Source: Nitrospiria bacterium
Lineage (GTDB): Bacteria > Nitrospirota > Nitrospiria > JACQBZ01
DNA: 51,413 bases
Direction: 5' to 3'
NCBI GenBank assembly: GCA_035517655.1
Contig: DATIYJ010000022.1
Coordinates: forward strand, 1 to 51,413
Part shown: positions 1 to 51,413 of the stretch, piece after piece
Layout: the number at the start of each line of letters is the position of its first letter
Position numbering within the stretch: position 1 is the first letter of the stretch
Notes under the pieces: model-generated
Told to the model about the DNA's origin: nothing
Databases searched by the model: none
Seen by the model: only the letters and a program-made list of their open reading frames with translations
Made by a program: the position numbers and the translations under genes

Positions 1-2478
1 TCAAAGCGACAAGCGCCGGAGGCGTAGGGCGTTGGTGATGACCGAGACCGAGCTGAAGCTCATCGCGGCCGCGGCGATCATCGGGCTTAAGAGCAGGCCG
101 AAGGCCGGATAGAGCACGCCGGCCGCGATCGGGACGCCCAGGCTGTTATAGATGAACGCGAAGAAAAGGTTCTGGCGGATGTTCTTCATCGTGCCGCGTG
201 AAAGCCGGATCGCGCGGACGATCCCGCGAAGATCGCCCTTCACCAGCGTCACCCCGGCGCTCTCGATCGCGACATCCGTGCCGGTGCCCATCGCGATCCC
301 GACATGGGCCCGGGCCAGCGCCGGGGCGTCGTTGATCCCATCCCCGGCCATCGCCACGATCCGGCCGTCGGATTGAAGGCGCTTGATTGCGTCGGCCTTC
401 CGGTCCGGAAGCACCTCGGCCGCCACCTCGTCCAGCCCCAGTTTGCGGGCCACCGCCTCGGCCGTCGTGCGGTTGTCTCCGGTCAACATCACGGTCCGTA
501 TGCCATAGCCTTTCAGGGCCGCGATCGCTTCGGGCGTCGACGCTTTGATCGGATCCGAAACACCGATCAGACCGGCCGGTTGACTCCCGACCGCAAGCCA
601 GACCACGGTCCGGCCTTCCATCCGGAGAGGTTCGCACCGTTCGGCCAGCTCGCCCGGCGGTATCCCGAGCTCTTCAAAGAGCGCAGGGTTGCCGAGCGCG
701 ACGTCACGGCCGCCGATTTTTCCGACCACGCCTTTTCCCGTGATCGACCGAAAATCGTGGGGGGATTCGAGCGCAAGGTTTTTCTCCCGGGCACCGGCCA
801 CGATCGCCGCCGCCAGCGGGTGCTCGCTGCCCCGCTCAAGACCGGCGGCCAGTTTTAAAACTTCGTCCTCGCTTGCGCCCGACAGCGCAAGGACCGTGTC
901 GAGCCGCGGCCGGCCCTCGGTCAAGGTCCCGGTCTTGTCCAGGACGAGGGTGTCGATCTTCTCCAAAAGCTCCAGCGCCTCGGCGTTTTTGAACAGCACC
1001 CCCGCGGTCGCGCCCCGACCGGTCCCGACCATGATGGACATCGGCGTGGCCAGCCCCAGCGCGCAGGGACAGGCGATAATCAAAACCGCGACGGCGTTCA
1101 CCAGCGCGTAGACCATCCGCGGATCGGGACCGGCAAGCGCCCAGACCATGAACGTGACGACGGCCGTCAGGATGACGATTGGAACAAAGTAACCCGAAAC
1201 GGTGTCGGCCAGCCGCTGGATCGGGGCGCGGGAGCGCTGGGCCTCGCTCACCATCCGAACGATCCGCGCCAGAAGCGTGTCGCTTCCGACCCGTTCCGCG
1301 CACATGATGAAGCCGCCGGCGCCGTTGATCGTCCCGCCCGTGACGCGTTTTCCCGGCCCTTTCTCGACCGGGATCGCCTCGCCCGTGATCATCGATTCGT
1401 CGATCGAGCTGCTTCCTTCGATAACAACCCCGTCCACCGGAATCCCCTCGCCCGGGCGGACGCGGAGCCGGTCGCCGGGCTTCACACTATCGAGCGAAAC
1501 ATCCTCCTCGGTCCCGTCTTCACGAAAGCGCCGCGCGGTTTTTGGCGCAAGGTTCAGGAGAGAACGGATTGCGGCGCTGGTGCGTGAGCGTGCGCGAAGC
1601 TCGAGCACCTGACCCAGCAGGACCAGGACCGTGATCACGGCGGCCGCTTCGAAGTAAACCCCGACCTGGCCATGCGCATGGCGGAAGGATTCCGGGAAGA
1701 AATCCGGAAAGAGCGTTGCAAAGACGCTGTAGAGATAGGCCGTTCCGGTCCCGATCGCGATCAGCGTGAACATGTTCAGACTGCGATTCACGATGGACCG
1801 CCACCCGCGCTCGAAAAACGGCCAACCGGCCCATAACACGACCGGCGTCGCAAGCGCCCATTCGATCCAACTCAGAATCTGCGACGGGATGATCCGCATG
1901 AGCGGTTCACCCGGGATGAGATCCGACATCGCCGACAGGAAAAGCGGAAGGGTTAGACCAAGGCCGATCCACAACCGTCGGGACATATCGATCAGCTCCG
2001 GATTGACTTCCTCGACCGTAACCGTTCGCGGCTCAAGCGCCATGCCGCAGATCGGGCAGGCGCCCGGATGATCCTGGACGACTTCGGGATGCATCGGACA
2101 GACGTATTCGGTTCGCGTGGCCGGCGCCGTAACGGTCTCCGGTTCCAGTACCATGCCGCATTTCGGGCAGGCGCCGGGGTCTTTTTGGCGGACGTCCGGG
2201 TCCATCGGGCAGATGTAGTCGCTTCCGGCCGCCGCTTCGGGCCGGTGATCGGCATCCGGCGGCTCCAGAAAGCGTCGGGGATCTTCTCGGAACCGTTCGA
2301 GGCAGGACTCGTTGCAGAAATAATAGGTCCGGCCGTTGTAGGATTGGGTCCCGACCGCGTCCGACGGCGGGATCTCCATCCCGCAGACGGGATCCGTCAC
2401 GGTCGGCGTCGCCCCCGTTCCGACCGTCTCGTCTTCGATTTTAGAATGCCGATGGGGTTCGTCTTCCATCTTCTTCAC
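1..2478 (-). CDS. copA: Copper-type heavy-metal-translocating P-type ATPase (P1B-1)
   Basis: Inner-membrane ATPase that exports Cu(I)-like metals; 825 aa and complete, ending at the window edge. Domains in order: YHS metal-binding domain (about 29-72, VCGM and CNESC cysteines), two heavy-metal-binding YHS-like units (about 88-113 and 125-150, each with CPM and CP.CGM), transmembrane core, actuator TGE (TGEAIPVEK), CPC ion channel motif (ACPCALG), phosphorylation DKTGT, HP motif (SEHP), hinge GDGINDAP (from 712), YN at 777-778 and MSFSS at 806-810. The CPC plus YN/MxxSS set is the Cu+ subclass signature. No classical N-terminal GMxCxxC HMA domain is visible; the YHS/HMBD modules take its place. 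The start is GTG with AAGGA about 7 nt upstream; an in-frame ATG lies three codons in. No chaperone or CueR-type regulator is adjacent. Confidence 0.93.
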
Positions 2479-2495
2479 CGTTTTTCCTTACGGCT

Positions 2496-2525
2496 ATTCT
2501 AACAGGTCTCATCGCGCCGGCACAA
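2496..2525 (-). promoter_or_regulatory. Possible sigma-70 promoter of the copper ATPase
   Basis: On the minus strand TTGTGC (2520-2525) is followed after 18 nt by TAGAAT (2496-2501), about 18 nt before the GTG start. The -10 is good and the -35 weak. No clear CueR/CsoR operator is evident. Confidence 0.33.
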
Positions 2526-2662
2526 CCAGAGGCTTTACTTGGGTCATGGACTGCCGGCGTTGGAAGACCCTGTTCGACCGGGCCCTTCTTGCTCCGACGG
2601 CTTTTGTTTGACCCGGCTAAGCTCGTCCGCTAAATTCTGCGAAGATAAGGCGCGCAAAATTT

Positions 2663-2679
2663 GTCCGCCATCGGCGGAC
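2663..2679. repeat. 7-bp perfect inverted repeat, REP-like
   Basis: GTCCGCC, 3-nt spacer, GGCGGAC. There is no T-run on either side, so a terminator is unlikely. It resembles small dispersed intergenic palindromes, but copy number cannot be judged from this window. Confidence 0.45.
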
Positions 2680-2792
2680 CGCGTCCTTCGCCAAGCCGGG
2701 TGCCCAAACAGAAGCCGAGATCGCAGTCCGGGCCGCAATCGAACAGGGTCTTCTCATTGACAGGGCCGTAAACATGTTGTAGCGTCTTGTCC

Positions 2793-3572
2793 ATGCTGAA
2801 CGATATATGGGCCGTCTACAAGCCGATCGGGATCACGAGTCATCAGGTGGCGATCCGCTTTTCGCGAAAGCTCGGCGCCGCCGTCACGCATACGGGCAGT
2901 CTCGATCCCATGGCCGAGGGCGTTCTCGTGCTCCTCATCGGGCCGGAGGCCATGAAAAAACAGGCCGAGCTGCAGGCCGTGGACAAGGAGTACGAATTCG
3001 ATCTCCTCCTGGGTTTCTCGACCGATTCGTACGACCCGCTCGGACTCATCACGGAGGCCGCCGCCTATGACCCGGAAATCATCCCGGAACAACGGGTCAA
3101 CGATCTCGTCGCGCGACTCGCCGGGAAAAGAATACAGGAGCTTCCTCCGTTTTCGTCCAAGGTCGTCAAAGGCAAACCTCTGTTCTGGTGGGCGAGGGAA
3201 GGCCGGCTTCGGGAGGTCGGCCTGCCTTTGCGGGAGATCGAGATTTACAAGGCCGAGCTCTTGAAGATGAGCCGAATCGCAAAAGCCGACCTTGAGGGGC
3301 TGATCTTGAAAAACATCGGCCGGGTCGCGGGCGATTTCCGTCAGGATCGCATCAAGGAAGGCTGGCCGGCCGCGCTGGGCGGGCATCCCAACGCCCGATT
3401 TTCGGTCGCGACGATACGGATCACGGTCGGATCCGGCGTCTATGTCCGGTCCATCGCAAACGAATTCGGGAAAGCGCTCGGGATTCCGTCCCTGGCCCTC
3501 CGGATCCTTCGCACGCGGAACGGCCGCTTCGGGTTGACGGACTGCAGTCCGCTCGATGATCCGATCGAGTAA
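2793..3572 (+). CDS. truB: TruB-family tRNA pseudouridine synthase
   Basis: Cytoplasmic enzyme family that isomerises U55 of tRNA T-loops. The N-terminus has the TruB KPxGITS motif, followed by HTGSLDPMAEGVL, whose Asp corresponds to the catalytic Asp of the usual HTGTLDP motif; VYVRSIANEFGKALG near residue 215 matches the conserved late motif. Length 259 aa is short for TruB (about 300) and lacks a clear C-terminal PUA domain. ATG at 2793 is preferred over an in-frame TTG at 2787; neither has a strong ribosome site. It stands alone rather than in the usual infB-rbfA-truB-rpsO cluster, so it may be a paralogue with another RNA target. Confidence 0.82.
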   Translation: MLNDIWAVYKPIGITSHQVAIRFSRKLGAAVTHTGSLDPMAEGVLVLLIGPEAMKKQAELQAVDKEYEFDLLLGFSTDSYDPLGLITEAAAYDPEIIPEQRVNDLVARLAGKRIQELPPFSSKVVKGKPLFWWAREGRLREVGLPLREIEIYKAELLKMSRIAKADLEGLILKNIGRVAGDFRQDRIKEGWPAALGGHPNARFSVATIRITVGSGVYVRSIANEFGKALGIPSLALRILRTRNGRFGLTDCSPLDDPIE

Positions 3573-3593
3573 CAACCCCGCCGAAGGGCCTTC

Positions 3594-3962
3594 TCAGCGC
3601 TGTTGCTTGACCCATTGATCGATCGCGTCGGCCACGACGATCGGCAGGTCCAGGAAGCGGACCCCGTAACCGGGGTCCTCCTTGCTCGACGGATTGTATC
3701 CCCGCTTCCAGACCACCTCGCAGCGGCACTCGACGCGGATCTCCGTGTTGGGAATTTGAAAGGCGATGGCGAACTGATCGCCCGGCTGCCGGGGGTTGAC
3801 CGACTGGATATAAAGCCCGCCGCGGCTGACGTTCTTGGCGTAGCCAAACAGGCGCTTTCGATCGCCCTCGGCGCTCACTTTGAGAACGATGATCGGAGAC
3901 CGCAGCGACTTCCGTTTATCCGCAGCTTTCGGCGTGTCCTTTCGGTCCCCCGGCGTCTCCAT
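3594..3962 (-). CDS. PilZ-domain protein
   Basis: Small cytoplasmic c-di-GMP-binding protein, 122 aa, one PilZ domain. Both ligand motifs are intact: RKSLR (RxxxR) near residue 17 and NVSRGG (NxSxxG) near 44. No other domain is fused, so it probably acts by binding a partner. It is the last gene of a minus-strand run (kinase-like protein, MidA-like methyltransferase, PilZ) and starts 34 nt after the methyltransferase stop. It faces truB convergently with a 21-nt gap. The target is not evident from the neighbours. Confidence 0.85.
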   Translation of the reverse strand: METPGDRKDTPKAADKRKSLRSPIIVLKVSAEGDRKRLFGYAKNVSRGGLYIQSVNPRQPGDQFAIAFQIPNTEIRVECRCEVVWKRGYNPSSKEDPGYGVRFLDLPIVVADAIDQWVKQQR

Positions 3963-3996
3963 TTTTATCTCATCTCCCGCGATTGTTGCGATCCCG

Positions 3997-5151
3997 TCAC
4001 ACCGTCAAAACGTCCTTGAAGTACGGTCGAAAGCTCAAACCTTCCAGCGGAGGCGGCGCGAGGCCCTTATGCTGAACGAGAATCTTGAACACCCCGCCCA
4101 TGCTCTCCCGGGCCAACAGTCGCTTGACCGACTGGATCTCCGGGCTCTCGGGATCGGACTTCTCCATCTCCTGCGCGATCCCGAGGCTCATCAAAAAATT
4201 GAGCTGGTTCGTAAAACCGGTCACGGACAGTCCCGATTCGGCGCCGGCCCGGGCCAGTTGTGTGAAGTCGACATGGGACGTGATATCCTGCCGGCCGATC
4301 CGGCCGTACGGGTCGTCGTTGACGGTATGCCGGTAGTAGCAGAGCAGGCTTCCTTTTTTCCGATGCGCCGCGAACAGCTCCGAGGCCGGATAACCGTAAT
4401 CGATCGTGACCACGAAGCCCCGATCCAGGGTCCGGCCGACCGCGCGGATCCAACGGGCCGCTTCAAGATTCACCTCCGCCCGCTGGCCCTCGGTCAGGCG
4501 GACCTTCAACCCGTCGAAGTAGGCCGGCAGGTCCGGCGTGGAGGGCAGATCGGCCGTATCGACGAGGCGGTCGTCCATCAAACCCACGTAAATCTCGTCC
4601 AGCCCTTCCCGGGTCCCGACCACCCGATGGACCGGGAAGGCATCCACCAACTCGTTCGACAAAACGCATCCCCGCAGGGACCCTTCGGCCGCGGCGTCCT
4701 CGAGGCTTGAAACCCAGACGACGGAGCCGGTCAAGCCCGCATCGCGGAGCAGCGCTTTTTGTTTCACGACCATGGCCGGACTGCGCTCGATCACGGCGTA
4801 ACGATAACGATCGAACCGCTCCGGCGTATCCCTCTTCAACCCACCCAGGATGTCCCGGCAGAGCAGTCCCTTCCCGGCGCCCATCTCAAGAATCGTGAAA
4901 GGATCCGGCCCCGGGACGAGCGTCTCCATCTGACGGATCTGCTTCGCCAGAAGCCGGCCGAAGACGGGATGCACATCGGGACTGGTGTAGTAATCCCCGC
5001 CGAGGCCGATTCGCTCGGCGGCCGCGATATAATAGCCCTCGTCCGGATCGTACAGGGCGATCTCCATGAACCGTGCGAAGGTCATCCGGCCCTTGCGCCG
5101 GATCTCCTCCCGGATTTTGCGGGCTAACGACGCCCGGCCTTCGTCCGGCAT
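3997..5151 (-). CDS. SAM-dependent methyltransferase, MidA/NDUFAF7 family (COG1565)
   Basis: Class I methyltransferase of the family whose mitochondrial member NDUFAF7 methylates an arginine of a complex I subunit; the bacterial substrate is uncertain. The N-terminus has MTFARFMEIALYDPDEGYY, then FTILEMGAGKGLLCRDIL as the SAM-binding glycine loop, and VTIDYGYP later, all typical of COG1565. ATG at 5151 (384 aa) is chosen because AGGAG lies about 11 nt upstream; an upstream in-frame GTG at 5178 has no usable spacing. It overlaps the preceding gene by 28 bp, so the two are co-transcribed. Confidence 0.85.
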   Translation of the reverse strand: MPDEGRASLARKIREEIRRKGRMTFARFMEIALYDPDEGYYIAAAERIGLGGDYYTSPDVHPVFGRLLAKQIRQMETLVPGPDPFTILEMGAGKGLLCRDILGGLKRDTPERFDRYRYAVIERSPAMVVKQKALLRDAGLTGSVVWVSSLEDAAAEGSLRGCVLSNELVDAFPVHRVVGTREGLDEIYVGLMDDRLVDTADLPSTPDLPAYFDGLKVRLTEGQRAEVNLEAARWIRAVGRTLDRGFVVTIDYGYPASELFAAHRKKGSLLCYYRHTVNDDPYGRIGRQDITSHVDFTQLARAGAESGLSVTGFTNQLNFLMSLGIAQEMEKSDPESPEIQSVKRLLARESMGGVFKILVQHKGLAPPPLEGLSFRPYFKDVLTV

Positions 5152-6680
5152 GCCGCCACGAGCTCCTGCGCGTTCCACCCCTTTTCGGTATCGACCGGAA
5201 CCACCGACTCCGCCTCCTCCGGCTCGAACGGCTCGAAGACCGAAAGCTGCCGCCGCATGATCCCGACGTCGGCATCCGAAATGTCCTTCGACTCCGCCGT
5301 CCTCCGCGCCAGGCGCGCCTCAAGAACCGACAACGGGGCGGTGCAATGAAGGATGGCGAAGGGCACCGCCATCTTCTCGGCCCACGACTTCGCGGTCCGC
5401 CGGTGCGGCTTCCGGGCATACGTGGCGTCGAGGAGGGCCCATCGCCCGCTCGCGATCACGAACCCGGCCCGTTCCAGGAGGCCGTCGTAGGTCCGCTCCG
5501 TCATCTCGGGTGCGTAGAGGCCCCGGGCGTAATCCGTCGGGCCCCGCGCCTCCCGCCCCGACCCCGCCAGCGATTTGCGCACGGCGTCCGAACGGATCAT
5601 GACGCCGGCGGAATTTTCCGCGACGTCGGATGCGACGGTGCTCTTCCCCGATCCGCTCACCCCCGCCATCAGGATCAGGCCGGGCCGGCGGTCGGCCAGG
5701 TAACCTTCGGCCAGTTCGAAATAAGCCGAGGCGCGCGCGCCGGCGGCGGCCTTCTCGGCCTCCGTGATCTCCGGATCATCCAGAAGAAAGCAGGCCACCT
5801 TCGCCCTGACGCAGGCGCGATAGACAAGGTAGAAGTCCAGCACGGACAGCCCTTCGTAGTCCTGGGTCTGCTCAAGGTAGCTGTTCAGAAAGCGGTTGCC
5901 CAGCCCGGCCAGGCCGCGGTGGTCCAGGTCCATCAACAAGAAGGCGATCTCGTTGACTACATCGATATGATTCAGCGCCTCGTTGAATTCGATGCAGTCG
6001 AAGACGATCAAGCGCCCCCGATCGAGACAGATGTTTTGAAGATGCAGATCCCCGTGACAGATTCGAATCGCGCCGCGCTTGACCCGTTCATGAAACAGGG
6101 ACGCTTTTCGGGTCAAAAAATCTTCCGAATACTTTTTGAGCCTCGAAAACCGTTCCGGAGAAACCACGATCCCCTGAAATTTCGCGGTCTGTTCGAAATT
6201 CCGCAGCACGTTCTCGCCGATGACGTCCGTCGTCCCGAACGCGTCGTCGGCCCGGTCGATCGACCGGTGAAAACGGGCGACCTGGGAGGCCAGTTCGAGG
6301 ATGGGGGCCCGCGTCAGACCGCCCCGCTCGGCCATCGCATCGAGAAGACCGTCCTGACCGAACTGGACCATCTTCACCGCATACTCCACCGGTTCGCCCT
6401 CCCCTTCCACACGGAAATCTTCACCGTCACGCGTGATCGGCACGACCCCCACGTAGATCTCCGGCGCCAACCGTCGGTTCAAGACCACTTCCCTCTCGCA
6501 ATAGAAACGCCGTTTCTCCAGCGTGGAGAAGTCGAGAAACTTCAGATCGACCGGCTTCTTGATTTTGTAGGCAAACGGCCCGGTCAGGAAGACGTCCGAG
6601 ATATGCGTCGCCAGGTGGCGGACCTCCCGGACGGGATGGGGGTAAGCCGCAGGGTTCATGAGCGAGCGGTACCAGATCAT
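5124..6680 (-). CDS. Two-domain protein: APH-like kinase plus P-loop AAA ATPase/kinase (COG2187 + COG0645)
   Basis: 518 aa. The N-terminal half resembles aminoglycoside phosphotransferase-fold kinases of COG2187: VFLTGPFAYKIKKPV near residue 30, catalytic loop ICHGDLHLQN near 215, and VFDCIEFNE as the metal-binding Asp segment. The C-terminal third is a P-loop NTPase with Walker A GVSGSGKST near 345 and a zeta-toxin/gluconate-kinase-like layout. The two-domain arrangement is common in bacteria but its substrate is unknown; antibiotic resistance should not be inferred. It heads the run with the MidA-like and PilZ genes. Start ATG at 6680; an alternative ATG lies seven codons in. Confidence 0.8.
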   Translation of the reverse strand: MIWYRSLMNPAAYPHPVREVRHLATHISDVFLTGPFAYKIKKPVDLKFLDFSTLEKRRFYCEREVVLNRRLAPEIYVGVVPITRDGEDFRVEGEGEPVEYAVKMVQFGQDGLLDAMAERGGLTRAPILELASQVARFHRSIDRADDAFGTTDVIGENVLRNFEQTAKFQGIVVSPERFSRLKKYSEDFLTRKASLFHERVKRGAIRICHGDLHLQNICLDRGRLIVFDCIEFNEALNHIDVVNEIAFLLMDLDHRGLAGLGNRFLNSYLEQTQDYEGLSVLDFYLVYRACVRAKVACFLLDDPEITEAEKAAAGARASAYFELAEGYLADRRPGLILMAGVSGSGKSTVASDVAENSAGVMIRSDAVRKSLAGSGREARGPTDYARGLYAPEMTERTYDGLLERAGFVIASGRWALLDATYARKPHRRTAKSWAEKMAVPFAILHCTAPLSVLEARLARRTAESKDISDADVGIMRRQLSVFEPFEPEEAESVVPVDTEKGWNAQELVAACRTKAGRR

Positions 6681-6853
6681 CCGCGCCTCCCTTCGATGGC
6701 CATCATTTTAGTCAGTTGCCGGTTGAAAGTCAAAGCCGTCGGGGCGAAAATCTCCCCCCGATTCCCTCAAGGGACTTGCGCGAAACCGGTTTTTTTTATT
6801 GATAAACGTGGTATATTAAATGAGTTATGCCATGAAGAACGGAGGGTAAATCG

Positions 6854-7222
6854 ATGCCGATGAAAACCGTCAACGCCATATGGAGAACCGCCGCCCTAGC
6901 CGTGCTCACGGCCGGCTTGGCCGGCTGCATTTATGCCAACACGACCCTTCCCCTGGCCTGGATTTCCAATACCCGCCTCGATGTGAAGGACCTGAACCTG
7001 GAGAACCAGGAGATTATCGGCCAAGCCACGGCCTACGGCCTCTTGTTCGGTTTGATCTCCTGGGGAAACGCCGGACTCGATGCGGCCTTGGAGAACGCGA
7101 AGCTTAAGGCCGGCTTCGAAGTCAAAGAAGTGTACGATGTCAAAACCGACCAGCGGGTCTTTAACGTGCTGGGGCTCTACTTCAGCCGGACGATCATCAT
7201 CACGGCCAAAGCGGCCCATTAA
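6854..7222 (+). CDS. TRL-like lipoprotein
   Basis: 122-aa exported lipoprotein. Residues 1-25 form a signal peptide with a lipobox ending in LAGC (Cys about 25). The rest matches the pattern of the TRL-like family: a Gly-rich segment (GLLFGLISWGNAGLDAALE), a charged helix, and a terminal strand pair ending in TIIITAKA. GGAGG sits 8 nt before the ATG. The next gene, 21 nt downstream, encodes a second exported protein with the same C-terminal plan, so the two look like diverged duplicates. Function of the family is unknown. A possible -10 (TATATT at 6812-6817) lies upstream without a good -35. Confidence 0.75.
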   Translation: MPMKTVNAIWRTAALAVLTAGLAGCIYANTTLPLAWISNTRLDVKDLNLENQEIIGQATAYGLLFGLISWGNAGLDAALENAKLKAGFEVKEVYDVKTDQRVFNVLGLYFSRTIIITAKAAH

Positions 7223-7243
7223 AATGCCGGGGGGCCGAGTTCC

Positions 7244-7741
7244 ATGATCCGCACGATCATCGTGATTCTATTCATCCTTTATGTCCCCGATCCGGCCCGG
7301 GCCTTCGGGCCGCACAGCGACGGGACCGTCGGCAATGCCATCGACCGCGCGGAGCTGCCGCGGGGCTTTCCCATTTATCAGGACTACGAAGCCCCCTTCT
7401 CCTATTCTTCGATGACCCGCAGGGATCTCAATCCGATGGTTCAGGAGGACGACGCCGTCGAAGTGGAGGGCTCGAGTGAAATGACGGGGTTTTTCATTCC
7501 GGTGGGATTTTTCATGGGACTCGGACCGACCTCCGGACTTTCCGTCGATGTGAAGGATCGAAGCATCCGCGCCGCCATCGAGGACGCGAAGAAGCGCTAC
7601 GGCGTCGGCCATCTGTACGACGTCCGGATCGACGTGCGGTATTTTTCCATCCTGGGGGTCTACAACAAGACGACCACGATCATCCACGCGAAGGCCGTCC
7701 GGGAAAGCACACCTCCGCTCCAAAAAGGTCCTCACCCCTAA
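7244..7741 (+). CDS. Exported TRL-like protein
   Basis: 165 aa with an N-terminal signal peptide (about 1-20, no lipobox Cys) and a second half that parallels the preceding lipoprotein: FFIPVGFFMGLGP, then SVDVKDRSIRAAIEDAKK, then YFSILGVYNKTTTIIHAKA. It is probably periplasmic. The N-terminal third, rich in acidic and aromatic residues, has no recognised domain. It is probably co-transcribed with the lipoprotein gene. No function can be assigned. Confidence 0.7.
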   Translation: MIRTIIVILFILYVPDPARAFGPHSDGTVGNAIDRAELPRGFPIYQDYEAPFSYSSMTRRDLNPMVQEDDAVEVEGSSEMTGFFIPVGFFMGLGPTSGLSVDVKDRSIRAAIEDAKKRYGVGHLYDVRIDVRYFSILGVYNKTTTIIHAKAVRESTPPLQKGPHP

Positions 7742-7819
7742 AATCACTTCGCGGCGGGAATCCGGCCCGGCCTAATCTCCTTTGGACCGCCGCACCCATT
7801 CCGACGGATCGCAAGCGGG

Positions 7820-7848
7820 TTGACTTCCTGAACCAGCGCGGATAGAAT
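7820..7848 (+). promoter_or_regulatory. Sigma-70 promoter of rmuC, probably leaderless
   Basis: TTGACT, 17-nt spacer, TAGAAT. The -10 ends 6 nt before the ATG of rmuC, so the expected transcription start falls on or next to the start codon. No ribosome-binding site is present in those 6 nt. Confidence 0.62.
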
Positions 7849-7854
7849 CGGGCC

Positions 7855-8967
7855 ATGGAAACCGTTCTTCTGATCGGAATCGTGGCGGTTGTCGGGCTGC
7901 TGGCGGTGCTCATCGTCCTGCAAATCCAGGGACGGAGCAAGCCGCCGGACACCGGGATGCTGGTGATGCAGCAGCAGGTGGACGCGCTGCGGCAGCAAAT
8001 CACCGAGACGATCGCGGGAAACACGACCGCCCTCAATCAACAGCTCTCGTCCGTCACGCAGCAGGTCAACCAGCAGCTGACCGCGATGGTCCAGCAGCTC
8101 CAGAACGCCACCGGCCAGATCGGAACGCGCCTTGACAACGCGGCCCGGGTCGTCGGAGAAGTCAAGCAGAACCTGGGCGAGCTGTCGAAGGCGACCCAGC
8201 AGGTGTTTGACGTCGGCAAGGACATCGCCAGCCTTCAGGAAATTCTCCGGGCCCCGAAGCTGCGCGGGATTCTGGGCGAGTTGTTCTTGGGAGACCTCCT
8301 GGCCCAAATTCTTCCGCCCAATCATTTCACGCTCCAGCATCGCTTCAAGAGCGGGGAGACGGTCGACGCGGTGATCCGCCTGGGCCAATTTCTCGTGCCG
8401 GTGGATTCCAAGTTTCCGCTGGAGAATTTCCGCCGGGTGGTCGAGTCCAAAAACGACGAGGAGCGGAAGGCCGCCCGTAAAAAGTTCAACGCGGACGTCA
8501 AGAAACACGTCGACGCCATCGCCGACAAATACATCCTGCCGGACGAGGGAACCTTCCCGTTTGCGCTGATGTACATCCCGGCTGAGAATGTCTATTACGA
8601 AACCATCATCAAGGACGAAAACCTGGGCGATGACAAGAGTCTGTCGGCGGATGCGCTCGAACGGAAGGTGATCCCCGTCTCGCCCAACAGCCTGTACGCG
8701 TATCTCCAGGCGATCGTGATGGGCCTCAAGGGTCTGCAGATCGAGAAAAGCGCCCAGATCATCATCAGCCACCTGGAGCGTCTGCGGGGGGATTTCGAGC
8801 GGTTCCGGAAGGAATTCGAGGTGATCGGCACGCACCTCACCAACGCCAAGGGGCGGTATGACGAGGCGTCGATCCGTCTGGATCGGTTCGGCGAGCGGCT
8901 GGTCTCCGCGGGACAGGGCGAGGCCTTGCCGGGCGAATTGAAGAACGAACCGTTGCGGCTGAACTAG
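7855..8967 (+). CDS. rmuC: DNA recombination protein RmuC homologue
   Basis: 370 aa. Residues 3-24 form a single N-terminal membrane anchor, about 28-130 are a Gln-rich coiled coil, and the rest is the RmuC nuclease-like domain with KLRGILGELFLGDLL, DAVIRLGQFLVPVDSKFP and the conserved MYIPAENVYYE segment. RmuC proteins are PD-(D/E)XK-like and limit inversions at short inverted repeats in E. coli; the exact activity is unresolved. No ribosome site precedes the ATG and a strong promoter ends 6 nt upstream, suggesting leaderless translation. Its TAG stop lies within a CTAG shared with the stop of the convergent diguanylate cyclase gene. Confidence 0.9.
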   Translation: METVLLIGIVAVVGLLAVLIVLQIQGRSKPPDTGMLVMQQQVDALRQQITETIAGNTTALNQQLSSVTQQVNQQLTAMVQQLQNATGQIGTRLDNAARVVGEVKQNLGELSKATQQVFDVGKDIASLQEILRAPKLRGILGELFLGDLLAQILPPNHFTLQHRFKSGETVDAVIRLGQFLVPVDSKFPLENFRRVVESKNDEERKAARKKFNADVKKHVDAIADKYILPDEGTFPFALMYIPAENVYYETIIKDENLGDDKSLSADALERKVIPVSPNSLYAYLQAIVMGLKGLQIEKSAQIIISHLERLRGDFERFRKEFEVIGTHLTNAKGRYDEASIRLDRFGERLVSAGQGEALPGELKNEPLRLN

Positions 8968-10067
8968 GTGGCGCGAACCCGCGACCGTTCCTGCCGTTTC
9001 TCGGCAATGCAGATCTGGTCGCGCCCGCTGTTCTTGGCCAAGTACATCGCCTGGTCGGCCATCCGGACCAGATCCCGCTTCGTCAGCGCGTGCTCCGGAT
9101 AGCCGGCGATTCCGTAGCTGGCCGACATCCTGATCTGCAATCCTTCGTCCTTCAAGAATTCGTGCGCCTTCAGGCTTTTGTGCAGGCGGTGGGTGATGCG
9201 GATGGCCGTCTCGACATTGGTTTCCGGCAGGACCACTACGAATTCGTCGCCGCCGTACCGCGCGATGATATCCACGTCCCGAAGGTTTTCAATCAGAATA
9301 TGCGCCACCTCGATCAGGACCTTGCTGCCCATGAGATGGCCGTGCGTGTCGTTGACGTGTTTGAAGTAGTCCATGTCGAAAAAGATGATCGACAGGACCG
9401 AGCCGTAGCGCCGGCAGCGATTGATCTCGCGGTCGAGGATCTGGTCCAGGTAGCGGAAATTGAACAGCTTGGTCAGGTCGTCCGTGATCGCCAGGTTCGA
9501 CATGCGCTCGTAGAGGCTCGCCCGCTCGAGCGCGATCGCGGCCTGATCCACCAGTTTCCGGAGGAGATCCTGGTCGGTTTCGTCGAACGGTTCGCGGTTC
9601 TGTTTGTTGATCATTTCCAGGACGCCGATCGTCCGCTTTTTATTCACGATCGGCACGCACAGGACGGACCGGGTCTTGAACCGGATGATGCGATCCGCCG
9701 CCCGGTTGAACCGGCGGTCCTTCCGCACGTCATGGATGATCAAGGGCTGGCCGGTCTTGGCCACCCAACCGGCGATGCCTTGGCCCACCTTCAGGCGGAT
9801 CTTTTTGATGCCCTTGGTTCCTTTGGCCGCGACGAAACGGAGTTCCTGAGCCTCCTCATCCAACAGGAGCAGCGACCAGGCGTCGCACTTGATCAGCCGC
9901 TGCGCCCGCTCCATGATGACTCGAAGGATTTTATTGAACTCCAGCGTGGAGGTCAGGGCCTTGCCGCTGTTGATGAAGAAGGACAGTTCCTTGGATCGTT
10001 GGGCGAGGGCCGTGCGCAGGCGGCTGTTCTCAAGCCGGTAGCGGACAAGGAGTTCCGGGTTCTTCAT
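8964..10067 (-). CDS. GAF-GGDEF diguanylate cyclase
   Basis: 367-aa cytoplasmic enzyme predicted to make c-di-GMP from GTP. A short N-terminal coiled coil (about 1-30) is followed by a GAF sensor domain (about 40-190, with GIAGWVAKTGQP) and a GGDEF domain (about 200-355) with intact active site YGGDEF. The inhibitory I-site RDVD lies exactly five residues upstream, so product feedback is expected. The start is the ATG of an ATGA overlap with the upstream nitrilase-family gene, giving translational coupling. An in-frame extension upstream reads through that gene out of frame and is not coding. The GAF ligand is unknown. Confidence 0.93.
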   Translation of the reverse strand: MKNPELLVRYRLENSRLRTALAQRSKELSFFINSGKALTSTLEFNKILRVIMERAQRLIKCDAWSLLLLDEEAQELRFVAAKGTKGIKKIRLKVGQGIAGWVAKTGQPLIIHDVRKDRRFNRAADRIIRFKTRSVLCVPIVNKKRTIGVLEMINKQNREPFDETDQDLLRKLVDQAAIALERASLYERMSNLAITDDLTKLFNFRYLDQILDREINRCRRYGSVLSIIFFDMDYFKHVNDTHGHLMGSKVLIEVAHILIENLRDVDIIARYGGDEFVVVLPETNVETAIRITHRLHKSLKAHEFLKDEGLQIRMSASYGIAGYPEHALTKRDLVRMADQAMYLAKNSGRDQICIAEKRQERSRVRAT

Positions 10068-10879
10068 GGCCGGGCGAGTTCCCCATAGAGTTCGGGCCGA
10101 CGGTCCTTGAAAAAGGTCCAGATGTCCCGCGTTTCCTGAACCTCGTTCAGATCCACATCCGAAAACACAATGGCATCGTTCGACCCGGCGGGAGAGGCGA
10201 TCAATTCTCCGAAGGGGTTGACGCAGAAGCTCCGGCCATAGAACGTTTGTCGCTCCTCCTTGCCGGCCCGGTTGATTCGAAGGATGAAGACGTTGTTCGC
10301 AATGGCGTTGGCGCAGATCATCTTTTCCCAGCGGGATTGGGACGCAAAGGCGGCCGCGGTCGGGGCGACGATGATCTGGGCTCCCTGCAGGGCCATGATC
10401 CGGCTGCCTTCCGGAAAGAAATTGTCCCAGCAGATCTGAACGCCGATCCGCGCAAAGGAGGTTTGAAAAACCGGAAAGCCGAGGTCCCCCGCCTTGAAAT
10501 AATGCTTCTCTTCCCACAGCGGGATCTGGGGGAGATGCACTTTCCGGTAACGACCGAGCACGGTCCCGTCCTTTTCGATCACGGCGGCCGTATTGTAGTA
10601 GGAATCTCCTTCTTTCTCGAAAAAGGTTCCGATTAAAACCGTCTTGGACGCTCTCGCCGCTTCGCGAAGGGCCGAAACGGTCGGGCCTTCCAGCGTCTCG
10701 GCCCACTGAAAATGGTCGTTTCGACTTTCGAACGCGAACCAGGGCAGACTGAAAAGTTGCTGCGTGGCGATGATCTTGGCCCCCCGTTCCGCGGCCAGGG
10801 CGATCATCTCGAGGGCTTTTCGGAGGTTCGCGTCTGGATCCTTCGAACATCGCATCTGGATGCCGGCAATTTTAAGCAT
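10064..10879 (-). CDS. Carbon-nitrogen hydrolase (nitrilase superfamily) with Glu-to-Gln active-site change
   Basis: 271 aa, closest in pattern to N-carbamoylputrescine amidase-like members. The Lys motif RYRKVHLP and the nucleophile motif QICWDNFFPE are present, as is the second conserved Glu region (PLWEEKHYF). At the position of the first catalytic Glu, where relatives read QELF, this protein reads TQQLFSLPWF: the codon is CAA, so Glu has become Gln. The fold is kept but classical hydrolysis may be lost or altered. The gene ends in ATGA, overlapping the start of the GAF-GGDEF gene, so the two are made together. No ribosome site is obvious at the ATG. Confidence 0.85.
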   Translation of the reverse strand: MLKIAGIQMRCSKDPDANLRKALEMIALAAERGAKIIATQQLFSLPWFAFESRNDHFQWAETLEGPTVSALREAARASKTVLIGTFFEKEGDSYYNTAAVIEKDGTVLGRYRKVHLPQIPLWEEKHYFKAGDLGFPVFQTSFARIGVQICWDNFFPEGSRIMALQGAQIIVAPTAAAFASQSRWEKMICANAIANNVFILRINRAGKEERQTFYGRSFCVNPFGELIASPAGSNDAIVFSDVDLNEVQETRDIWTFFKDRRPELYGELARP

Positions 10880-10966
10880 GGCGGCAAAATGCGGGGTGCC
10901 GGATGCGGGTGAAGAATACGATTCTTCTTTTACACCGGCATTTCTCTTCCAGCATCCAGTCCCTTT

Positions 10967-13666
10967 CTATTGTCCGTGGCATTTCTTATATTTCTTTCCG
11001 CTTCCGCATGGGCAGGGGTCGTTCCGACCGACCTTCTGGACGTCCCGGTGGACCGTCTTGGATTGGGCCGGAGCGTCGCCGCGGCTGAACTGAAGCCGCG
11101 CCGGCTGGGGAACGGCCGCCGGGCGGGGTGCCGGCGGGGCCGGTTGGTCCTTGATCACTTGGATCTTGAAAAGATGCTCCACCGCGTCGTTCTTGATGCG
11201 CTCCATCATGGCCGAGAACATCTCGAATCCCTCCCGTTTGTACTCCACCAGGGGATCCTTCTGCCCGTAGCCCCGCAGCCCGATTCCTTCCTTCAGGTAA
11301 TCCATCGCCAGGAGATGATCCTTCCATTGGGTGTCGATCACGCGGAGCGTCACCATCTTTTCCAGTTGACGCATCAACGGCTCGCTCAACTCGGCCTCTT
11401 TCCGTTTGTACGCCTCGTCGATCTTCTGAATAAGGTGTTCCCGCACCGCGGCTCGTCCCGTCTCTTTCATTTCCGATTCCCGTTCAGCGCTCATCGCAAA
11501 CTGACGGGCGAGCGCCTCGTTGAGCCCTTTGAGATCCCATTCTTCCGGATAGACCCCATCCGGACAGTACAAATCCAGGAGCTCGTTCAAACGATCGTCG
11601 ATCATGCCCAGAAACAGATCCGTCAGATTTTCGCCGCGAAGGACCCGCCGACGCTGTTCGTAGATCACCTCGCGCTGTTTATTCATCACGTCGTCGTACT
11701 CGAGCAATTGCTTCCGGATATCGAAATTATGGGCCTCCACCTTTTTCTGGGCGTTCTCGATGGCGCGGGTCACCATCCGGTGTTCGATCGGGACCCCCTC
11801 CTCCATTCCGAGCCGCTGCATCAGCCCCGAAATACGCTCCGAGCCGAAAATCCGCATGAGGTCGTCTTCCAACGAAAGATAGAACCGGGACGATCCCGGA
11901 TCCCCCTGCCGGCCGGCCCGTCCCCGCAACTGGTTGTCGATCCGGCGACTCTCGTGGCGCTCGGTGCCCTGGATGTGGAGCCCGCCCAGCGCCACGACCT
12001 CCGCTTTCTCGGCCTCGCATTCCTTTTTGATCCGCTCCAGAAGCCGGGCCTGCTCCGCCGGCGGCATCTCGGGCTGCTGGATGAGGTGCCGCTTGAAAAG
12101 AAAATCGGGGTTCCCTCCGAGGAGGATGTCCGTGCCGCGTCCGGCCATGTTGGTCGCGATGGTCACGGCGCTCTTGCCGCCGGCCTGCGCGATGATCTCG
12201 GCCTCCTTTTCATGATACTTCGCGTTTAAAACGGAGTGCTTGATCCCCTGACGATTGAGGAGGCCGCTCAGCCGTTCGGATTTTTCAATGGAGATCGTTC
12301 CCACGAGAACCGGCTGCCCTTTTTGATGCCGTTCCGCCACCTCTTCGACGATCGCGTTGAATTTTTCACGTTCGGTCCGGTACACGACATCGGGGAAATC
12401 CTTCCGGATCATGTTCCGGTTGGCCGGGATCACCATCACATCCAGATTGTAGATTTTGGCAAACTCCACCGCCTCGGTGTCGGCCGTGCCGGTCATGCCG
12501 GCCAGTTTCTTGTACAACCGGAAATAGTTCTGGAACGTAATCGAGGCCAGCGTCTGGTTTTCGTTGGCGATCTTGACGCCCTCTTTGGCCTCAACCGCCT
12601 GGTGCAGGCCGTCGCTCCAGCGGCGGCCCGGCATCAGGCGTCCGGTAAATTCATCGACGATCATCACCTCCCCGTCTTTGACCACATAGTCCACGTCGCG
12701 CTTGAAGAGGGCATGGGCCTTGAGGGCTTGGATGACGTGATGCACCAGATCCATATTCGACATGTCGTAAAGATTCGACACCCCCAGGAGCCGTTCCACT
12801 TTTGCGTTGCCTTCCTCCGTCAGGGTCACCGTCTTGGTTTTTTCCTCAACGGCATAGTCCTCTGATTCTTTCAACGCAGGGATGATTTGATTGATCCGGT
12901 AATACTTGTCCGTGGATTCCTCGGTAGGTCCGGAAATGATCAGCGGCGTCCGGGCCTCATCGATCAGGATGCTGTCCACTTCGTCCACGATCGCGTAGTG
13001 AAGGTCCCGCTGAACGCCCTGGCCCAAATCGACCGTCATATTGTCGCGGAGATAGTCGAACCCGAATTCGTTGTTGGTCCCGTACGTGATGTCGGCCTGA
13101 TATGCTTCGACCCGGTTCACGGGCCGGAGGAATTGCAAACGGCGGTCGGCCGCTTGGTAGGTCGGGTCGAACCGAAAAGCGGCTTCATGCTGGATCACGC
13201 CCACGGATAAACCCAACGCATCATAGATCGGGCCCATCCACTGAGCATCCCGTTTGGCCAGATAATCATTCACCGTAACCAGATGGGCACCGAGTCCGGG
13301 TAACGCATTCAGATACAGCGGAAGCGTGGCGACGAGCGTCTTGCCCTCGCCCGTCTTCATTTCGGAGATCTTTCCCTCGTGCAAAACGATTCCGCCCAGA
13401 AGCTGTACGTCGAAATGACGCATTCCAAGCCGCCGTTTCGACGTCTCCCGCACGACGGCGAAGGCTTCGGGGAGAACGTCATCCAGCGATGCGCCGGAGG
13501 CCAAACGGGATCGGAACTCTTCCGTTTTCGACCGCAGTTGTTGATCGTCCAACGATGAGACGGCCGTCTCAAAGGCGGAAATCTGTTCGACCACCGGGGC
13601 CAACCGTTTCAATTCCCGATCGTTTTTGGTCCCGATGACTTTTCGGATCAATATTCCCAACATCAA
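10967..13666 (-). CDS. secA: Preprotein translocase ATPase SecA
   Basis: 899-aa peripheral ATPase that drives unfolded preproteins through SecYEG. Visible: Walker A GEGKTL near residue 103, DEVDS (Walker B) near 213, the preprotein cross-linking region, helicase motif GRGTDI near 510, the [10 protein letters not shown] segment, and the C-terminal zinc/SecB-binding motif [12 protein letters not shown]. Length is normal for the family. The start ATG lies about 20 nt after the predicted transcription start. The gene is preceded by the cspA terminator, so it forms its own unit. Confidence 0.98.
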
Positions 13667-13692
13667 GGAGTCCGTTCAAAAATAATCACATT

Positions 13693-13722
13693 ATAATACC
13701 ACAATACGAAAAAGGCACGCAA
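13693..13722 (-). promoter_or_regulatory. Probable promoter of secA
   Basis: Minus strand TTGCGT (13717-13722), 18-nt spacer, TATTAT (13693-13698); an overlapping TATAAT lies 3 nt further downstream. The start point would be about 20 nt from the secA ATG. Confidence 0.45.
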
Positions 13723-13735
13723 AAACTGGGGAGAT

Positions 13736-13773
13736 AAAAAACCCCGACAAAGCGGACGCCTTGTCGGGGTTTT
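13736..13773 (-). terminator. Rho-independent terminator of the cold-shock gene
   Basis: A 12-bp hairpin (AACCCCGACAA arms with a 10-nt loop) is followed on the minus strand by TTTTTT. It starts about 25 nt after the cspA stop and precedes the secA promoter. The plus-strand side also ends in TTTT, so it might work in both directions. Confidence 0.88.
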
Positions 13774-13798
13774 CAGGGATCATCGTTTCAATGGTTTG

Positions 13799-14002
13799 TT
13801 ATTGCGCCTTGACCACATTCGATGCCTGTGGGCCTTTTTTACCGTCCACCACATCGAATTCCACCTCCTGACCCTCGGTCAATGTTTTAAATCCATCTCC
13901 CTGAATGGCCGAGAAATGGACGAAGACGTCTCCTCCGCCCTCTTGTTCGATAAATCCGTAACCCTTCTTCTCGTTGAACCACTTGACCTTTCCTTTACTC
14001 AT
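13799..14002 (-). CDS. cspA: Cold-shock domain protein
   Basis: 67-aa single cold-shock domain, an RNA/ssDNA-binding chaperone acting in the cytoplasm. RNP1 (KGYGFIEQ) and RNP2 (DVFVHFSAI) are complete, along with the N-terminal GKVKWFN. A strong ribosome site (GGGAGGGG) lies about 10 nt before the ATG. The gene is monocistronic, with its own terminator downstream. Whether it is cold-induced cannot be told; no conserved cold-box was recognised in the 130-nt upstream region. Confidence 0.96.
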
Positions 14003-14131
14003 TACGCTGACCCCTCCCTACAATCGGCCCCGGAACCCCGACCGGAGCGACTATTAATAATCGAGCAGACAGGCCATGGAAAACGGTCCGCTTGCTCCCC
14101 GCCAAAAATTGTTTTATCAAAGGGAAATGCG

Positions 14132-15046
14132 CTAATTTAGGATGTACCTCAAAGGATTGACCGGGACGTTGTTGACGATAACTTCGTAATGCAGGTGGGG
14201 ACCGGTCGACAATCCTGTGTTGCCGACAAAACCGACTACGTCTCCCCGTTTGACCTTTTGACCGATCCGGACGTTCACTTTCGAAAGGTGTCCATAGACC
14301 GTTTGCATTCCGTAACCATGATTAAGTTTGACCACCTTGCCCAAACCGCTGTCGAACCCTTCATAACTGACCACGGCACTAGCGGTCGCCATGACCGGGG
14401 TATCCCGACGGGCAGCCAAATCGATGCCGTTATGCATCGCGACGCTTCCGGTAAACGGAGAGATCCGGTTTCCAAATCCGGACGTCAACCATCCCCGCAC
14501 GGGCCAGACGGAAGGGGTCGATGCCCATAAAGAACGCCGGTCTTTCATGGCCTCCGTCAGTTGTTCGAAACTTACCTCTTGGGCCGCTTCGGCCGATTTG
14601 AGCTGGCTAAGATCCTCGCCCATCTTGATGATGTCTTCCGGTTGTACATCCCCGTTTTGAGAAACCGCATCCGTCCCATGTTCCTCCGGTCCGCCCAGAC
14701 CTTTGAGTTGGTCGTTTTCCGGTGGAGGACCGATGTCCGTGATCACCCGCAAATTGGCGTCCAGATCCTTGATGCGTGTCATCTGCTTTTTCAAATCAAT
14801 AATGTTGGAAGCAAATTGTTGAATTTGGATCTTCTGTGTCTTCGTCTCCTTCCGAAGAGATTTCAACTCCCACATGTCACGAACCATATAAGAATATTGA
14901 ATAATAAAAACAACGAGAAGAACAGCCACGACACAAGTGGTTCCAATAAAGGTCTTTAGAGCTTGCTTACTGAAGCTGAATCGGTATGCCTTGGAGGTGG
15001 GCGTCGGTATAATCATTACTGTGTACGAATCCTTCAATGTTTTCAT
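14132..15046 (-). CDS. Membrane-anchored M23 peptidase
   Basis: 304-aa envelope protein: short cytoplasmic N-terminus, one transmembrane helix (about 32-52), a periplasmic coiled coil (about 58-100), a linker, and a C-terminal LytM/M23 domain. Zinc ligands are intact: HNGIDLAA (HxxxD) and GPHLHYEV (HxH). It probably cleaves peptidoglycan cross-links, or tethers other hydrolases. ATG at 15046 is selected because GGAGG sits 7 nt upstream and a consensus promoter lies just beyond; an in-frame ATG 12 codons upstream would fall at or before the transcription start. It is monocistronic by position. Confidence 0.9.
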   Translation of the reverse strand: MKTLKDSYTVMIIPTPTSKAYRFSFSKQALKTFIGTTCVVAVLLVVFIIQYSYMVRDMWELKSLRKETKTQKIQIQQFASNIIDLKKQMTRIKDLDANLRVITDIGPPPENDQLKGLGGPEEHGTDAVSQNGDVQPEDIIKMGEDLSQLKSAEAAQEVSFEQLTEAMKDRRSLWASTPSVWPVRGWLTSGFGNRISPFTGSVAMHNGIDLAARRDTPVMATASAVVSYEGFDSGLGKVVKLNHGYGMQTVYGHLSKVNVRIGQKVKRGDVVGFVGNTGLSTGPHLHYEVIVNNVPVNPLRYILN

Positions 15047-15072
15047 ACAGTAACCTCCTAAAAAGCGGGGTG

Positions 15073-15101
15073 ATGTTATCATACCCCAAAAACCTTGTCA
15101 A
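15073..15101 (-). promoter_or_regulatory. Sigma-70 promoter of the M23 peptidase gene
   Basis: Minus strand TTGACA (15096-15101), 17-nt spacer, TAACAT (15073-15078), giving a leader of about 20 nt that contains the GGAGG. The -35 is a perfect consensus. Confidence 0.72.
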
Positions 15102-15203
15102 GAAATTTTTGCTCTTTTTAGAACCGTTTTTTCCATTTCGCATCCACCTTTACTTATCTAAGATAGCAGAAATTCACATTCCTGTAAGCTTCATATTATA
15201 GAT

Positions 15204-15248
15204 AATAACACTATATATTGATATTTTTTAAAATAACACTATATATTG
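15204..15248. repeat. 17-bp direct repeat at the end of the glycosylase gene
   Basis: AATAACACTATATATTG occurs at 15204-15220 and again at 15232-15248, 28 bp apart, in an AT-rich stretch. The right copy contains the stop codon of the DNA glycosylase gene. Confidence 0.7.
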
Positions 15249-15916
15249 GGCTTTTTCCCATTCAAATAGGTCTCTAAAGGACATCCACTGCAAATCGGTG
15301 TGGACTTGCAATGCTCCTTGCCAACCTTTACCAACAAGGCATGGTATTCATTATAAAGTTCGGACCGGGATGGAAGATGGTCCATGAAAAAACGTTGCAG
15401 ACAGTCGTAGGAAGCTTCCGGGTCAACCAAGCGGTGCCGGCTGAAAACCCGCCGAGTGTAAGCGTCGATCACAAAAATCGGAACATCTCCGGTGTACAAG
15501 AGAATCGAATCGGCTGTCTCAGGCCCGATTCCCTTTACGGAAAGCAGTTTGGAACGCAGCAGACCGGGCGGCGCGCTGATCATTTGTTTCAAATCGCCAT
15601 CATACTCTGACTTCAGAAACTGCACGAATGCTTTTAATCGGCCGGCCTTGATTCTAAAGGTACCGGATGGGCGGATCGTCTCGCTTAATCGCTTCAACGA
15701 GACCTGGTGAAGCGCCTGGGGTGTCATGAGACCCTCCCGTTTTAAATGGGCCACGGCCCGTTCCACATTTCTCCAGGCGGTATTTTGGGTCAGGATCGCC
15801 CCGACCGTGATTTCGAACAAGCTGTCCGCGGGCCACCAATGCTGGGGGCCGTAAACTTCCAGCAACCGTCGATAATACCGTTCAAGTTCTTGGGCCGTCC
15901 GGGGTTTTTCGCGCAT
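15239..15916 (-). CDS. Endonuclease III-related DNA glycosylase (HhH-GPD, COG2231 type)
   Basis: 225-aa base-excision repair enzyme. The early motif FEITVGAILTQNTAWRNVE is typical of the endonuclease III-related/MagIII branch, followed by the helix-hairpin-helix LLSVKGIGPETADSILLY and the catalytic Asp in FVIDAYTRR. The C-terminus has three cysteines (HCKSTPICSGC) but no fourth, so a normal [4Fe-4S] cluster of the Nth type is unlikely. The substrate could be alkylated or oxidised bases. It ends the pil-cutA run, starting 14 nt after the cutA stop. Confidence 0.86.
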   Translation of the reverse strand: MREKPRTAQELERYYRRLLEVYGPQHWWPADSLFEITVGAILTQNTAWRNVERAVAHLKREGLMTPQALHQVSLKRLSETIRPSGTFRIKAGRLKAFVQFLKSEYDGDLKQMISAPPGLLRSKLLSVKGIGPETADSILLYTGDVPIFVIDAYTRRVFSRHRLVDPEASYDCLQRFFMDHLPSRSELYNEYHALLVKVGKEHCKSTPICSGCPLETYLNGKKPNI

Positions 15917-15930
15917 GGCGGGTCGTACCG

Positions 15931-16248
15931 CTACCGTGTCGTTTCACGAACCCAACGGAGATACTCTTTCGAGCCTCGGGCAATCGGCAGGGCGATGATT
16001 TCCGGAACAGAATAACTATGGAGGGATTTTACCCGCTTCATGAGACGTTCCAATACGGACCGTTGCGTTTTGAGAATCATCAGGGTTTCCCGCTCTTGAC
16101 GAATCCGGCCCTGCCAGAAGAAGACCGACTCGACCCGCGGAATGATATTGGCGCAGGCGGCCAGTTTTTCCTCGACCAGTCGTTTCCCGATCGCGCGGGC
16201 TTCCCGGTAAGACGGGGCCGTGATCAAAACAACCAGCTCGTTCGCCAA
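15931..16248 (-). CDS. cutA: CutA-family divalent-cation tolerance protein
   Basis: 105-aa small trimeric protein. Conserved features are LVVLITAPS at the N-terminus, EKLAACANIIP, the WQGRI turn and SVPEIIALPI. The family has been linked to copper tolerance, but its activity is still unclear. The start must be TTG at 16248: a stop codon (the pilQ TGA) lies two codons upstream in the same frame, and no ATG or GTG lies near the N-terminus downstream. It follows pilQ by 3 nt and is surely co-transcribed with the pilus genes, a positional link with no known functional meaning. Confidence 0.92.
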   Translation of the reverse strand: MANELVVLITAPSYREARAIGKRLVEEKLAACANIIPRVESVFFWQGRIRQERETLMILKTQRSVLERLMKRVKSLHSYSVPEIIALPIARGSKEYLRWVRETTR

Positions 16249-16251
16249 GGA

Positions 16252-17667
16252 TCATTGCCCTTTGTATATCGACGGCGTAATAAAAACCATGAGCTCGCTT
16301 TGATTATCCACTTTGCTTTGATGCTTGAACAACCATCCCAGGATCGGGATACGGGACAAGAACGGAATTCCGTTTTCATCCAGGGATTCATTCCGTGTAT
16401 AGATGCCGCCGATGACGATCGTTTCCCCGTCCTTGACCAGCAGATCCGTCTCAGCCGTCCGGGTGTTCAGGGGTGGAATGCCCTGAACCTCCCGGTTGTA
16501 ATCCGGTTCTTTCTTTTCGGCCTTCACATGCATCACCACCTGATTGTCCGGTGTGATATGAGGCCTCACGGTTAGCTCCAGCTTGGCATCGATCTTGGTC
16601 ACGCCGCCGACGCCCGTGGTTCCGGTCGCTCCGGCCGTTCCGGTCGTGGACCCCGTGGTGGTCGCCCCGCTCAGAACCGCGCTCTGGATAAAGATCTCCG
16701 TCCCGCTTGAAATCAAGGCCTCTTTATTGTCCATGGTCAGCACCCGCGGATTGGATAGGATGCGTCCTTGACCGGTATCCTCCAAGGCCGACAGCTGCAA
16801 ATCCAACTGACGGGTGCTGGCTACGTTTCCAAAGGTGAATCCGACCGCTCCGCCCGCCCCTTGGGCCACGGCCGCGGGAAGATTGACTATAAAGTTGTTG
16901 CCGCTCAATCCCACTCCCCCGGTCAACGGGAGGGCCGTTAAACCCGTGGCACCGGTATTGGACGTGGCACCGGTCACCTGATAGTTCCCCCGCGTCGTCT
17001 GGTTGGTAAAATTTCCGCCCCATTGGATGCCGAGTTCCCGGGTAAAATTCGTACTGGCCTCGACAATGCGCGCTTCGATCAGGACCTGCGGGGTGCGGGT
17101 ATCGAGGTTTTTCAGGATCGACTCGATCTTGGCCACGTTGTCCGGGAGATCGCGGACAACCAGCGAATTGGTCCGCGTATCGACCGCAAGAGTCCCTTGC
17201 TTGCTCAAAAGATCCCGGACGGAGTCGGCGTTGATCTTGGCATCGCCGAAGTTGACCGGAATGATTTCGGTGGTCAGGTTGTTTGCGCCATCCGCAAAGG
17301 GCGACCTGATAACGCGGACGATCGTGCCATCCCGGAACGAGATCAGGTTGTTGATCTTCAGAATGGCCTCAAACGCTTCCCGCGCGAGAACCCGCTGGAA
17401 ACTCAAAGTCAGACGGCCGTTGACATCCTCCGCAATGATGACGTTGAGACCTTCCTCCTGCCCCAAAGCCCTGAGAACATCTTTCAGATCTGCGTCCCGA
17501 AACTCCATGCTAAAGATGGCCCCGTCCGCGTCGTTGGACTCCTTGACAACATTAATCGTCCCTTGACCGGTCACGGCGGCAGGAGCGATGGAATGGCCGG
17601 TCACCCAACACAACGCGATCAGGACCCAAACCATCTTACCCGCTGTTCCGTGACGCCCCCTCTTCAT
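16252..17667 (-). CDS. pilQ: Type IV pilus secretin PilQ
   Basis: 471-aa outer-membrane secretin that forms the pilus exit channel. A signal peptide (about 1-32) is followed by an STN-like domain (about 48-110, MEFRDADLKDVLRALG), an N-domain (about 120-190), and the secretin core with VLIEARIVEAS, the gate region, and ETIVIGGIYTR plus FLSRIPILGWLFK near the end. It lacks the N-terminal AMIN repeats of longer PilQ proteins. A Thr/Gly/Ala-rich run near residues 345-370 is a low-complexity insert in the gate loop. It is the last pilus gene of the MNOPQ order, 18 nt after pilP. Confidence 0.95.
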   Translation of the reverse strand: MKRGRHGTAGKMVWVLIALCWVTGHSIAPAAVTGQGTINVVKESNDADGAIFSMEFRDADLKDVLRALGQEEGLNVIIAEDVNGRLTLSFQRVLAREAFEAILKINNLISFRDGTIVRVIRSPFADGANNLTTEIIPVNFGDAKINADSVRDLLSKQGTLAVDTRTNSLVVRDLPDNVAKIESILKNLDTRTPQVLIEARIVEASTNFTRELGIQWGGNFTNQTTRGNYQVTGATSNTGATGLTALPLTGGVGLSGNNFIVNLPAAVAQGAGGAVGFTFGNVASTRQLDLQLSALEDTGQGRILSNPRVLTMDNKEALISSGTEIFIQSAVLSGATTTGSTTGTAGATGTTGVGGVTKIDAKLELTVRPHITPDNQVVMHVKAEKKEPDYNREVQGIPPLNTRTAETDLLVKDGETIVIGGIYTRNESLDENGIPFLSRIPILGWLFKHQSKVDNQSELMVFITPSIYKGQ

Positions 17668-17685
17668 GGAGACCTCCTCTTAGGC

Positions 17686-18099
17686 CTAATGTCCCAAAAC
17701 AAATTTATCGACCCGCAGTTCCTTTTCTCCCGCTGGACCTTGCAGCACCACGCGGTCTTCTAATATATCGGTGATCTGTTTTCCATCAATCTTATCACCC
17801 TTGCGCAAAATCTTGTTGTTGATAATCGCCACGCCCCGGCCCGATCGATAGATAATTGCGCTCAGATGGAGCTCTCCATTCGCTTCCGACCCCACGGCGT
17901 TCGTTCGGCCGGGAAGCACAAAGGGATCCCTGCCCCACTGCAAGGCTTTCTCCTGGCGTTCCAGCCACTGCGTATTAATCTCGGATAGCGGTTGAGCTCT
18001 GAGAAACGCAGGGGTAAGGAATAAAAGGCAAAGAATAAAAAACGGGAACAGAATAATAAAAGACACGGCCATTTTCATCTTATTCCTCTTGCTCTTCAC
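17686..18099 (-). CDS. pilP: Type IV pilus inner-membrane lipoprotein-like PilP
   Basis: 137 aa. An N-terminal hydrophobic segment (about 10-34) is followed by a short linker and the PilP/GspC-like beta domain, with WGRDPFVLP and LRKGDKIDGKQITDILEDRVVL. It links the PilNO inner-membrane complex to the secretin. Cysteine 24 lies inside the hydrophobic segment but is not in a clear lipobox. The start is GTG in a GTGA overlap with the pilO stop, so translation is coupled. Identification rests on both sequence and gene order. Confidence 0.9.
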   Translation of the reverse strand: MKSKRNKMKMAVSFIILFPFFILCLLFLTPAFLRAQPLSEINTQWLERQEKALQWGRDPFVLPGRTNAVGSEANGELHLSAIIYRSGRGVAIINNKILRKGDKIDGKQITDILEDRVVLQGPAGEKELRVDKFVLGH

Positions 18100-18686
18100 T
18101 CTTTTCCCAAATACGTTATCGTTTTCAAATGCGCCAAGACGGACGGGCTGATGTCGGTTCGTGTTTCGACTTTGATCTCCTTTACGACCACGGCTCGCGG
18201 CAAGTTCTCCAACATGAGCAGATAATCTCCCAGTTCGCGAAACCGCGACTGGACGTCGATCTGGAGCGTGAGCTGGAGATAGGCCCCTTTATCCTCGATG
18301 GAATCCGGACGAATCGAAACAAACTCGATCTGCCGGAGACGGGCCAGCCGGGTCATCTCTTCCAGCAACTCCGACAGGCGGCTTCCTCCCGGGAAAAGAT
18401 CCCCCGCTTTCCCCGCCAGCTCGGCACTGGTCTCTTTCCCCTGAGCCGATTGCCGAAGCTCGTCGGCCCGCTTCCGGAGCAAGGGAATCTGCGCCGTTCC
18501 CTGATCCATTTCGGCTTTGAGAGAAACTTTCTGCGCCGACAGATCTTTGGCGCTCCGGACCATCGGAGCGACGAAATACCCGAAATAAATGAATACAACG
18601 GCGGCGATGGTCAAAATCGCGAGAGCGCGCTCGCGCATCGAGAGCTTGGTCAGGTCAAGCTTTGCAAGATAATCGTTCAGAGGCAC
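18096..18686 (-). CDS. pilO: Type IV pilus assembly protein PilO
   Basis: 196-aa inner-membrane protein: cytoplasmic N-terminus, one transmembrane helix (about 22-42), a coiled coil (about 45-85), and a ferredoxin-like periplasmic domain. LSELLEEMTRLARLRQIEF and FRELGDYLLMLENLPRAVVVKEIKVE are typical PilO segments. It partners PilN and PilP in the alignment complex. It sits 13 nt after pilN and overlaps pilP by 4 bp. Confidence 0.94.
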   Translation of the reverse strand: MPLNDYLAKLDLTKLSMRERALAILTIAAVVFIYFGYFVAPMVRSAKDLSAQKVSLKAEMDQGTAQIPLLRKRADELRQSAQGKETSAELAGKAGDLFPGGSRLSELLEEMTRLARLRQIEFVSIRPDSIEDKGAYLQLTLQIDVQSRFRELGDYLLMLENLPRAVVVKEIKVETRTDISPSVLAHLKTITYLGKE

Positions 18687-18699
18687 AATTTTCTCTGCG

Positions 18700-19299
18700 T
18701 TAGTGTAAACTCGCCGTCAACTCAAAACTCATGCCTTGCGCGCCCTCTCCGGGTTCTTTTTGAGCGTAGATCAATGAAACATACCCGTAACGGGGAGAGT
18801 GTTCGAGAGCCGCAATAAACCGGTTGATGGCGGCCTGGGACTGAGCCATGCCGGCAAAATGAAGTCCGGCTTCCGTTGACGGAGGCATAAATCCTCCGGA
18901 CTTCGAATCCGTGCTTTCCAGGCGCGTCAGCCAGACATCGTCCGGAACAAGGAGGCTCACTTCCCGCACAACATCCGACCAAAGGATGCGGTTCTTCAGA
19001 AGGTCCCTCATGGCCGCGAGCTGCTCCGCCGCGACCCCTTGCCCTGCCTGCGCCCCCGCCGACAAGCTTGCAATCTCTCCATTGAGCCGGGCCAACTCTT
19101 GCTGAGTCTTGTCCCGCTGAATCGTGAGCTCCTGAACTTCTTTTTTCATCGTGCTAACTTTCCACCAATAGCCTAAAGAAAAAACGACCAAGACGACGGC
19201 GCCGGTGGCCACGCTCACCGGAATGGCCCTCTGTTTGAAGGAAAAAGGTTTCTCCTCAAATAGAATCTCCGGCGCGATCAAATTGATATAAGATTTCAT
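18700..19299 (-). CDS. pilN: Type IV pilus assembly protein PilN
   Basis: 199-aa inner-membrane protein. The N-terminal SYINLIAPE matches the short PilM-binding motif (INLLP-like). One transmembrane helix (about 27-47) is followed by a coiled coil (about 50-85) and a periplasmic ferredoxin-like domain with ILWSDVVREVSLLVPDDVWL. It connects the PilM ring with PilO and PilP. It lies between pilM (30-nt gap) and pilO. Confidence 0.94.
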   Translation of the reverse strand: MKSYINLIAPEILFEEKPFSFKQRAIPVSVATGAVVLVVFSLGYWWKVSTMKKEVQELTIQRDKTQQELARLNGEIASLSAGAQAGQGVAAEQLAAMRDLLKNRILWSDVVREVSLLVPDDVWLTRLESTDSKSGGFMPPSTEAGLHFAGMAQSQAAINRFIAALEHSPRYGYVSLIYAQKEPGEGAQGMSFELTASLH

Positions 19300-19329
19300 T
19301 GATATCTCACGATCAAGGATCCCGTCGCC

Positions 19330-20442
19330 TCATGCGTCCGTCGTTCTCAAGGCCAGTCCCACACCGGTCGAGAATCGGGGTGCCAACAGCCGGATCTCCC
19401 GGAAGGCCGATTCCTCGCAGATTATTTCGGCAAACGGATCGTCCAATTCCACATTGGCATCGAAATAGGACGCGAAGTATTCCTGGAATCCGGGCATGAG
19501 GCCGACGCCGCCCATCAACACGATCTTTTTGACCGACCCCTCGCGGAACTGGGCCCGGTAGTAATCCATGGAGCGTTGTGTTTCCAGGACCATCCGGTCC
19601 ACCTCGGCCTTGATGATTTCGAGCCGCCGGCCGTCTTGATCCTTGGAGGGCGCGGCGGCTCCTTCGCTGGGCTTGGCGCCGGAGAGTCCCTTGTCCCGCT
19701 TCAGTTGTTCCGCTTCTTCCCGTTCGATCCCCAACCCCTGCGCGATGGCCCGGGTGATTTCCTGGCCTCCGAGCTGAACATTCCGCGTGAACCGCAAGAC
19801 GCCCCGCTTCGAGATATTGATATCCATTTTTTCGGCGCCGATATCCACAAAGACGAGGTTTTCATCCAGGTCCGATTTGTAATTCAATTTGACGGTATTG
19901 AAGAGCGCCAGCGGATTCACGTCCATCGCCGTAATCGGCAGGTTGATCCTCTTGAAGGCCCCGAGTTGGTTCATCACGGCGGCCCGTTCGGTCGCGACCA
20001 GCAACACCTCGGTTCGCTTGAGGTCGCGCTCCTGGACTTCTCCGACAACGAGATAATCCAGAACGGCATCCTCGACCGGAAACGGGATCAGTTTCTTGGC
20101 CTCCCATCGGACCGCCTCCGCCAACTCATCCTTGGGCATCTTCGGCAGCAAAATGTACCGGATGATGGGGTTGCGCCCGCCGAAATTGATCGCGATCTTT
20201 TGTCGTTTGAGCCGGCCTTCTTTAAAAACGTCATGAAGGGCCAAGGGGGCGCTCTCCTCCGGACCCGGTTGAGCGCTTGGGTCGGCGGGCGGGAGCTCGG
20301 TCAGCCCGGCATGCTTTAGAACGAGACCCTTTCGCGTGGAAGCCAGATGAACGACCTTGATCGCGCTCCGGCCGATGTCCAACCCCAGAAGATGCCGCTT
20401 CGGCATGACCCAGGAAAGCAAAGACGATCCCATCTTCTTCAC
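19330..20442 (-). CDS. pilM: Type IV pilus assembly ATPase-fold protein PilM
   Basis: 370-aa cytoplasmic actin/FtsA-like protein that forms the cytoplasmic collar of the pilus machine by binding the PilN N-terminus. The nucleotide-binding phosphate-1 segment LLGLDIGRSAIKVVHL is near residue 18, VFVDIGAEKMDINI near 215, and VLMGGVGLMPGFQEYF near 310. An insertion rich in charged and small residues (about 255-280) precedes the last subdomain. It follows the MerR-type gene by 13 nt. Confidence 0.95.
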   Translation of the reverse strand: MKKMGSSLLSWVMPKRHLLGLDIGRSAIKVVHLASTRKGLVLKHAGLTELPPADPSAQPGPEESAPLALHDVFKEGRLKRQKIAINFGGRNPIIRYILLPKMPKDELAEAVRWEAKKLIPFPVEDAVLDYLVVGEVQERDLKRTEVLLVATERAAVMNQLGAFKRINLPITAMDVNPLALFNTVKLNYKSDLDENLVFVDIGAEKMDINISKRGVLRFTRNVQLGGQEITRAIAQGLGIEREEAEQLKRDKGLSGAKPSEGAAAPSKDQDGRRLEIIKAEVDRMVLETQRSMDYYRAQFREGSVKKIVLMGGVGLMPGFQEYFASYFDANVELDDPFAEIICEESAFREIRLLAPRFSTGVGLALRTTDA

Positions 20443-20455
20443 CCACCGGCATTCA

Positions 20456-20710
20456 TTAAGACGCCCTGCGGACCAACGCGCCGCCCGCCTTCATCTCGTC
20501 AATCGCTTTCCGATAGGCCGTTTTATGTTTGAAGCCCCGTTTAAGGTACTTCCAGATCAGCTTGATCTTTAGAATGTCCTCTTCCGAATATTCCCGAGCC
20601 TCCAGATCCCCCATCGGAACGCGGCGGGGGTTGATGTACCCCTTTTGCTCCAGATAGTAGAGTTTGTGTCGGGGAATATCGACTTTTTTAAGAATGTCGG
20701 CGGTTTTCAT
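20456..20710 (-). CDS. MerR-type DNA-binding regulator at the head of pilMNOPQ
   Basis: 84-aa protein with a MerR winged-helix motif: MKTADILKKVDIPRHKLYYLEQKGYI, then a wing (PRRVPMGDLEAREYSEEDILKIKLI). It has almost no effector domain, only about 25 residues after the HTH, so it is more like the short MerR-like/SoxR-HTH proteins than a metal sensor. ATG at 20710 is preferred (GAGAGAAG upstream) over an in-frame TTG at 20737. It is the first gene after a consensus promoter and 13 nt before pilM, so it probably regulates the pilus operon or itself. Confidence 0.86.
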   Translation of the reverse strand: MKTADILKKVDIPRHKLYYLEQKGYINPRRVPMGDLEAREYSEEDILKIKLIWKYLKRGFKHKTAYRKAIDEMKAGGALVRRAS

Positions 20711-20781
20711 CAAGTGCTTCTCTCGGCGTATGGACAAATCCCTCGTGAGGATCGATTTCTAAATCTATTTTTCTAAGGTTC

Positions 20782-20809
20782 AGTGTACCAAAAAAGGCGG
20801 GATTGTCAA
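20782..20809 (-). promoter_or_regulatory. Sigma-70 promoter of the merR-pilMNOPQ operon
   Basis: Minus strand TTGACA (20804-20809), 16-nt spacer, TACACT (20782-20787). The leader to the MerR-type ATG is about 65 nt. Confidence 0.62.
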
Positions 20810-20876
20810 GCGCGCATTCGAATGCCCGTCTCCATTATTGATGATCCGGAGCCTGCTCGGAAGGAAGCCGGGCCGC

Positions 20877-21095
20877 CTATCGTCCGCGGCCCAGCATGTA
20901 CGCATAAAAGAACAGGAATATCGCGGCCAGGATCAGACTGACCCCGAAGCCGATCCGATACTTGACCACCTCCTCGTCAATCCGGGTCACCATCCGGTTC
21001 ATCTCCTTGCTCATTTTAATCAAGGTCTGTGGCGAGGCGATCAACAACCCGCCCACGGCCAGTGCGATCAAACCCAGGAAAATCATCCAGCCCAT
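20877..21095 (-). CDS. Small two-helix membrane protein, unknown
   Basis: 72 aa. The first transmembrane helix is at about 3-22, followed by an amphipathic linker (SKEMNRMVTRIDEEVVKYRI), and the second helix is at about 49-66. ATG at 21095 is chosen because GGAGG lies 5 nt upstream; a longer frame to 21176 has no ribosome site. It lies between the exported protein gene and the MerR promoter, at the end of the minor-pilin run. No family was recognised. The position suggests an accessory role in pilus assembly, which is inference. Confidence 0.72.
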   Translation of the reverse strand: MGWMIFLGLIALAVGGLLIASPQTLIKMSKEMNRMVTRIDEEVVKYRIGFGVSLILAAIFLFFYAYMLGRGR

Positions 21096-21159
21096 GGTTT
21101 CCTCCTTCGTCCGTTTTGCCGGTCTCTGAATGGATTCCGGCGCATCCAGAATTTTAATT

Positions 21160-22926
21160 TCATGGAAAATCCTCACGAGTGGCGCCCGTATTATTCGAGT
21201 TCGGACCCGGACTTCCCGAGTTGAACGCGTTCACGGTGACATCCGTTGTCCGAGTGACGGAGGCATTGTTCGTATCGGTGATTGTAATCTGAAAGGTGCT
21301 TGTCCCCGTCGAGGAAGGCGTCGTCGGAAAGACCAGATTGAACGTGCCGTCCTTGGGGGAGATCCCGACAAGCGGGAGCACATTCGTGCTTGCGCTGGGA
21401 GGCAAGATCGTCGCGGTAAAGACGACGGGATTGGTGCCGGAAACCGTCCATATATCCTCGATCGGGTCGATCGGATTCGTGCCCGGATTGGGCGGATTGT
21501 ACTGCTCGATCATCGAATAGCTGTCCGTATCCGGCAGCCCCCAGCCCGCGGGGGCCGTGATCTGGACCTGTTTCGCGTCGGCGCAGCCGTTGTTCGTAAT
21601 GGACCAGGTCATTTCCTGGTCGGTGCTGTTGGCATTGATGCTGGTAGGATTCACCTGGGGCGTGAAACCTCCGAATTTGACCGTGTTGGAATTCACCGTC
21701 TGTGTGCCGACCGGCGTCCCGGACCCGCCGGTCTGCTCCGTCCCGTTGGCCGAGCCGGTAAAGTAGAAAGTCGAGCCGGATGGGCTGCCGGTGATCTGAT
21801 AGACCCAGACGAAGTTGAAGGTGCCGCCGCCGGACGGCACGGGACCATTCGGCGCCGCCGGAGTCGGTCCGGAAACCAGCGTGACCTGCCCCCCAACCGA
21901 CACTACAAGCGCCGAGGGCGTGACATTGATGATGTTTTGCGAAAAATTGTTCGTGAGCGTCATTGTCACGGTCAGATTTGCATTGAAATAACCGCAGGTC
22001 GGTGAGGTTGCGGGCGAGGTCGTCACCGCGATACCCGCGTTAAACTGACCCATCGCCAGCGTGGGCGAAGTGGCCATGATGGAAGTGGCCGAGTTGACGC
22101 TGTTTCTCGCAAAAGCTGTGAAATAGATCGTTCCCGAATCGGTCGCATTCGTGCTGTAGGTAAATGTAATCGTCCCGGAGGCCCCCGAAGCCAGGGTCAA
22201 GGGGTTGGGACTGTACACCGTCGATGTCAGAGCTTGTGTCACGGTGCCCGTCTTTACGGCCGTGGGCGGATTCGGATTCGTGGTAATCGTGGACAGGGTG
22301 GCCGTGGAGCGATTGGCGACGGTCATCACGAGCCTGAAGCTGGCGCCGGGGGTGAGCGTGGAGATCGGAGTCCCGGACAGGTCCGTAATGATGAAGCTGG
22401 TGACCTCGAGCGACTTGAGCGTCCACGAGCCGATGCTCGTTCCTGAATTTAATGTGACACTCGTTAGGTTGGTGAACGGGGGACCGGTCGTCGTGGTGGT
22501 ATAATACGCACGGACATCTCTCAAGTGCTGGGTGACATCGGCCGAGGAATAGCCGGCCGTCATCAGAATGACGAAATTCAGATTACTACCCACCGCAATC
22601 GCATTGGCCCAACTGCTGGCCCGGAAGGTAACCGATGTCGTCGAGTAGGCCGTGCGCGTCCAGCCGGCCGGCGGCGCGATCGTCGATGGAAAGGTCGTGT
22701 TGTAGGTGTTCAAGCGGAACCGGACCTGGTAGATTCGGGCTCCGGTATTCGGATTGGTGTTGGTGTTGGTAATGAGAAAATTGGCCGTGACGGCACTTCT
22801 CATGGTGTACTGAACCGGTGTCGGGTCGGTCTGGGCCGACGTGTAGCTGTAGGCTGCCTCGGCCGAGGTCTGCCACATCCCGAGAAGGACCCCCGTCATG
22901 GCGAACGTTATCCATTTTATCTTCAT
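21160..22926 (-). CDS. Large exported Thr/Ser/Asn-rich protein in the minor-pilin cluster
   Basis: 588 aa. The signal peptide is residues 1-23 (cut near AEA-AYS). The mature part is a chain of beta-sandwich-like segments rich in Thr, Ser, Asn and Gly, in the style of CARDB/DUF11 domains (for example FRLVMTVANRSTATLSTI and LTVTMTLTNNFSQNIINVTP). Only two mature cysteines are seen (CGYFNA, NGCADA). No LPxTG, PEP-CTERM or membrane anchor is evident. ATG at 22926 begins the signal peptide; the longer frame upstream is not coding. It follows four minor pseudopilins, so it may be a pilus-tip or pilus-exported adhesin, which is inference. Confidence 0.75.
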   Translation of the reverse strand: MKIKWITFAMTGVLLGMWQTSAEAAYSYTSAQTDPTPVQYTMRSAVTANFLITNTNTNPNTGARIYQVRFRLNTYNTTFPSTIAPPAGWTRTAYSTTSVTFRASSWANAIAVGSNLNFVILMTAGYSSADVTQHLRDVRAYYTTTTTGPPFTNLTSVTLNSGTSIGSWTLKSLEVTSFIITDLSGTPISTLTPGASFRLVMTVANRSTATLSTITTNPNPPTAVKTGTVTQALTSTVYSPNPLTLASGASGTITFTYSTNATDSGTIYFTAFARNSVNSATSIMATSPTLAMGQFNAGIAVTTSPATSPTCGYFNANLTVTMTLTNNFSQNIINVTPSALVVSVGGQVTLVSGPTPAAPNGPVPSGGGTFNFVWVYQITGSPSGSTFYFTGSANGTEQTGGSGTPVGTQTVNSNTVKFGGFTPQVNPTSINANSTDQEMTWSITNNGCADAKQVQITAPAGWGLPDTDSYSMIEQYNPPNPGTNPIDPIEDIWTVSGTNPVVFTATILPPSASTNVLPLVGISPKDGTFNLVFPTTPSSTGTSTFQITITDTNNASVTRTTDVTVNAFNSGSPGPNSNNTGATREDFP

Positions 22927-22943
22927 CCGAGCACCCGCTTTCG

Positions 22944-23900
22944 TTAACGTTGGACCGTCCTCCGAATCACGCGGTTGGCGTTTCCCACCACGGCCACCGG
23001 GGTCGTCCCGGTCGAGACGATCTCGGCCTCGTAATTCGGAGGGTTGGTAGGATCGTCGTACAGGATCGGGGCGACCGGCGCCCCGGCCGCTTGGCTGGCG
23101 GATGAGCTCCCATCCTGGCATCGTCTGACCCCGTACAGCGTCATGTTCACTCCCGACCGAACCGAACCGGTATAGGTGAGCTGCTCCCAATCGACCGGAT
23201 TGGGTGAGAAAGCCGTAATGATCGCAATGGACCCGGCTGTGAGAAATTTGGAATTATCCGCGATTGTTAGTGAGGCCAACGATGTACAATTATTCGCGAG
23301 GCCACCGGCCAGAGTGGTAACCGGATAAACCAACTCTCCACGTTCATGGGAGCCAGCCGTGGAGGTGACTCCGCCGACGGGTCGGCCTCGCGTAATTCCG
23401 GTGAACTGGGCGCAGATGCCGGAACTACTGATGCCGGTGTATTGAACATACTCAAAGGGATCCATCCCGACGTCCCCGATCATCAAGTAGCCGCTTGTCG
23501 GAAAGCGGTCCGTGGTGTAAACACAGATGGGCGAGGTTGTGGCGCTGTTCGGAATCCGTCGGCGCAACTTGGTCGCAGGCAAGTTGGTGCTGACGGTAAA
23601 GCTCGCGGCATTGGGAGCCGAGCCCAGCGTTCGAGTGGAGGACGTCATGGGGTCCGACGTGCTCCGGTACCAATCCACGTTTTGCGCCAGGTTGTATTGT
23701 TCGAACTCGATCCCTCCGTCCGCGATCCCGAAGGCCAATAAACCGGCTGACTGGTTCATGGCCGTGAAGCTTTCGTTGCTCACGAGCGAAATCAGGGCCG
23801 CGCCGATCAGGGCGACGACCACCAGGATCAGGATGACGAAGATGAGGCTGGCGCCGCGTTGAGGGTCGTTCATAATAAGATGTCTTCTCTCGTTTTCCAT
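22944..23900 (-). CDS. PilX-like minor pilus protein
   Basis: 318 aa. The N-terminus has a PilX-type hydrophobic helix right after a short leader (RGASLIFVILILVVVALIG), followed by a long extracytoplasmic domain with FTAMNQSAGLLAFGIADGG, the usual PilX segment. ATG at 23900 overlaps the stop of the previous gene (TGATG) and has GGAG 7 nt upstream; a second ATG at 23873 would also give a leader-like start. It lacks the Glu at +5 of true pilins, as PilX proteins often do. It is co-transcribed with the three preceding pseudopilin genes. Confidence 0.82.
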   Translation of the reverse strand: MENERRHLIMNDPQRGASLIFVILILVVVALIGAALISLVSNESFTAMNQSAGLLAFGIADGGIEFEQYNLAQNVDWYRSTSDPMTSSTRTLGSAPNAASFTVSTNLPATKLRRRIPNSATTSPICVYTTDRFPTSGYLMIGDVGMDPFEYVQYTGISSSGICAQFTGITRGRPVGGVTSTAGSHERGELVYPVTTLAGGLANNCTSLASLTIADNSKFLTAGSIAIITAFSPNPVDWEQLTYTGSVRSGVNMTLYGVRRCQDGSSSASQAAGAPVAPILYDDPTNPPNYEAEIVSTGTTPVAVVGNANRVIRRTVQR

Positions 23901-24397
23901 CAGAAGCTCCGAGGGTGAACGCGGGAACGGAACTGGACCGCCCCCGATCCGGTGCCCACCGTGAGGGCGATCTGGACCCACCAGATATCCGTCGCGGCCG
24001 GGGATACGGCCGGCGTGGCGATCGTCGCCCCGGTGTTGTCCAGATAGGTGAAGGTCAGACTCGAAACGTTCGCGGCCAGGGTGTCGGTCGTTGCAGTGAC
24101 GCGATTGAGGTTCGTCCCCGACAGTGTATAGCTGATCGTGTTGTTGCTTGTATCGACAAACGTAAAGGTGGTCGCGCCGGCCGTGTTGACGCTCGTGTTA
24201 TTCGCCACGTTTCGAATCTCGCGGATCATTCGGTCCATCGCGATCCGGTTCACTTGCGTCCCCTCGCGGACGTTGGTCCCGGTCAGGACGCTTTCGCTTG
24301 AGTAGAGAAAGGCCCGGGCCGCAACGATTCCGATGATCCCGATCAGGATGACCGAAAAAATCAGCTCGATCAATGTCACGCCGCGCTCGTTCCGCAT
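23900..24397 (-). CDS. PilW/GspJ-like minor pseudopilin
   Basis: 165 aa. A class III leader with GVTLIEL (cleavage after Gly, Glu at +5) is followed by one hydrophobic helix and VNRIAMDRMIREIRN, a pattern typical of the PilW/GspJ group. The C-terminal domain is Thr/Asn rich. It is predicted to be processed by the PilD peptidase and to sit in the pilus tip complex with its neighbours. It overlaps the next gene by 1 nt and follows the PilV-like gene by 7 nt. Confidence 0.86.
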   Translation of the reverse strand: MRNERGVTLIELIFSVILIGIIGIVAARAFLYSSESVLTGTNVREGTQVNRIAMDRMIREIRNVANNTSVNTAGATTFTFVDTSNNTISYTLSGTNLNRVTATTDTLAANVSSLTFTYLDNTGATIATPAVSPAATDIWWVQIALTVGTGSGAVQFRSRVHPRSF

Positions 24398-24404
24398 GCA
24401 TCCT

Positions 24405-24824
24405 CTAATGATTCGTAACCAGCGAGACCAACACGGCGGCCGGCACGCTCGGCCCGACGCCCGACGCCTGGACCGTGACCTGGACCTGCTTGTAATCGGT
24501 CGGACAGGCCGCCGTCGTGGTCAGGGCATTGTTCGTAAAACAGGTGATCGTCACACTTCGATTATATTTTGTGAACCCGGTCACCGGATTCTCCGCCGGA
24601 TAATTGCCGGCGATAATATAGCCGAATCCGCGCCCCGGATTATTCCGGTCGCCCATGATCTCTTCCATTTTCTCCTGGGCCAGATCGGCCGCCGTCGTTG
24701 TTCCCACCGTATTCACCTGCCGGCTCGTCATGAAACCGACGGCCGAGATCAGACCCGGAATCGCGATCGCGAGGATCACGATGGTCAGAATCACTTCAAT
24801 CAATGTAAACCCTTTGGATCTCAT
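24405..24824 (-). CDS. PilV/GspI-like minor pseudopilin
   Basis: 139 aa, starting MRSKGFTLIEV with Glu at +5 and a strong hydrophobic helix. DLAQEKMEEIMGDRN after the helix is characteristic of PilV/GspI proteins. Two cysteines (TCFTNN and ACPTDY) could form a disulfide. ATG at 24824 is 5 nt after the stop of the FimT-like gene; the longer frame to 24989 is a shadow. It is part of the minor-pilin priming complex. Confidence 0.87.
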   Translation of the reverse strand: MRSKGFTLIEVILTIVILAIAIPGLISAVGFMTSRQVNTVGTTTAADLAQEKMEEIMGDRNNPGRGFGYIIAGNYPAENPVTGFTKYNRSVTITCFTNNALTTTAACPTDYKQVQVTVQASGVGPSVPAAVLVSLVTNH

Positions 24825-24829
24825 CGTCG

Positions 24830-25354
24830 TCAGTGGGTCAGATTGCCCGTGTTCTGTTGAATCGTAATCACGCGATTCCTTCCCGAATAATTCAAGATGA
24901 CGCTGCTCGTGCAGGTCAGGACGGTGCCGTTGGTGTCGGTCGGCGCCCCGATGCTGTTGAACTCCATGACGCCGCCGGCCCCCCCGCAAAAAGGCGTCGC
25001 CGAACTGAAGCGAACGCCGCTAAGCTGCCCCTGGCGGTAAGCATCAAAATTGACGACGAGCGTCGCCCCCAGACTCGACGGATCCGCGACGGGCACGTCC
25101 GGGTTCGGGGAAGCATCACGATAAATGGTGTACCCGGCCGTCGAAGTGATCGTGATCCCGTGCCGGCTCTGCGTGCTGACGGCCAGTTGCTGTGCATAGC
25201 GCAGATCGCCCACGACCTTGTTCACGGCCTGATCGAGCCTGCTGTCCGAGAGGCTGGAAAGGCTGAGCGACACGACGGCGCCCAGGATGAGCACAATCAG
25301 GATGGTCAGGACCAATTCGATCAGCGTGAAGCCGTTCCCGTCCTTGCCCGCCAT
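24830..25354 (-). CDS. FimT/GspH-like minor pseudopilin
   Basis: 174 aa with leader MAGKDGNGFTLIEL (Glu at +5), a hydrophobic helix, and LVGDLRYAQQLAV-like text (VVGDLRYAQQLAVSTQSRHG), the family hallmark of GspH/FimT. A cysteine pair (FCGG, LTCTS) lies in the C-terminal beta domain. GGGAG is just upstream of the ATG. It is the first of four consecutive minor pseudopilins and follows the TMTC-like gene by 29 nt. Confidence 0.88.
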   Translation of the reverse strand: MAGKDGNGFTLIELVLTILIVLILGAVVSLSLSSLSDSRLDQAVNKVVGDLRYAQQLAVSTQSRHGITITSTAGYTIYRDASPNPDVPVADPSSLGATLVVNFDAYRQGQLSGVRFSSATPFCGGAGGVMEFNSIGAPTDTNGTVLTCTSSVILNYSGRNRVITIQQNTGNLTH

Positions 25355-25383
25355 ACTCTCCCTCTTACTGAAATTTTAGCACG

Positions 25384-27420
25384 TTATGGGCGTTCCCGGA
25401 CCCGATTATTCCGGATTTCGGCGGCGCGGGCTTCCATTCTTTCGGCTTCGACATCCTGTTTCGTTTTTCTCAATAAATCGGCGTAATCCTCCAGGGTCGT
25501 CGCCAGTTCCGGGTTTTCCGGTCCCAGGGTTTTCTCCCAGATCGCCAACGATTGCCGGTAGAGCGGCCCGGCTTCGTCGTACCGGGCCTGATTGCGGTAG
25601 AGATCGGCCAAAGCCCGCAGGCTGAAGGCCACGGCGGGATGATCCGTCCCCCATTCTTCTTCCCGAATGGCCAACGAACGACGATAAAGCGGCTCGGCGT
25701 CCGCATACCGGCCTTGCGCCTCATAGAGTTTGGCCAAGTTGTAGAGACCCTTGGCCAGTTCCGGACTCGGCGTCGTTCCCATCATTCCAATGGCTTGGCG
25801 ATAGAGCAACTCGGCCTCGTTGTACCGCTTCCGGTTCGAGTAAAGCATGGCAAGATTGTGAAGCGCGATGATGAAATAGCTCGCATTCGACGCCGGAGTC
25901 CGCTGCCAGATCAGGATCGCGTCCCGATAGAGCGGCTCGGCCTCGTCGGACCTTCCCTGGGCGGCGTAGAGCTCCGCGAGATAGAGAAATCCCGACGCTT
26001 GAGCATCTTGTCCTTCGCCGTTCTTGGCCAGGGCGATGGCCCGGTGGTAGAGGCGCTCGGCCTCGGCGTAGCGTCCCAGGATGGTATATTGCGCTCCCAG
26101 TCCCAAGTACGGAAGACTGGTCGCGGGCGACGACGCCACGGCCGCCTCCCAAAAAACCACGGGACTCCGCCAGACGGCGTTCCGGCTCCAGCTCTCCCTT
26201 CCCCCGGCCGCCACGATCGCAATGACGATGAGGCCGGCCGTTACCCAGACCTTGGCCCGTAGCCCCTCCGCGGCGGCCGCAAGCCGCTCAAGACCTTGCA
26301 TCGCCAGCCCGGTGCCGGCCATCAAGAATCCAACAGACGGGATATAGACATAGCGCTCCGCCAAGGGAGTGATCGCGATGCCGAAGACGCCCGCCAAAAC
26401 AGCCGGGCCAAGAAAAATAAGAGCCCATCCCAGGCCGAACGACAATACGACCGCGCGACGAATGAGCGCCCAGAGGAAGAGACCCGACAACATAACGCAC
26501 GCCAGAACGGCGAGCTTCAAGAAGAGAGAAGAGGCCGTAAAAGAGACGATGAAGGGGTGGAGCGGATAGGGGAACAACATCAGCCTGAGGTAAAAACTTA
26601 AAACCGTGATCAGGCCCAAAACAGCTTCGAACGGAAAGAGTTCCTGCACGGCGAGACCGCCGCCCGGGTTTGAAATACCCGAACGCCGCATCCAAAAATA
26701 AACGCCCAGGATCAGCAACGGCGCCAGCCAGCGAACCGCGTTCCGCCGGGACAAGAGCTTGGGCCCGGAAAGATAATCGTAGAGCATGAATAACGGGAAC
26801 AATCCCACCGCCGTTTCTTTGGTCAGAAGCGCGAGGATGAATGCGAACATGGAGGAACTGAAAAACCACCTGCTTCCGCCGCGGCCGGATCGGATGTAGA
26901 GCAGCATCGAGAGGAGAATAAACGTCGCGCAGAACACATCGCTGCGGCCCGCGATCCAGGCAACGGCCTCGGCATGGGCCGGATGGACGGCAAAAAGAGA
27001 GGAGACCAGAAGCGGAAAACTTGTATAGGGGGACGGCGTGGCCTGACGGGCCGTGATTACTTTCGCCAGGAAAAAAACCAAGGCGGTGTTGAGAATATGG
27101 GCGAACCAGATCGAAAAATGATAACCGAAGGGGTTGTAGCCCCAAAGAGAAAAATCCAGAAGGTACGACAGATTGACGACGGGGCGATAATAGGCCGTCG
27201 ATGGCTTGAGAGCCGGCGCGATCAGCTGATCGGTCAGAAACCGGCTCCAGCCGTCGACCGGCGAACCAAGATTCGGGACGATTTGTTCATCATCCAGGCC
27301 CAGGCCGTTGGCCAGCACGTTGAGGTTCGCCAACAGGGCCAGGAGCACCGGAACAGCCCACAGCCACCGGTCATGCTCACCCCTTTCCAACGCTCGTTTC
27401 GCGGCATCGAGTGTCAGCAT
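25384..27420 (-). CDS. TMTC-like (GT105-type) membrane glycosyltransferase with TPR repeats
   Basis: 678 aa. The N-terminal 400 residues form about ten transmembrane helices with motifs of the TMTC O-mannosyltransferases: acidic pair in the first loop (GLDDEQIVPN), YYRPVVNLSYLLD, NPFGYHFSIWFAHILN, FAVHPAHAEAVAWIAGRSD, and LLTKETAVGLFP. From about residue 425 on there are some six tetratricopeptide repeats with the text QGRYADAEPLYRRSLAI, kinesin-light-chain style. Relatives attach mannose to secreted proteins from a lipid-linked donor. It lies between the major pilin and the minor pilins on the same strand, so pilins or the exported Thr-rich protein are candidate acceptors (inference). No strong ribosome site precedes the ATG. 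Confidence 0.82.
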   Translation of the reverse strand: MLTLDAAKRALERGEHDRWLWAVPVLLALLANLNVLANGLGLDDEQIVPNLGSPVDGWSRFLTDQLIAPALKPSTAYYRPVVNLSYLLDFSLWGYNPFGYHFSIWFAHILNTALVFFLAKVITARQATPSPYTSFPLLVSSLFAVHPAHAEAVAWIAGRSDVFCATFILLSMLLYIRSGRGGSRWFFSSSMFAFILALLTKETAVGLFPLFMLYDYLSGPKLLSRRNAVRWLAPLLILGVYFWMRRSGISNPGGGLAVQELFPFEAVLGLITVLSFYLRLMLFPYPLHPFIVSFTASSLFLKLAVLACVMLSGLFLWALIRRAVVLSFGLGWALIFLGPAVLAGVFGIAITPLAERYVYIPSVGFLMAGTGLAMQGLERLAAAAEGLRAKVWVTAGLIVIAIVAAGGRESWSRNAVWRSPVVFWEAAVASSPATSLPYLGLGAQYTILGRYAEAERLYHRAIALAKNGEGQDAQASGFLYLAELYAAQGRSDEAEPLYRDAILIWQRTPASNASYFIIALHNLAMLYSNRKRYNEAELLYRQAIGMMGTTPSPELAKGLYNLAKLYEAQGRYADAEPLYRRSLAIREEEWGTDHPAVAFSLRALADLYRNQARYDEAGPLYRQSLAIWEKTLGPENPELATTLEDYADLLRKTKQDVEAERMEARAAEIRNNRVRERP

Positions 27421-27485
27421 TTTCCGAACGGCTTTACAACCTGTTGGGATTTTTTTTGAACCGCCAAAACCTCTGATGAGAACAT

Positions 27486-27515
27486 CGCAGGGAGAGGAGG
27501 CCTCCTCTCCCTGCG
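27486..27515 (-). terminator. Perfect 30-nt palindrome downstream of the major pilin gene
   Basis: Two 15-nt arms are exactly complementary with no spacer. It lies 82 nt after the pilin stop. On the minus strand an eight-A run (TTTTTTTT on plus) lies beyond it rather than a U-tract, so it is more likely an mRNA-stabilising or attenuating hairpin than a simple terminator. Confidence 0.5.
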
Positions 27516-27596
27516 CCTTGGCCTTTTCACGCGGACCGGATGCCGATCAAACAAACCCGGCCGATAAGACGGCTAAGACGGCGATGACCGTCCCGT

Positions 27597-28037
27597 TTAA
27601 CAATTGGTCTTCGTCGCCAAAGTCAAAGCCCCCGTCAATCCGTTATAACTCGCCTGGGCGCCGCGGCCGGACCCTCCGCAAGACGTGGCGGCCGCATTGC
27701 AGGTTAAGTTGCCGCCGGCGCAGATTCCAAAGGTGTCCGGACTGCCGCCGGAGAACGCGGAGGTAACGACCCCGCTGCCGCTGAGACTGACCAATGTGAA
27801 TACGTTCGAATAAAAGGTTCCGGCCGCGCCGGTCGTGGGCAGGGCCTTCAAGCTGTTAATGGCCAACGCCAGCTGGGCGTTGAACTGGCCGAAGGTGCCG
27901 TCAATGGCCGCGTTTTTGGAGTCCGTGAGGATGGTCCCGAACTGGACCATCGCCACGGCGCCGAGAATTCCCAAGATGACAATGATCAGGACCAGCTCGA
28001 TCAGCGTGAACCCTTTTTCATTCTTCAGCATCTTCAT
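27597..28037 (-). CDS. pilA: Type IV major pilin
   Basis: 146 aa with the class III leader MKMLKNEKGFTLIEL (cleavage after Gly, Phe +1, Glu +5) and a long hydrophobic helix (LVLIIVILGILGAVAMVQF). The C-terminal domain has cysteines at ICAGG, LTCNA, SCGGS and the terminal KTNC, able to form a disulfide loop like classic pilins. ATG at 28037 is chosen because AAGGAG lies 7 nt upstream; the longer frame to 28184 is not coding. It sits just after the atypical prepilin and downstream of the sigma-54-type promoter. The designation as major pilin is by position and structure. Confidence 0.88.
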   Translation of the reverse strand: MKMLKNEKGFTLIELVLIIVILGILGAVAMVQFGTILTDSKNAAIDGTFGQFNAQLALAINSLKALPTTGAAGTFYSNVFTLVSLSGSGVVTSAFSGGSPDTFGICAGGNLTCNAAATSCGGSGRGAQASYNGLTGALTLATKTNC

Positions 28038-28128
28038 GCGCTCTCTCCTTTGTTTTGATGACGGTTGATGGATCGACGATCGACCTCGGCTGTCCGAACC
28101 GGAATCTCCATCTTTCAAGAGCTGTCGA

Positions 28129-28521
28129 TCACCATTTCTCGTACCCCTTCGTTGTCGAATAAACGCGCCCGTTCGAAGGATCATATCCGAAGGGGTTTCC
28201 GAACGGATCGACGGGATTGCCGGATTCGTCCAACGCCTTGGTTTTCAAATACTGGTCCGTAAAGAGGGTTCCTTCTTTGATGGGGAGCGTATAATGTTCC
28301 CGCATCAGATCCTTCAAGTCGGCCGGAATTTTCTGTCGGGTGAGCACGTACACCTGAACCGCCTTTCGAAGGTTCCCCAGCGAGATCTGCAGGGCCGCCT
28401 CCCGCGCGGCCTGGGCCATCCGTTGGTACTTCGGAATCAGCACTCCGATAAAGATCGAGATCAGGACCACAACGATCAGCGTATCAATGATACCGAGGCC
28501 CTGTTCCCCTTTGAGCCGCAT
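28129..28521 (-). CDS. Atypical prepilin-like protein (Asp at +5)
   Basis: 130 aa. A short leader (MRLKGEQG) is followed by LGIIDTLIVVVLISIFIGVLI, so the expected Glu at +5 is Asp and the Phe at +1 is Leu. After the helix come GNLRKAVQVYVLTRQKIPADLKDL and a Gly/Pro-rich tail with DPFGNPFGYD, a pattern of GspG-like pseudopilins. It lies immediately downstream of a -24/-12 promoter and 91 nt upstream of the major pilin. It may be a minor pilin or a pilin-like regulator of assembly. Confidence 0.8.
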   Translation of the reverse strand: MRLKGEQGLGIIDTLIVVVLISIFIGVLIPKYQRMAQAAREAALQISLGNLRKAVQVYVLTRQKIPADLKDLMREHYTLPIKEGTLFTDQYLKTKALDESGNPVDPFGNPFGYDPSNGRVYSTTKGYEKW

Positions 28522-28576
28522 CTATATTTTTCGGATCCATGGCCAGCCGGATTCGTAAACCACATTAGAAGATGAA

Positions 28577-28591
28577 GCAAAGCTCATGCCA
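28577..28591 (-). promoter_or_regulatory. Sigma-54 (-24/-12) promoter upstream of the pilin genes
   Basis: Minus strand TGGCAT-GAGCT-TTGC followed by T fits the consensus TGGCAC-N5-TTGC with the invariant GG-N10-GC. It lies about 55 nt before the ATG of the atypical prepilin gene and just downstream of the sigma-54 activator gene, which is its natural regulator. Confidence 0.82.
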
Positions 28592-28694
28592 AATGGCCTT
28601 GGAGATTACCCTACGCTATTTCAATCTGTTAACTACTACCATTATAGCAGATGCCCAAAATCGCGAGTATTCCCGTGCACAAGTGTCACCGGAA

Positions 28695-30062
28695 TTACCC
28701 AAGTCCGTATTTCTTCATTTTGTTGTAGAGATGCTTCCGGCTGATGCCCAAACGCTTCGCGGCCGCGCTTCGATGGTCCTGTTCATCGGTCAGCGCCTGT
28801 TCGATTAATTTTTTCTCGATGTCCGAACTGACCCGTTCCAAATGGTCGCGAAGGCGGCCGTTGCCCATCGGTTCGGACGGCATCGTGGCCGGCGGCTGAA
28901 CGGCGTCCTGAAGATCATCGAGATCAAGAACATCGGCCTCGGCCAGGACGACCGCCCGCTGAATAACGTTCTCAAGCTCCCGGACATTCCCCGGCCACCG
29001 TTGACGAAGCAGCCAGGTCAGGGCCGGCTCGCCGATCCGACCGACACGGCGATTGAATTTTTTCGCATACAGCTTGAGAAAGGCTTCCGCCAGAACCGGG
29101 ATATCTTCCAACCGCTCCCGGAGGGGGGGCAGATGAATATTCACGACGTTCAGGCGGAAGAACAGGTCCTCGCGAAAACGGCCGGCCTTTACGGCCTCGC
29201 TCAAATCCCGATTCGTTGCGGCGATGATCCGAATGTCCACCGGAATGGGCTTGATCCCGCCGACGCGTTCAATCTCGCGTTCCTGCAGCACGCGAAGGAT
29301 CTTGGCCTGCATGCCCGTCGCCATCTCGCTCACTTCATCCAAAAACAGGGTTCCTTCATGGGCCGACTCGAATTTTCCCAGCCGTTGCTGGTAGGCCCCG
29401 GTGAAGGACCCCTTTTCATGTCCGAACAACTCGGCCTCTAGCAAACTCTCCGGGATGCTGGCGCAGTTCACGGTGAGAAACGGCCGGGCCCGGCGAGGAC
29501 TCCGCCGATGGATGGACCGGGCCACCAATTCTTTGCCCGTCCCGCTCTCGCCGGTAACCAGCACGGTGACATCGCTGTCGGCCACTTTATGGATCAGGTC
29601 GAAAACCTTCCGCATGGCCGGGCTCTCCCCCAACATCGCCGATGTTTCCTCGCCCCAGTGACGGTTCAGTCGCCGGACTTCCTCTTGGAGGCGACAACGT
29701 TCCACGGCCCGTTTAATCACGATTCGCATCTCATTCAGATCGAACGGCTTCGTAAAATAGTCATAGGCCCCTTTCTGCAAGGTCTCGATCGCCACCTTTT
29801 TGGAACCGAACGCCGTCATGAGGATCACCACAAGTTCCGGATCAAACTCTTTCATCTTGTCCAGCGCGAGCAGGCCGTTGAGCCGGGGCATTTTGATGTC
29901 CATCAGGACGATCTTAAACTGCCCGGACTTCAATTTCTCAAGGGCCTCCCATCCGTCCGAGGCCGTCGCGAAGGAGTAGCCTTCCTTTTTCAAGGCCTCG
30001 CTCAGGAAAAAGCGAAGGGCCTCTTCATCGTCGACAATCAGGATTTGCGGTGAAAGTTCCAT
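28695..30062 (-). CDS. Sigma-54-dependent response regulator (PilR-like)
   Basis: 455 aa of NtrC layout. The receiver domain (1-120) has the phospho-acceptor Asp in VLMDIKMP near residue 55 and the acidic pocket VDDEE. The AAA+ domain (about 140-370) has Walker A GESGTGKE, the sigma-54 contact loop as GSFTGA (a common variant of GAFTGA), and Walker B LFLDEV. A Fis-type HTH (about 415-455, AAKRLGISRKHLYNKMKKYG) ends the protein. It is preceded 44 nt upstream by a histidine kinase gene and followed by a sigma-54-type promoter for the pilins, as in PilS-PilR systems. Confidence 0.94.
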   Translation of the reverse strand: MELSPQILIVDDEEALRFFLSEALKKEGYSFATASDGWEALEKLKSGQFKIVLMDIKMPRLNGLLALDKMKEFDPELVVILMTAFGSKKVAIETLQKGAYDYFTKPFDLNEMRIVIKRAVERCRLQEEVRRLNRHWGEETSAMLGESPAMRKVFDLIHKVADSDVTVLVTGESGTGKELVARSIHRRSPRRARPFLTVNCASIPESLLEAELFGHEKGSFTGAYQQRLGKFESAHEGTLFLDEVSEMATGMQAKILRVLQEREIERVGGIKPIPVDIRIIAATNRDLSEAVKAGRFREDLFFRLNVVNIHLPPLRERLEDIPVLAEAFLKLYAKKFNRRVGRIGEPALTWLLRQRWPGNVRELENVIQRAVVLAEADVLDLDDLQDAVQPPATMPSEPMGNGRLRDHLERVSSDIEKKLIEQALTDEQDHRSAAAKRLGISRKHLYNKMKKYGLG

Positions 30063-30106
30063 TCAACGCTCATGATCGGGCGGACGCCACCCGTCCCGAT
30101 GGCGAA

Positions 30107-31255
30107 TTATTTGACCGGCAACTCGATCGCGAAGACCGTCTCCCCGTTGCCGCTTTCAACCTCGATCGTCCCGCCTTGCGCGGTCACGACCTGGTGCGTA
30201 ATGGCCAGGCCCAGACCGGTTCCGCCTTCCTTGGTGGTATAAAACGGATCGAAGATCCGCTTGTAGTCGTCGGGCGGAATCGTCGAATCCGTATTCGCGA
30301 TCTTGATCGACACCCGGCGCGCCCTGGAAGGGTCCGGACCGGCTTGCACCGCCGTTTTCACCCGAACCGTTCCCGCATTCGGAATCGCCTGCACGGCATT
30401 CCGAAGCACGTTTAAAACGGCCTGGAGCATCGCCTCCCGGTCCAGCAGGATTTCGGAGATCCGCGGATCATACTCCTGAAGGATGGTAATCTGTTTTGTG
30501 TTTCTTTCATAGCCGCACAGCTCAACGGCGTCGTGAACCAACCGGTTCAGATCCACTTTTTCGATCAGACCGCTGGCCGGGCGGGCGAGCCGCAAGAGGC
30601 GCTCCACCACCCTGTCCAGCCGGTTCACTTCCCCCACGATCGTCTCGGCATACTTCTGCTCCGACGGCGAATCGGCGGATTCTTGCAGAAGTTGAGCCAA
30701 TCCTTTAACCGCCCCCAAGGGGTTTCGGATCTCGTGCGCCACGCCGGCCGCAAGCGTTCCCAGTGCCGCCAGGCGTTCCGTTCGCTGGAGTTGTTCCTGC
30801 ATCGCCAGTTTGGAAACCATCTGATTGAAGTCCCGCCCGAGGTAGGCGAACTCCTCCGTCAAATCCAACCGGAGGTTTGTCCGGAAGTCTCCGATCGTGA
30901 CACGGTTGATCGCTTCCTGAAGCCGTTTCATCGGCTGAACCAGGGCGTACGAAATGAACAACCCGACCACCAAGGCCACCAGCCCGCTGAGGAGAAAGAC
31001 GGGTATGATGCCGGTGATGGCGCTGTGAAATTCGGTCATTCCCGCGATTCGGCCGGAGGCTTCCGCGGAGAGGACGGCCCTGGAGATCAGATACACCGAG
31101 ATGTAAGTCGGCGCGAGTGAAAATAAGATCAGGAAAAAGGGGATGAAAAAAAAGAGGCTGAGTTGAACGTGGCGTTTAAAGAGAAAGGAGGACAGCCCAT
31201 GATCAAGACCGTCACCGGGCTGCACGAATTTAGCCACCGCCGCCTTTGAAGACAT
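30107..31255 (-). CDS. Sensor histidine kinase (PilS-like position)
   Basis: 382 aa. Two transmembrane helices (about 30-54 and 82-106) flank a short periplasmic part, followed by a HAMP domain, a HisKA domain with the phospho-His in GVAHEIRNPLGAVKG near residue 175, and a HATPase_c domain with N-box LNVLRNAVQAIP and G-box GTGLGLAI. It lacks the six-helix input region of classic PilS, so the signal may differ. It overlaps the pilC stop by 26 bp; an in-frame GTG at 31237 would shorten the overlap. It is paired with the sigma-54 response regulator. Confidence 0.93.
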   Translation of the reverse strand: MSSKAAVAKFVQPGDGLDHGLSSFLFKRHVQLSLFFFIPFFLILFSLAPTYISVYLISRAVLSAEASGRIAGMTEFHSAITGIIPVFLLSGLVALVVGLFISYALVQPMKRLQEAINRVTIGDFRTNLRLDLTEEFAYLGRDFNQMVSKLAMQEQLQRTERLAALGTLAAGVAHEIRNPLGAVKGLAQLLQESADSPSEQKYAETIVGEVNRLDRVVERLLRLARPASGLIEKVDLNRLVHDAVELCGYERNTKQITILQEYDPRISEILLDREAMLQAVLNVLRNAVQAIPNAGTVRVKTAVQAGPDPSRARRVSIKIANTDSTIPPDDYKRIFDPFYTTKEGGTGLGLAITHQVVTAQGGTIEVESGNGETVFAIELPVK

Positions 31256-32453
31256 TGATCAGGTTCCACCAGGGCATGAAGATGGCCAGGGCCAGAAACA
31301 GGACGACCCCGCCGATGACCGCCAGCAACAGCGGCTCCAGGGAGGTGGACAGGTTTCGAATGGAATACTCCACCTCTTGATCGTAATATTCCGACACCTT
31401 CATCAGCATCTCTTCCATCTTTCCGGTCTGCTCGCCGATGGAGACCATCTGGATCACCACCGGCGGAAAAATGCGGCTGACCTGCATGGGCTGGACGATG
31501 CCGCGGCCCTGCCGTGCGCTGTCCCGAATGTTGTCCACCACGCGGGAAATGACGGTATTCCCGACCGTCTGAGAAACGATCTCGAGGGTTTGCAGGATCG
31601 AAAGCCCGCTGCGGGTCAAGGTTCCGAAGACGCGGGCGAACCGGGAAAGGGCCGTCTTCAGAAAGATGGTTCCAAAAACCGGCAGTTTAATCTTCACTCC
31701 GTCCCACCAAAGCCGGCCCGCTTCCGTCCGGACGTAGGTCCGCGTCGAAAAAGTGACCGAGACGATGACCGCCAAGATAAGCCACCAATAGCTCTGGAAC
31801 CCGTTGTTGATTCCGATGAGGATGCGGGTCGGCAGCGGCAGTTGGGCTTTAAAACTGGCATAGAGGGCCGCAAACCGAGGAATCACAAACTGCAATAAAA
31901 TGATGAACGCAATCACCAAGGCTCCGATCACGATCTTGGGATAACGGGTGGCGGCCTTGATCCGGGCGCGGGTCGTGGCCTCATGCTCCGCAAGGGTCGC
32001 CAGACGTTGCAGAATCTCATCCAGCACGCCCCCGGTCTCGCCGGCGCGGATCATGCTCACGTAGAGGTTGCTGAACACCGACGGATGTTTTGCGAGGGCG
32101 TCCGAAAAGGAGCTGCCGCCTTCCACATCCTTGCGAACCTGCACGATCACATCCTTCAGCCGTTTGTTCTCGGTCTGCTCAATCAGGGCATCGAAGCTGG
32201 ACATAAAAGGCAGGCCGGCCGAGATCAGCGTGGCGAGCTGTCTTGAAAAGATGATCAGGGCCTCGGGAGAAACGCGCGTGAAGCGGTCCAAAACATCGGC
32301 CACCCCAAGTTTTTTCCGCATCTCCTCAATCGAAACGGGGTGATAGCCGAGATGGTCCAACTGAGTGGCCACGGCGTCCCGGCTGGAGGTCTCGATCGTG
32401 CCGGTGGACAAAGAGCCGTATTTATCCCGTGCGCGGTACTGGAAAACCGGCAT
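31230..32453 (-). CDS. pilC: Type IV pilus inner-membrane platform protein PilC
   Basis: 407-aa polytopic inner-membrane protein with two GspF domains (about 70-195 and 275-395) and three transmembrane helices (near 170, 215 and 380). Typical text includes FSRQLATLISAGLPF, YVSMIRAGETGGVLDEIL and VQMVSIGEQTGKMEEML. It is the platform rotated by PilB. ATG at 32453 lies 1 nt after the pilB stop; the 50-residue in-frame extension overlaps pilB and is not coding. Confidence 0.95.
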   Translation of the reverse strand: MPVFQYRARDKYGSLSTGTIETSSRDAVATQLDHLGYHPVSIEEMRKKLGVADVLDRFTRVSPEALIIFSRQLATLISAGLPFMSSFDALIEQTENKRLKDVIVQVRKDVEGGSSFSDALAKHPSVFSNLYVSMIRAGETGGVLDEILQRLATLAEHEATTRARIKAATRYPKIVIGALVIAFIILLQFVIPRFAALYASFKAQLPLPTRILIGINNGFQSYWWLILAVIVSVTFSTRTYVRTEAGRLWWDGVKIKLPVFGTIFLKTALSRFARVFGTLTRSGLSILQTLEIVSQTVGNTVISRVVDNIRDSARQGRGIVQPMQVSRIFPPVVIQMVSIGEQTGKMEEMLMKVSEYYDQEVEYSIRNLSTSLEPLLLAVIGGVVLFLALAIFMPWWNLINVFKGGGG

Positions 32454-32454
32454 G

Positions 32455-34167
32455 CTACGCCTCGATTTCTTGAGTGACGCGCAAGACTTCCTCCAGCGTC
32501 GTAAGGCCTCTGACGGCGGCGGCCAGTCCTTGCAGACGCAACCCGACGAACCCGGACTGGACCGCTTGATTGCGGATCGTGCCGGAAGAGGCCTTGGCGA
32601 CAATCAGGTTTCGAATCGCCTCATCGACGGGAAGCAGCTCATAGATGCCGGCCCGGCCCAAATAGCCGGTATTCCGGCATTGCTGGCATCCGCTTCCCTT
32701 GACGAGATGGATCTCCTTTCGTCCGTCGAGGAGCTTCTCCAGGTTCAGGCTTTTGACCAGATCCGGAGTCGGCGTGAACGGACCCTTGCAATGGGCGCAG
32801 ACCTTTCGAACCAGCCGCTGGGCCATGACTCCGATCAAGGACGAGGCCACCAGAAACGGCTCGGCGCCCATGTCCAGAAGCCGGGCCATGGCGCCCGCCG
32901 CGTCGTTGGTGTGCAGCGTTGAGAAAACCAGATGGCCCGTCAGGGCCGCCTGGATCGCGATCGAGACCGTTTCGGTGTCCCGGATCTCGCCCACCATGAT
33001 CACGTTGGGGTCCTGCCGCAGAATGGAGCGCAGGCCGTTGGCGAACGTGATGCCCACCTTGGAATTCACCTGGACCTGGTTGATGTACTTGAGTTGATAT
33101 TCAACGGGGTCCTCGATCGTGATCACATTCTTTTCGATGGAATTGATGCGGTTCAACGCGGCGTAGAGCGTGGTGGTCTTCCCGCTCCCCGTCGGACCGG
33201 TGACGAGCAACAGGCCGTACGGCCGACGGATCATTTTTTCGAACTTTTTCAAATTGTCCGCCGAAAACCCCATCTCTTCCAGGCCGAGAAGGATGCTCCC
33301 CTTGTCGAGGAGCCGCATCACGAGCTTTTCGCCGAAGATCGTGGGGAGTGTGGACAGTCGGATGTCCACGTCCTTTTCGCCCACCTTCATCTGAATCCGG
33401 CCGTCCTGTGGAACCCGCTTCTCGGCGATGTCCAGATCGGCCATGATCTTGATGCGGGAAACGACGCCCGCTTGAAGGTTCCGCGGCGGGGTCATTACCT
33501 CCCGGAGCATCCCGTCGACCCGATAGCGGATGCGCAGCACCTCGGCGTCCGGTTCGATATGAATATCACTCGCGCCTTCCCGGACGGCCTGGGCGATCAT
33601 GGTGTTCACCAGCTTGATCATCGGCGTATCGTCCCCGATGCGCTGGAGATCGATCACCTGCTCTTCCGGCATCACGCCGTATCCCTGGATATCGGCCTCC
33701 TTCGCCGCCTCTTCCATGGTCGAGGTGGCGCTGTAGAAACGATCAATGGCCTTCATCACCTCGGATTCCGAACTCACAACCGGCTGGATCTCCATGCCGG
33801 TCGCCCGGCGGAGGTCGTCGATGGCAAAGACGTTGAGCGGATCGACCATGGCGAGGGTGAGAATCCGGTCCTTTTTGAAGACCGGGATGACTTGATGGCG
33901 ACGGGCCATCGTTTCCGGAATAATCTTGACGACATCCGGATCAATGATGATGCTGGAAAGCGTCACCGGCTGGATGCCCATCTGCTTCCCGAGCACTTTG
34001 ATGATGTCTTCCTCGGTGACGAAACCCATGCTCCGGAAGATGGTCCCGATCCGGCCGCCGTGGAGTTTCTGTTCGCTGAGCGCGCGCTCAAGCTGTTCGC
34101 GGCTGATCAACCCTTCCGCGATCAGCATTTCCCCCAGCATTTTCCGTTTCTGTTGCGGTAACGGCAT
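32455..34167 (-). CDS. pilB: Type IV pilus extension ATPase PilB with MshEN-type N-terminus
   Basis: 570-aa cytoplasmic hexameric ATPase that powers pilus extension. The N-terminal 65 residues contain two tandem MshEN-like units (LGEMLIAEGLISREQLERAL and RIGTIFRSMGFVTEEDIIKV), a fold that in relatives binds c-di-GMP. The ATPase core has Walker A GPTGSGKTTT, the Asp box, Walker B GEIRDTETV and His box TLHTND, plus a zinc tetracysteine (CAHC...CQQC). ATG at 34167 is chosen with AAGG 6 nt upstream; an in-frame start at 34218 is less likely. The retraction ATPase PilT is not nearby. Confidence 0.95.
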   Translation of the reverse strand: MPLPQQKRKMLGEMLIAEGLISREQLERALSEQKLHGGRIGTIFRSMGFVTEEDIIKVLGKQMGIQPVTLSSIIIDPDVVKIIPETMARRHQVIPVFKKDRILTLAMVDPLNVFAIDDLRRATGMEIQPVVSSESEVMKAIDRFYSATSTMEEAAKEADIQGYGVMPEEQVIDLQRIGDDTPMIKLVNTMIAQAVREGASDIHIEPDAEVLRIRYRVDGMLREVMTPPRNLQAGVVSRIKIMADLDIAEKRVPQDGRIQMKVGEKDVDIRLSTLPTIFGEKLVMRLLDKGSILLGLEEMGFSADNLKKFEKMIRRPYGLLLVTGPTGSGKTTTLYAALNRINSIEKNVITIEDPVEYQLKYINQVQVNSKVGITFANGLRSILRQDPNVIMVGEIRDTETVSIAIQAALTGHLVFSTLHTNDAAGAMARLLDMGAEPFLVASSLIGVMAQRLVRKVCAHCKGPFTPTPDLVKSLNLEKLLDGRKEIHLVKGSGCQQCRNTGYLGRAGIYELLPVDEAIRNLIVAKASSGTIRNQAVQSGFVGLRLQGLAAAVRGLTTLEEVLRVTQEIEA

Positions 34168-34297
34168 CGTCACCTTCCCCCCGGAGGGCCGTTCCAACGG
34201 ACCTGGAGCAACGGGCAAGAGTTTGGATTTAGATTTCTATCGTTTACTCGCTTTTAAAGAAAAGTCAAGCGAAACAAAAAGGTTCTGGCACTCAACT

Positions 34298-34325
34298 AGC
34301 ATACCATACGGGTTCATGTTGTCAA
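34298..34325 (-). promoter_or_regulatory. Sigma-70 promoter of pilB-pilC-kinase-regulator
   Basis: Minus strand TTGACA (34320-34325), 16-nt spacer, TATGCT (34298-34303). The -35 overlaps the stop region of the upstream epimerase gene. The leader to the pilB ATG is about 124 nt. Confidence 0.65.
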
Positions 34326-35246
34326 TTGCAGGGCCGTCCGGAAGTAATCCACCGTCAACTTAAGTCCGTCATGGAGTTCGACCTTGGGCTCCCAATCGGC
34401 CGCCTTCTTGAGCTTTGTGTAGTCCAGCACGCTCCGGATTTGCTCTCCCCGCTTCTCCGGGCCGTAGACTTCTTTAACCTTTGTACCGGTGATTTCGACC
34501 AGAGCGCGGAAAAGTTGGTTGACCGAGACCTCCTTCCCGGTTCCGACGTTGAATATCCCCTGAATGCTGTTCTCGATCACGGCCATGTGCGCCTCGACCA
34601 CGTCTTCCACAAAGACATAGTCCCGCGTCTGCTTGCCGTTGCCGTTGATGATCGGCTGGTCATTCACCAAGGTTTTCTGACTGAAGATCGCCACGACACC
34701 GGCCTCTCCGAAGGGATCTTGACGCGGACCGTAGACATTGGCATAACGCAAGGCCACGTAGTTCAAACCGGTAGCCCGCTGGTAGTAATACAGGTAATGT
34801 TCACCGGCCAATTTGCTGATTCCATACGGTGAAACGGGATGCACCGGGTGGGTTTCGGGAGCCGGAAACACCTGCTGTTCGCCGTACACCGCGCCGCCGG
34901 AAGAGGCGAAAATCACCTTCTTGGCCCCGCAGCGAACCGCATTCTCCAAGACATTGAGAAACCCCAAAACGTTGACCTGCGCGTCATAGATCGGATCCGC
35001 CACGGATCGGCGGACATCCATCTGGGCCGCGTGGTGACTGATCAAATCCGGTTTTTCCTTCTTGAAAATCTTTTCGATCTTCGAGCTCAGAATGTCCATT
35101 TTATAAAAACGCGCGGTCCGGTTGACGTTTTTCTTTTTCCCCGTGGAAAGATTATCCACCACCACCACGTCATGGCCTTCCTGGATCAGCCGGTCCACAA
35201 TATGAGAGCCGATAAATCCCGCCCCTCCGGTCACCAACACCTTCAT
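34314..35246 (-). CDS. NAD-dependent sugar-nucleotide epimerase, UDP-glucose 4-epimerase-like
   Basis: 310-aa short-chain dehydrogenase of the extended type. The NAD-binding GGAGFIGSH is at the N-terminus, ASSGGAVYG supplies the catalytic Ser, and YGISK the Tyr-Lys pair. It resembles bacterial GalE-type epimerases that interconvert UDP-Glc and UDP-Gal (or the N-acetyl forms). It overlaps the next upstream epimerase by 4 bp (ATGA). It is the last gene of the ymdB-xseAB-ispA-dxs-tlyA run. Substrate cannot be fixed by sequence reading. Confidence 0.86.
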   Translation of the reverse strand: MKVLVTGGAGFIGSHIVDRLIQEGHDVVVVDNLSTGKKKNVNRTARFYKMDILSSKIEKIFKKEKPDLISHHAAQMDVRRSVADPIYDAQVNVLGFLNVLENAVRCGAKKVIFASSGGAVYGEQQVFPAPETHPVHPVSPYGISKLAGEHYLYYYQRATGLNYVALRYANVYGPRQDPFGEAGVVAIFSQKTLVNDQPIINGNGKQTRDYVFVEDVVEAHMAVIENSIQGIFNVGTGKEVSVNQLFRALVEITGTKVKEVYGPEKRGEQIRSVLDYTKLKKAADWEPKVELHDGLKLTVDYFRTALQLTT

Positions 35247-36214
35247 GGATTCTCCTTAGTGAGATTTTTTTTTTCTTGATACCACTCCACAAATTTTTTG
35301 AGACCCTCATCGATCGACGTCCGGGGCTCGTATCCGAGAAGCCGTTTGGCCTTGCCGACGTCCGCAAAGGTCAGCGGGACATCGCCGGCCTGGGGCGGCA
35401 GGACTTCGATTTGAGCCTTCTTGTTCAAGGCCTTCTCGATCTTGGCCACCAAGTCCCGCAGTTCAGTGGTTTGGGATCCTCCGATGTTCAGGATCGCGTA
35501 CGGTTGCGGATGTCCCAGAGCCTCGACGACTCCCTCGACGACATCCGAAATATACGTGTAGTCGCGGCGCGATGATCCGTCTCCGAAAACAGGAACGGGA
35601 CGGCCCTCATCGATCAACCGCGTGAATTTGGCGATGGCCATCTCGGGCCGCTGGCGAGGACCATAAACGGTGAAAAAGCGCAGGCAGGTCATCGGGACAC
35701 CGTACAGATGATGATAGGTGTAACACAGCAATTCTCCGGCGCGCTTGGTGGCGGCGTAGGGCGAGATGGGAAAGTCGGCCGGGTCCTCTTCCGAAAAGGG
35801 AACGCGGTTGGCGACGCCGTACACCGAGGAGGAAGATGCAAACACAAAGTTTTTAACCCGGGCCGACCGCGCCGCTTCAAGAAGCCGGGTGGTTCCGTTC
35901 AGATTCACGTCATGGTACAAAACCGGATCTTGAATCGACGGACGGACGCCCGCACGGGCCGCCGCGTGAAAGACAACCTCGATCGGTTCTTCCCGGAACA
36001 ATCGGGCCAGCGTCGGTTCGTCCCGGATGTCCCCCTCGACCAGTCGAACGTTTGGCCGGTTCAAGGCCGTTCTGATGTTGGCCCGCTTGACGGCGGGATC
36101 GTAGAACGAATCAAAATTGTCCAGGCAAACGACCCGGTCTCCCTCCGCCAGGAGACGCTCAACCACGTGGGACCCGATAAACCCCGCGCCTCCGGTGACG
36201 AGGACGGTCTTCAT
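35243..36214 (-). CDS. NAD-dependent epimerase, UDP-glucuronate 4-epimerase-like
   Basis: 323-aa extended short-chain dehydrogenase with GGAGFIGSH, the RAGVRPSIQDP segment typical of UDP-glucuronate 4-epimerases, ASSSSVYG and YAATK. It probably supplies UDP-GalA for surface polysaccharide. The start is the ATG of an ATGA overlap with the tlyA stop, and its own end overlaps the next epimerase by 4 bp, so the pair is translated together. Alternative: another UDP-hexuronate or hexose epimerase. Confidence 0.86.
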   Translation of the reverse strand: MKTVLVTGGAGFIGSHVVERLLAEGDRVVCLDNFDSFYDPAVKRANIRTALNRPNVRLVEGDIRDEPTLARLFREEPIEVVFHAAARAGVRPSIQDPVLYHDVNLNGTTRLLEAARSARVKNFVFASSSSVYGVANRVPFSEEDPADFPISPYAATKRAGELLCYTYHHLYGVPMTCLRFFTVYGPRQRPEMAIAKFTRLIDEGRPVPVFGDGSSRRDYTYISDVVEGVVEALGHPQPYAILNIGGSQTTELRDLVAKIEKALNKKAQIEVLPPQAGDVPLTFADVGKAKRLLGYEPRTSIDEGLKKFVEWYQEKKNLTKENP

Positions 36215-36984
36215 GGTTTCTCGAGAAGAATGAGATATTCGACGTTGCCTTTTTGTCCCGTGATCGGCGATGGCATCACACCCTTTACAATCAATCCCGT
36301 CGACCGGGCGAAGCGGACGATTCCGTTCAAGGCGCTCTCGCGCTTCGCCGGATCCCGGACGACGCCTCCCTTGCCCACTTCCCCTTTGCCCACCTCGAAC
36401 TGGGGTTTGACCAACGCAACGATCATGCCGTTCGGCCGCACGAGCTCGGCCGCTTTCGGCAGAACCTTGGTCAGAGAAATGAACGAAACATCGATCGTGG
36501 CCAAATCGACCGGTTCCGGAATCCGTCCCGGCTCAAGGAAGCGAATATTGGTTCGATCGATCACGTGGACCCGGCCGTCCCGGCGCAAAGACCAGGCCAA
36601 CTGGCCGTACCCCACATCGACGGCGTAGACACGCGCCGCGCCGCGTTGAAGCAGACAGTCCGTGAATCCGCCGGTCGAGGCACCGATATCGACCGCCACT
36701 TGATCCCGGATCGTGATGCCGAACCGGTCGATGGCGGCCTCCAGCTTCAAGCCCCCTCGACCGACGTACCGGAGGGCCGTGCCGGCCGGGTCCTCGTGAA
36801 TCCGAACAACGGCGCCATCCTTCACCGGCAGTCCGGCCTTCGTCGCTTTGGCTCCGTCGACTTCAACCGCGCCGGCCAGGATCAGCGCCTGTGCCTTCTC
36901 CCGGCTGTCGGCCAAACCGCGATCGACCAGGGCACGGTCCAGGCGTTTTTTGACCTGTTTTTTAACGGACGGTGAAATCACCAT
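36211..36984 (-). CDS. tlyA: TlyA-family rRNA 2'-O-methyltransferase
   Basis: 257 aa: an S4 RNA-binding domain (about 10-75, LDRALVDRGLADSREKAQALI) followed by a FtsJ-like Rossmann methyltransferase (VDIGASTGGFTDCLL as the SAM loop and LVKPQFEVG near 195). The family methylates 2'-OH of cytidines in 16S and/or 23S rRNA; older names call it hemolysin A. Translation is coupled on both sides: TAATG with dxs upstream and ATGA with the epimerase downstream. Confidence 0.93.
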   Translation of the reverse strand: MVISPSVKKQVKKRLDRALVDRGLADSREKAQALILAGAVEVDGAKATKAGLPVKDGAVVRIHEDPAGTALRYVGRGGLKLEAAIDRFGITIRDQVAVDIGASTGGFTDCLLQRGAARVYAVDVGYGQLAWSLRRDGRVHVIDRTNIRFLEPGRIPEPVDLATIDVSFISLTKVLPKAAELVRPNGMIVALVKPQFEVGKGEVGKGGVVRDPAKRESALNGIVRFARSTGLIVKGVMPSPITGQKGNVEYLILLEKP

Positions 36985-38933
36985 TAGACCACCCGCCGCG
37001 GGACTTCGACTTTTGGAAGGCCCGCGGGTCCCTGTTTGTTGGGAAATACAGCGGCGGAAAGGCCCGCCTGGACAAAGGACCGGACGTCCCTCAGTAGGGA
37101 TTCGGTCGTGAAACCGAAGCGCTCGCGCAGGGATCGAACGGCGCCGTGTTCGATAAATCGGTCCGGCAGACCGATTCGTTTCAGCTCCGCACCGGCAAGG
37201 CCCTCCTCTTCCAGGACTTCCAAGACGGCCGAGCCGAATCCGCCCTGCAAGACATGTTCTTCCACCGTGACCAGACGCCGCGTTCTCCGAGCAAGCTGCA
37301 CGATGAGGTTGCGGTCGATCGGCTTGACGAAGCGGGCATTGACCACGGCCGCGGATATTCCCTCTTTTTCAAGCTCGGCGGCCGCTGCAAGCGATGGGTA
37401 GACCCCATGGCCCAGAGCCAGAATCGCTATGTCGCTCCCGTTTTTTAAAAGCTCGGCCCGGCCGACCGGAAGCCGCATAAGTCGCGCATCCATTTCAACG
37501 CCGATCCCTTCTCCGCGCGGATACCGGATCGCCGCCGGTCCGTCGTGCTTTGACGCGGTGTAGACCATGTGCTGCAGCTCGTTTTCATCCTTCGGAGACA
37601 TGACAACCAGGTTTGGAAGGATTCTCAGAAATCCGATATCGAAGATGCCATGGTGCGTGTGGCCGTCTTCTCCGACCAAGCCCGCGCGGTCCAGACAAAG
37701 TACGACCGGGAGGTTCTGAATGCAGACATCATGGATGATCTGATCGTACGCCCGCTGCATGAACGTGGAATAGATCGCGACCACCGGACGGAGTCCGGCG
37801 GCCGCCAGCCCGGCCGCAAAGGTCACGGCGTGGGGCTCGGCAATCCCGACGTCGTAGCAACGGTCGGGAAACTCCTTGGCAAATTGGGCAAGCCCGGTGC
37901 CCTCCGGCATCGCGGCCGTGATCGCCATGATCTGCCGATCGCGTTTGGCCAGCCGGGTCAGGGTCGAGGCAAATACCTGCGTGTACGTCGGAAACCGGGG
38001 CGTCTTGCGGGCCTGCCCCGTCTCGACCTGAAAAGGCGAGGCGGCATGCAGCGCGACCGGGTTGCGTTCGGCCGGCTCGTAGCCCTTGCCTTTCTTGGTA
38101 ATGACATGGACCAGGATCGGTCCCTTCAGTCGCTTGATGTTCTCCAAGGTCGGGAAGAGATGCTCGAAGCGGTTTCCGTCAATCGGACCGATATACTGAA
38201 AACCGAGTTCCTCAAACAGAAGACCCGGCCCGATAAATCCTTTCGCCGACTCTTCCACTTTGTGTACGGCCTTGATCATCGGCTGGCCGATCCGGGGGAT
38301 TGTTTTTAAAATGTGTTTGGCCTCTTCCTTGACCTTGGTATAGAACTGTCCGGTGATGATCCGTGAAAGGTAGGCCGAGATCGCTCCCACATTCTTTGAG
38401 ATCGACATTTCGTTATCGTTTAGGATGACGACGAAATCCTTTTTGGACGCCCCGGCCTGATTGAGTCCTTCATAGACCATGCCGGCCGTCATCGCCCCGT
38501 CCCCGATCACGGCGATGACCTTGTGGCGCTCCCCGAGATGGTCCCGCGCCTCCACCATGCCCAACGCGGCCGAGATCGAGGTCCCGGCATGACCGGCATT
38601 AAAAGTGTCATACGGGCTTTCCTCGCGCCGGGTGAACCCGCTGAGCCCTCCGAATTGACGGATCGTTTGAAACTGCTCCCGTCGCCCGGTGATCAGTTTG
38701 TGCGCATAAACCTGGTTGCCGGTATCCCAGACGATCTTGTCCCGCGGCGCGTCGAAGACCGCGTGCAGCGCCAGGGTCAACTCGACAATGCCCAGGTTGG
38801 TCGCCAGATGCCCCCCGTTCATGGAGGTGACCCGGATGATCTCTTCCCGGATCTCCTCCGCCAGCCGCGGCAGTTCCGTCCTCGGAAGTTTTTTCAGATC
38901 CTCCGGGCCGTCGATCTTGTCCAATAAGCGCAT
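36984..38933 (-). CDS. dxs: 1-deoxy-D-xylulose-5-phosphate synthase
   Basis: 649-aa thiamine-diphosphate enzyme that condenses pyruvate and glyceraldehyde 3-phosphate, the first step of the MEP isoprenoid pathway. Visible: HxGTS-like NAGHAGTSISAALG, the ThDP/Mg motif IGDGAMTAGMVYEGLN, and DRAGLVGEDGHTHHG. Length is normal. AAGGAG precedes the ATG by 5 nt. It is co-transcribed with ispA upstream (24-nt gap), so two isoprenoid genes sit together. Confidence 0.97.
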   Translation of the reverse strand: MRLLDKIDGPEDLKKLPRTELPRLAEEIREEIIRVTSMNGGHLATNLGIVELTLALHAVFDAPRDKIVWDTGNQVYAHKLITGRREQFQTIRQFGGLSGFTRREESPYDTFNAGHAGTSISAALGMVEARDHLGERHKVIAVIGDGAMTAGMVYEGLNQAGASKKDFVVILNDNEMSISKNVGAISAYLSRIITGQFYTKVKEEAKHILKTIPRIGQPMIKAVHKVEESAKGFIGPGLLFEELGFQYIGPIDGNRFEHLFPTLENIKRLKGPILVHVITKKGKGYEPAERNPVALHAASPFQVETGQARKTPRFPTYTQVFASTLTRLAKRDRQIMAITAAMPEGTGLAQFAKEFPDRCYDVGIAEPHAVTFAAGLAAAGLRPVVAIYSTFMQRAYDQIIHDVCIQNLPVVLCLDRAGLVGEDGHTHHGIFDIGFLRILPNLVVMSPKDENELQHMVYTASKHDGPAAIRYPRGEGIGVEMDARLMRLPVGRAELLKNGSDIAILALGHGVYPSLAAAAELEKEGISAAVVNARFVKPIDRNLIVQLARRTRRLVTVEEHVLQGGFGSAVLEVLEEEGLAGAELKRIGLPDRFIEHGAVRSLRERFGFTTESLLRDVRSFVQAGLSAAVFPNKQGPAGLPKVEVPRRVV

Positions 38934-38957
38934 TCGTTCTCCTTCTATGGATTGATC

Positions 38958-39902
38958 TTACGACTTTCTTTCGACGATGTAGCGCGCGATCGCCCGGAGG
39001 GGAGCCGCTTCCGGGCCGAAGGCGTACAAACTTTCCTGCGCGTCCCGGATCAGCCGGTCCGCGAGCCGCTTGGATTTTTCCAGACCCACAATCATCGGAT
39101 AGGTCAATTTGCGGCGGGCGTCGTCCTTTCGAACCCGTTTTCCGGTTTCCTCCTGCGTTCCTTCCACATCCAGAATGTCGTCCGCCACTTGGAACGCCAG
39201 CCCCACCCTCTCCCCGAAGACCGTCAGGGAAGACAACGCCTCCGGCCCGGCCTTTCCCAGAATGGCCCCGATGCGGACGGAGGCACGGATCAGCGCGCCG
39301 GTCTTGTGGGAATGGACATAGCGAAGGGTCTCTTCGGACACGGTTTGCGATCCGTTTATTCCTTCGGACTCGATGTCCACGAATTGTCCCCCGACCATTC
39401 CCAGACTCCCGGCGGCCAGCCCCAGTTCCTGGACGACCGCCAGCAGTATATCCGGTGGAATCGTCCGATTCAAGTGCCGATCCGAGAGCAGGGTGAAGGC
39501 CGCCGTCAGAAGGGCGTCGCCCGTCAGAATGGCGGCGGCCTCGCCGAATTTCTTGTGGCTGGTGAGCCGGCCGCGACGGTAGTCGTCGTTGTCCATCGCG
39601 GGAAGATCATCGTGCACCAGCGAATACGTATGGACTAGCTCGATCGCGGACGCGACAAGGAGCGTGTCGTCCATCGTAGGGGAGGACCGATGGGCTGCCG
39701 TTACCGCCTCGAAGGCCGCGATCGCGAGAATCGGCCGAATCCGTTTCCCGCCGGCAAAAAGACTGTAGCGCATCGCCTCGTGGAGCCGCTCCGGAACGGT
39801 TGTCACCGTCGGCAGGCAAGCCTCGAGGGTCCGATCGATCCGGGCCCTTCGGTCGGCAAGATACGGTTTCAGTTCCTGGTCAGTCCTGGTCTTCAGTGTC
39901 AC
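38958..39902 (-). CDS. ispA: Polyprenyl (farnesyl/geranylgeranyl) diphosphate synthase
   Basis: 314 aa with GTG start. First Asp-rich motif DDLPAMDNDD and second DDILD are intact, along with GGKRIRP and GDALLTAAF. It elongates DMAPP/GPP with IPP. The start is uncertain: GTG at 39902 overlaps xseB by 23 bp and gives an N-terminus (LKTRTDQELKPYLADRR) like the family; an ATG at 39947 would add 15 residues inside xseB. Chain length specificity cannot be set by eye. It lies between xseB and dxs, a classic arrangement (xseB-ispA-dxs). Confidence 0.93.
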   Translation of the reverse strand: MTLKTRTDQELKPYLADRRARIDRTLEACLPTVTTVPERLHEAMRYSLFAGGKRIRPILAIAAFEAVTAAHRSSPTMDDTLLVASAIELVHTYSLVHDDLPAMDNDDYRRGRLTSHKKFGEAAAILTGDALLTAAFTLLSDRHLNRTIPPDILLAVVQELGLAAGSLGMVGGQFVDIESEGINGSQTVSEETLRYVHSHKTGALIRASVRIGAILGKAGPEALSSLTVFGERVGLAFQVADDILDVEGTQEETGKRVRKDDARRKLTYPMIVGLEKSKRLADRLIRDAQESLYAFGPEAAPLRAIARYIVERKS

Positions 39903-40158
39903 GGACGTCTTCGTGAAGGTCTTCCCGGGCTTCCGTTCCCATCGCAAAAGGCTTGGGGCGTTTTCGGCCGTCCTTGTCCTTCAAAAGGATCTCTACTTTT
40001 CGCTCGGCTTCCTCGAGCGTCTTTAAACAATTTTTGGAAAGCCGAACCCCCTCTTCGAAGATTTTCAACGACTCTTCCAAAGGGAGGTCGCCTTTTTCAA
40101 GCTGGCCCACAATGGTCTCGAGCCGAGCCAGGGCGTCCTCAAATTTGAATTGGGCCAT
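39880..40158 (-). CDS. xseB: Exonuclease VII small subunit
   Basis: 92 aa, helical, with FEDALARLETIVGQLEKGDLPLEESLKIFEEG, the family signature, followed by a charged tail. It binds XseA to form the single-strand exonuclease. ATG at 40158 has GAGGG about 9 nt upstream and overlaps xseA by 20 bp; an in-frame TTG at 40182 is less likely. Confidence 0.94.
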   Translation of the reverse strand: MAQFKFEDALARLETIVGQLEKGDLPLEESLKIFEEGVRLSKNCLKTLEEAERKVEILLKDKDGRKRPKPFAMGTEAREDLHEDVRDTEDQD

Positions 40159-41506
40159 CCGACGATCCCTCGGTTTCTTCAACGCGGCAGATCAGGGCGC
40201 CCCGATGCAAGCGGACATGGACGCGCGTGCCGGGGTTCACTCCCTGAGCCTCCTTCAAGAGGCGCATTTCCGGAAGCGTTCGCGTGACGCTGTAGCCGCG
40301 GCTCAAGATGGCGAGCGGGCCCAAGCCGTCCAGCGCCGTCAGCAGGGAATCCAGGCGATTGCGTTTTTGGCGGAGATAAAAACCCGTCTGAAGCTCGAAC
40401 CGCTTCACGAGTTCCTGAGTCTGCGTTGCGAGTCGGTGAAGTCGTTCCACCGGACTGCGGTGGCCCAGACTCTCGCGGACATGCCGCAGCCGCTGGGCTT
40501 GATGGCGCATCGTATTGAACAGTCCCCGACGGATGCGCACCTCCAACTCGTCCAGGCGCAGGAGGTGGGCCTCGACGAGACGGCGGGGATCGCGGAACGA
40601 TCGTTGCACGGCCCGCAGCCGGCTGCGGGTCATTTCCAGACCGTGCTGCATTCCCCGGTCCAGGCGGACCCGCTGAAATTCGACCTGGTCCCGCCGGGCT
40701 CGCCGGGCTCGGACGACCATTTCGGCCGCCGCGGTCGGCGTGGGGGCCCGGAGGTCCGCGACGAAATCCGATATGGTATAATCCACCTCGTGGCCGACGG
40801 CCGAAACGACCGGAACCCGGGACCGGGAAATCGCGCGGGCGACAACCTCTTCATTGAAAGCCCAGAGGTCTTCCAACGACCCGCCGCCCCGCCCGATGAT
40901 CAGCAGATCGAAGCCGCCCAGGTCGTTCAATTCGTCGATGGCCGATGCGATGGCCGCCGCCGCGCCTTCCCCCTGAACGGGCACCGGATTGATCACGATC
41001 TCCAGATTCGCTCCGCGGCCGCTCATAACCTTCAGCATGTCCCGGATCGCCGCCCCCGTCGGCGATGTCACAATGCCGATGCGGCGGGGGAGAGCCGGCA
41101 GCGGCTTTTTCCGCAAAGGATCGAAGAGCCCTTCTTTTTGAAGGCGCTCTTTGAGCTGCTCAAACGCCGCCTGAAGGGCTCCGACGCCCCGTGGCTCGAT
41201 GTAGTCGATGACGATTTGATACTCGCCGCGCGGTTCATACACCGACACGCGCCCGCGGCATAAGACCTGTTGTCCGTCTTTCGGAACAAATTTCACGGAA
41301 CGGCCCGAAGAGCGGAAGAGCACCGCCCTCAGCTGCGCGCTTTCATCCTTGAGCGTGAAATAAAGGTGACCGGAACTCGGCATTTTCAGGTTGGAGGCTT
41401 CCCCCTCGACCCAGACGGCGATAAAACGACTCTCCAGTTGCTGCTTGATCAACCGCGTCAGCGCCGAAACCGAAAGAATCGGATCATGGGGAGCGTTCAA
41501 CATCAT
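40139..41506 (-). CDS. xseA: Exonuclease VII large subunit
   Basis: 455-aa catalytic subunit of exonuclease VII. The N-terminal OB-fold (about 10-105, VWVEGEASNLKMPSSGHLYF) binds ssDNA; the catalytic domain has IGIVTSPTGAAIRDML, RGGGSLEDLWAFNEE and GHEVDYTISDFVADLRAPTP; a long coiled coil follows. Length is normal. It lies 20 nt after ymdB and overlaps xseB. Confidence 0.96.
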   Translation of the reverse strand: MMLNAPHDPILSVSALTRLIKQQLESRFIAVWVEGEASNLKMPSSGHLYFTLKDESAQLRAVLFRSSGRSVKFVPKDGQQVLCRGRVSVYEPRGEYQIVIDYIEPRGVGALQAAFEQLKERLQKEGLFDPLRKKPLPALPRRIGIVTSPTGAAIRDMLKVMSGRGANLEIVINPVPVQGEGAAAAIASAIDELNDLGGFDLLIIGRGGGSLEDLWAFNEEVVARAISRSRVPVVSAVGHEVDYTISDFVADLRAPTPTAAAEMVVRARRARRDQVEFQRVRLDRGMQHGLEMTRSRLRAVQRSFRDPRRLVEAHLLRLDELEVRIRRGLFNTMRHQAQRLRHVRESLGHRSPVERLHRLATQTQELVKRFELQTGFYLRQKRNRLDSLLTALDGLGPLAILSRGYSVTRTLPEMRLLKEAQGVNPGTRVHVRLHRGALICRVEETEGSSDGPIQI

Positions 41507-41526
41507 GGTCCAAAGGACGGTGCGCT

Positions 41527-42309
41527 CTATTCCGAATCCTTCACTTGAAGACGGACAATGGACTGCGCCCGGCCGTTGGCGTCGATCGTCATGAGCGCCG
41601 CGGAGATCACGCAGGGACCCCCGCCCATTTCAAAGCGCTGCGGCATCTGGCGCAGAAACTTGTGGATCACCTGGTCTTTATTCATTCCGATGACCGAATG
41701 CATCGGCCCCGTCATCCCGGCATCGGTCAGATAGGCGGTGCCTTTGGGCAGGATCTCTTCATCCGCCGTTTGAACATGGGTGTGAGTCCCCACGACCGCG
41801 CTGACCTCGCCGTCCAGATACCACCCCATCGCCCTCTTCTCCGAGGTGGCCTCCGCATGCATGTCCACGATGATGATCGGCGTCTCGGCCCGCAGGCGGG
41901 CGATCTCGCGTTTACCGACTTGAAACGGGCAGTCCAGAGTCGGCATGAAGACCCGACCCATCAACTGGAGCACCGCGACCTTTTCCGTTCGGCTGAGGCT
42001 GATCACGGCCGAACCGACACCGGGTGTCGAGTCGGGATAATTGGCCGGACGGAGAAGACGCGGCTGTTGCGCGATATAGTCCACGATCTCCTTCTTGTCC
42101 CAGACGTGATTTCCGGTGGTGATGACATCGACTCCCAGAAGGTACAATTCTTCGGCAATCTTGGGGGTGATCCCGAATCCGCCCGCGGAATTCTCGCCGT
42201 TGGCGATGACGAAATCGATCTCGTAGGTTTCGATGAGATGGCTCAAGCGGCGGGCCAGAATGTTGCGTCCCGGCTCTCCGATGATGTCCCCGATCAATAA
42301 AATTTTCAC
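41527..42309 (-). CDS. ymdB: YmdB-family metallophosphoesterase
   Basis: 260 aa, TIGR00282 family. Metal ligands are spread as in the family: GDIIGEPGR, ANGENSAGGFG, TTGNHVWDKKE, DMHAEATSEK and GTHTHVQTADE. In Bacillus the protein has 2',3'-cyclic nucleotide phosphodiesterase activity and interacts with RNase Y, and its gene follows rny, the same order seen here. The start is GTG with AAGGG about 9 nt upstream. A strong hairpin sits between the two genes. Confidence 0.94.
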   Translation of the reverse strand: MKILLIGDIIGEPGRNILARRLSHLIETYEIDFVIANGENSAGGFGITPKIAEELYLLGVDVITTGNHVWDKKEIVDYIAQQPRLLRPANYPDSTPGVGSAVISLSRTEKVAVLQLMGRVFMPTLDCPFQVGKREIARLRAETPIIIVDMHAEATSEKRAMGWYLDGEVSAVVGTHTHVQTADEEILPKGTAYLTDAGMTGPMHSVIGMNKDQVIHKFLRQMPQRFEMGGGPCVISAALMTIDANGRAQSIVRLQVKDSE

Positions 42310-42321
42310 GATACGTTTCCC

Positions 42322-42358
42322 TTAAAAAGGGCAGGGGCGATTTCTGAATCGCCCCTGC
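42322..42358 (-). terminator. 12-bp hairpin with U-tract between rny and ymdB
   Basis: Arms GCAGGGGCGATT / AATCGCCCCTGC with a 4-nt loop, followed on the minus strand by CCCTTTTTAA. It lies between the rny stop and the GTG of ymdB. Since ymdB begins only about 13 nt later, it may attenuate rather than end transcription. Confidence 0.7.
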
Positions 42359-42371
42359 GATGCCCGTTCTG

Positions 42372-43946
42372 TTATCTCGCGTACTCGATATACCGATTCT
42401 CACGGATCACGGTCACTTTAATCTGGCCGGGATAGGTCAAATCCTGTTCCACTTTCTTGGCGATCTCTCTCGAGATCATGGCCGACTCGGCATCCGACAC
42501 CTCGTCCTGTTTGACGATGATCCGAATCTCGCGTCCCGCCTGAATCGCGTAGGCCTTCTCGACGCCTTTAAACGACGTGGCCAGCTGTTCCAGCTTTTCC
42601 AACCGCTTCACGTAGGATTCAACGGATTCCCTCCGCGCACCCGGCCGCGCCGCCGAAAGGCTCTCGGCGCCCATTACGAGGACCGATTCGATGCACGTCG
42701 CCTCGACCTCTCCGTGGTGCGCGGCGACGGCGTTCACCACCTTGGGGGATTCCCCGTAGCGTTTGACCAGATCCGCCCCCAAGGCCGCGTGGGATCCTTC
42801 CTCTTCATGGCTGATCGCCTTCCCGATATCATGAAGAAGCGCCGCCCGTTTGATTAATTTCACGTCCATGCCGAGTTCCGAGGCCATGATGCCGGCGATG
42901 AAGGCCGCCTCCCGCGCATGCGCCAGGTTATTCTGTCCGTAACTGGTCCGGTATTTCAGACGACCGAGGGTCTTCACGACTTCGGGATGGATATCCTGAA
43001 GACCGAGATCGAAAATGATCTTTTCGGCCTCTTCCCGCATCAGTTTGTCCAGTTCCTTTTTGACCTTTTCCACCATTTCCTCGATGCGGGCCGGATGAAT
43101 CCTTCCGTCCGCCATGAGGCGCTCCAGGGCGATTTTGGCAATTTCCCGACGGTACGGATCGAAGCCGGAAACGATGACGGCGTCCGGCGTATCGTCGATG
43201 ATCAGGTCAATGCCCGTGGCGCTCTCCAAGGCCCGGATGTTCCGGCCCTCCCTCCCGATGATCCGCCCCTTCATGCCTTCGTTGGGCAGATTCACGACCG
43301 AGATGGTCGCCTCCGCAATGTAGTCCCGGGACAGCCGCTGCATGGCCGTCACCATGACTTCCTTCGACTCCCGTTCGGCCTTCTCGCGGGTTTCTTCGAT
43401 GATCCGCTTCATCATCTTGGCCGCATCGTATCGGGCTTCTTCCTCCATCGCGTGCATGAGCTGTTTCTTGGCCTCCTCCGCCGTGATGCCCGATAAGCGC
43501 TCCAATTGTTGCCGTTGCTCGCGCAGGCCGTTCTCCAACGTCTTTTCTTTTTCGCGAATCACTTTTTCACGCGCCACCTGGTCCCGGTCGTTCCGGTTCA
43601 GGTCGCTTTCACGGCGGTCCAACTGGCCGGCCCGTTTATCCAGCTGCTCTTCCCGTTGGCCCAAACGACGCTCCAACGCGGTCAACTCGGACCGGCGCTC
43701 CCGTATTTCTTTTTCAAAATCGGTTCGCTCCTGTAAAATCCGGCTCTTGCTCTCGATCTGGGCTTCCCTCCGCTTGTTCTCCGCCTCTTGTTCCGCGTTG
43801 CGGAGGACGCGAGCGGCCGCTTCTTCGGCTTCCTGCAGCTTTCTGGAAATTCCCTCTCGACGAAGGTAAAACCCGATCGCCACGCCGGCCGAACCTGTTC
43901 CGATCGCTGCGATGACTGCTATGATCCAGGTAATAATAATCGTCAC
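42372..43946 (-). CDS. rny: Ribonuclease Y
   Basis: 524-aa membrane-anchored endoribonuclease that starts mRNA decay. One N-terminal transmembrane helix (about 3-26) is followed by a long coiled coil (about 30-180), a KH domain (GRIIGREGRNIRALESATG), and an HD domain with LLHDIGKAISHEEE. The start is GTG at 43946 with GAGG 5 nt upstream; AGGAGG is only 2 nt away, and an ATT two codons on lies at ideal spacing (8 nt), so an AUU start is possible. A frame extending to 44039 would add a hydrophilic stretch ahead of the anchor and is unlikely. Confidence 0.95.
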   Translation of the reverse strand: MTIIITWIIAVIAAIGTGSAGVAIGFYLRREGISRKLQEAEEAAARVLRNAEQEAENKRREAQIESKSRILQERTDFEKEIRERRSELTALERRLGQREEQLDKRAGQLDRRESDLNRNDRDQVAREKVIREKEKTLENGLREQRQQLERLSGITAEEAKKQLMHAMEEEARYDAAKMMKRIIEETREKAERESKEVMVTAMQRLSRDYIAEATISVVNLPNEGMKGRIIGREGRNIRALESATGIDLIIDDTPDAVIVSGFDPYRREIAKIALERLMADGRIHPARIEEMVEKVKKELDKLMREEAEKIIFDLGLQDIHPEVVKTLGRLKYRTSYGQNNLAHAREAAFIAGIMASELGMDVKLIKRAALLHDIGKAISHEEEGSHAALGADLVKRYGESPKVVNAVAAHHGEVEATCIESVLVMGAESLSAARPGARRESVESYVKRLEKLEQLATSFKGVEKAYAIQAGREIRIIVKQDEVSDAESAMISREIAKKVEQDLTYPGQIKVTVIRENRYIEYAR

Positions 43947-44352
43947 CCCCTCCTCGTCCTGTTGAAGAGACTCGTTCGATGCAGTTTGTTGTGCGAGGGA
44001 TAAACCCGGACGGGCCGATGAGGACGTCTGAGGGGACACAAGGGACGGGATAAACGCCGGAGAAAAGGCTATGGTTCGCGGTATCGGTTGCCGATACGTG
44101 TTCCGACCGTCGCCAAGGATAGGGCTCGCGCTGGATCATGGCCGTTATGCTCCGGCCGCCCGGTCGAATCCGAAACCGTCTTCATTCCTCCTGCCTTTTC
44201 AAGCGTCAAAATTCTCCGGATTACCTCGATGGCATCGAGGTCGTAACCGGATAAAATCTCTGTCGATCAATTCGAGACTTTCCCTGCCTTCGCTGTCTCT
44301 CTTCAGAATCGTCAAAATCATTTCCCGAAACCCGTTTTCTCCCGTTTTAATA
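43947..44352 (-). other. Region between 6S RNA and rny
   Basis: About 400 bp with no convincing gene. It contains two perfect inverted repeats: ACCTCGAT-GGC-ATCGAGGT (44223-44241) and GTATCGG-TTG-CCGATAC (44081-44097). Neither is followed by a T-run. Tiny open frames (40 aa at 44199-44321, 38 aa further on) lack support. It probably forms the leader of rny if 6S RNA and rny are co-transcribed. Confidence 0.5.
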
Positions 44353-44537
44353 AGGCCCCCGCGGTTGCCGTGGCTGAGTGGAATGTCTTGAACCCGGTTG
44401 ACCAGGTGGGCGCCGTGATGAGAACTTTAGGCTTCCCCTCGTTACCGTGGGGCTTGCACACCATTCCCAGGGCATGGCTCCCCAAGACAAAGCGTTGGGT
44501 CAAAATTTCTCACCCCTCACCAACAACGCAGGGGCGA
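44353..44537 (-). ncRNA. ssrS: 6S RNA
   Basis: A roughly 185-nt RNA that binds sigma-70 RNA polymerase by mimicking an open promoter. The minus strand carries the characteristic apical segment GAGGGGAAGCCUAAAG, then GGCGCCCACC and CCGGGUUCAAG. The closing stem pairs GCCCCUGCG-UUGUUG (5' side) with CAACCGCGGGGGC (3' side) with one bulge; GGUGUGC pairs near GCGCCCACC and GCCCC with GGGG to form the terminal stem, leaving a large central bubble. A strong promoter upstream gives a start near 44574, so the primary transcript probably has a short 5' extension that is trimmed. No terminator is seen downstream, so it may be cut from a transcript that runs into rny. Ends are approximate. Confidence 0.88.
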
Positions 44538-44578
44538 CTTGTTCAGCCCTTGCAAAACTTTCATACGTTGCGGTAGTC

Positions 44579-44607
44579 AATATAACAAACCCTAATGAAG
44601 AATTCAA
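44579..44607 (-). promoter_or_regulatory. Sigma-70 promoter of 6S RNA
   Basis: Minus strand TTGAAT (44602-44607), 17-nt spacer, TATATT (44579-44584). The expected start is near 44572-44574, about 35 nt before the 5' stem of 6S RNA. Confidence 0.75.
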
Positions 44608-44663
44608 GTAAAAAATCCTATGATCCCTCCTCCGGAACCGGGGTGCGAACCGATGGATCGGGC

Positions 44664-44691
44664 TTGACAAACTGTAAAAGTTCGTTAATCT
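44664..44691 (+). promoter_or_regulatory. Candidate promoter of the PilZ-LuxR gene
   Basis: TTGACA (44664-44669), 16-nt spacer, TAATCT (44686-44691). The -35 is perfect and the -10 modest. It is divergent from the 6S RNA promoter, with 56 bp between the two -35 elements. It implies a leader of about 195 nt. Confidence 0.55.
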
Positions 44692-44703
44692 TTAAAAGAG
44701 TTA

Positions 44704-44747
44704 CGACCCTTGCCGTTAAAAACACATCCGGCCGTAAAGAAGGGTCG
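44704..44747 (+). promoter_or_regulatory. Composite stem-loop in the leader of the PilZ-LuxR gene
   Basis: Outer arms CGACCCTT / AAGGGTCG (44704-44711, 44740-44747) and inner arms GCCG / CGGC (44712-44715, 44729-44732) nest in the expected 5' untranslated region. No T-run follows. It does not match the c-di-GMP-I riboswitch consensus by eye. Confidence 0.45.
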
Positions 44748-44895
44748 CGACGCCATGGGGTCGGTTCTTTCCCCTCATATGGGACAGGATTCGGTTTGAA
44801 GGGATGCCGGTGTGCCGAACGGACGTCCGATGGCGATAAAGACGCCGTCTCTATGGAAAATGGAGGAAGGAACCTTTTTTATCGGTTTTTGAGGG

Positions 44896-45519
44896 ATGAT
44901 GGAAAAAAGGGCTGTTGTGCGCATTCCTTTTGCCGGCCGAGGAAAGGCCGTGGCGCTCCGGTCGTCCGAGAGCGGGGTCATCTACACGGCCAACATCAGC
45001 CGTCAAGGACTCTGCTTCTATTCAAGCACCTCCTTATCGTTGGATTCGGAGGTGGTTCTTGAACTCGGCATGAGCCATCCACCGGAGCCGGTCGTGATCG
45101 AATATCTTCACGGCCGGGTGCTGTGGAAGCGGGAATGGGGAGCGATCACGGTATACGGACTTCATCTGTCATCTCCCCTAACCCGACTCAAGAATCCCCG
45201 CTTCATTGAAATGACCGCCGACCCGGAAATATTTAAACCGACCGGAGGACCGGAAAATTCCGGCACAGACCCTTCACAGGATCGCCTTACAAAGCGGGAG
45301 CACGAAATCACCCGTCTGCTTGCACAGGGCTCGAACAACCGGGAGATTGCCCAGCGTCTTTCGATCAGCGTAAAAACGGTTGAAACCCACAGGGCCAATA
45401 TTTACGCCAAGCTGAAGGTTCACAACGCCGTGCAGCTGCTGCGGGTGTTGGACAAAAGCGGGACGTGGGTCATGAACCGGGATCAAGCGACCCCTCAATC
45501 CGCAGGACAGCGACGATAG
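44896..45519 (+). CDS. PilZ-LuxR fusion, putative c-di-GMP-responsive transcription factor
   Basis: 207 aa. The N-terminal PilZ domain (about 3-105) has both c-di-GMP motifs: RAVVR (RxxxR) at residues 5-9 and NISRQG (NxSxxG) near 33-38. A linker is followed by a LuxR/NarL-type HTH (about 130-190) with LTKREHEITRLLAQGSNNREIA and SVKTVETHRANIYAKLKV. No receiver or autoinducer domain is present, so c-di-GMP is the likely signal. Two ATG codons in tandem (44896 and 44899) follow a GAGGG with poor spacing. It is divergent from 6S RNA/rny and ends 17 nt before the convergent macro-domain gene. Confidence 0.9.
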   Translation: MMEKRAVVRIPFAGRGKAVALRSSESGVIYTANISRQGLCFYSSTSLSLDSEVVLELGMSHPPEPVVIEYLHGRVLWKREWGAITVYGLHLSSPLTRLKNPRFIEMTADPEIFKPTGGPENSGTDPSQDRLTKREHEITRLLAQGSNNREIAQRLSISVKTVETHRANIYAKLKVHNAVQLLRVLDKSGTWVMNRDQATPQSAGQRR

Positions 45520-45536
45520 ATTGGACGGCATCATTT

Positions 45537-46100
45537 TTACGCACGTCCGCCCGCCTTCAACGCGTCTTTTCCTCTCATCGATTTCAACACGCGCTCATAG
45601 ACCTCATACGCCATCGTGCCGAAAAGGACAAAGCGAACCAACTGGACTCCCGAAGGGCCCTCCAAGCACTGTCGCACGGCGGTCAGGGCGATCTGCGCCG
45701 CAGCCTCGATCGGATAACCGTAGACGCCCGTGCTGATCGACGGAAACGCGACGGACTTGATCTTGTGCTGTGCGGCGAGGCGCAGGCTGGAACGGTAGGC
45801 GGAGGCGAGAAGTTCCGCTTCCCCGTGGCGGCCGTCCCGGTAAACCGGTCCGACCGTGTGGATCACGTAACGGGCCTTAAGCCGGCCCCCGGTCGTGATG
45901 CGGGCCTCTCCGGTCGGGCAGCCGCCGATCCATTTGCACTCCTCCAGAATCTGCGGACCGCCCGCGCGATGGATGGCGGCGTCCACGCCGCCGCCGCCGA
46001 GCAGCATTGTGTTGGCCGCGTTGACGATCGCCTCGGTGTCCTGCAAGGTAATATCCCCCTCCACCAGTTCCAGAGTCGATTTATGTATCGTCTTCTTCAT
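45537..46100 (-). CDS. Macro-domain protein, O-acetyl-ADP-ribose deacetylase-like
   Basis: 187 aa, a single macro domain that binds ADP-ribose. Typical motifs are VNAANTMLLGGGGVDAAIHRAGG near residues 27-48, RYVIHTVGPVYRDG near 80, and SISTGVYGYP near 125. It may remove the acetyl group from O-acetyl-ADP-ribose or ADP-ribose from proteins. It is the last gene of the arginine/proline run, 13 nt after the arginine dihydrolase gene. A functional tie to NAD-linked steps in that run is inference. Confidence 0.93.
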   Translation of the reverse strand: MKKTIHKSTLELVEGDITLQDTEAIVNAANTMLLGGGGVDAAIHRAGGPQILEECKWIGGCPTGEARITTGGRLKARYVIHTVGPVYRDGRHGEAELLASAYRSSLRLAAQHKIKSVAFPSISTGVYGYPIEAAAQIALTAVRQCLEGPSGVQLVRFVLFGTMAYEVYERVLKSMRGKDALKAGGRA

Positions 46101-46113
46101 CCCGGCACCCTTT

Positions 46114-46908
46114 TTACGAAAGCCGGAGGACCAAACACTTGGCGCTTCCGCCCGCCCGGTGGAACTCGGACAGGTCCAGTGCGTGGACCTTCAAACCACG
46201 ACGTCTCAACTCGCGGTTTGTCGACTCGCAACCGGCGTGCAGCACCACGTCGCTCCCCACAACGATCGCGTTGCAGGCGAACCGAAGCGCGTCTTCCTGG
46301 ACAACCGGCACCGCTTCCGGTACGGATTCCGCGATGACCTTTCGGCCGTAGTCGTCAAAGGCCGGAGGAAAATACAGGGCGGCCCGGTCGCTTAAGGGAC
46401 AGAAGCAGGTGTCCAGGTGATAAAATCGAGGGTCCACAAGTTCCAGCGACAACACCTCGCATCCCAGGATCTCTCCGATCTTGCGGTGAGACTGGATATC
46501 GGAGCGCATCCGGTAACCCGCGAACAGGGTTTTTCCCAACGGCAGCGCATCCCCCTCCCCTTCAAAACAGGCGTCTTCGGGAATCGGGAAAATCCGATAG
46601 GCCCGGTTCCGAAACCAGGTTTCGAACACCGGCGTCTCGCGTCGGCGTTGGGGAAAACGGAAATTGCTTCGAATGAATTTGTCGCCCGCCACCAGCCCCG
46701 CATTGGCCGTGAAGACCATATCCGGAAGTCCCCTCACCGGGCTCAGAAGCTCGACGGTCGCGCCCAGTTTCTCCGTCAGGAGGTCGTAAAGCGCCTGCCA
46801 CTGCCGCATGGCCGCGGCCGTTTCCGCCGGACGGCGCCGGTTCATCCACGGATTGATCTCGTATTCAATCTGGTAGAAGTCCGGCGGACACATTAAAAAC
46901 GACGGCAT
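46114..46908 (-). CDS. Arginine dihydrolase-like amidinotransferase-fold enzyme (AgrE/ArgZ N-domain)
   Basis: 264 aa of the DDAH/arginine deiminase fold. It matches the N-terminal half of cyanobacterial AgrE/ArgZ: FLMCPPDFYQIEYEINPWM, DMVFTANAGLV (its Asn, residue 69, corresponds to the Asn that favours two-step arginine dihydrolysis), EGEGDAL, FYHLDTCFCPL with the active-site His, and the nucleophile Cys in GGSAKC (residue 258). Predicted reaction: arginine to ornithine, CO2 and two NH3. ATG at 46908 follows the ornithine cyclodeaminase stop by 11 nt; the longer frame overlaps that gene and is not used. In cyanobacteria the two are one fused protein; here they are separate. Confidence 0.9.
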   Translation of the reverse strand: MPSFLMCPPDFYQIEYEINPWMNRRRPAETAAAMRQWQALYDLLTEKLGATVELLSPVRGLPDMVFTANAGLVAGDKFIRSNFRFPQRRRETPVFETWFRNRAYRIFPIPEDACFEGEGDALPLGKTLFAGYRMRSDIQSHRKIGEILGCEVLSLELVDPRFYHLDTCFCPLSDRAALYFPPAFDDYGRKVIAESVPEAVPVVQEDALRFACNAIVVGSDVVLHAGCESTNRELRRRGLKVHALDLSEFHRAGGSAKCLVLRLS

Positions 46909-46919
46909 GGTCCGTACAT

Positions 46920-48134
46920 TTACTCCGTGAGATTCCTGCACAGTTCCCGCAGGAAGGGTTCGACGTCCGTCACAAGCCCGAGCGCCTGGAAGCTTCCCCG
47001 GTCCGTGAGCTTCGTCACCACGGCCGGGTTGATGTCCACGCAAACCAGCTTTACCGAGGCCGGGAGGAGGTTTCCGGCCGCGATCGAGTGCAGCATCGTG
47101 GCGATCATCACGCAGACCGAGACCCCGGGCAGAAGCTTCCGCAACGCGTCCTGCGCCGCCACCATGTCGGTCATCACCTCCGGCAGAGGCCCGTCGTCCC
47201 GGATCGATCCGGCCAGGACGACCTCGATCCTCTTCCGCACGCTCGCGGCCATGATGCCGGACTTCAGGATGCCGCGCTCGACGGCCGCCCGGATGCTTCC
47301 GGCGCGACGAATTGTATTGATCGCGCGCAGATGGTGCTCATGGCCTTCCTTGGCCGGGATGCCCTTTTCCAAATAGACGCCCAGCGACGTTCCGTAGAGC
47401 GCCTGTTCGATGTCATGAACCGCCAGGGCGTTGCCGGCAAACAGGATATCGACCCAGCCGTTCTCGATCAGCCGCTCCAGATGCATGCCGGCGCCTGTAT
47501 GTACGACGGCCGGACCGGCGACAACCATCACCTTGTTCCCGCTCTTCTTCGCCGCACGGATCTGGGCCGCGATTTCCTTGATCACCACGCCCTTGGGCTT
47601 CTCGGACGAGACGCTGCTGGCCATGAACTCGAACACGTTTCGGTCCGCCGAGCGCTCCAGCGGGATCACCTTGATCCCCGGATGGCCGACCACGATCCGG
47701 TCTCCCTTTTTGACGCGATGCATCGGAATGGTGGCCGCCTCGCGTCGGTCCGGATCGACCGAAATCCCGCAGTCCATCTCGGGCCGGGCCACCTCCAGCC
47801 ATTGGCCGCGGGATCGGACGAAGGTCTGGAGGTTTGTGGTGCAGTAGAAATTTTCGGGAAAGGCGCCGTCCCGGTCGGCCGGAACGAGCACCGCCTCTTC
47901 CTCCAGCATCGGGACCGCGCCGAGCTGCCGGATCCGGCTCAAGATCGTGTCAAGACCCTCCTGGGATGGCGCGGAGATCTGAATGCGGGCCCGGCTGGGA
48001 TCCTCGCGCCGATGGCCGATCGCGACCTCGAGGATCTCGAACGTCCCGCCGTAGTTCATCACTTCATCCAAGACCTTCGGCAGGGTCAGGGAGTCGATGA
48101 TGTGACCTTCGAGCTCGACGGTTTCAGAAACCAT
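46920..48134 (-). CDS. TIGR00300-family ornithine cyclodeaminase (AgrE/ArgZ C-domain)
   Basis: 404 aa. The N-terminal ACT-like region (about 1-100, VELEGHIIDSLTLPKVLDEV) is followed by a domain with GPAVVHTGAGMHLERLI, GNALAVHDIEQALYGTSLGV, LAGSIRDDGPLPEV and VDINPAVVTKLTDRG, the marks of the LOR/SDH-like TIGR00300 family. In Anabaena AgrE and an archaeal homologue this domain converts ornithine to proline plus NH3 with NAD. ATG at 48134 is preferred over an in-frame TTG at 48164 that would overlap the dehydrogenase gene. With the next gene it should turn arginine into proline. Confidence 0.9.
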   Translation of the reverse strand: MVSETVELEGHIIDSLTLPKVLDEVMNYGGTFEILEVAIGHRREDPSRARIQISAPSQEGLDTILSRIRQLGAVPMLEEEAVLVPADRDGAFPENFYCTTNLQTFVRSRGQWLEVARPEMDCGISVDPDRREAATIPMHRVKKGDRIVVGHPGIKVIPLERSADRNVFEFMASSVSSEKPKGVVIKEIAAQIRAAKKSGNKVMVVAGPAVVHTGAGMHLERLIENGWVDILFAGNALAVHDIEQALYGTSLGVYLEKGIPAKEGHEHHLRAINTIRRAGSIRAAVERGILKSGIMAASVRKRIEVVLAGSIRDDGPLPEVMTDMVAAQDALRKLLPGVSVCVMIATMLHSIAAGNLLPASVKLVCVDINPAVVTKLTDRGSFQALGLVTDVEPFLRELCRNLTE

Positions 48135-48156
48135 GGAGGTTTTATCTCCGACACGC

Positions 48157-49656
48157 TTACTCAATTTCGGCTTTCAGCCCCTGCGCCATCTTGATTTCTT
48201 TGGCATGGTTCACGGTCCAGGCCGTCTTGTGCGTCACGGCGTCGATCAGGGCCGAAGCCGACGGCATCCCGGTCCCGCTCTTCTTCACGCCGCCGAAGGG
48301 AAGATGCACCTCGGCCCCGATCGACGGCAGGTTCACGTAGCCGAGGCCGTATTCGCACTCCTCCCGAATCCGCCGGGCCTTCCGGTAATCCTCCGTGATC
48401 ACGGCGAGTGACAGTCCGTAATCGGTGTCGTTGTAAATCCGGATCGCCTCGTCCGTCGTTCGAAACGGGACGATCGCCACGTTCGGGGCGAACACCTCTT
48501 CCCGGAGCACGCGGGACTTCGGGGAATAGTCCATCTGATAGACGAAGGGCGAGACGAAATGACCCCGGTCGCATTCCTTCCCCTTGAGCGCCCCGCCTTC
48601 GAGCAGGACCCTGCCGCCCTCTTTCCGCGCGAGGTCGTTGTAGAATTCCATCTTCTTCCGGCCGGCCTCGTTGATCAAGGGCCCCATGAAGGTCTTCTCG
48701 TCCAGCGGATCGCCAACCGCGACGCGCTTTGACAGCTTCACGAACTCCCCGCAGAACCGGTCGTAGACCGCCTCGTGCACGATCAGCTTTCCGGACGAGA
48801 CGCAGCGCTGGCCGGTCGTCTTGTAGGCCGACAGCACCGCCGCGTTGAGCGCGATCGGAAAATCGGCGTCTTCGAAAACGATCACGGCATTCTTCCCGCC
48901 CATTTCGCAGACCGCGAACTTATGAGGGCTGTCGGCGCAGACCTTGCGGATCTCGGAGCCCACCTCAAACGATCCCGTAAAGGCGACCACGTCGACGTCG
49001 GAGTGGGACACGAGCGGACGGCCCGCCCGCTCGCCGTCGCCCTGAACCAGATTCAGGACGCCGGGCGGGATCCCGGCGCGCTCCAGATATTCCACCATCT
49101 TCTGGCCGACGAGCGGCGTGTCTTCGGACGGCTTGAAAACCGCCGTGTTCCCCTCGACCAGCGAGGGGCCGAGCAGCCAGAGCGGGATCGCAAACGGGAA
49201 GTTCCAGGGAGTGATGGCCGCGACGACGCCCTTGGGATGTCGGAGCATATAGGCGTCCTTCTCGGCGATCTCGGACGCCAATACATCCCCGGCCGGCATC
49301 CGCGTTGCGCCGAAGACATACTGGGCCATGTGAATCCCCTCCGTCACATCGGCGCGGGATTCATTGATCGCCTTGCCGCATTCCCGGGCCATCAGCCGCG
49401 ACAGATCCTCATGGTCTTTTTTCACGAGCTGGACGAACCGGTCGAAGATCTCGCCGCGCTTGATCCGGGACATGGCCCGCCAAGAAGGAAAGGCATTCCG
49501 GGCCGCGCGCACCGCTTCATCCACGTCAGCTCCGTCGGATGAAGGAATGGTTCCCAATACCTCGTCCCGGTTTGCGGGATTGCGGCTCTCAAAGGTTTCG
49601 GCCGAGTGAGAATCCACCCAGCGCCCGTTGATGAAATTCTTGCCGAGAATCGACAC
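48157..49656 (-). CDS. NAD(P)-dependent aldehyde dehydrogenase
   Basis: 499-aa aldehyde dehydrogenase. Cofactor and catalytic parts are intact: ITPWNFPFAIPLWLLGPSL, FTGSFEVGSEI, general-base Glu in CEMGGKN, nucleophile Cys in GQRCVSSG, and the C-terminal FGGVKKSGTG. Text resembles the aminoadipate-semialdehyde and P5C dehydrogenase groups; the context (proC, ornithine cyclodeaminase) favours glutamate semialdehyde or a related amino aldehyde, as inference. The start is GTG with AAGGAG 9 nt upstream; the ATG just before it is out of frame. It is the first gene after a 169-bp inverted-repeat element. Confidence 0.9.
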   Translation of the reverse strand: MSILGKNFINGRWVDSHSAETFESRNPANRDEVLGTIPSSDGADVDEAVRAARNAFPSWRAMSRIKRGEIFDRFVQLVKKDHEDLSRLMARECGKAINESRADVTEGIHMAQYVFGATRMPAGDVLASEIAEKDAYMLRHPKGVVAAITPWNFPFAIPLWLLGPSLVEGNTAVFKPSEDTPLVGQKMVEYLERAGIPPGVLNLVQGDGERAGRPLVSHSDVDVVAFTGSFEVGSEIRKVCADSPHKFAVCEMGGKNAVIVFEDADFPIALNAAVLSAYKTTGQRCVSSGKLIVHEAVYDRFCGEFVKLSKRVAVGDPLDEKTFMGPLINEAGRKKMEFYNDLARKEGGRVLLEGGALKGKECDRGHFVSPFVYQMDYSPKSRVLREEVFAPNVAIVPFRTTDEAIRIYNDTDYGLSLAVITEDYRKARRIREECEYGLGYVNLPSIGAEVHLPFGGVKKSGTGMPSASALIDAVTHKTAWTVNHAKEIKMAQGLKAEIE

Positions 49657-49686
49657 GATTCATCTCTCCTTTATAACATTAGAATG

Positions 49687-49855
49687 ATAATGGAACAAGG
49701 TTCCTGGAAGCAAACATCCGTCGAGCCTCCTTGGCGGCGGGGGTCTTGAGACGCGCCAAGCTATAGCCGCAAGGCGCCATGGGCGAATCAACAGATGCAC
49801 CCGTCATTGAATGGTGCGACTCGGATGGTTGCTGAAAGGAACTTTGTTCCATTAT
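49687..49855 (-). repeat. 169-bp inverted-repeat element between proC and the dehydrogenase gene
   Basis: Left arm 49687-49720 and right arm 49822-49855 are inverted copies of a 34-nt sequence starting ATAATGGAACAA, with 29 of 34 positions complementary. Each arm also has an internal inverted repeat (GGAAC-N3-GTTCC). The interior has further hairpins (GCACC...GGGTGC, GCGCC...GGCGC). Right arm ends 4 nt before the proC stop and the left arm lies about 16 nt upstream of the AAGGAG of the dehydrogenase gene. It could be a MITE-like element or a structured mRNA leader. Confidence 0.75.
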
Positions 49856-49859
49856 TAGA

Positions 49860-50678
49860 TCATGCCTTGCCCAACTCGATCGACCGCTTCGTCGCGGCCT
49901 CGACCGCCTCGATCAGCGTCGCCCGCAGGCCGCCGCGCTCGAGCTGCGCGATCCCGGCGATCGTTGTTCCGCCGGGCGAGGCGACCTGGTCCTTCAGCTC
50001 CCCGGGATGCCGCTTCATCTGGAGCACCATCTCGGCCGCGCCGGCCACCGTCTGGACCGCCAGCAGCATCGCCACGGCACGGGGCAGTCCCATCTTCACG
50101 CCGCCGTCGGCCATCGCCTCGATCATCATGAAGACAAAGGCCGGGCCGCTGCCCGACAGGCCCGTTACGGCGTCGAGATGCTTCTCCGGCAACTCCACGG
50201 CGATCCCCACCGCTTCCAACATCGACCGCACGTCATCGACGTCCTGCTTCGTCGCCCGCTTTCCGGAACTGAAGGCCGCCGCTCCCCGGCCGATGAGGGC
50301 CGGCGTGTTCGGCATCACCCGGATGATTCGTGCCTCCGAGCCGGCCACCTCCTCGATCTGCCGGATCGGAACTCCCGCCGCGATCGAGACGATCAGGTGA
50401 TCCCTCGTCAGGACCCCCTTGATGTACTGGAGGATCGGCCGTATGAGGTCCGGCTTCAAGGCCAATAAAATAATTTCGGCCGACTTCGCCACCTGGGCGT
50501 TGTCGGCCGTCACTTTCACCCCGGTCTCCTTCTTGAGGAGTTCCAGCGCGGCTCGATCCGGATCGCCGGCCATGATCTTATCCGGCGAAAGCAACTTCGC
50601 CTTGATCAGTCCCCGGACCAGGGCCGAGCCCATCCGGCCCGCCCCGATCACCCCCAGTCTTCGACTCAACTTCGCCAT
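49860..50678 (-). CDS. proC: Pyrroline-5-carboxylate reductase
   Basis: 272-aa NAD(P)H enzyme that makes proline from pyrroline-5-carboxylate. The Rossmann loop LGVIGAGRMGSALVRGL is at the N-terminus, RVMPNTPALIG in the middle, and the family signature GLSGSGPAFVFMMIEAMADGGVKMGL followed by QVASPGGTTIAGI near the C-terminus. GAGGG lies about 7 nt before the ATG and a good promoter upstream. Together with the following dehydrogenase and ornithine cyclodeaminase it forms a proline-centred cluster. Confidence 0.97.
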   Translation of the reverse strand: MAKLSRRLGVIGAGRMGSALVRGLIKAKLLSPDKIMAGDPDRAALELLKKETGVKVTADNAQVAKSAEIILLALKPDLIRPILQYIKGVLTRDHLIVSIAAGVPIRQIEEVAGSEARIIRVMPNTPALIGRGAAAFSSGKRATKQDVDDVRSMLEAVGIAVELPEKHLDAVTGLSGSGPAFVFMMIEAMADGGVKMGLPRAVAMLLAVQTVAGAAEMVLQMKRHPGELKDQVASPGGTTIAGIAQLERGGLRATLIEAVEAATKRSIELGKA

Positions 50679-50727
50679 CGCAATCCCTCATGCGCGGAGT
50701 GTGACGCCGTCCCATCCTTTTGTTTTA

Positions 50728-50756
50728 AGAATACTCCCAATCCCCCCCTTTTTCAA
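50728..50756 (-). promoter_or_regulatory. Sigma-70 promoter of proC
   Basis: Minus strand TTGAAA (50751-50756), 17-nt G-rich spacer, TATTCT (50728-50733). Leader about 43 nt. It may serve the whole proC to macro-domain run. Confidence 0.58.
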
Positions 50757-50773
50757 CATGTCCCGCCGGAATT

Positions 50774-51163
50774 CTATTTCCCGCCGCGCGCGGCGTCCAA
50801 GCTCCAGAGGCCGCCGCCCTGCGTGGAGATGAAAAGAAACACGAAGCAGAACAGGACCGCGAGGTCCCCGCCGTTTTGGATCGGCAGGAGCGCCTTCGTC
50901 CCGTGCCCGATCCAGTACGCAAAGGCCATCAGGCCGCTGCAAAGAAAGGCCGCCCATCGCGTGAAGAGGCCGGCCATCACGAGCGTTCCCCCCACGAACT
51001 CGATCGGACCCGCGATGTAGATGATGAACGCGGGCACGCCGGGCGGCAACGGAGTCGGAATGCCGAACAGCTTCTGCGCGCCGTGCCACAGAAAGAGAAA
51101 CCCGACCGCGATCCGCATCAATGCATAAGCCTGCCGGTTCAAAAACCCCATGAATCCCGCCAT
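50774..51163 (-). CDS. DoxX-family membrane protein
   Basis: 129 aa with four transmembrane helices (about 12-32, 45-68, 70-90, 95-115). RIAVGFLFLWHGAQKLFG at the N-terminus is the DoxX signature, followed by AGPIEFVGGTLVMAGLFTRWAA. Members sit in the inner membrane and have been linked to thiol/redox control or quinone chemistry; role here unknown. AAGGAGG lies 7 nt before the ATG. A TATAAT box (51210-51215) is upstream without a good -35. It stands between proC and a partial gene, on the same strand. Confidence 0.9.
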   Translation of the reverse strand: MAGFMGFLNRQAYALMRIAVGFLFLWHGAQKLFGIPTPLPPGVPAFIIYIAGPIEFVGGTLVMAGLFTRWAAFLCSGLMAFAYWIGHGTKALLPIQNGGDLAVLFCFVFLFISTQGGGLWSLDAARGGK

Positions 51164-51356
51164 CGCCCCACCTCCTTGTGTGATTGTGCCGCCGCACTAT
51201 CGTTCTATGATTATATATTATTCTCTTTCGTCGCGCAGCAAGTTGCGCGTCGGATAGTCCGCGTTCATCGCTCCTGCGACCAAAGAAATTAACGGGCTGA
51301 TGCTGATAAGGGATTATAGACTAATTGAAGGAAAGAATAAATACGGACGGGGAAAA

Positions 51357-51413
51357 TCAATCCTCAAGAGCTTTAATCAGTTCATACTTCTTGATCGCGC
51401 CGATGATGTGCGC
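51357..51413 (-). CDS. C-terminal end of an unidentified gene (partial)
   Basis: The last 18 codons of a gene that runs in from the right edge, ending KKYELIKALED before a TGA. The frame is open to the window end and its amphipathic helix looks protein-like, but 18 residues are too few to name it. A 193-bp AT-rich gap with a small hairpin (CGCGCA...TGCGCG) separates it from doxX. Confidence 0.45.
   Translation of the reverse strand, partial: AHIIGAIKKYELIKALED

Follow-up and report, generated by a model that had tools for sequence, protein, structure and literature searches.

In the 51,413-nucleotide stretch of Nitrospiria DNA analysed here (hereafter the window; contig DATIYJ010000022.1 of assembly GCA_035517655.1), the gene that comes straight after pilA, the major pilin gene of a complete type IV pilus locus, encodes what structure models indicate is a GT-C fold glycosyltransferase with a TMTC-like architecture. 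We consider that this protein is probably, although not securely, a pilin-dedicated periplasmic O-glycosyltransferase, which together with the neighbouring pilA would make up a pilin-accessory cassette. Relatives of the window's own genome (G000) include two congeners (G001 and G002) and two other genera of the same family (G003 and G005). In the window, pilins were recognized by HMM, and PilB, PilC, PilM-Q, the sensor kinase and the NtrC-type regulator by gene order and by eye. The enzyme gene starts 177 bp after pilA and lies, as the earlier note had stated, between the major pilin and the minor pilins. All of these genes are on the minus strand. Its ORF is intact, with exactly the limits given there. 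In order of transcription, the features are as follows.

28695..34218, minus strand: NtrC-type regulator, sensor kinase, PilC and PilB; block conserved in relatives, named by sequence and order without HMM
28129..28521, minus strand: GspG-like pseudopilin upstream of pilA (TIGR01710, PF08334)
27597..28184, minus strand: pilA, major pilin (PF07963); the ORF begins upstream, the mature protein having 138 aa from GFTLIELVL
27487..27514, minus strand: 28-nt perfect inverted repeat (hairpin) between the pilA stop and the enzyme start, seen in the sequence; attenuator-like, no U-run
25384..27420, minus strand: TMTC-like GT-C glycosyltransferase with C-terminal TPRs, 678 aa (ORF, TPR HMMs, AF2 models, Foldseek GT-C matches)
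27289..27294, minus strand: DD motif, residues 43-44, of periplasmic loop 1; candidate site of the catalytic acid or metal, by conservation
26938..26985, minus strand: HPAHAEAVAWIAGRSD, residues 146-161, conserved core motif (H146 in 51/51 relatives, R159 in 49/51)
26353..26355, minus strand: Arg356 (AERY) just before TM10, at the position of the conserved TMTC/STT3 Arg (sequence; motif position from PMC7801869)
26086..27420, minus strand: membrane GT-C domain, residues 1-445, predicted to have about 11 TM helices, a cytoplasmic N-terminus and a periplasmic C-terminus (AF2, loop charges, Foldseek)
25393..26118, minus strand: six TPR helix pairs, residues 435-676, kinesin-light-chain/NPHP3 type (HMMs, full-length AF2 model)
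24830..25354, minus strand: GspH-like minor pilin, encoded next after the enzyme (PF07963, TIGR01708)
24405..24989, minus strand: PilV-like minor pilin (PF07963; TIGR02523 below cut-off)
23900..24397, minus strand: minor pilin (PF07963)
22944..23981, minus strand: PilX-like minor pilin (PF14341 just below cut-off)
21160..23190, minus strand: Thr-rich exported protein, from sequence; the ORF begins upstream of the true start
16252..20442, minus strand: PilM, PilN, PilO, PilP and PilQ; conserved in G001, G002 and G005, named by sequence and order without HMM

The pseudopilin reads GLGIIDTLIV where GFTLIE is usual, with Asp in place of Glu, and its relatives show 79-84 % identity.

The two halves of the enzyme were identified by different means. 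The TPRs are certain in a Pfam profile search (PF13424, E=1e-40; PF24885, E=5e-44) and appear as six helix pairs in the full-length AF2 model, in line with the count of about six made from the sequence alone. The N-terminal 430 residues, on the other hand, have no Pfam match, although PF13231 (PMT_2) is matched by 11 of the 51 relatives (best 1.4e-9). As sequence searches of solved structures, with the single protein and with a profile, returned essentially TPR matches only, a fold search was needed. An AF2 model of the GT-C domain, built on the 51 relatives, has a pLDDT of 91 and a pTM of 0.92, and its top PDB matches in Foldseek are all GT-C proteins: STT3/OST, Pmt4, ArnT and PglB. These closest structures reach TM-scores (query) of about 0.46-0.52 at only 12-15 % identity, and carry soluble domains where the window enzyme has TPRs. 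AF2 helices, hydropathy and loop charge together predict the topology given above, with TPRs on the outer side and a TM7-TM8 loop at residues 247-297 that contains a helix.

All the motifs quoted in the earlier note are present, namely DD (residues 43-44), RPVVNLSY (from 79), NPFGYH (to 101), HPAHAEAVAWIAGR (146-159) and KE (201-202), and they are conserved over the 51 relatives. Among non-gapped rows of the alignment, D43 is kept in 35/39 and D44 in 38/42; R79 is found in 46/51 relatives, H101 in 49/51, K201 in 50/51 and E202 in 45/51. At R356, Arg occurs in 35/51 rows and is shifted by one position in the others. This conservation bears on the idea that the protein has no catalytic role and would serve pilin assembly as a GT-C/TPR scaffold or chaperone, comparable to the non-modifying accessories TfpX, TfpY and TfpZ. 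Non-enzymatic accessories indeed occupy the same position in Pseudomonas aeruginosa (PMC11841053), but with DD, R79, H146, R159, KE and R356 all intact and strongly conserved, we regard a mere scaffold as very improbable.

Whether the enzyme can be called a TMTC is a separate matter. The animal cadherin O-mannosyltransferases TMTC1-4 (CAZy GT105) share with it, as described in PMC7801869, a GT-C N-terminus with DD in the first outer loop and a FAVHP-type motif ending TM3. Human TMTCs are likewise portrayed there with a cytoplasmic N-terminus, about 11 TM helices, a helix in the TM7-TM8 loop, a conserved Arg before TM10 and TPRs on the outer side (the ER lumen, as against the periplasm predicted here), and the predicted topology of the window enzyme agrees with this. 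However, the window enzyme is bacterial, and the diagnostic TMTC profile PF08409 (TMTC_DUF1736), whose place is between TM7 and TM8, where the window enzyme does have a loop, matched neither the window protein nor any of the 51 relatives, with no match above cut-off in eight genomes. The TMTC/GT105 label is thus only partly earned: topology, DD, the pre-TM10 Arg and the C-terminal TPRs speak for it, while PF08409 does not. As there is no accepted PF08409 match, we dropped the GT105 assignment and call the enzyme TMTC-like. The protein type itself is not new, since full-length GT-C plus TPR homologues in prokaryotes, such as AMJ42_05695 of Deltaproteobacteria DG_8, were already reported in PMC7801869, and the window enzyme seems to belong with these numerous proteins. 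The part of that paper available gives neither a function nor a pilin linkage for the bacterial proteins, and a literature search for TMTC together with pilin found no paper.

The placement of the gene recurs beyond the window. The order pilB-pilC-sensor kinase-ntrC-pseudopilin-pilA-enzyme-gspH-pilV-minor pilin(-pilX) is common to the window and G003 (contig C75). The G005 locus is split over contigs C30 and C17, the latter carrying the end of the pseudopilin gene, pilA, the enzyme, gspH, pilV and a minor pilin, with pilM-Q farther along. The pilA-enzyme-gspH arrangement is thus found in three genera. In the congeners G001 (C58) and G002 (C5), by contrast, the pilus locus is kept but no enzyme lies between pilA and gspH. 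With three carriers and two non-carrier congeners, presence is patchy although the site is the same, so that the expected pilA-TMTC synteny holds in two other genera but is lacking in the two congeners. A test of whether the three pilus-locus copies form one clade did not reject a single clade (p-AU 0.25), but G005 was not firmly placed, and a single origin of the three copies therefore does not follow. The pilA genes that occupy equivalent places of the locus on the two G005 contigs (L043 and L049) differ from each other, suggesting that the bin probably mixes two strains and that C17 may come from a co-binned one; the pilA fragment on C30 is 97 % identical to G003 pilA over 62 residues. In G001, this stretch (C58; L042 4953-6505) has no match to the sensor kinase and NtrC regulator that relatives carry between pilC and the pseudopilin gene.

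Identities among these loci suggest which neighbour the enzyme follows. In its mature form, the window's PilA shares 73 % identity with G003 PilA and only 47 and 51 % with the proteins of G001 and G002. For GspH, PilV and minJ, a minor pilin encoded downstream, the pattern is inverted, with 55-60 % between the window and G003 and 71-84 % between the window and the congeners. Among the carriers, GT-C domain identities of 64 % (G000-G003), 47 % (G003-G005) and 50 % (G000-G005) parallel those of PilA (73, 49 and 48 %, respectively) and not those of minJ (60, 85 and 58 %). The enzyme thus follows PilA rather than the genes behind it, in a small sample of three pairs among only three carriers, and by these sequence comparisons pilA and the enzyme gene appear to travel together. 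The Ser/Thr fraction of PilA, tried as a marker of glycosylation, was uninformative (0.24, 0.25 and 0.25 in carriers, 0.16 and 0.25 in non-carriers).

These comparisons also bear on the substrate. A glycosyltransferase of the pilus locus could act on the minor pilins or the Thr-rich exported protein instead of PilA, as four minor pilin genes and the Thr-rich ORF directly follow the enzyme gene in the same orientation, and the Thr-rich protein is by composition an obvious candidate for O-glycosylation. We find this rather improbable: the enzyme's similarity parallels that of PilA and not of GspH, PilV or minJ, and the minor pilins and relatives of the Thr-rich protein are retained in G001 and G002, which have no enzyme at the site. 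Nothing therefore ties the Thr-rich protein to the enzyme, and we rejected it as the partner, which the earlier note had offered beside the pilins. That note had proposed a dedicated glycosylation step, and for pilins the proposal fares better: recurrent placement in three genera and an enzyme that tracks PilA, not the minor pilins, favour it, although most paralogues lie away from pilins and some in polysaccharide clusters.

A similar layout is known from P. aeruginosa, where in the pilA-tfpO and pilA-tfpW cassettes the major pilin gene is followed at once by that of a glycosyltransferase, with a hairpin in between (PMC11841053). There, TfpO, which adds O-antigen units, and TfpW, which adds arabinofuranose homopolymers, are tied to pilin groups I and IV, and the terminator after the pilin gene in pilin-accessory cassettes has been proposed to attenuate the accessory gene (PMC11841053). 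The tie between accessory and pilin type is matched in the window's family over the three pairs. As described in that paper, TfpO and TfpW are not TMTC-like GT-C proteins with TPRs, which sets them apart from the window enzyme. The stem of the window recurs almost unchanged in G003 and in related form in G001 and G002, and G005 has another; a hairpin is therefore also present in the two non-carriers. The window hairpin is strong, but since it has no U-run and is not called a terminator, attenuation is something that we infer.

The enzyme belongs to a large family unevenly spread in the class, with 19 matches in G003, 16 in G011, 5-16 in several genomes and none in many. The window's own genome (2.65 Mb), whose nearest named relative is a groundwater Nitrospirae MAG (L033), has four, two of them cut by contig ends. 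In G003, a genome of 2.5 Mb, this family of membrane glycosyltransferases is unusually expanded. In many genomes of family f2 (seen among L080-L096 and further members of the class), the only copy has an open frame of about 470-490 aa, which leaves no room for a TPR domain of the usual size. Such proliferation suggests another reading, in which the enzyme comes from a surface-glycan GT-C family, one copy of which ended up in the pilus operon, and has lipid-linked glycans or many periplasmic proteins as its substrates, its linkage to pilA being accidental or only regulatory. Consistent with it, paralogues follow glycosyltransferase and sugar-nucleotide genes (partly named by eye) in G001, G002 and on contig C35 of G000, and only about 6 of 119 distinct relatives whose flanks were read adjoin pilin-like genes on the same strand. 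Yet one site is retained across three genera, the enzyme covaries with PilA, and there is another, separate pilin adjacency: in G003 (C58; L050), three clustered pilin genes are followed after 61 bp by a different paralogue, whereas the equivalent clusters of G000 (C7) and G005 (C77) have none. A rough count for G003 (about 16 pilin-flanking slots, 2,500 genes and 19 copies) gives 0.12 expected adjacencies against 2 seen; pilin adjacencies thus exceed chance by this count, the numbers being small. We hold the surface-glycan reading to be unlikely, though not negligible. Farther away, a pilin-like gene lies 170 bp ahead of a TMTC-like gene in Geobacter UBA4057 (L036), and two pilin-like genes follow one in G168 (L127).

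A donor gene linked to the enzyme gene was sought and none was found; a GT2 fused to a PIG-L-like deacetylase in the window's own genome (L152, named by eye) was set aside as too unspecific. A glycan cluster of G001 that holds two tandem TMTC-like genes (C55; L052 2778-3731) contains a UbiA-family prenyltransferase gene, which might point to a polyprenyl-phosphate sugar donor. GT2 genes that are related to one another occur at most a few kb away from distant TMTC-like paralogues (L127 2984-3676; G003:C73, G001:C4, G005:C61) and are possible donor synthases.

Returning to a pilin-dedicated O-glycosyltransferase, we can sketch how it might work, the fold, site residues, position and covariation having been computed, and the sugar, donor, acceptor residue and role of the TPRs being put forward on that basis. 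With the DD site of its first periplasmic loop, the enzyme would accept one sugar (mannose, arabinose or another) from a polyprenyl-phosphate-sugar donor and attach it to Ser or Thr in the head of PilA, before the pilin leaves its anchorage in the inner membrane. Specificity would come from the periplasmic TPR superhelix gripping the pilin head, and the hairpin would hold enzyme output far below that of the pilin. The glycan may change the surface properties of the pilus or mask it, as for TfpO and TfpW in P. aeruginosa. With 19 copies in G003 and most copies not near pilins, a pilin substrate is the best inference rather than a demonstration.

More generally, we advance tentatively, as a real possibility, that TMTC-like enzymes of the GT-C/TPR build form one more, so far undescribed, class of O-glycosyltransferases that are specific to a pilin type, move between bacteria as a unit with their pilA and read the pilin through their TPRs. 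Such a class would add to pilin glycosylation a kind outside those of PglL, TfpO and TfpW. Bacterial TMTC-like proteins are abundant, and in the literature searched none was found to have had its substrate assigned. A copy linked to a single pilin type offers a concrete, testable one, and would provide a bacterial system for studying how TPR domains select protein acceptors in TMTC-type enzymes. If this proves true, the animal cadherin mannosyltransferases would share a superfamily with bacterial enzymes that decorate adhesive surface fibres.
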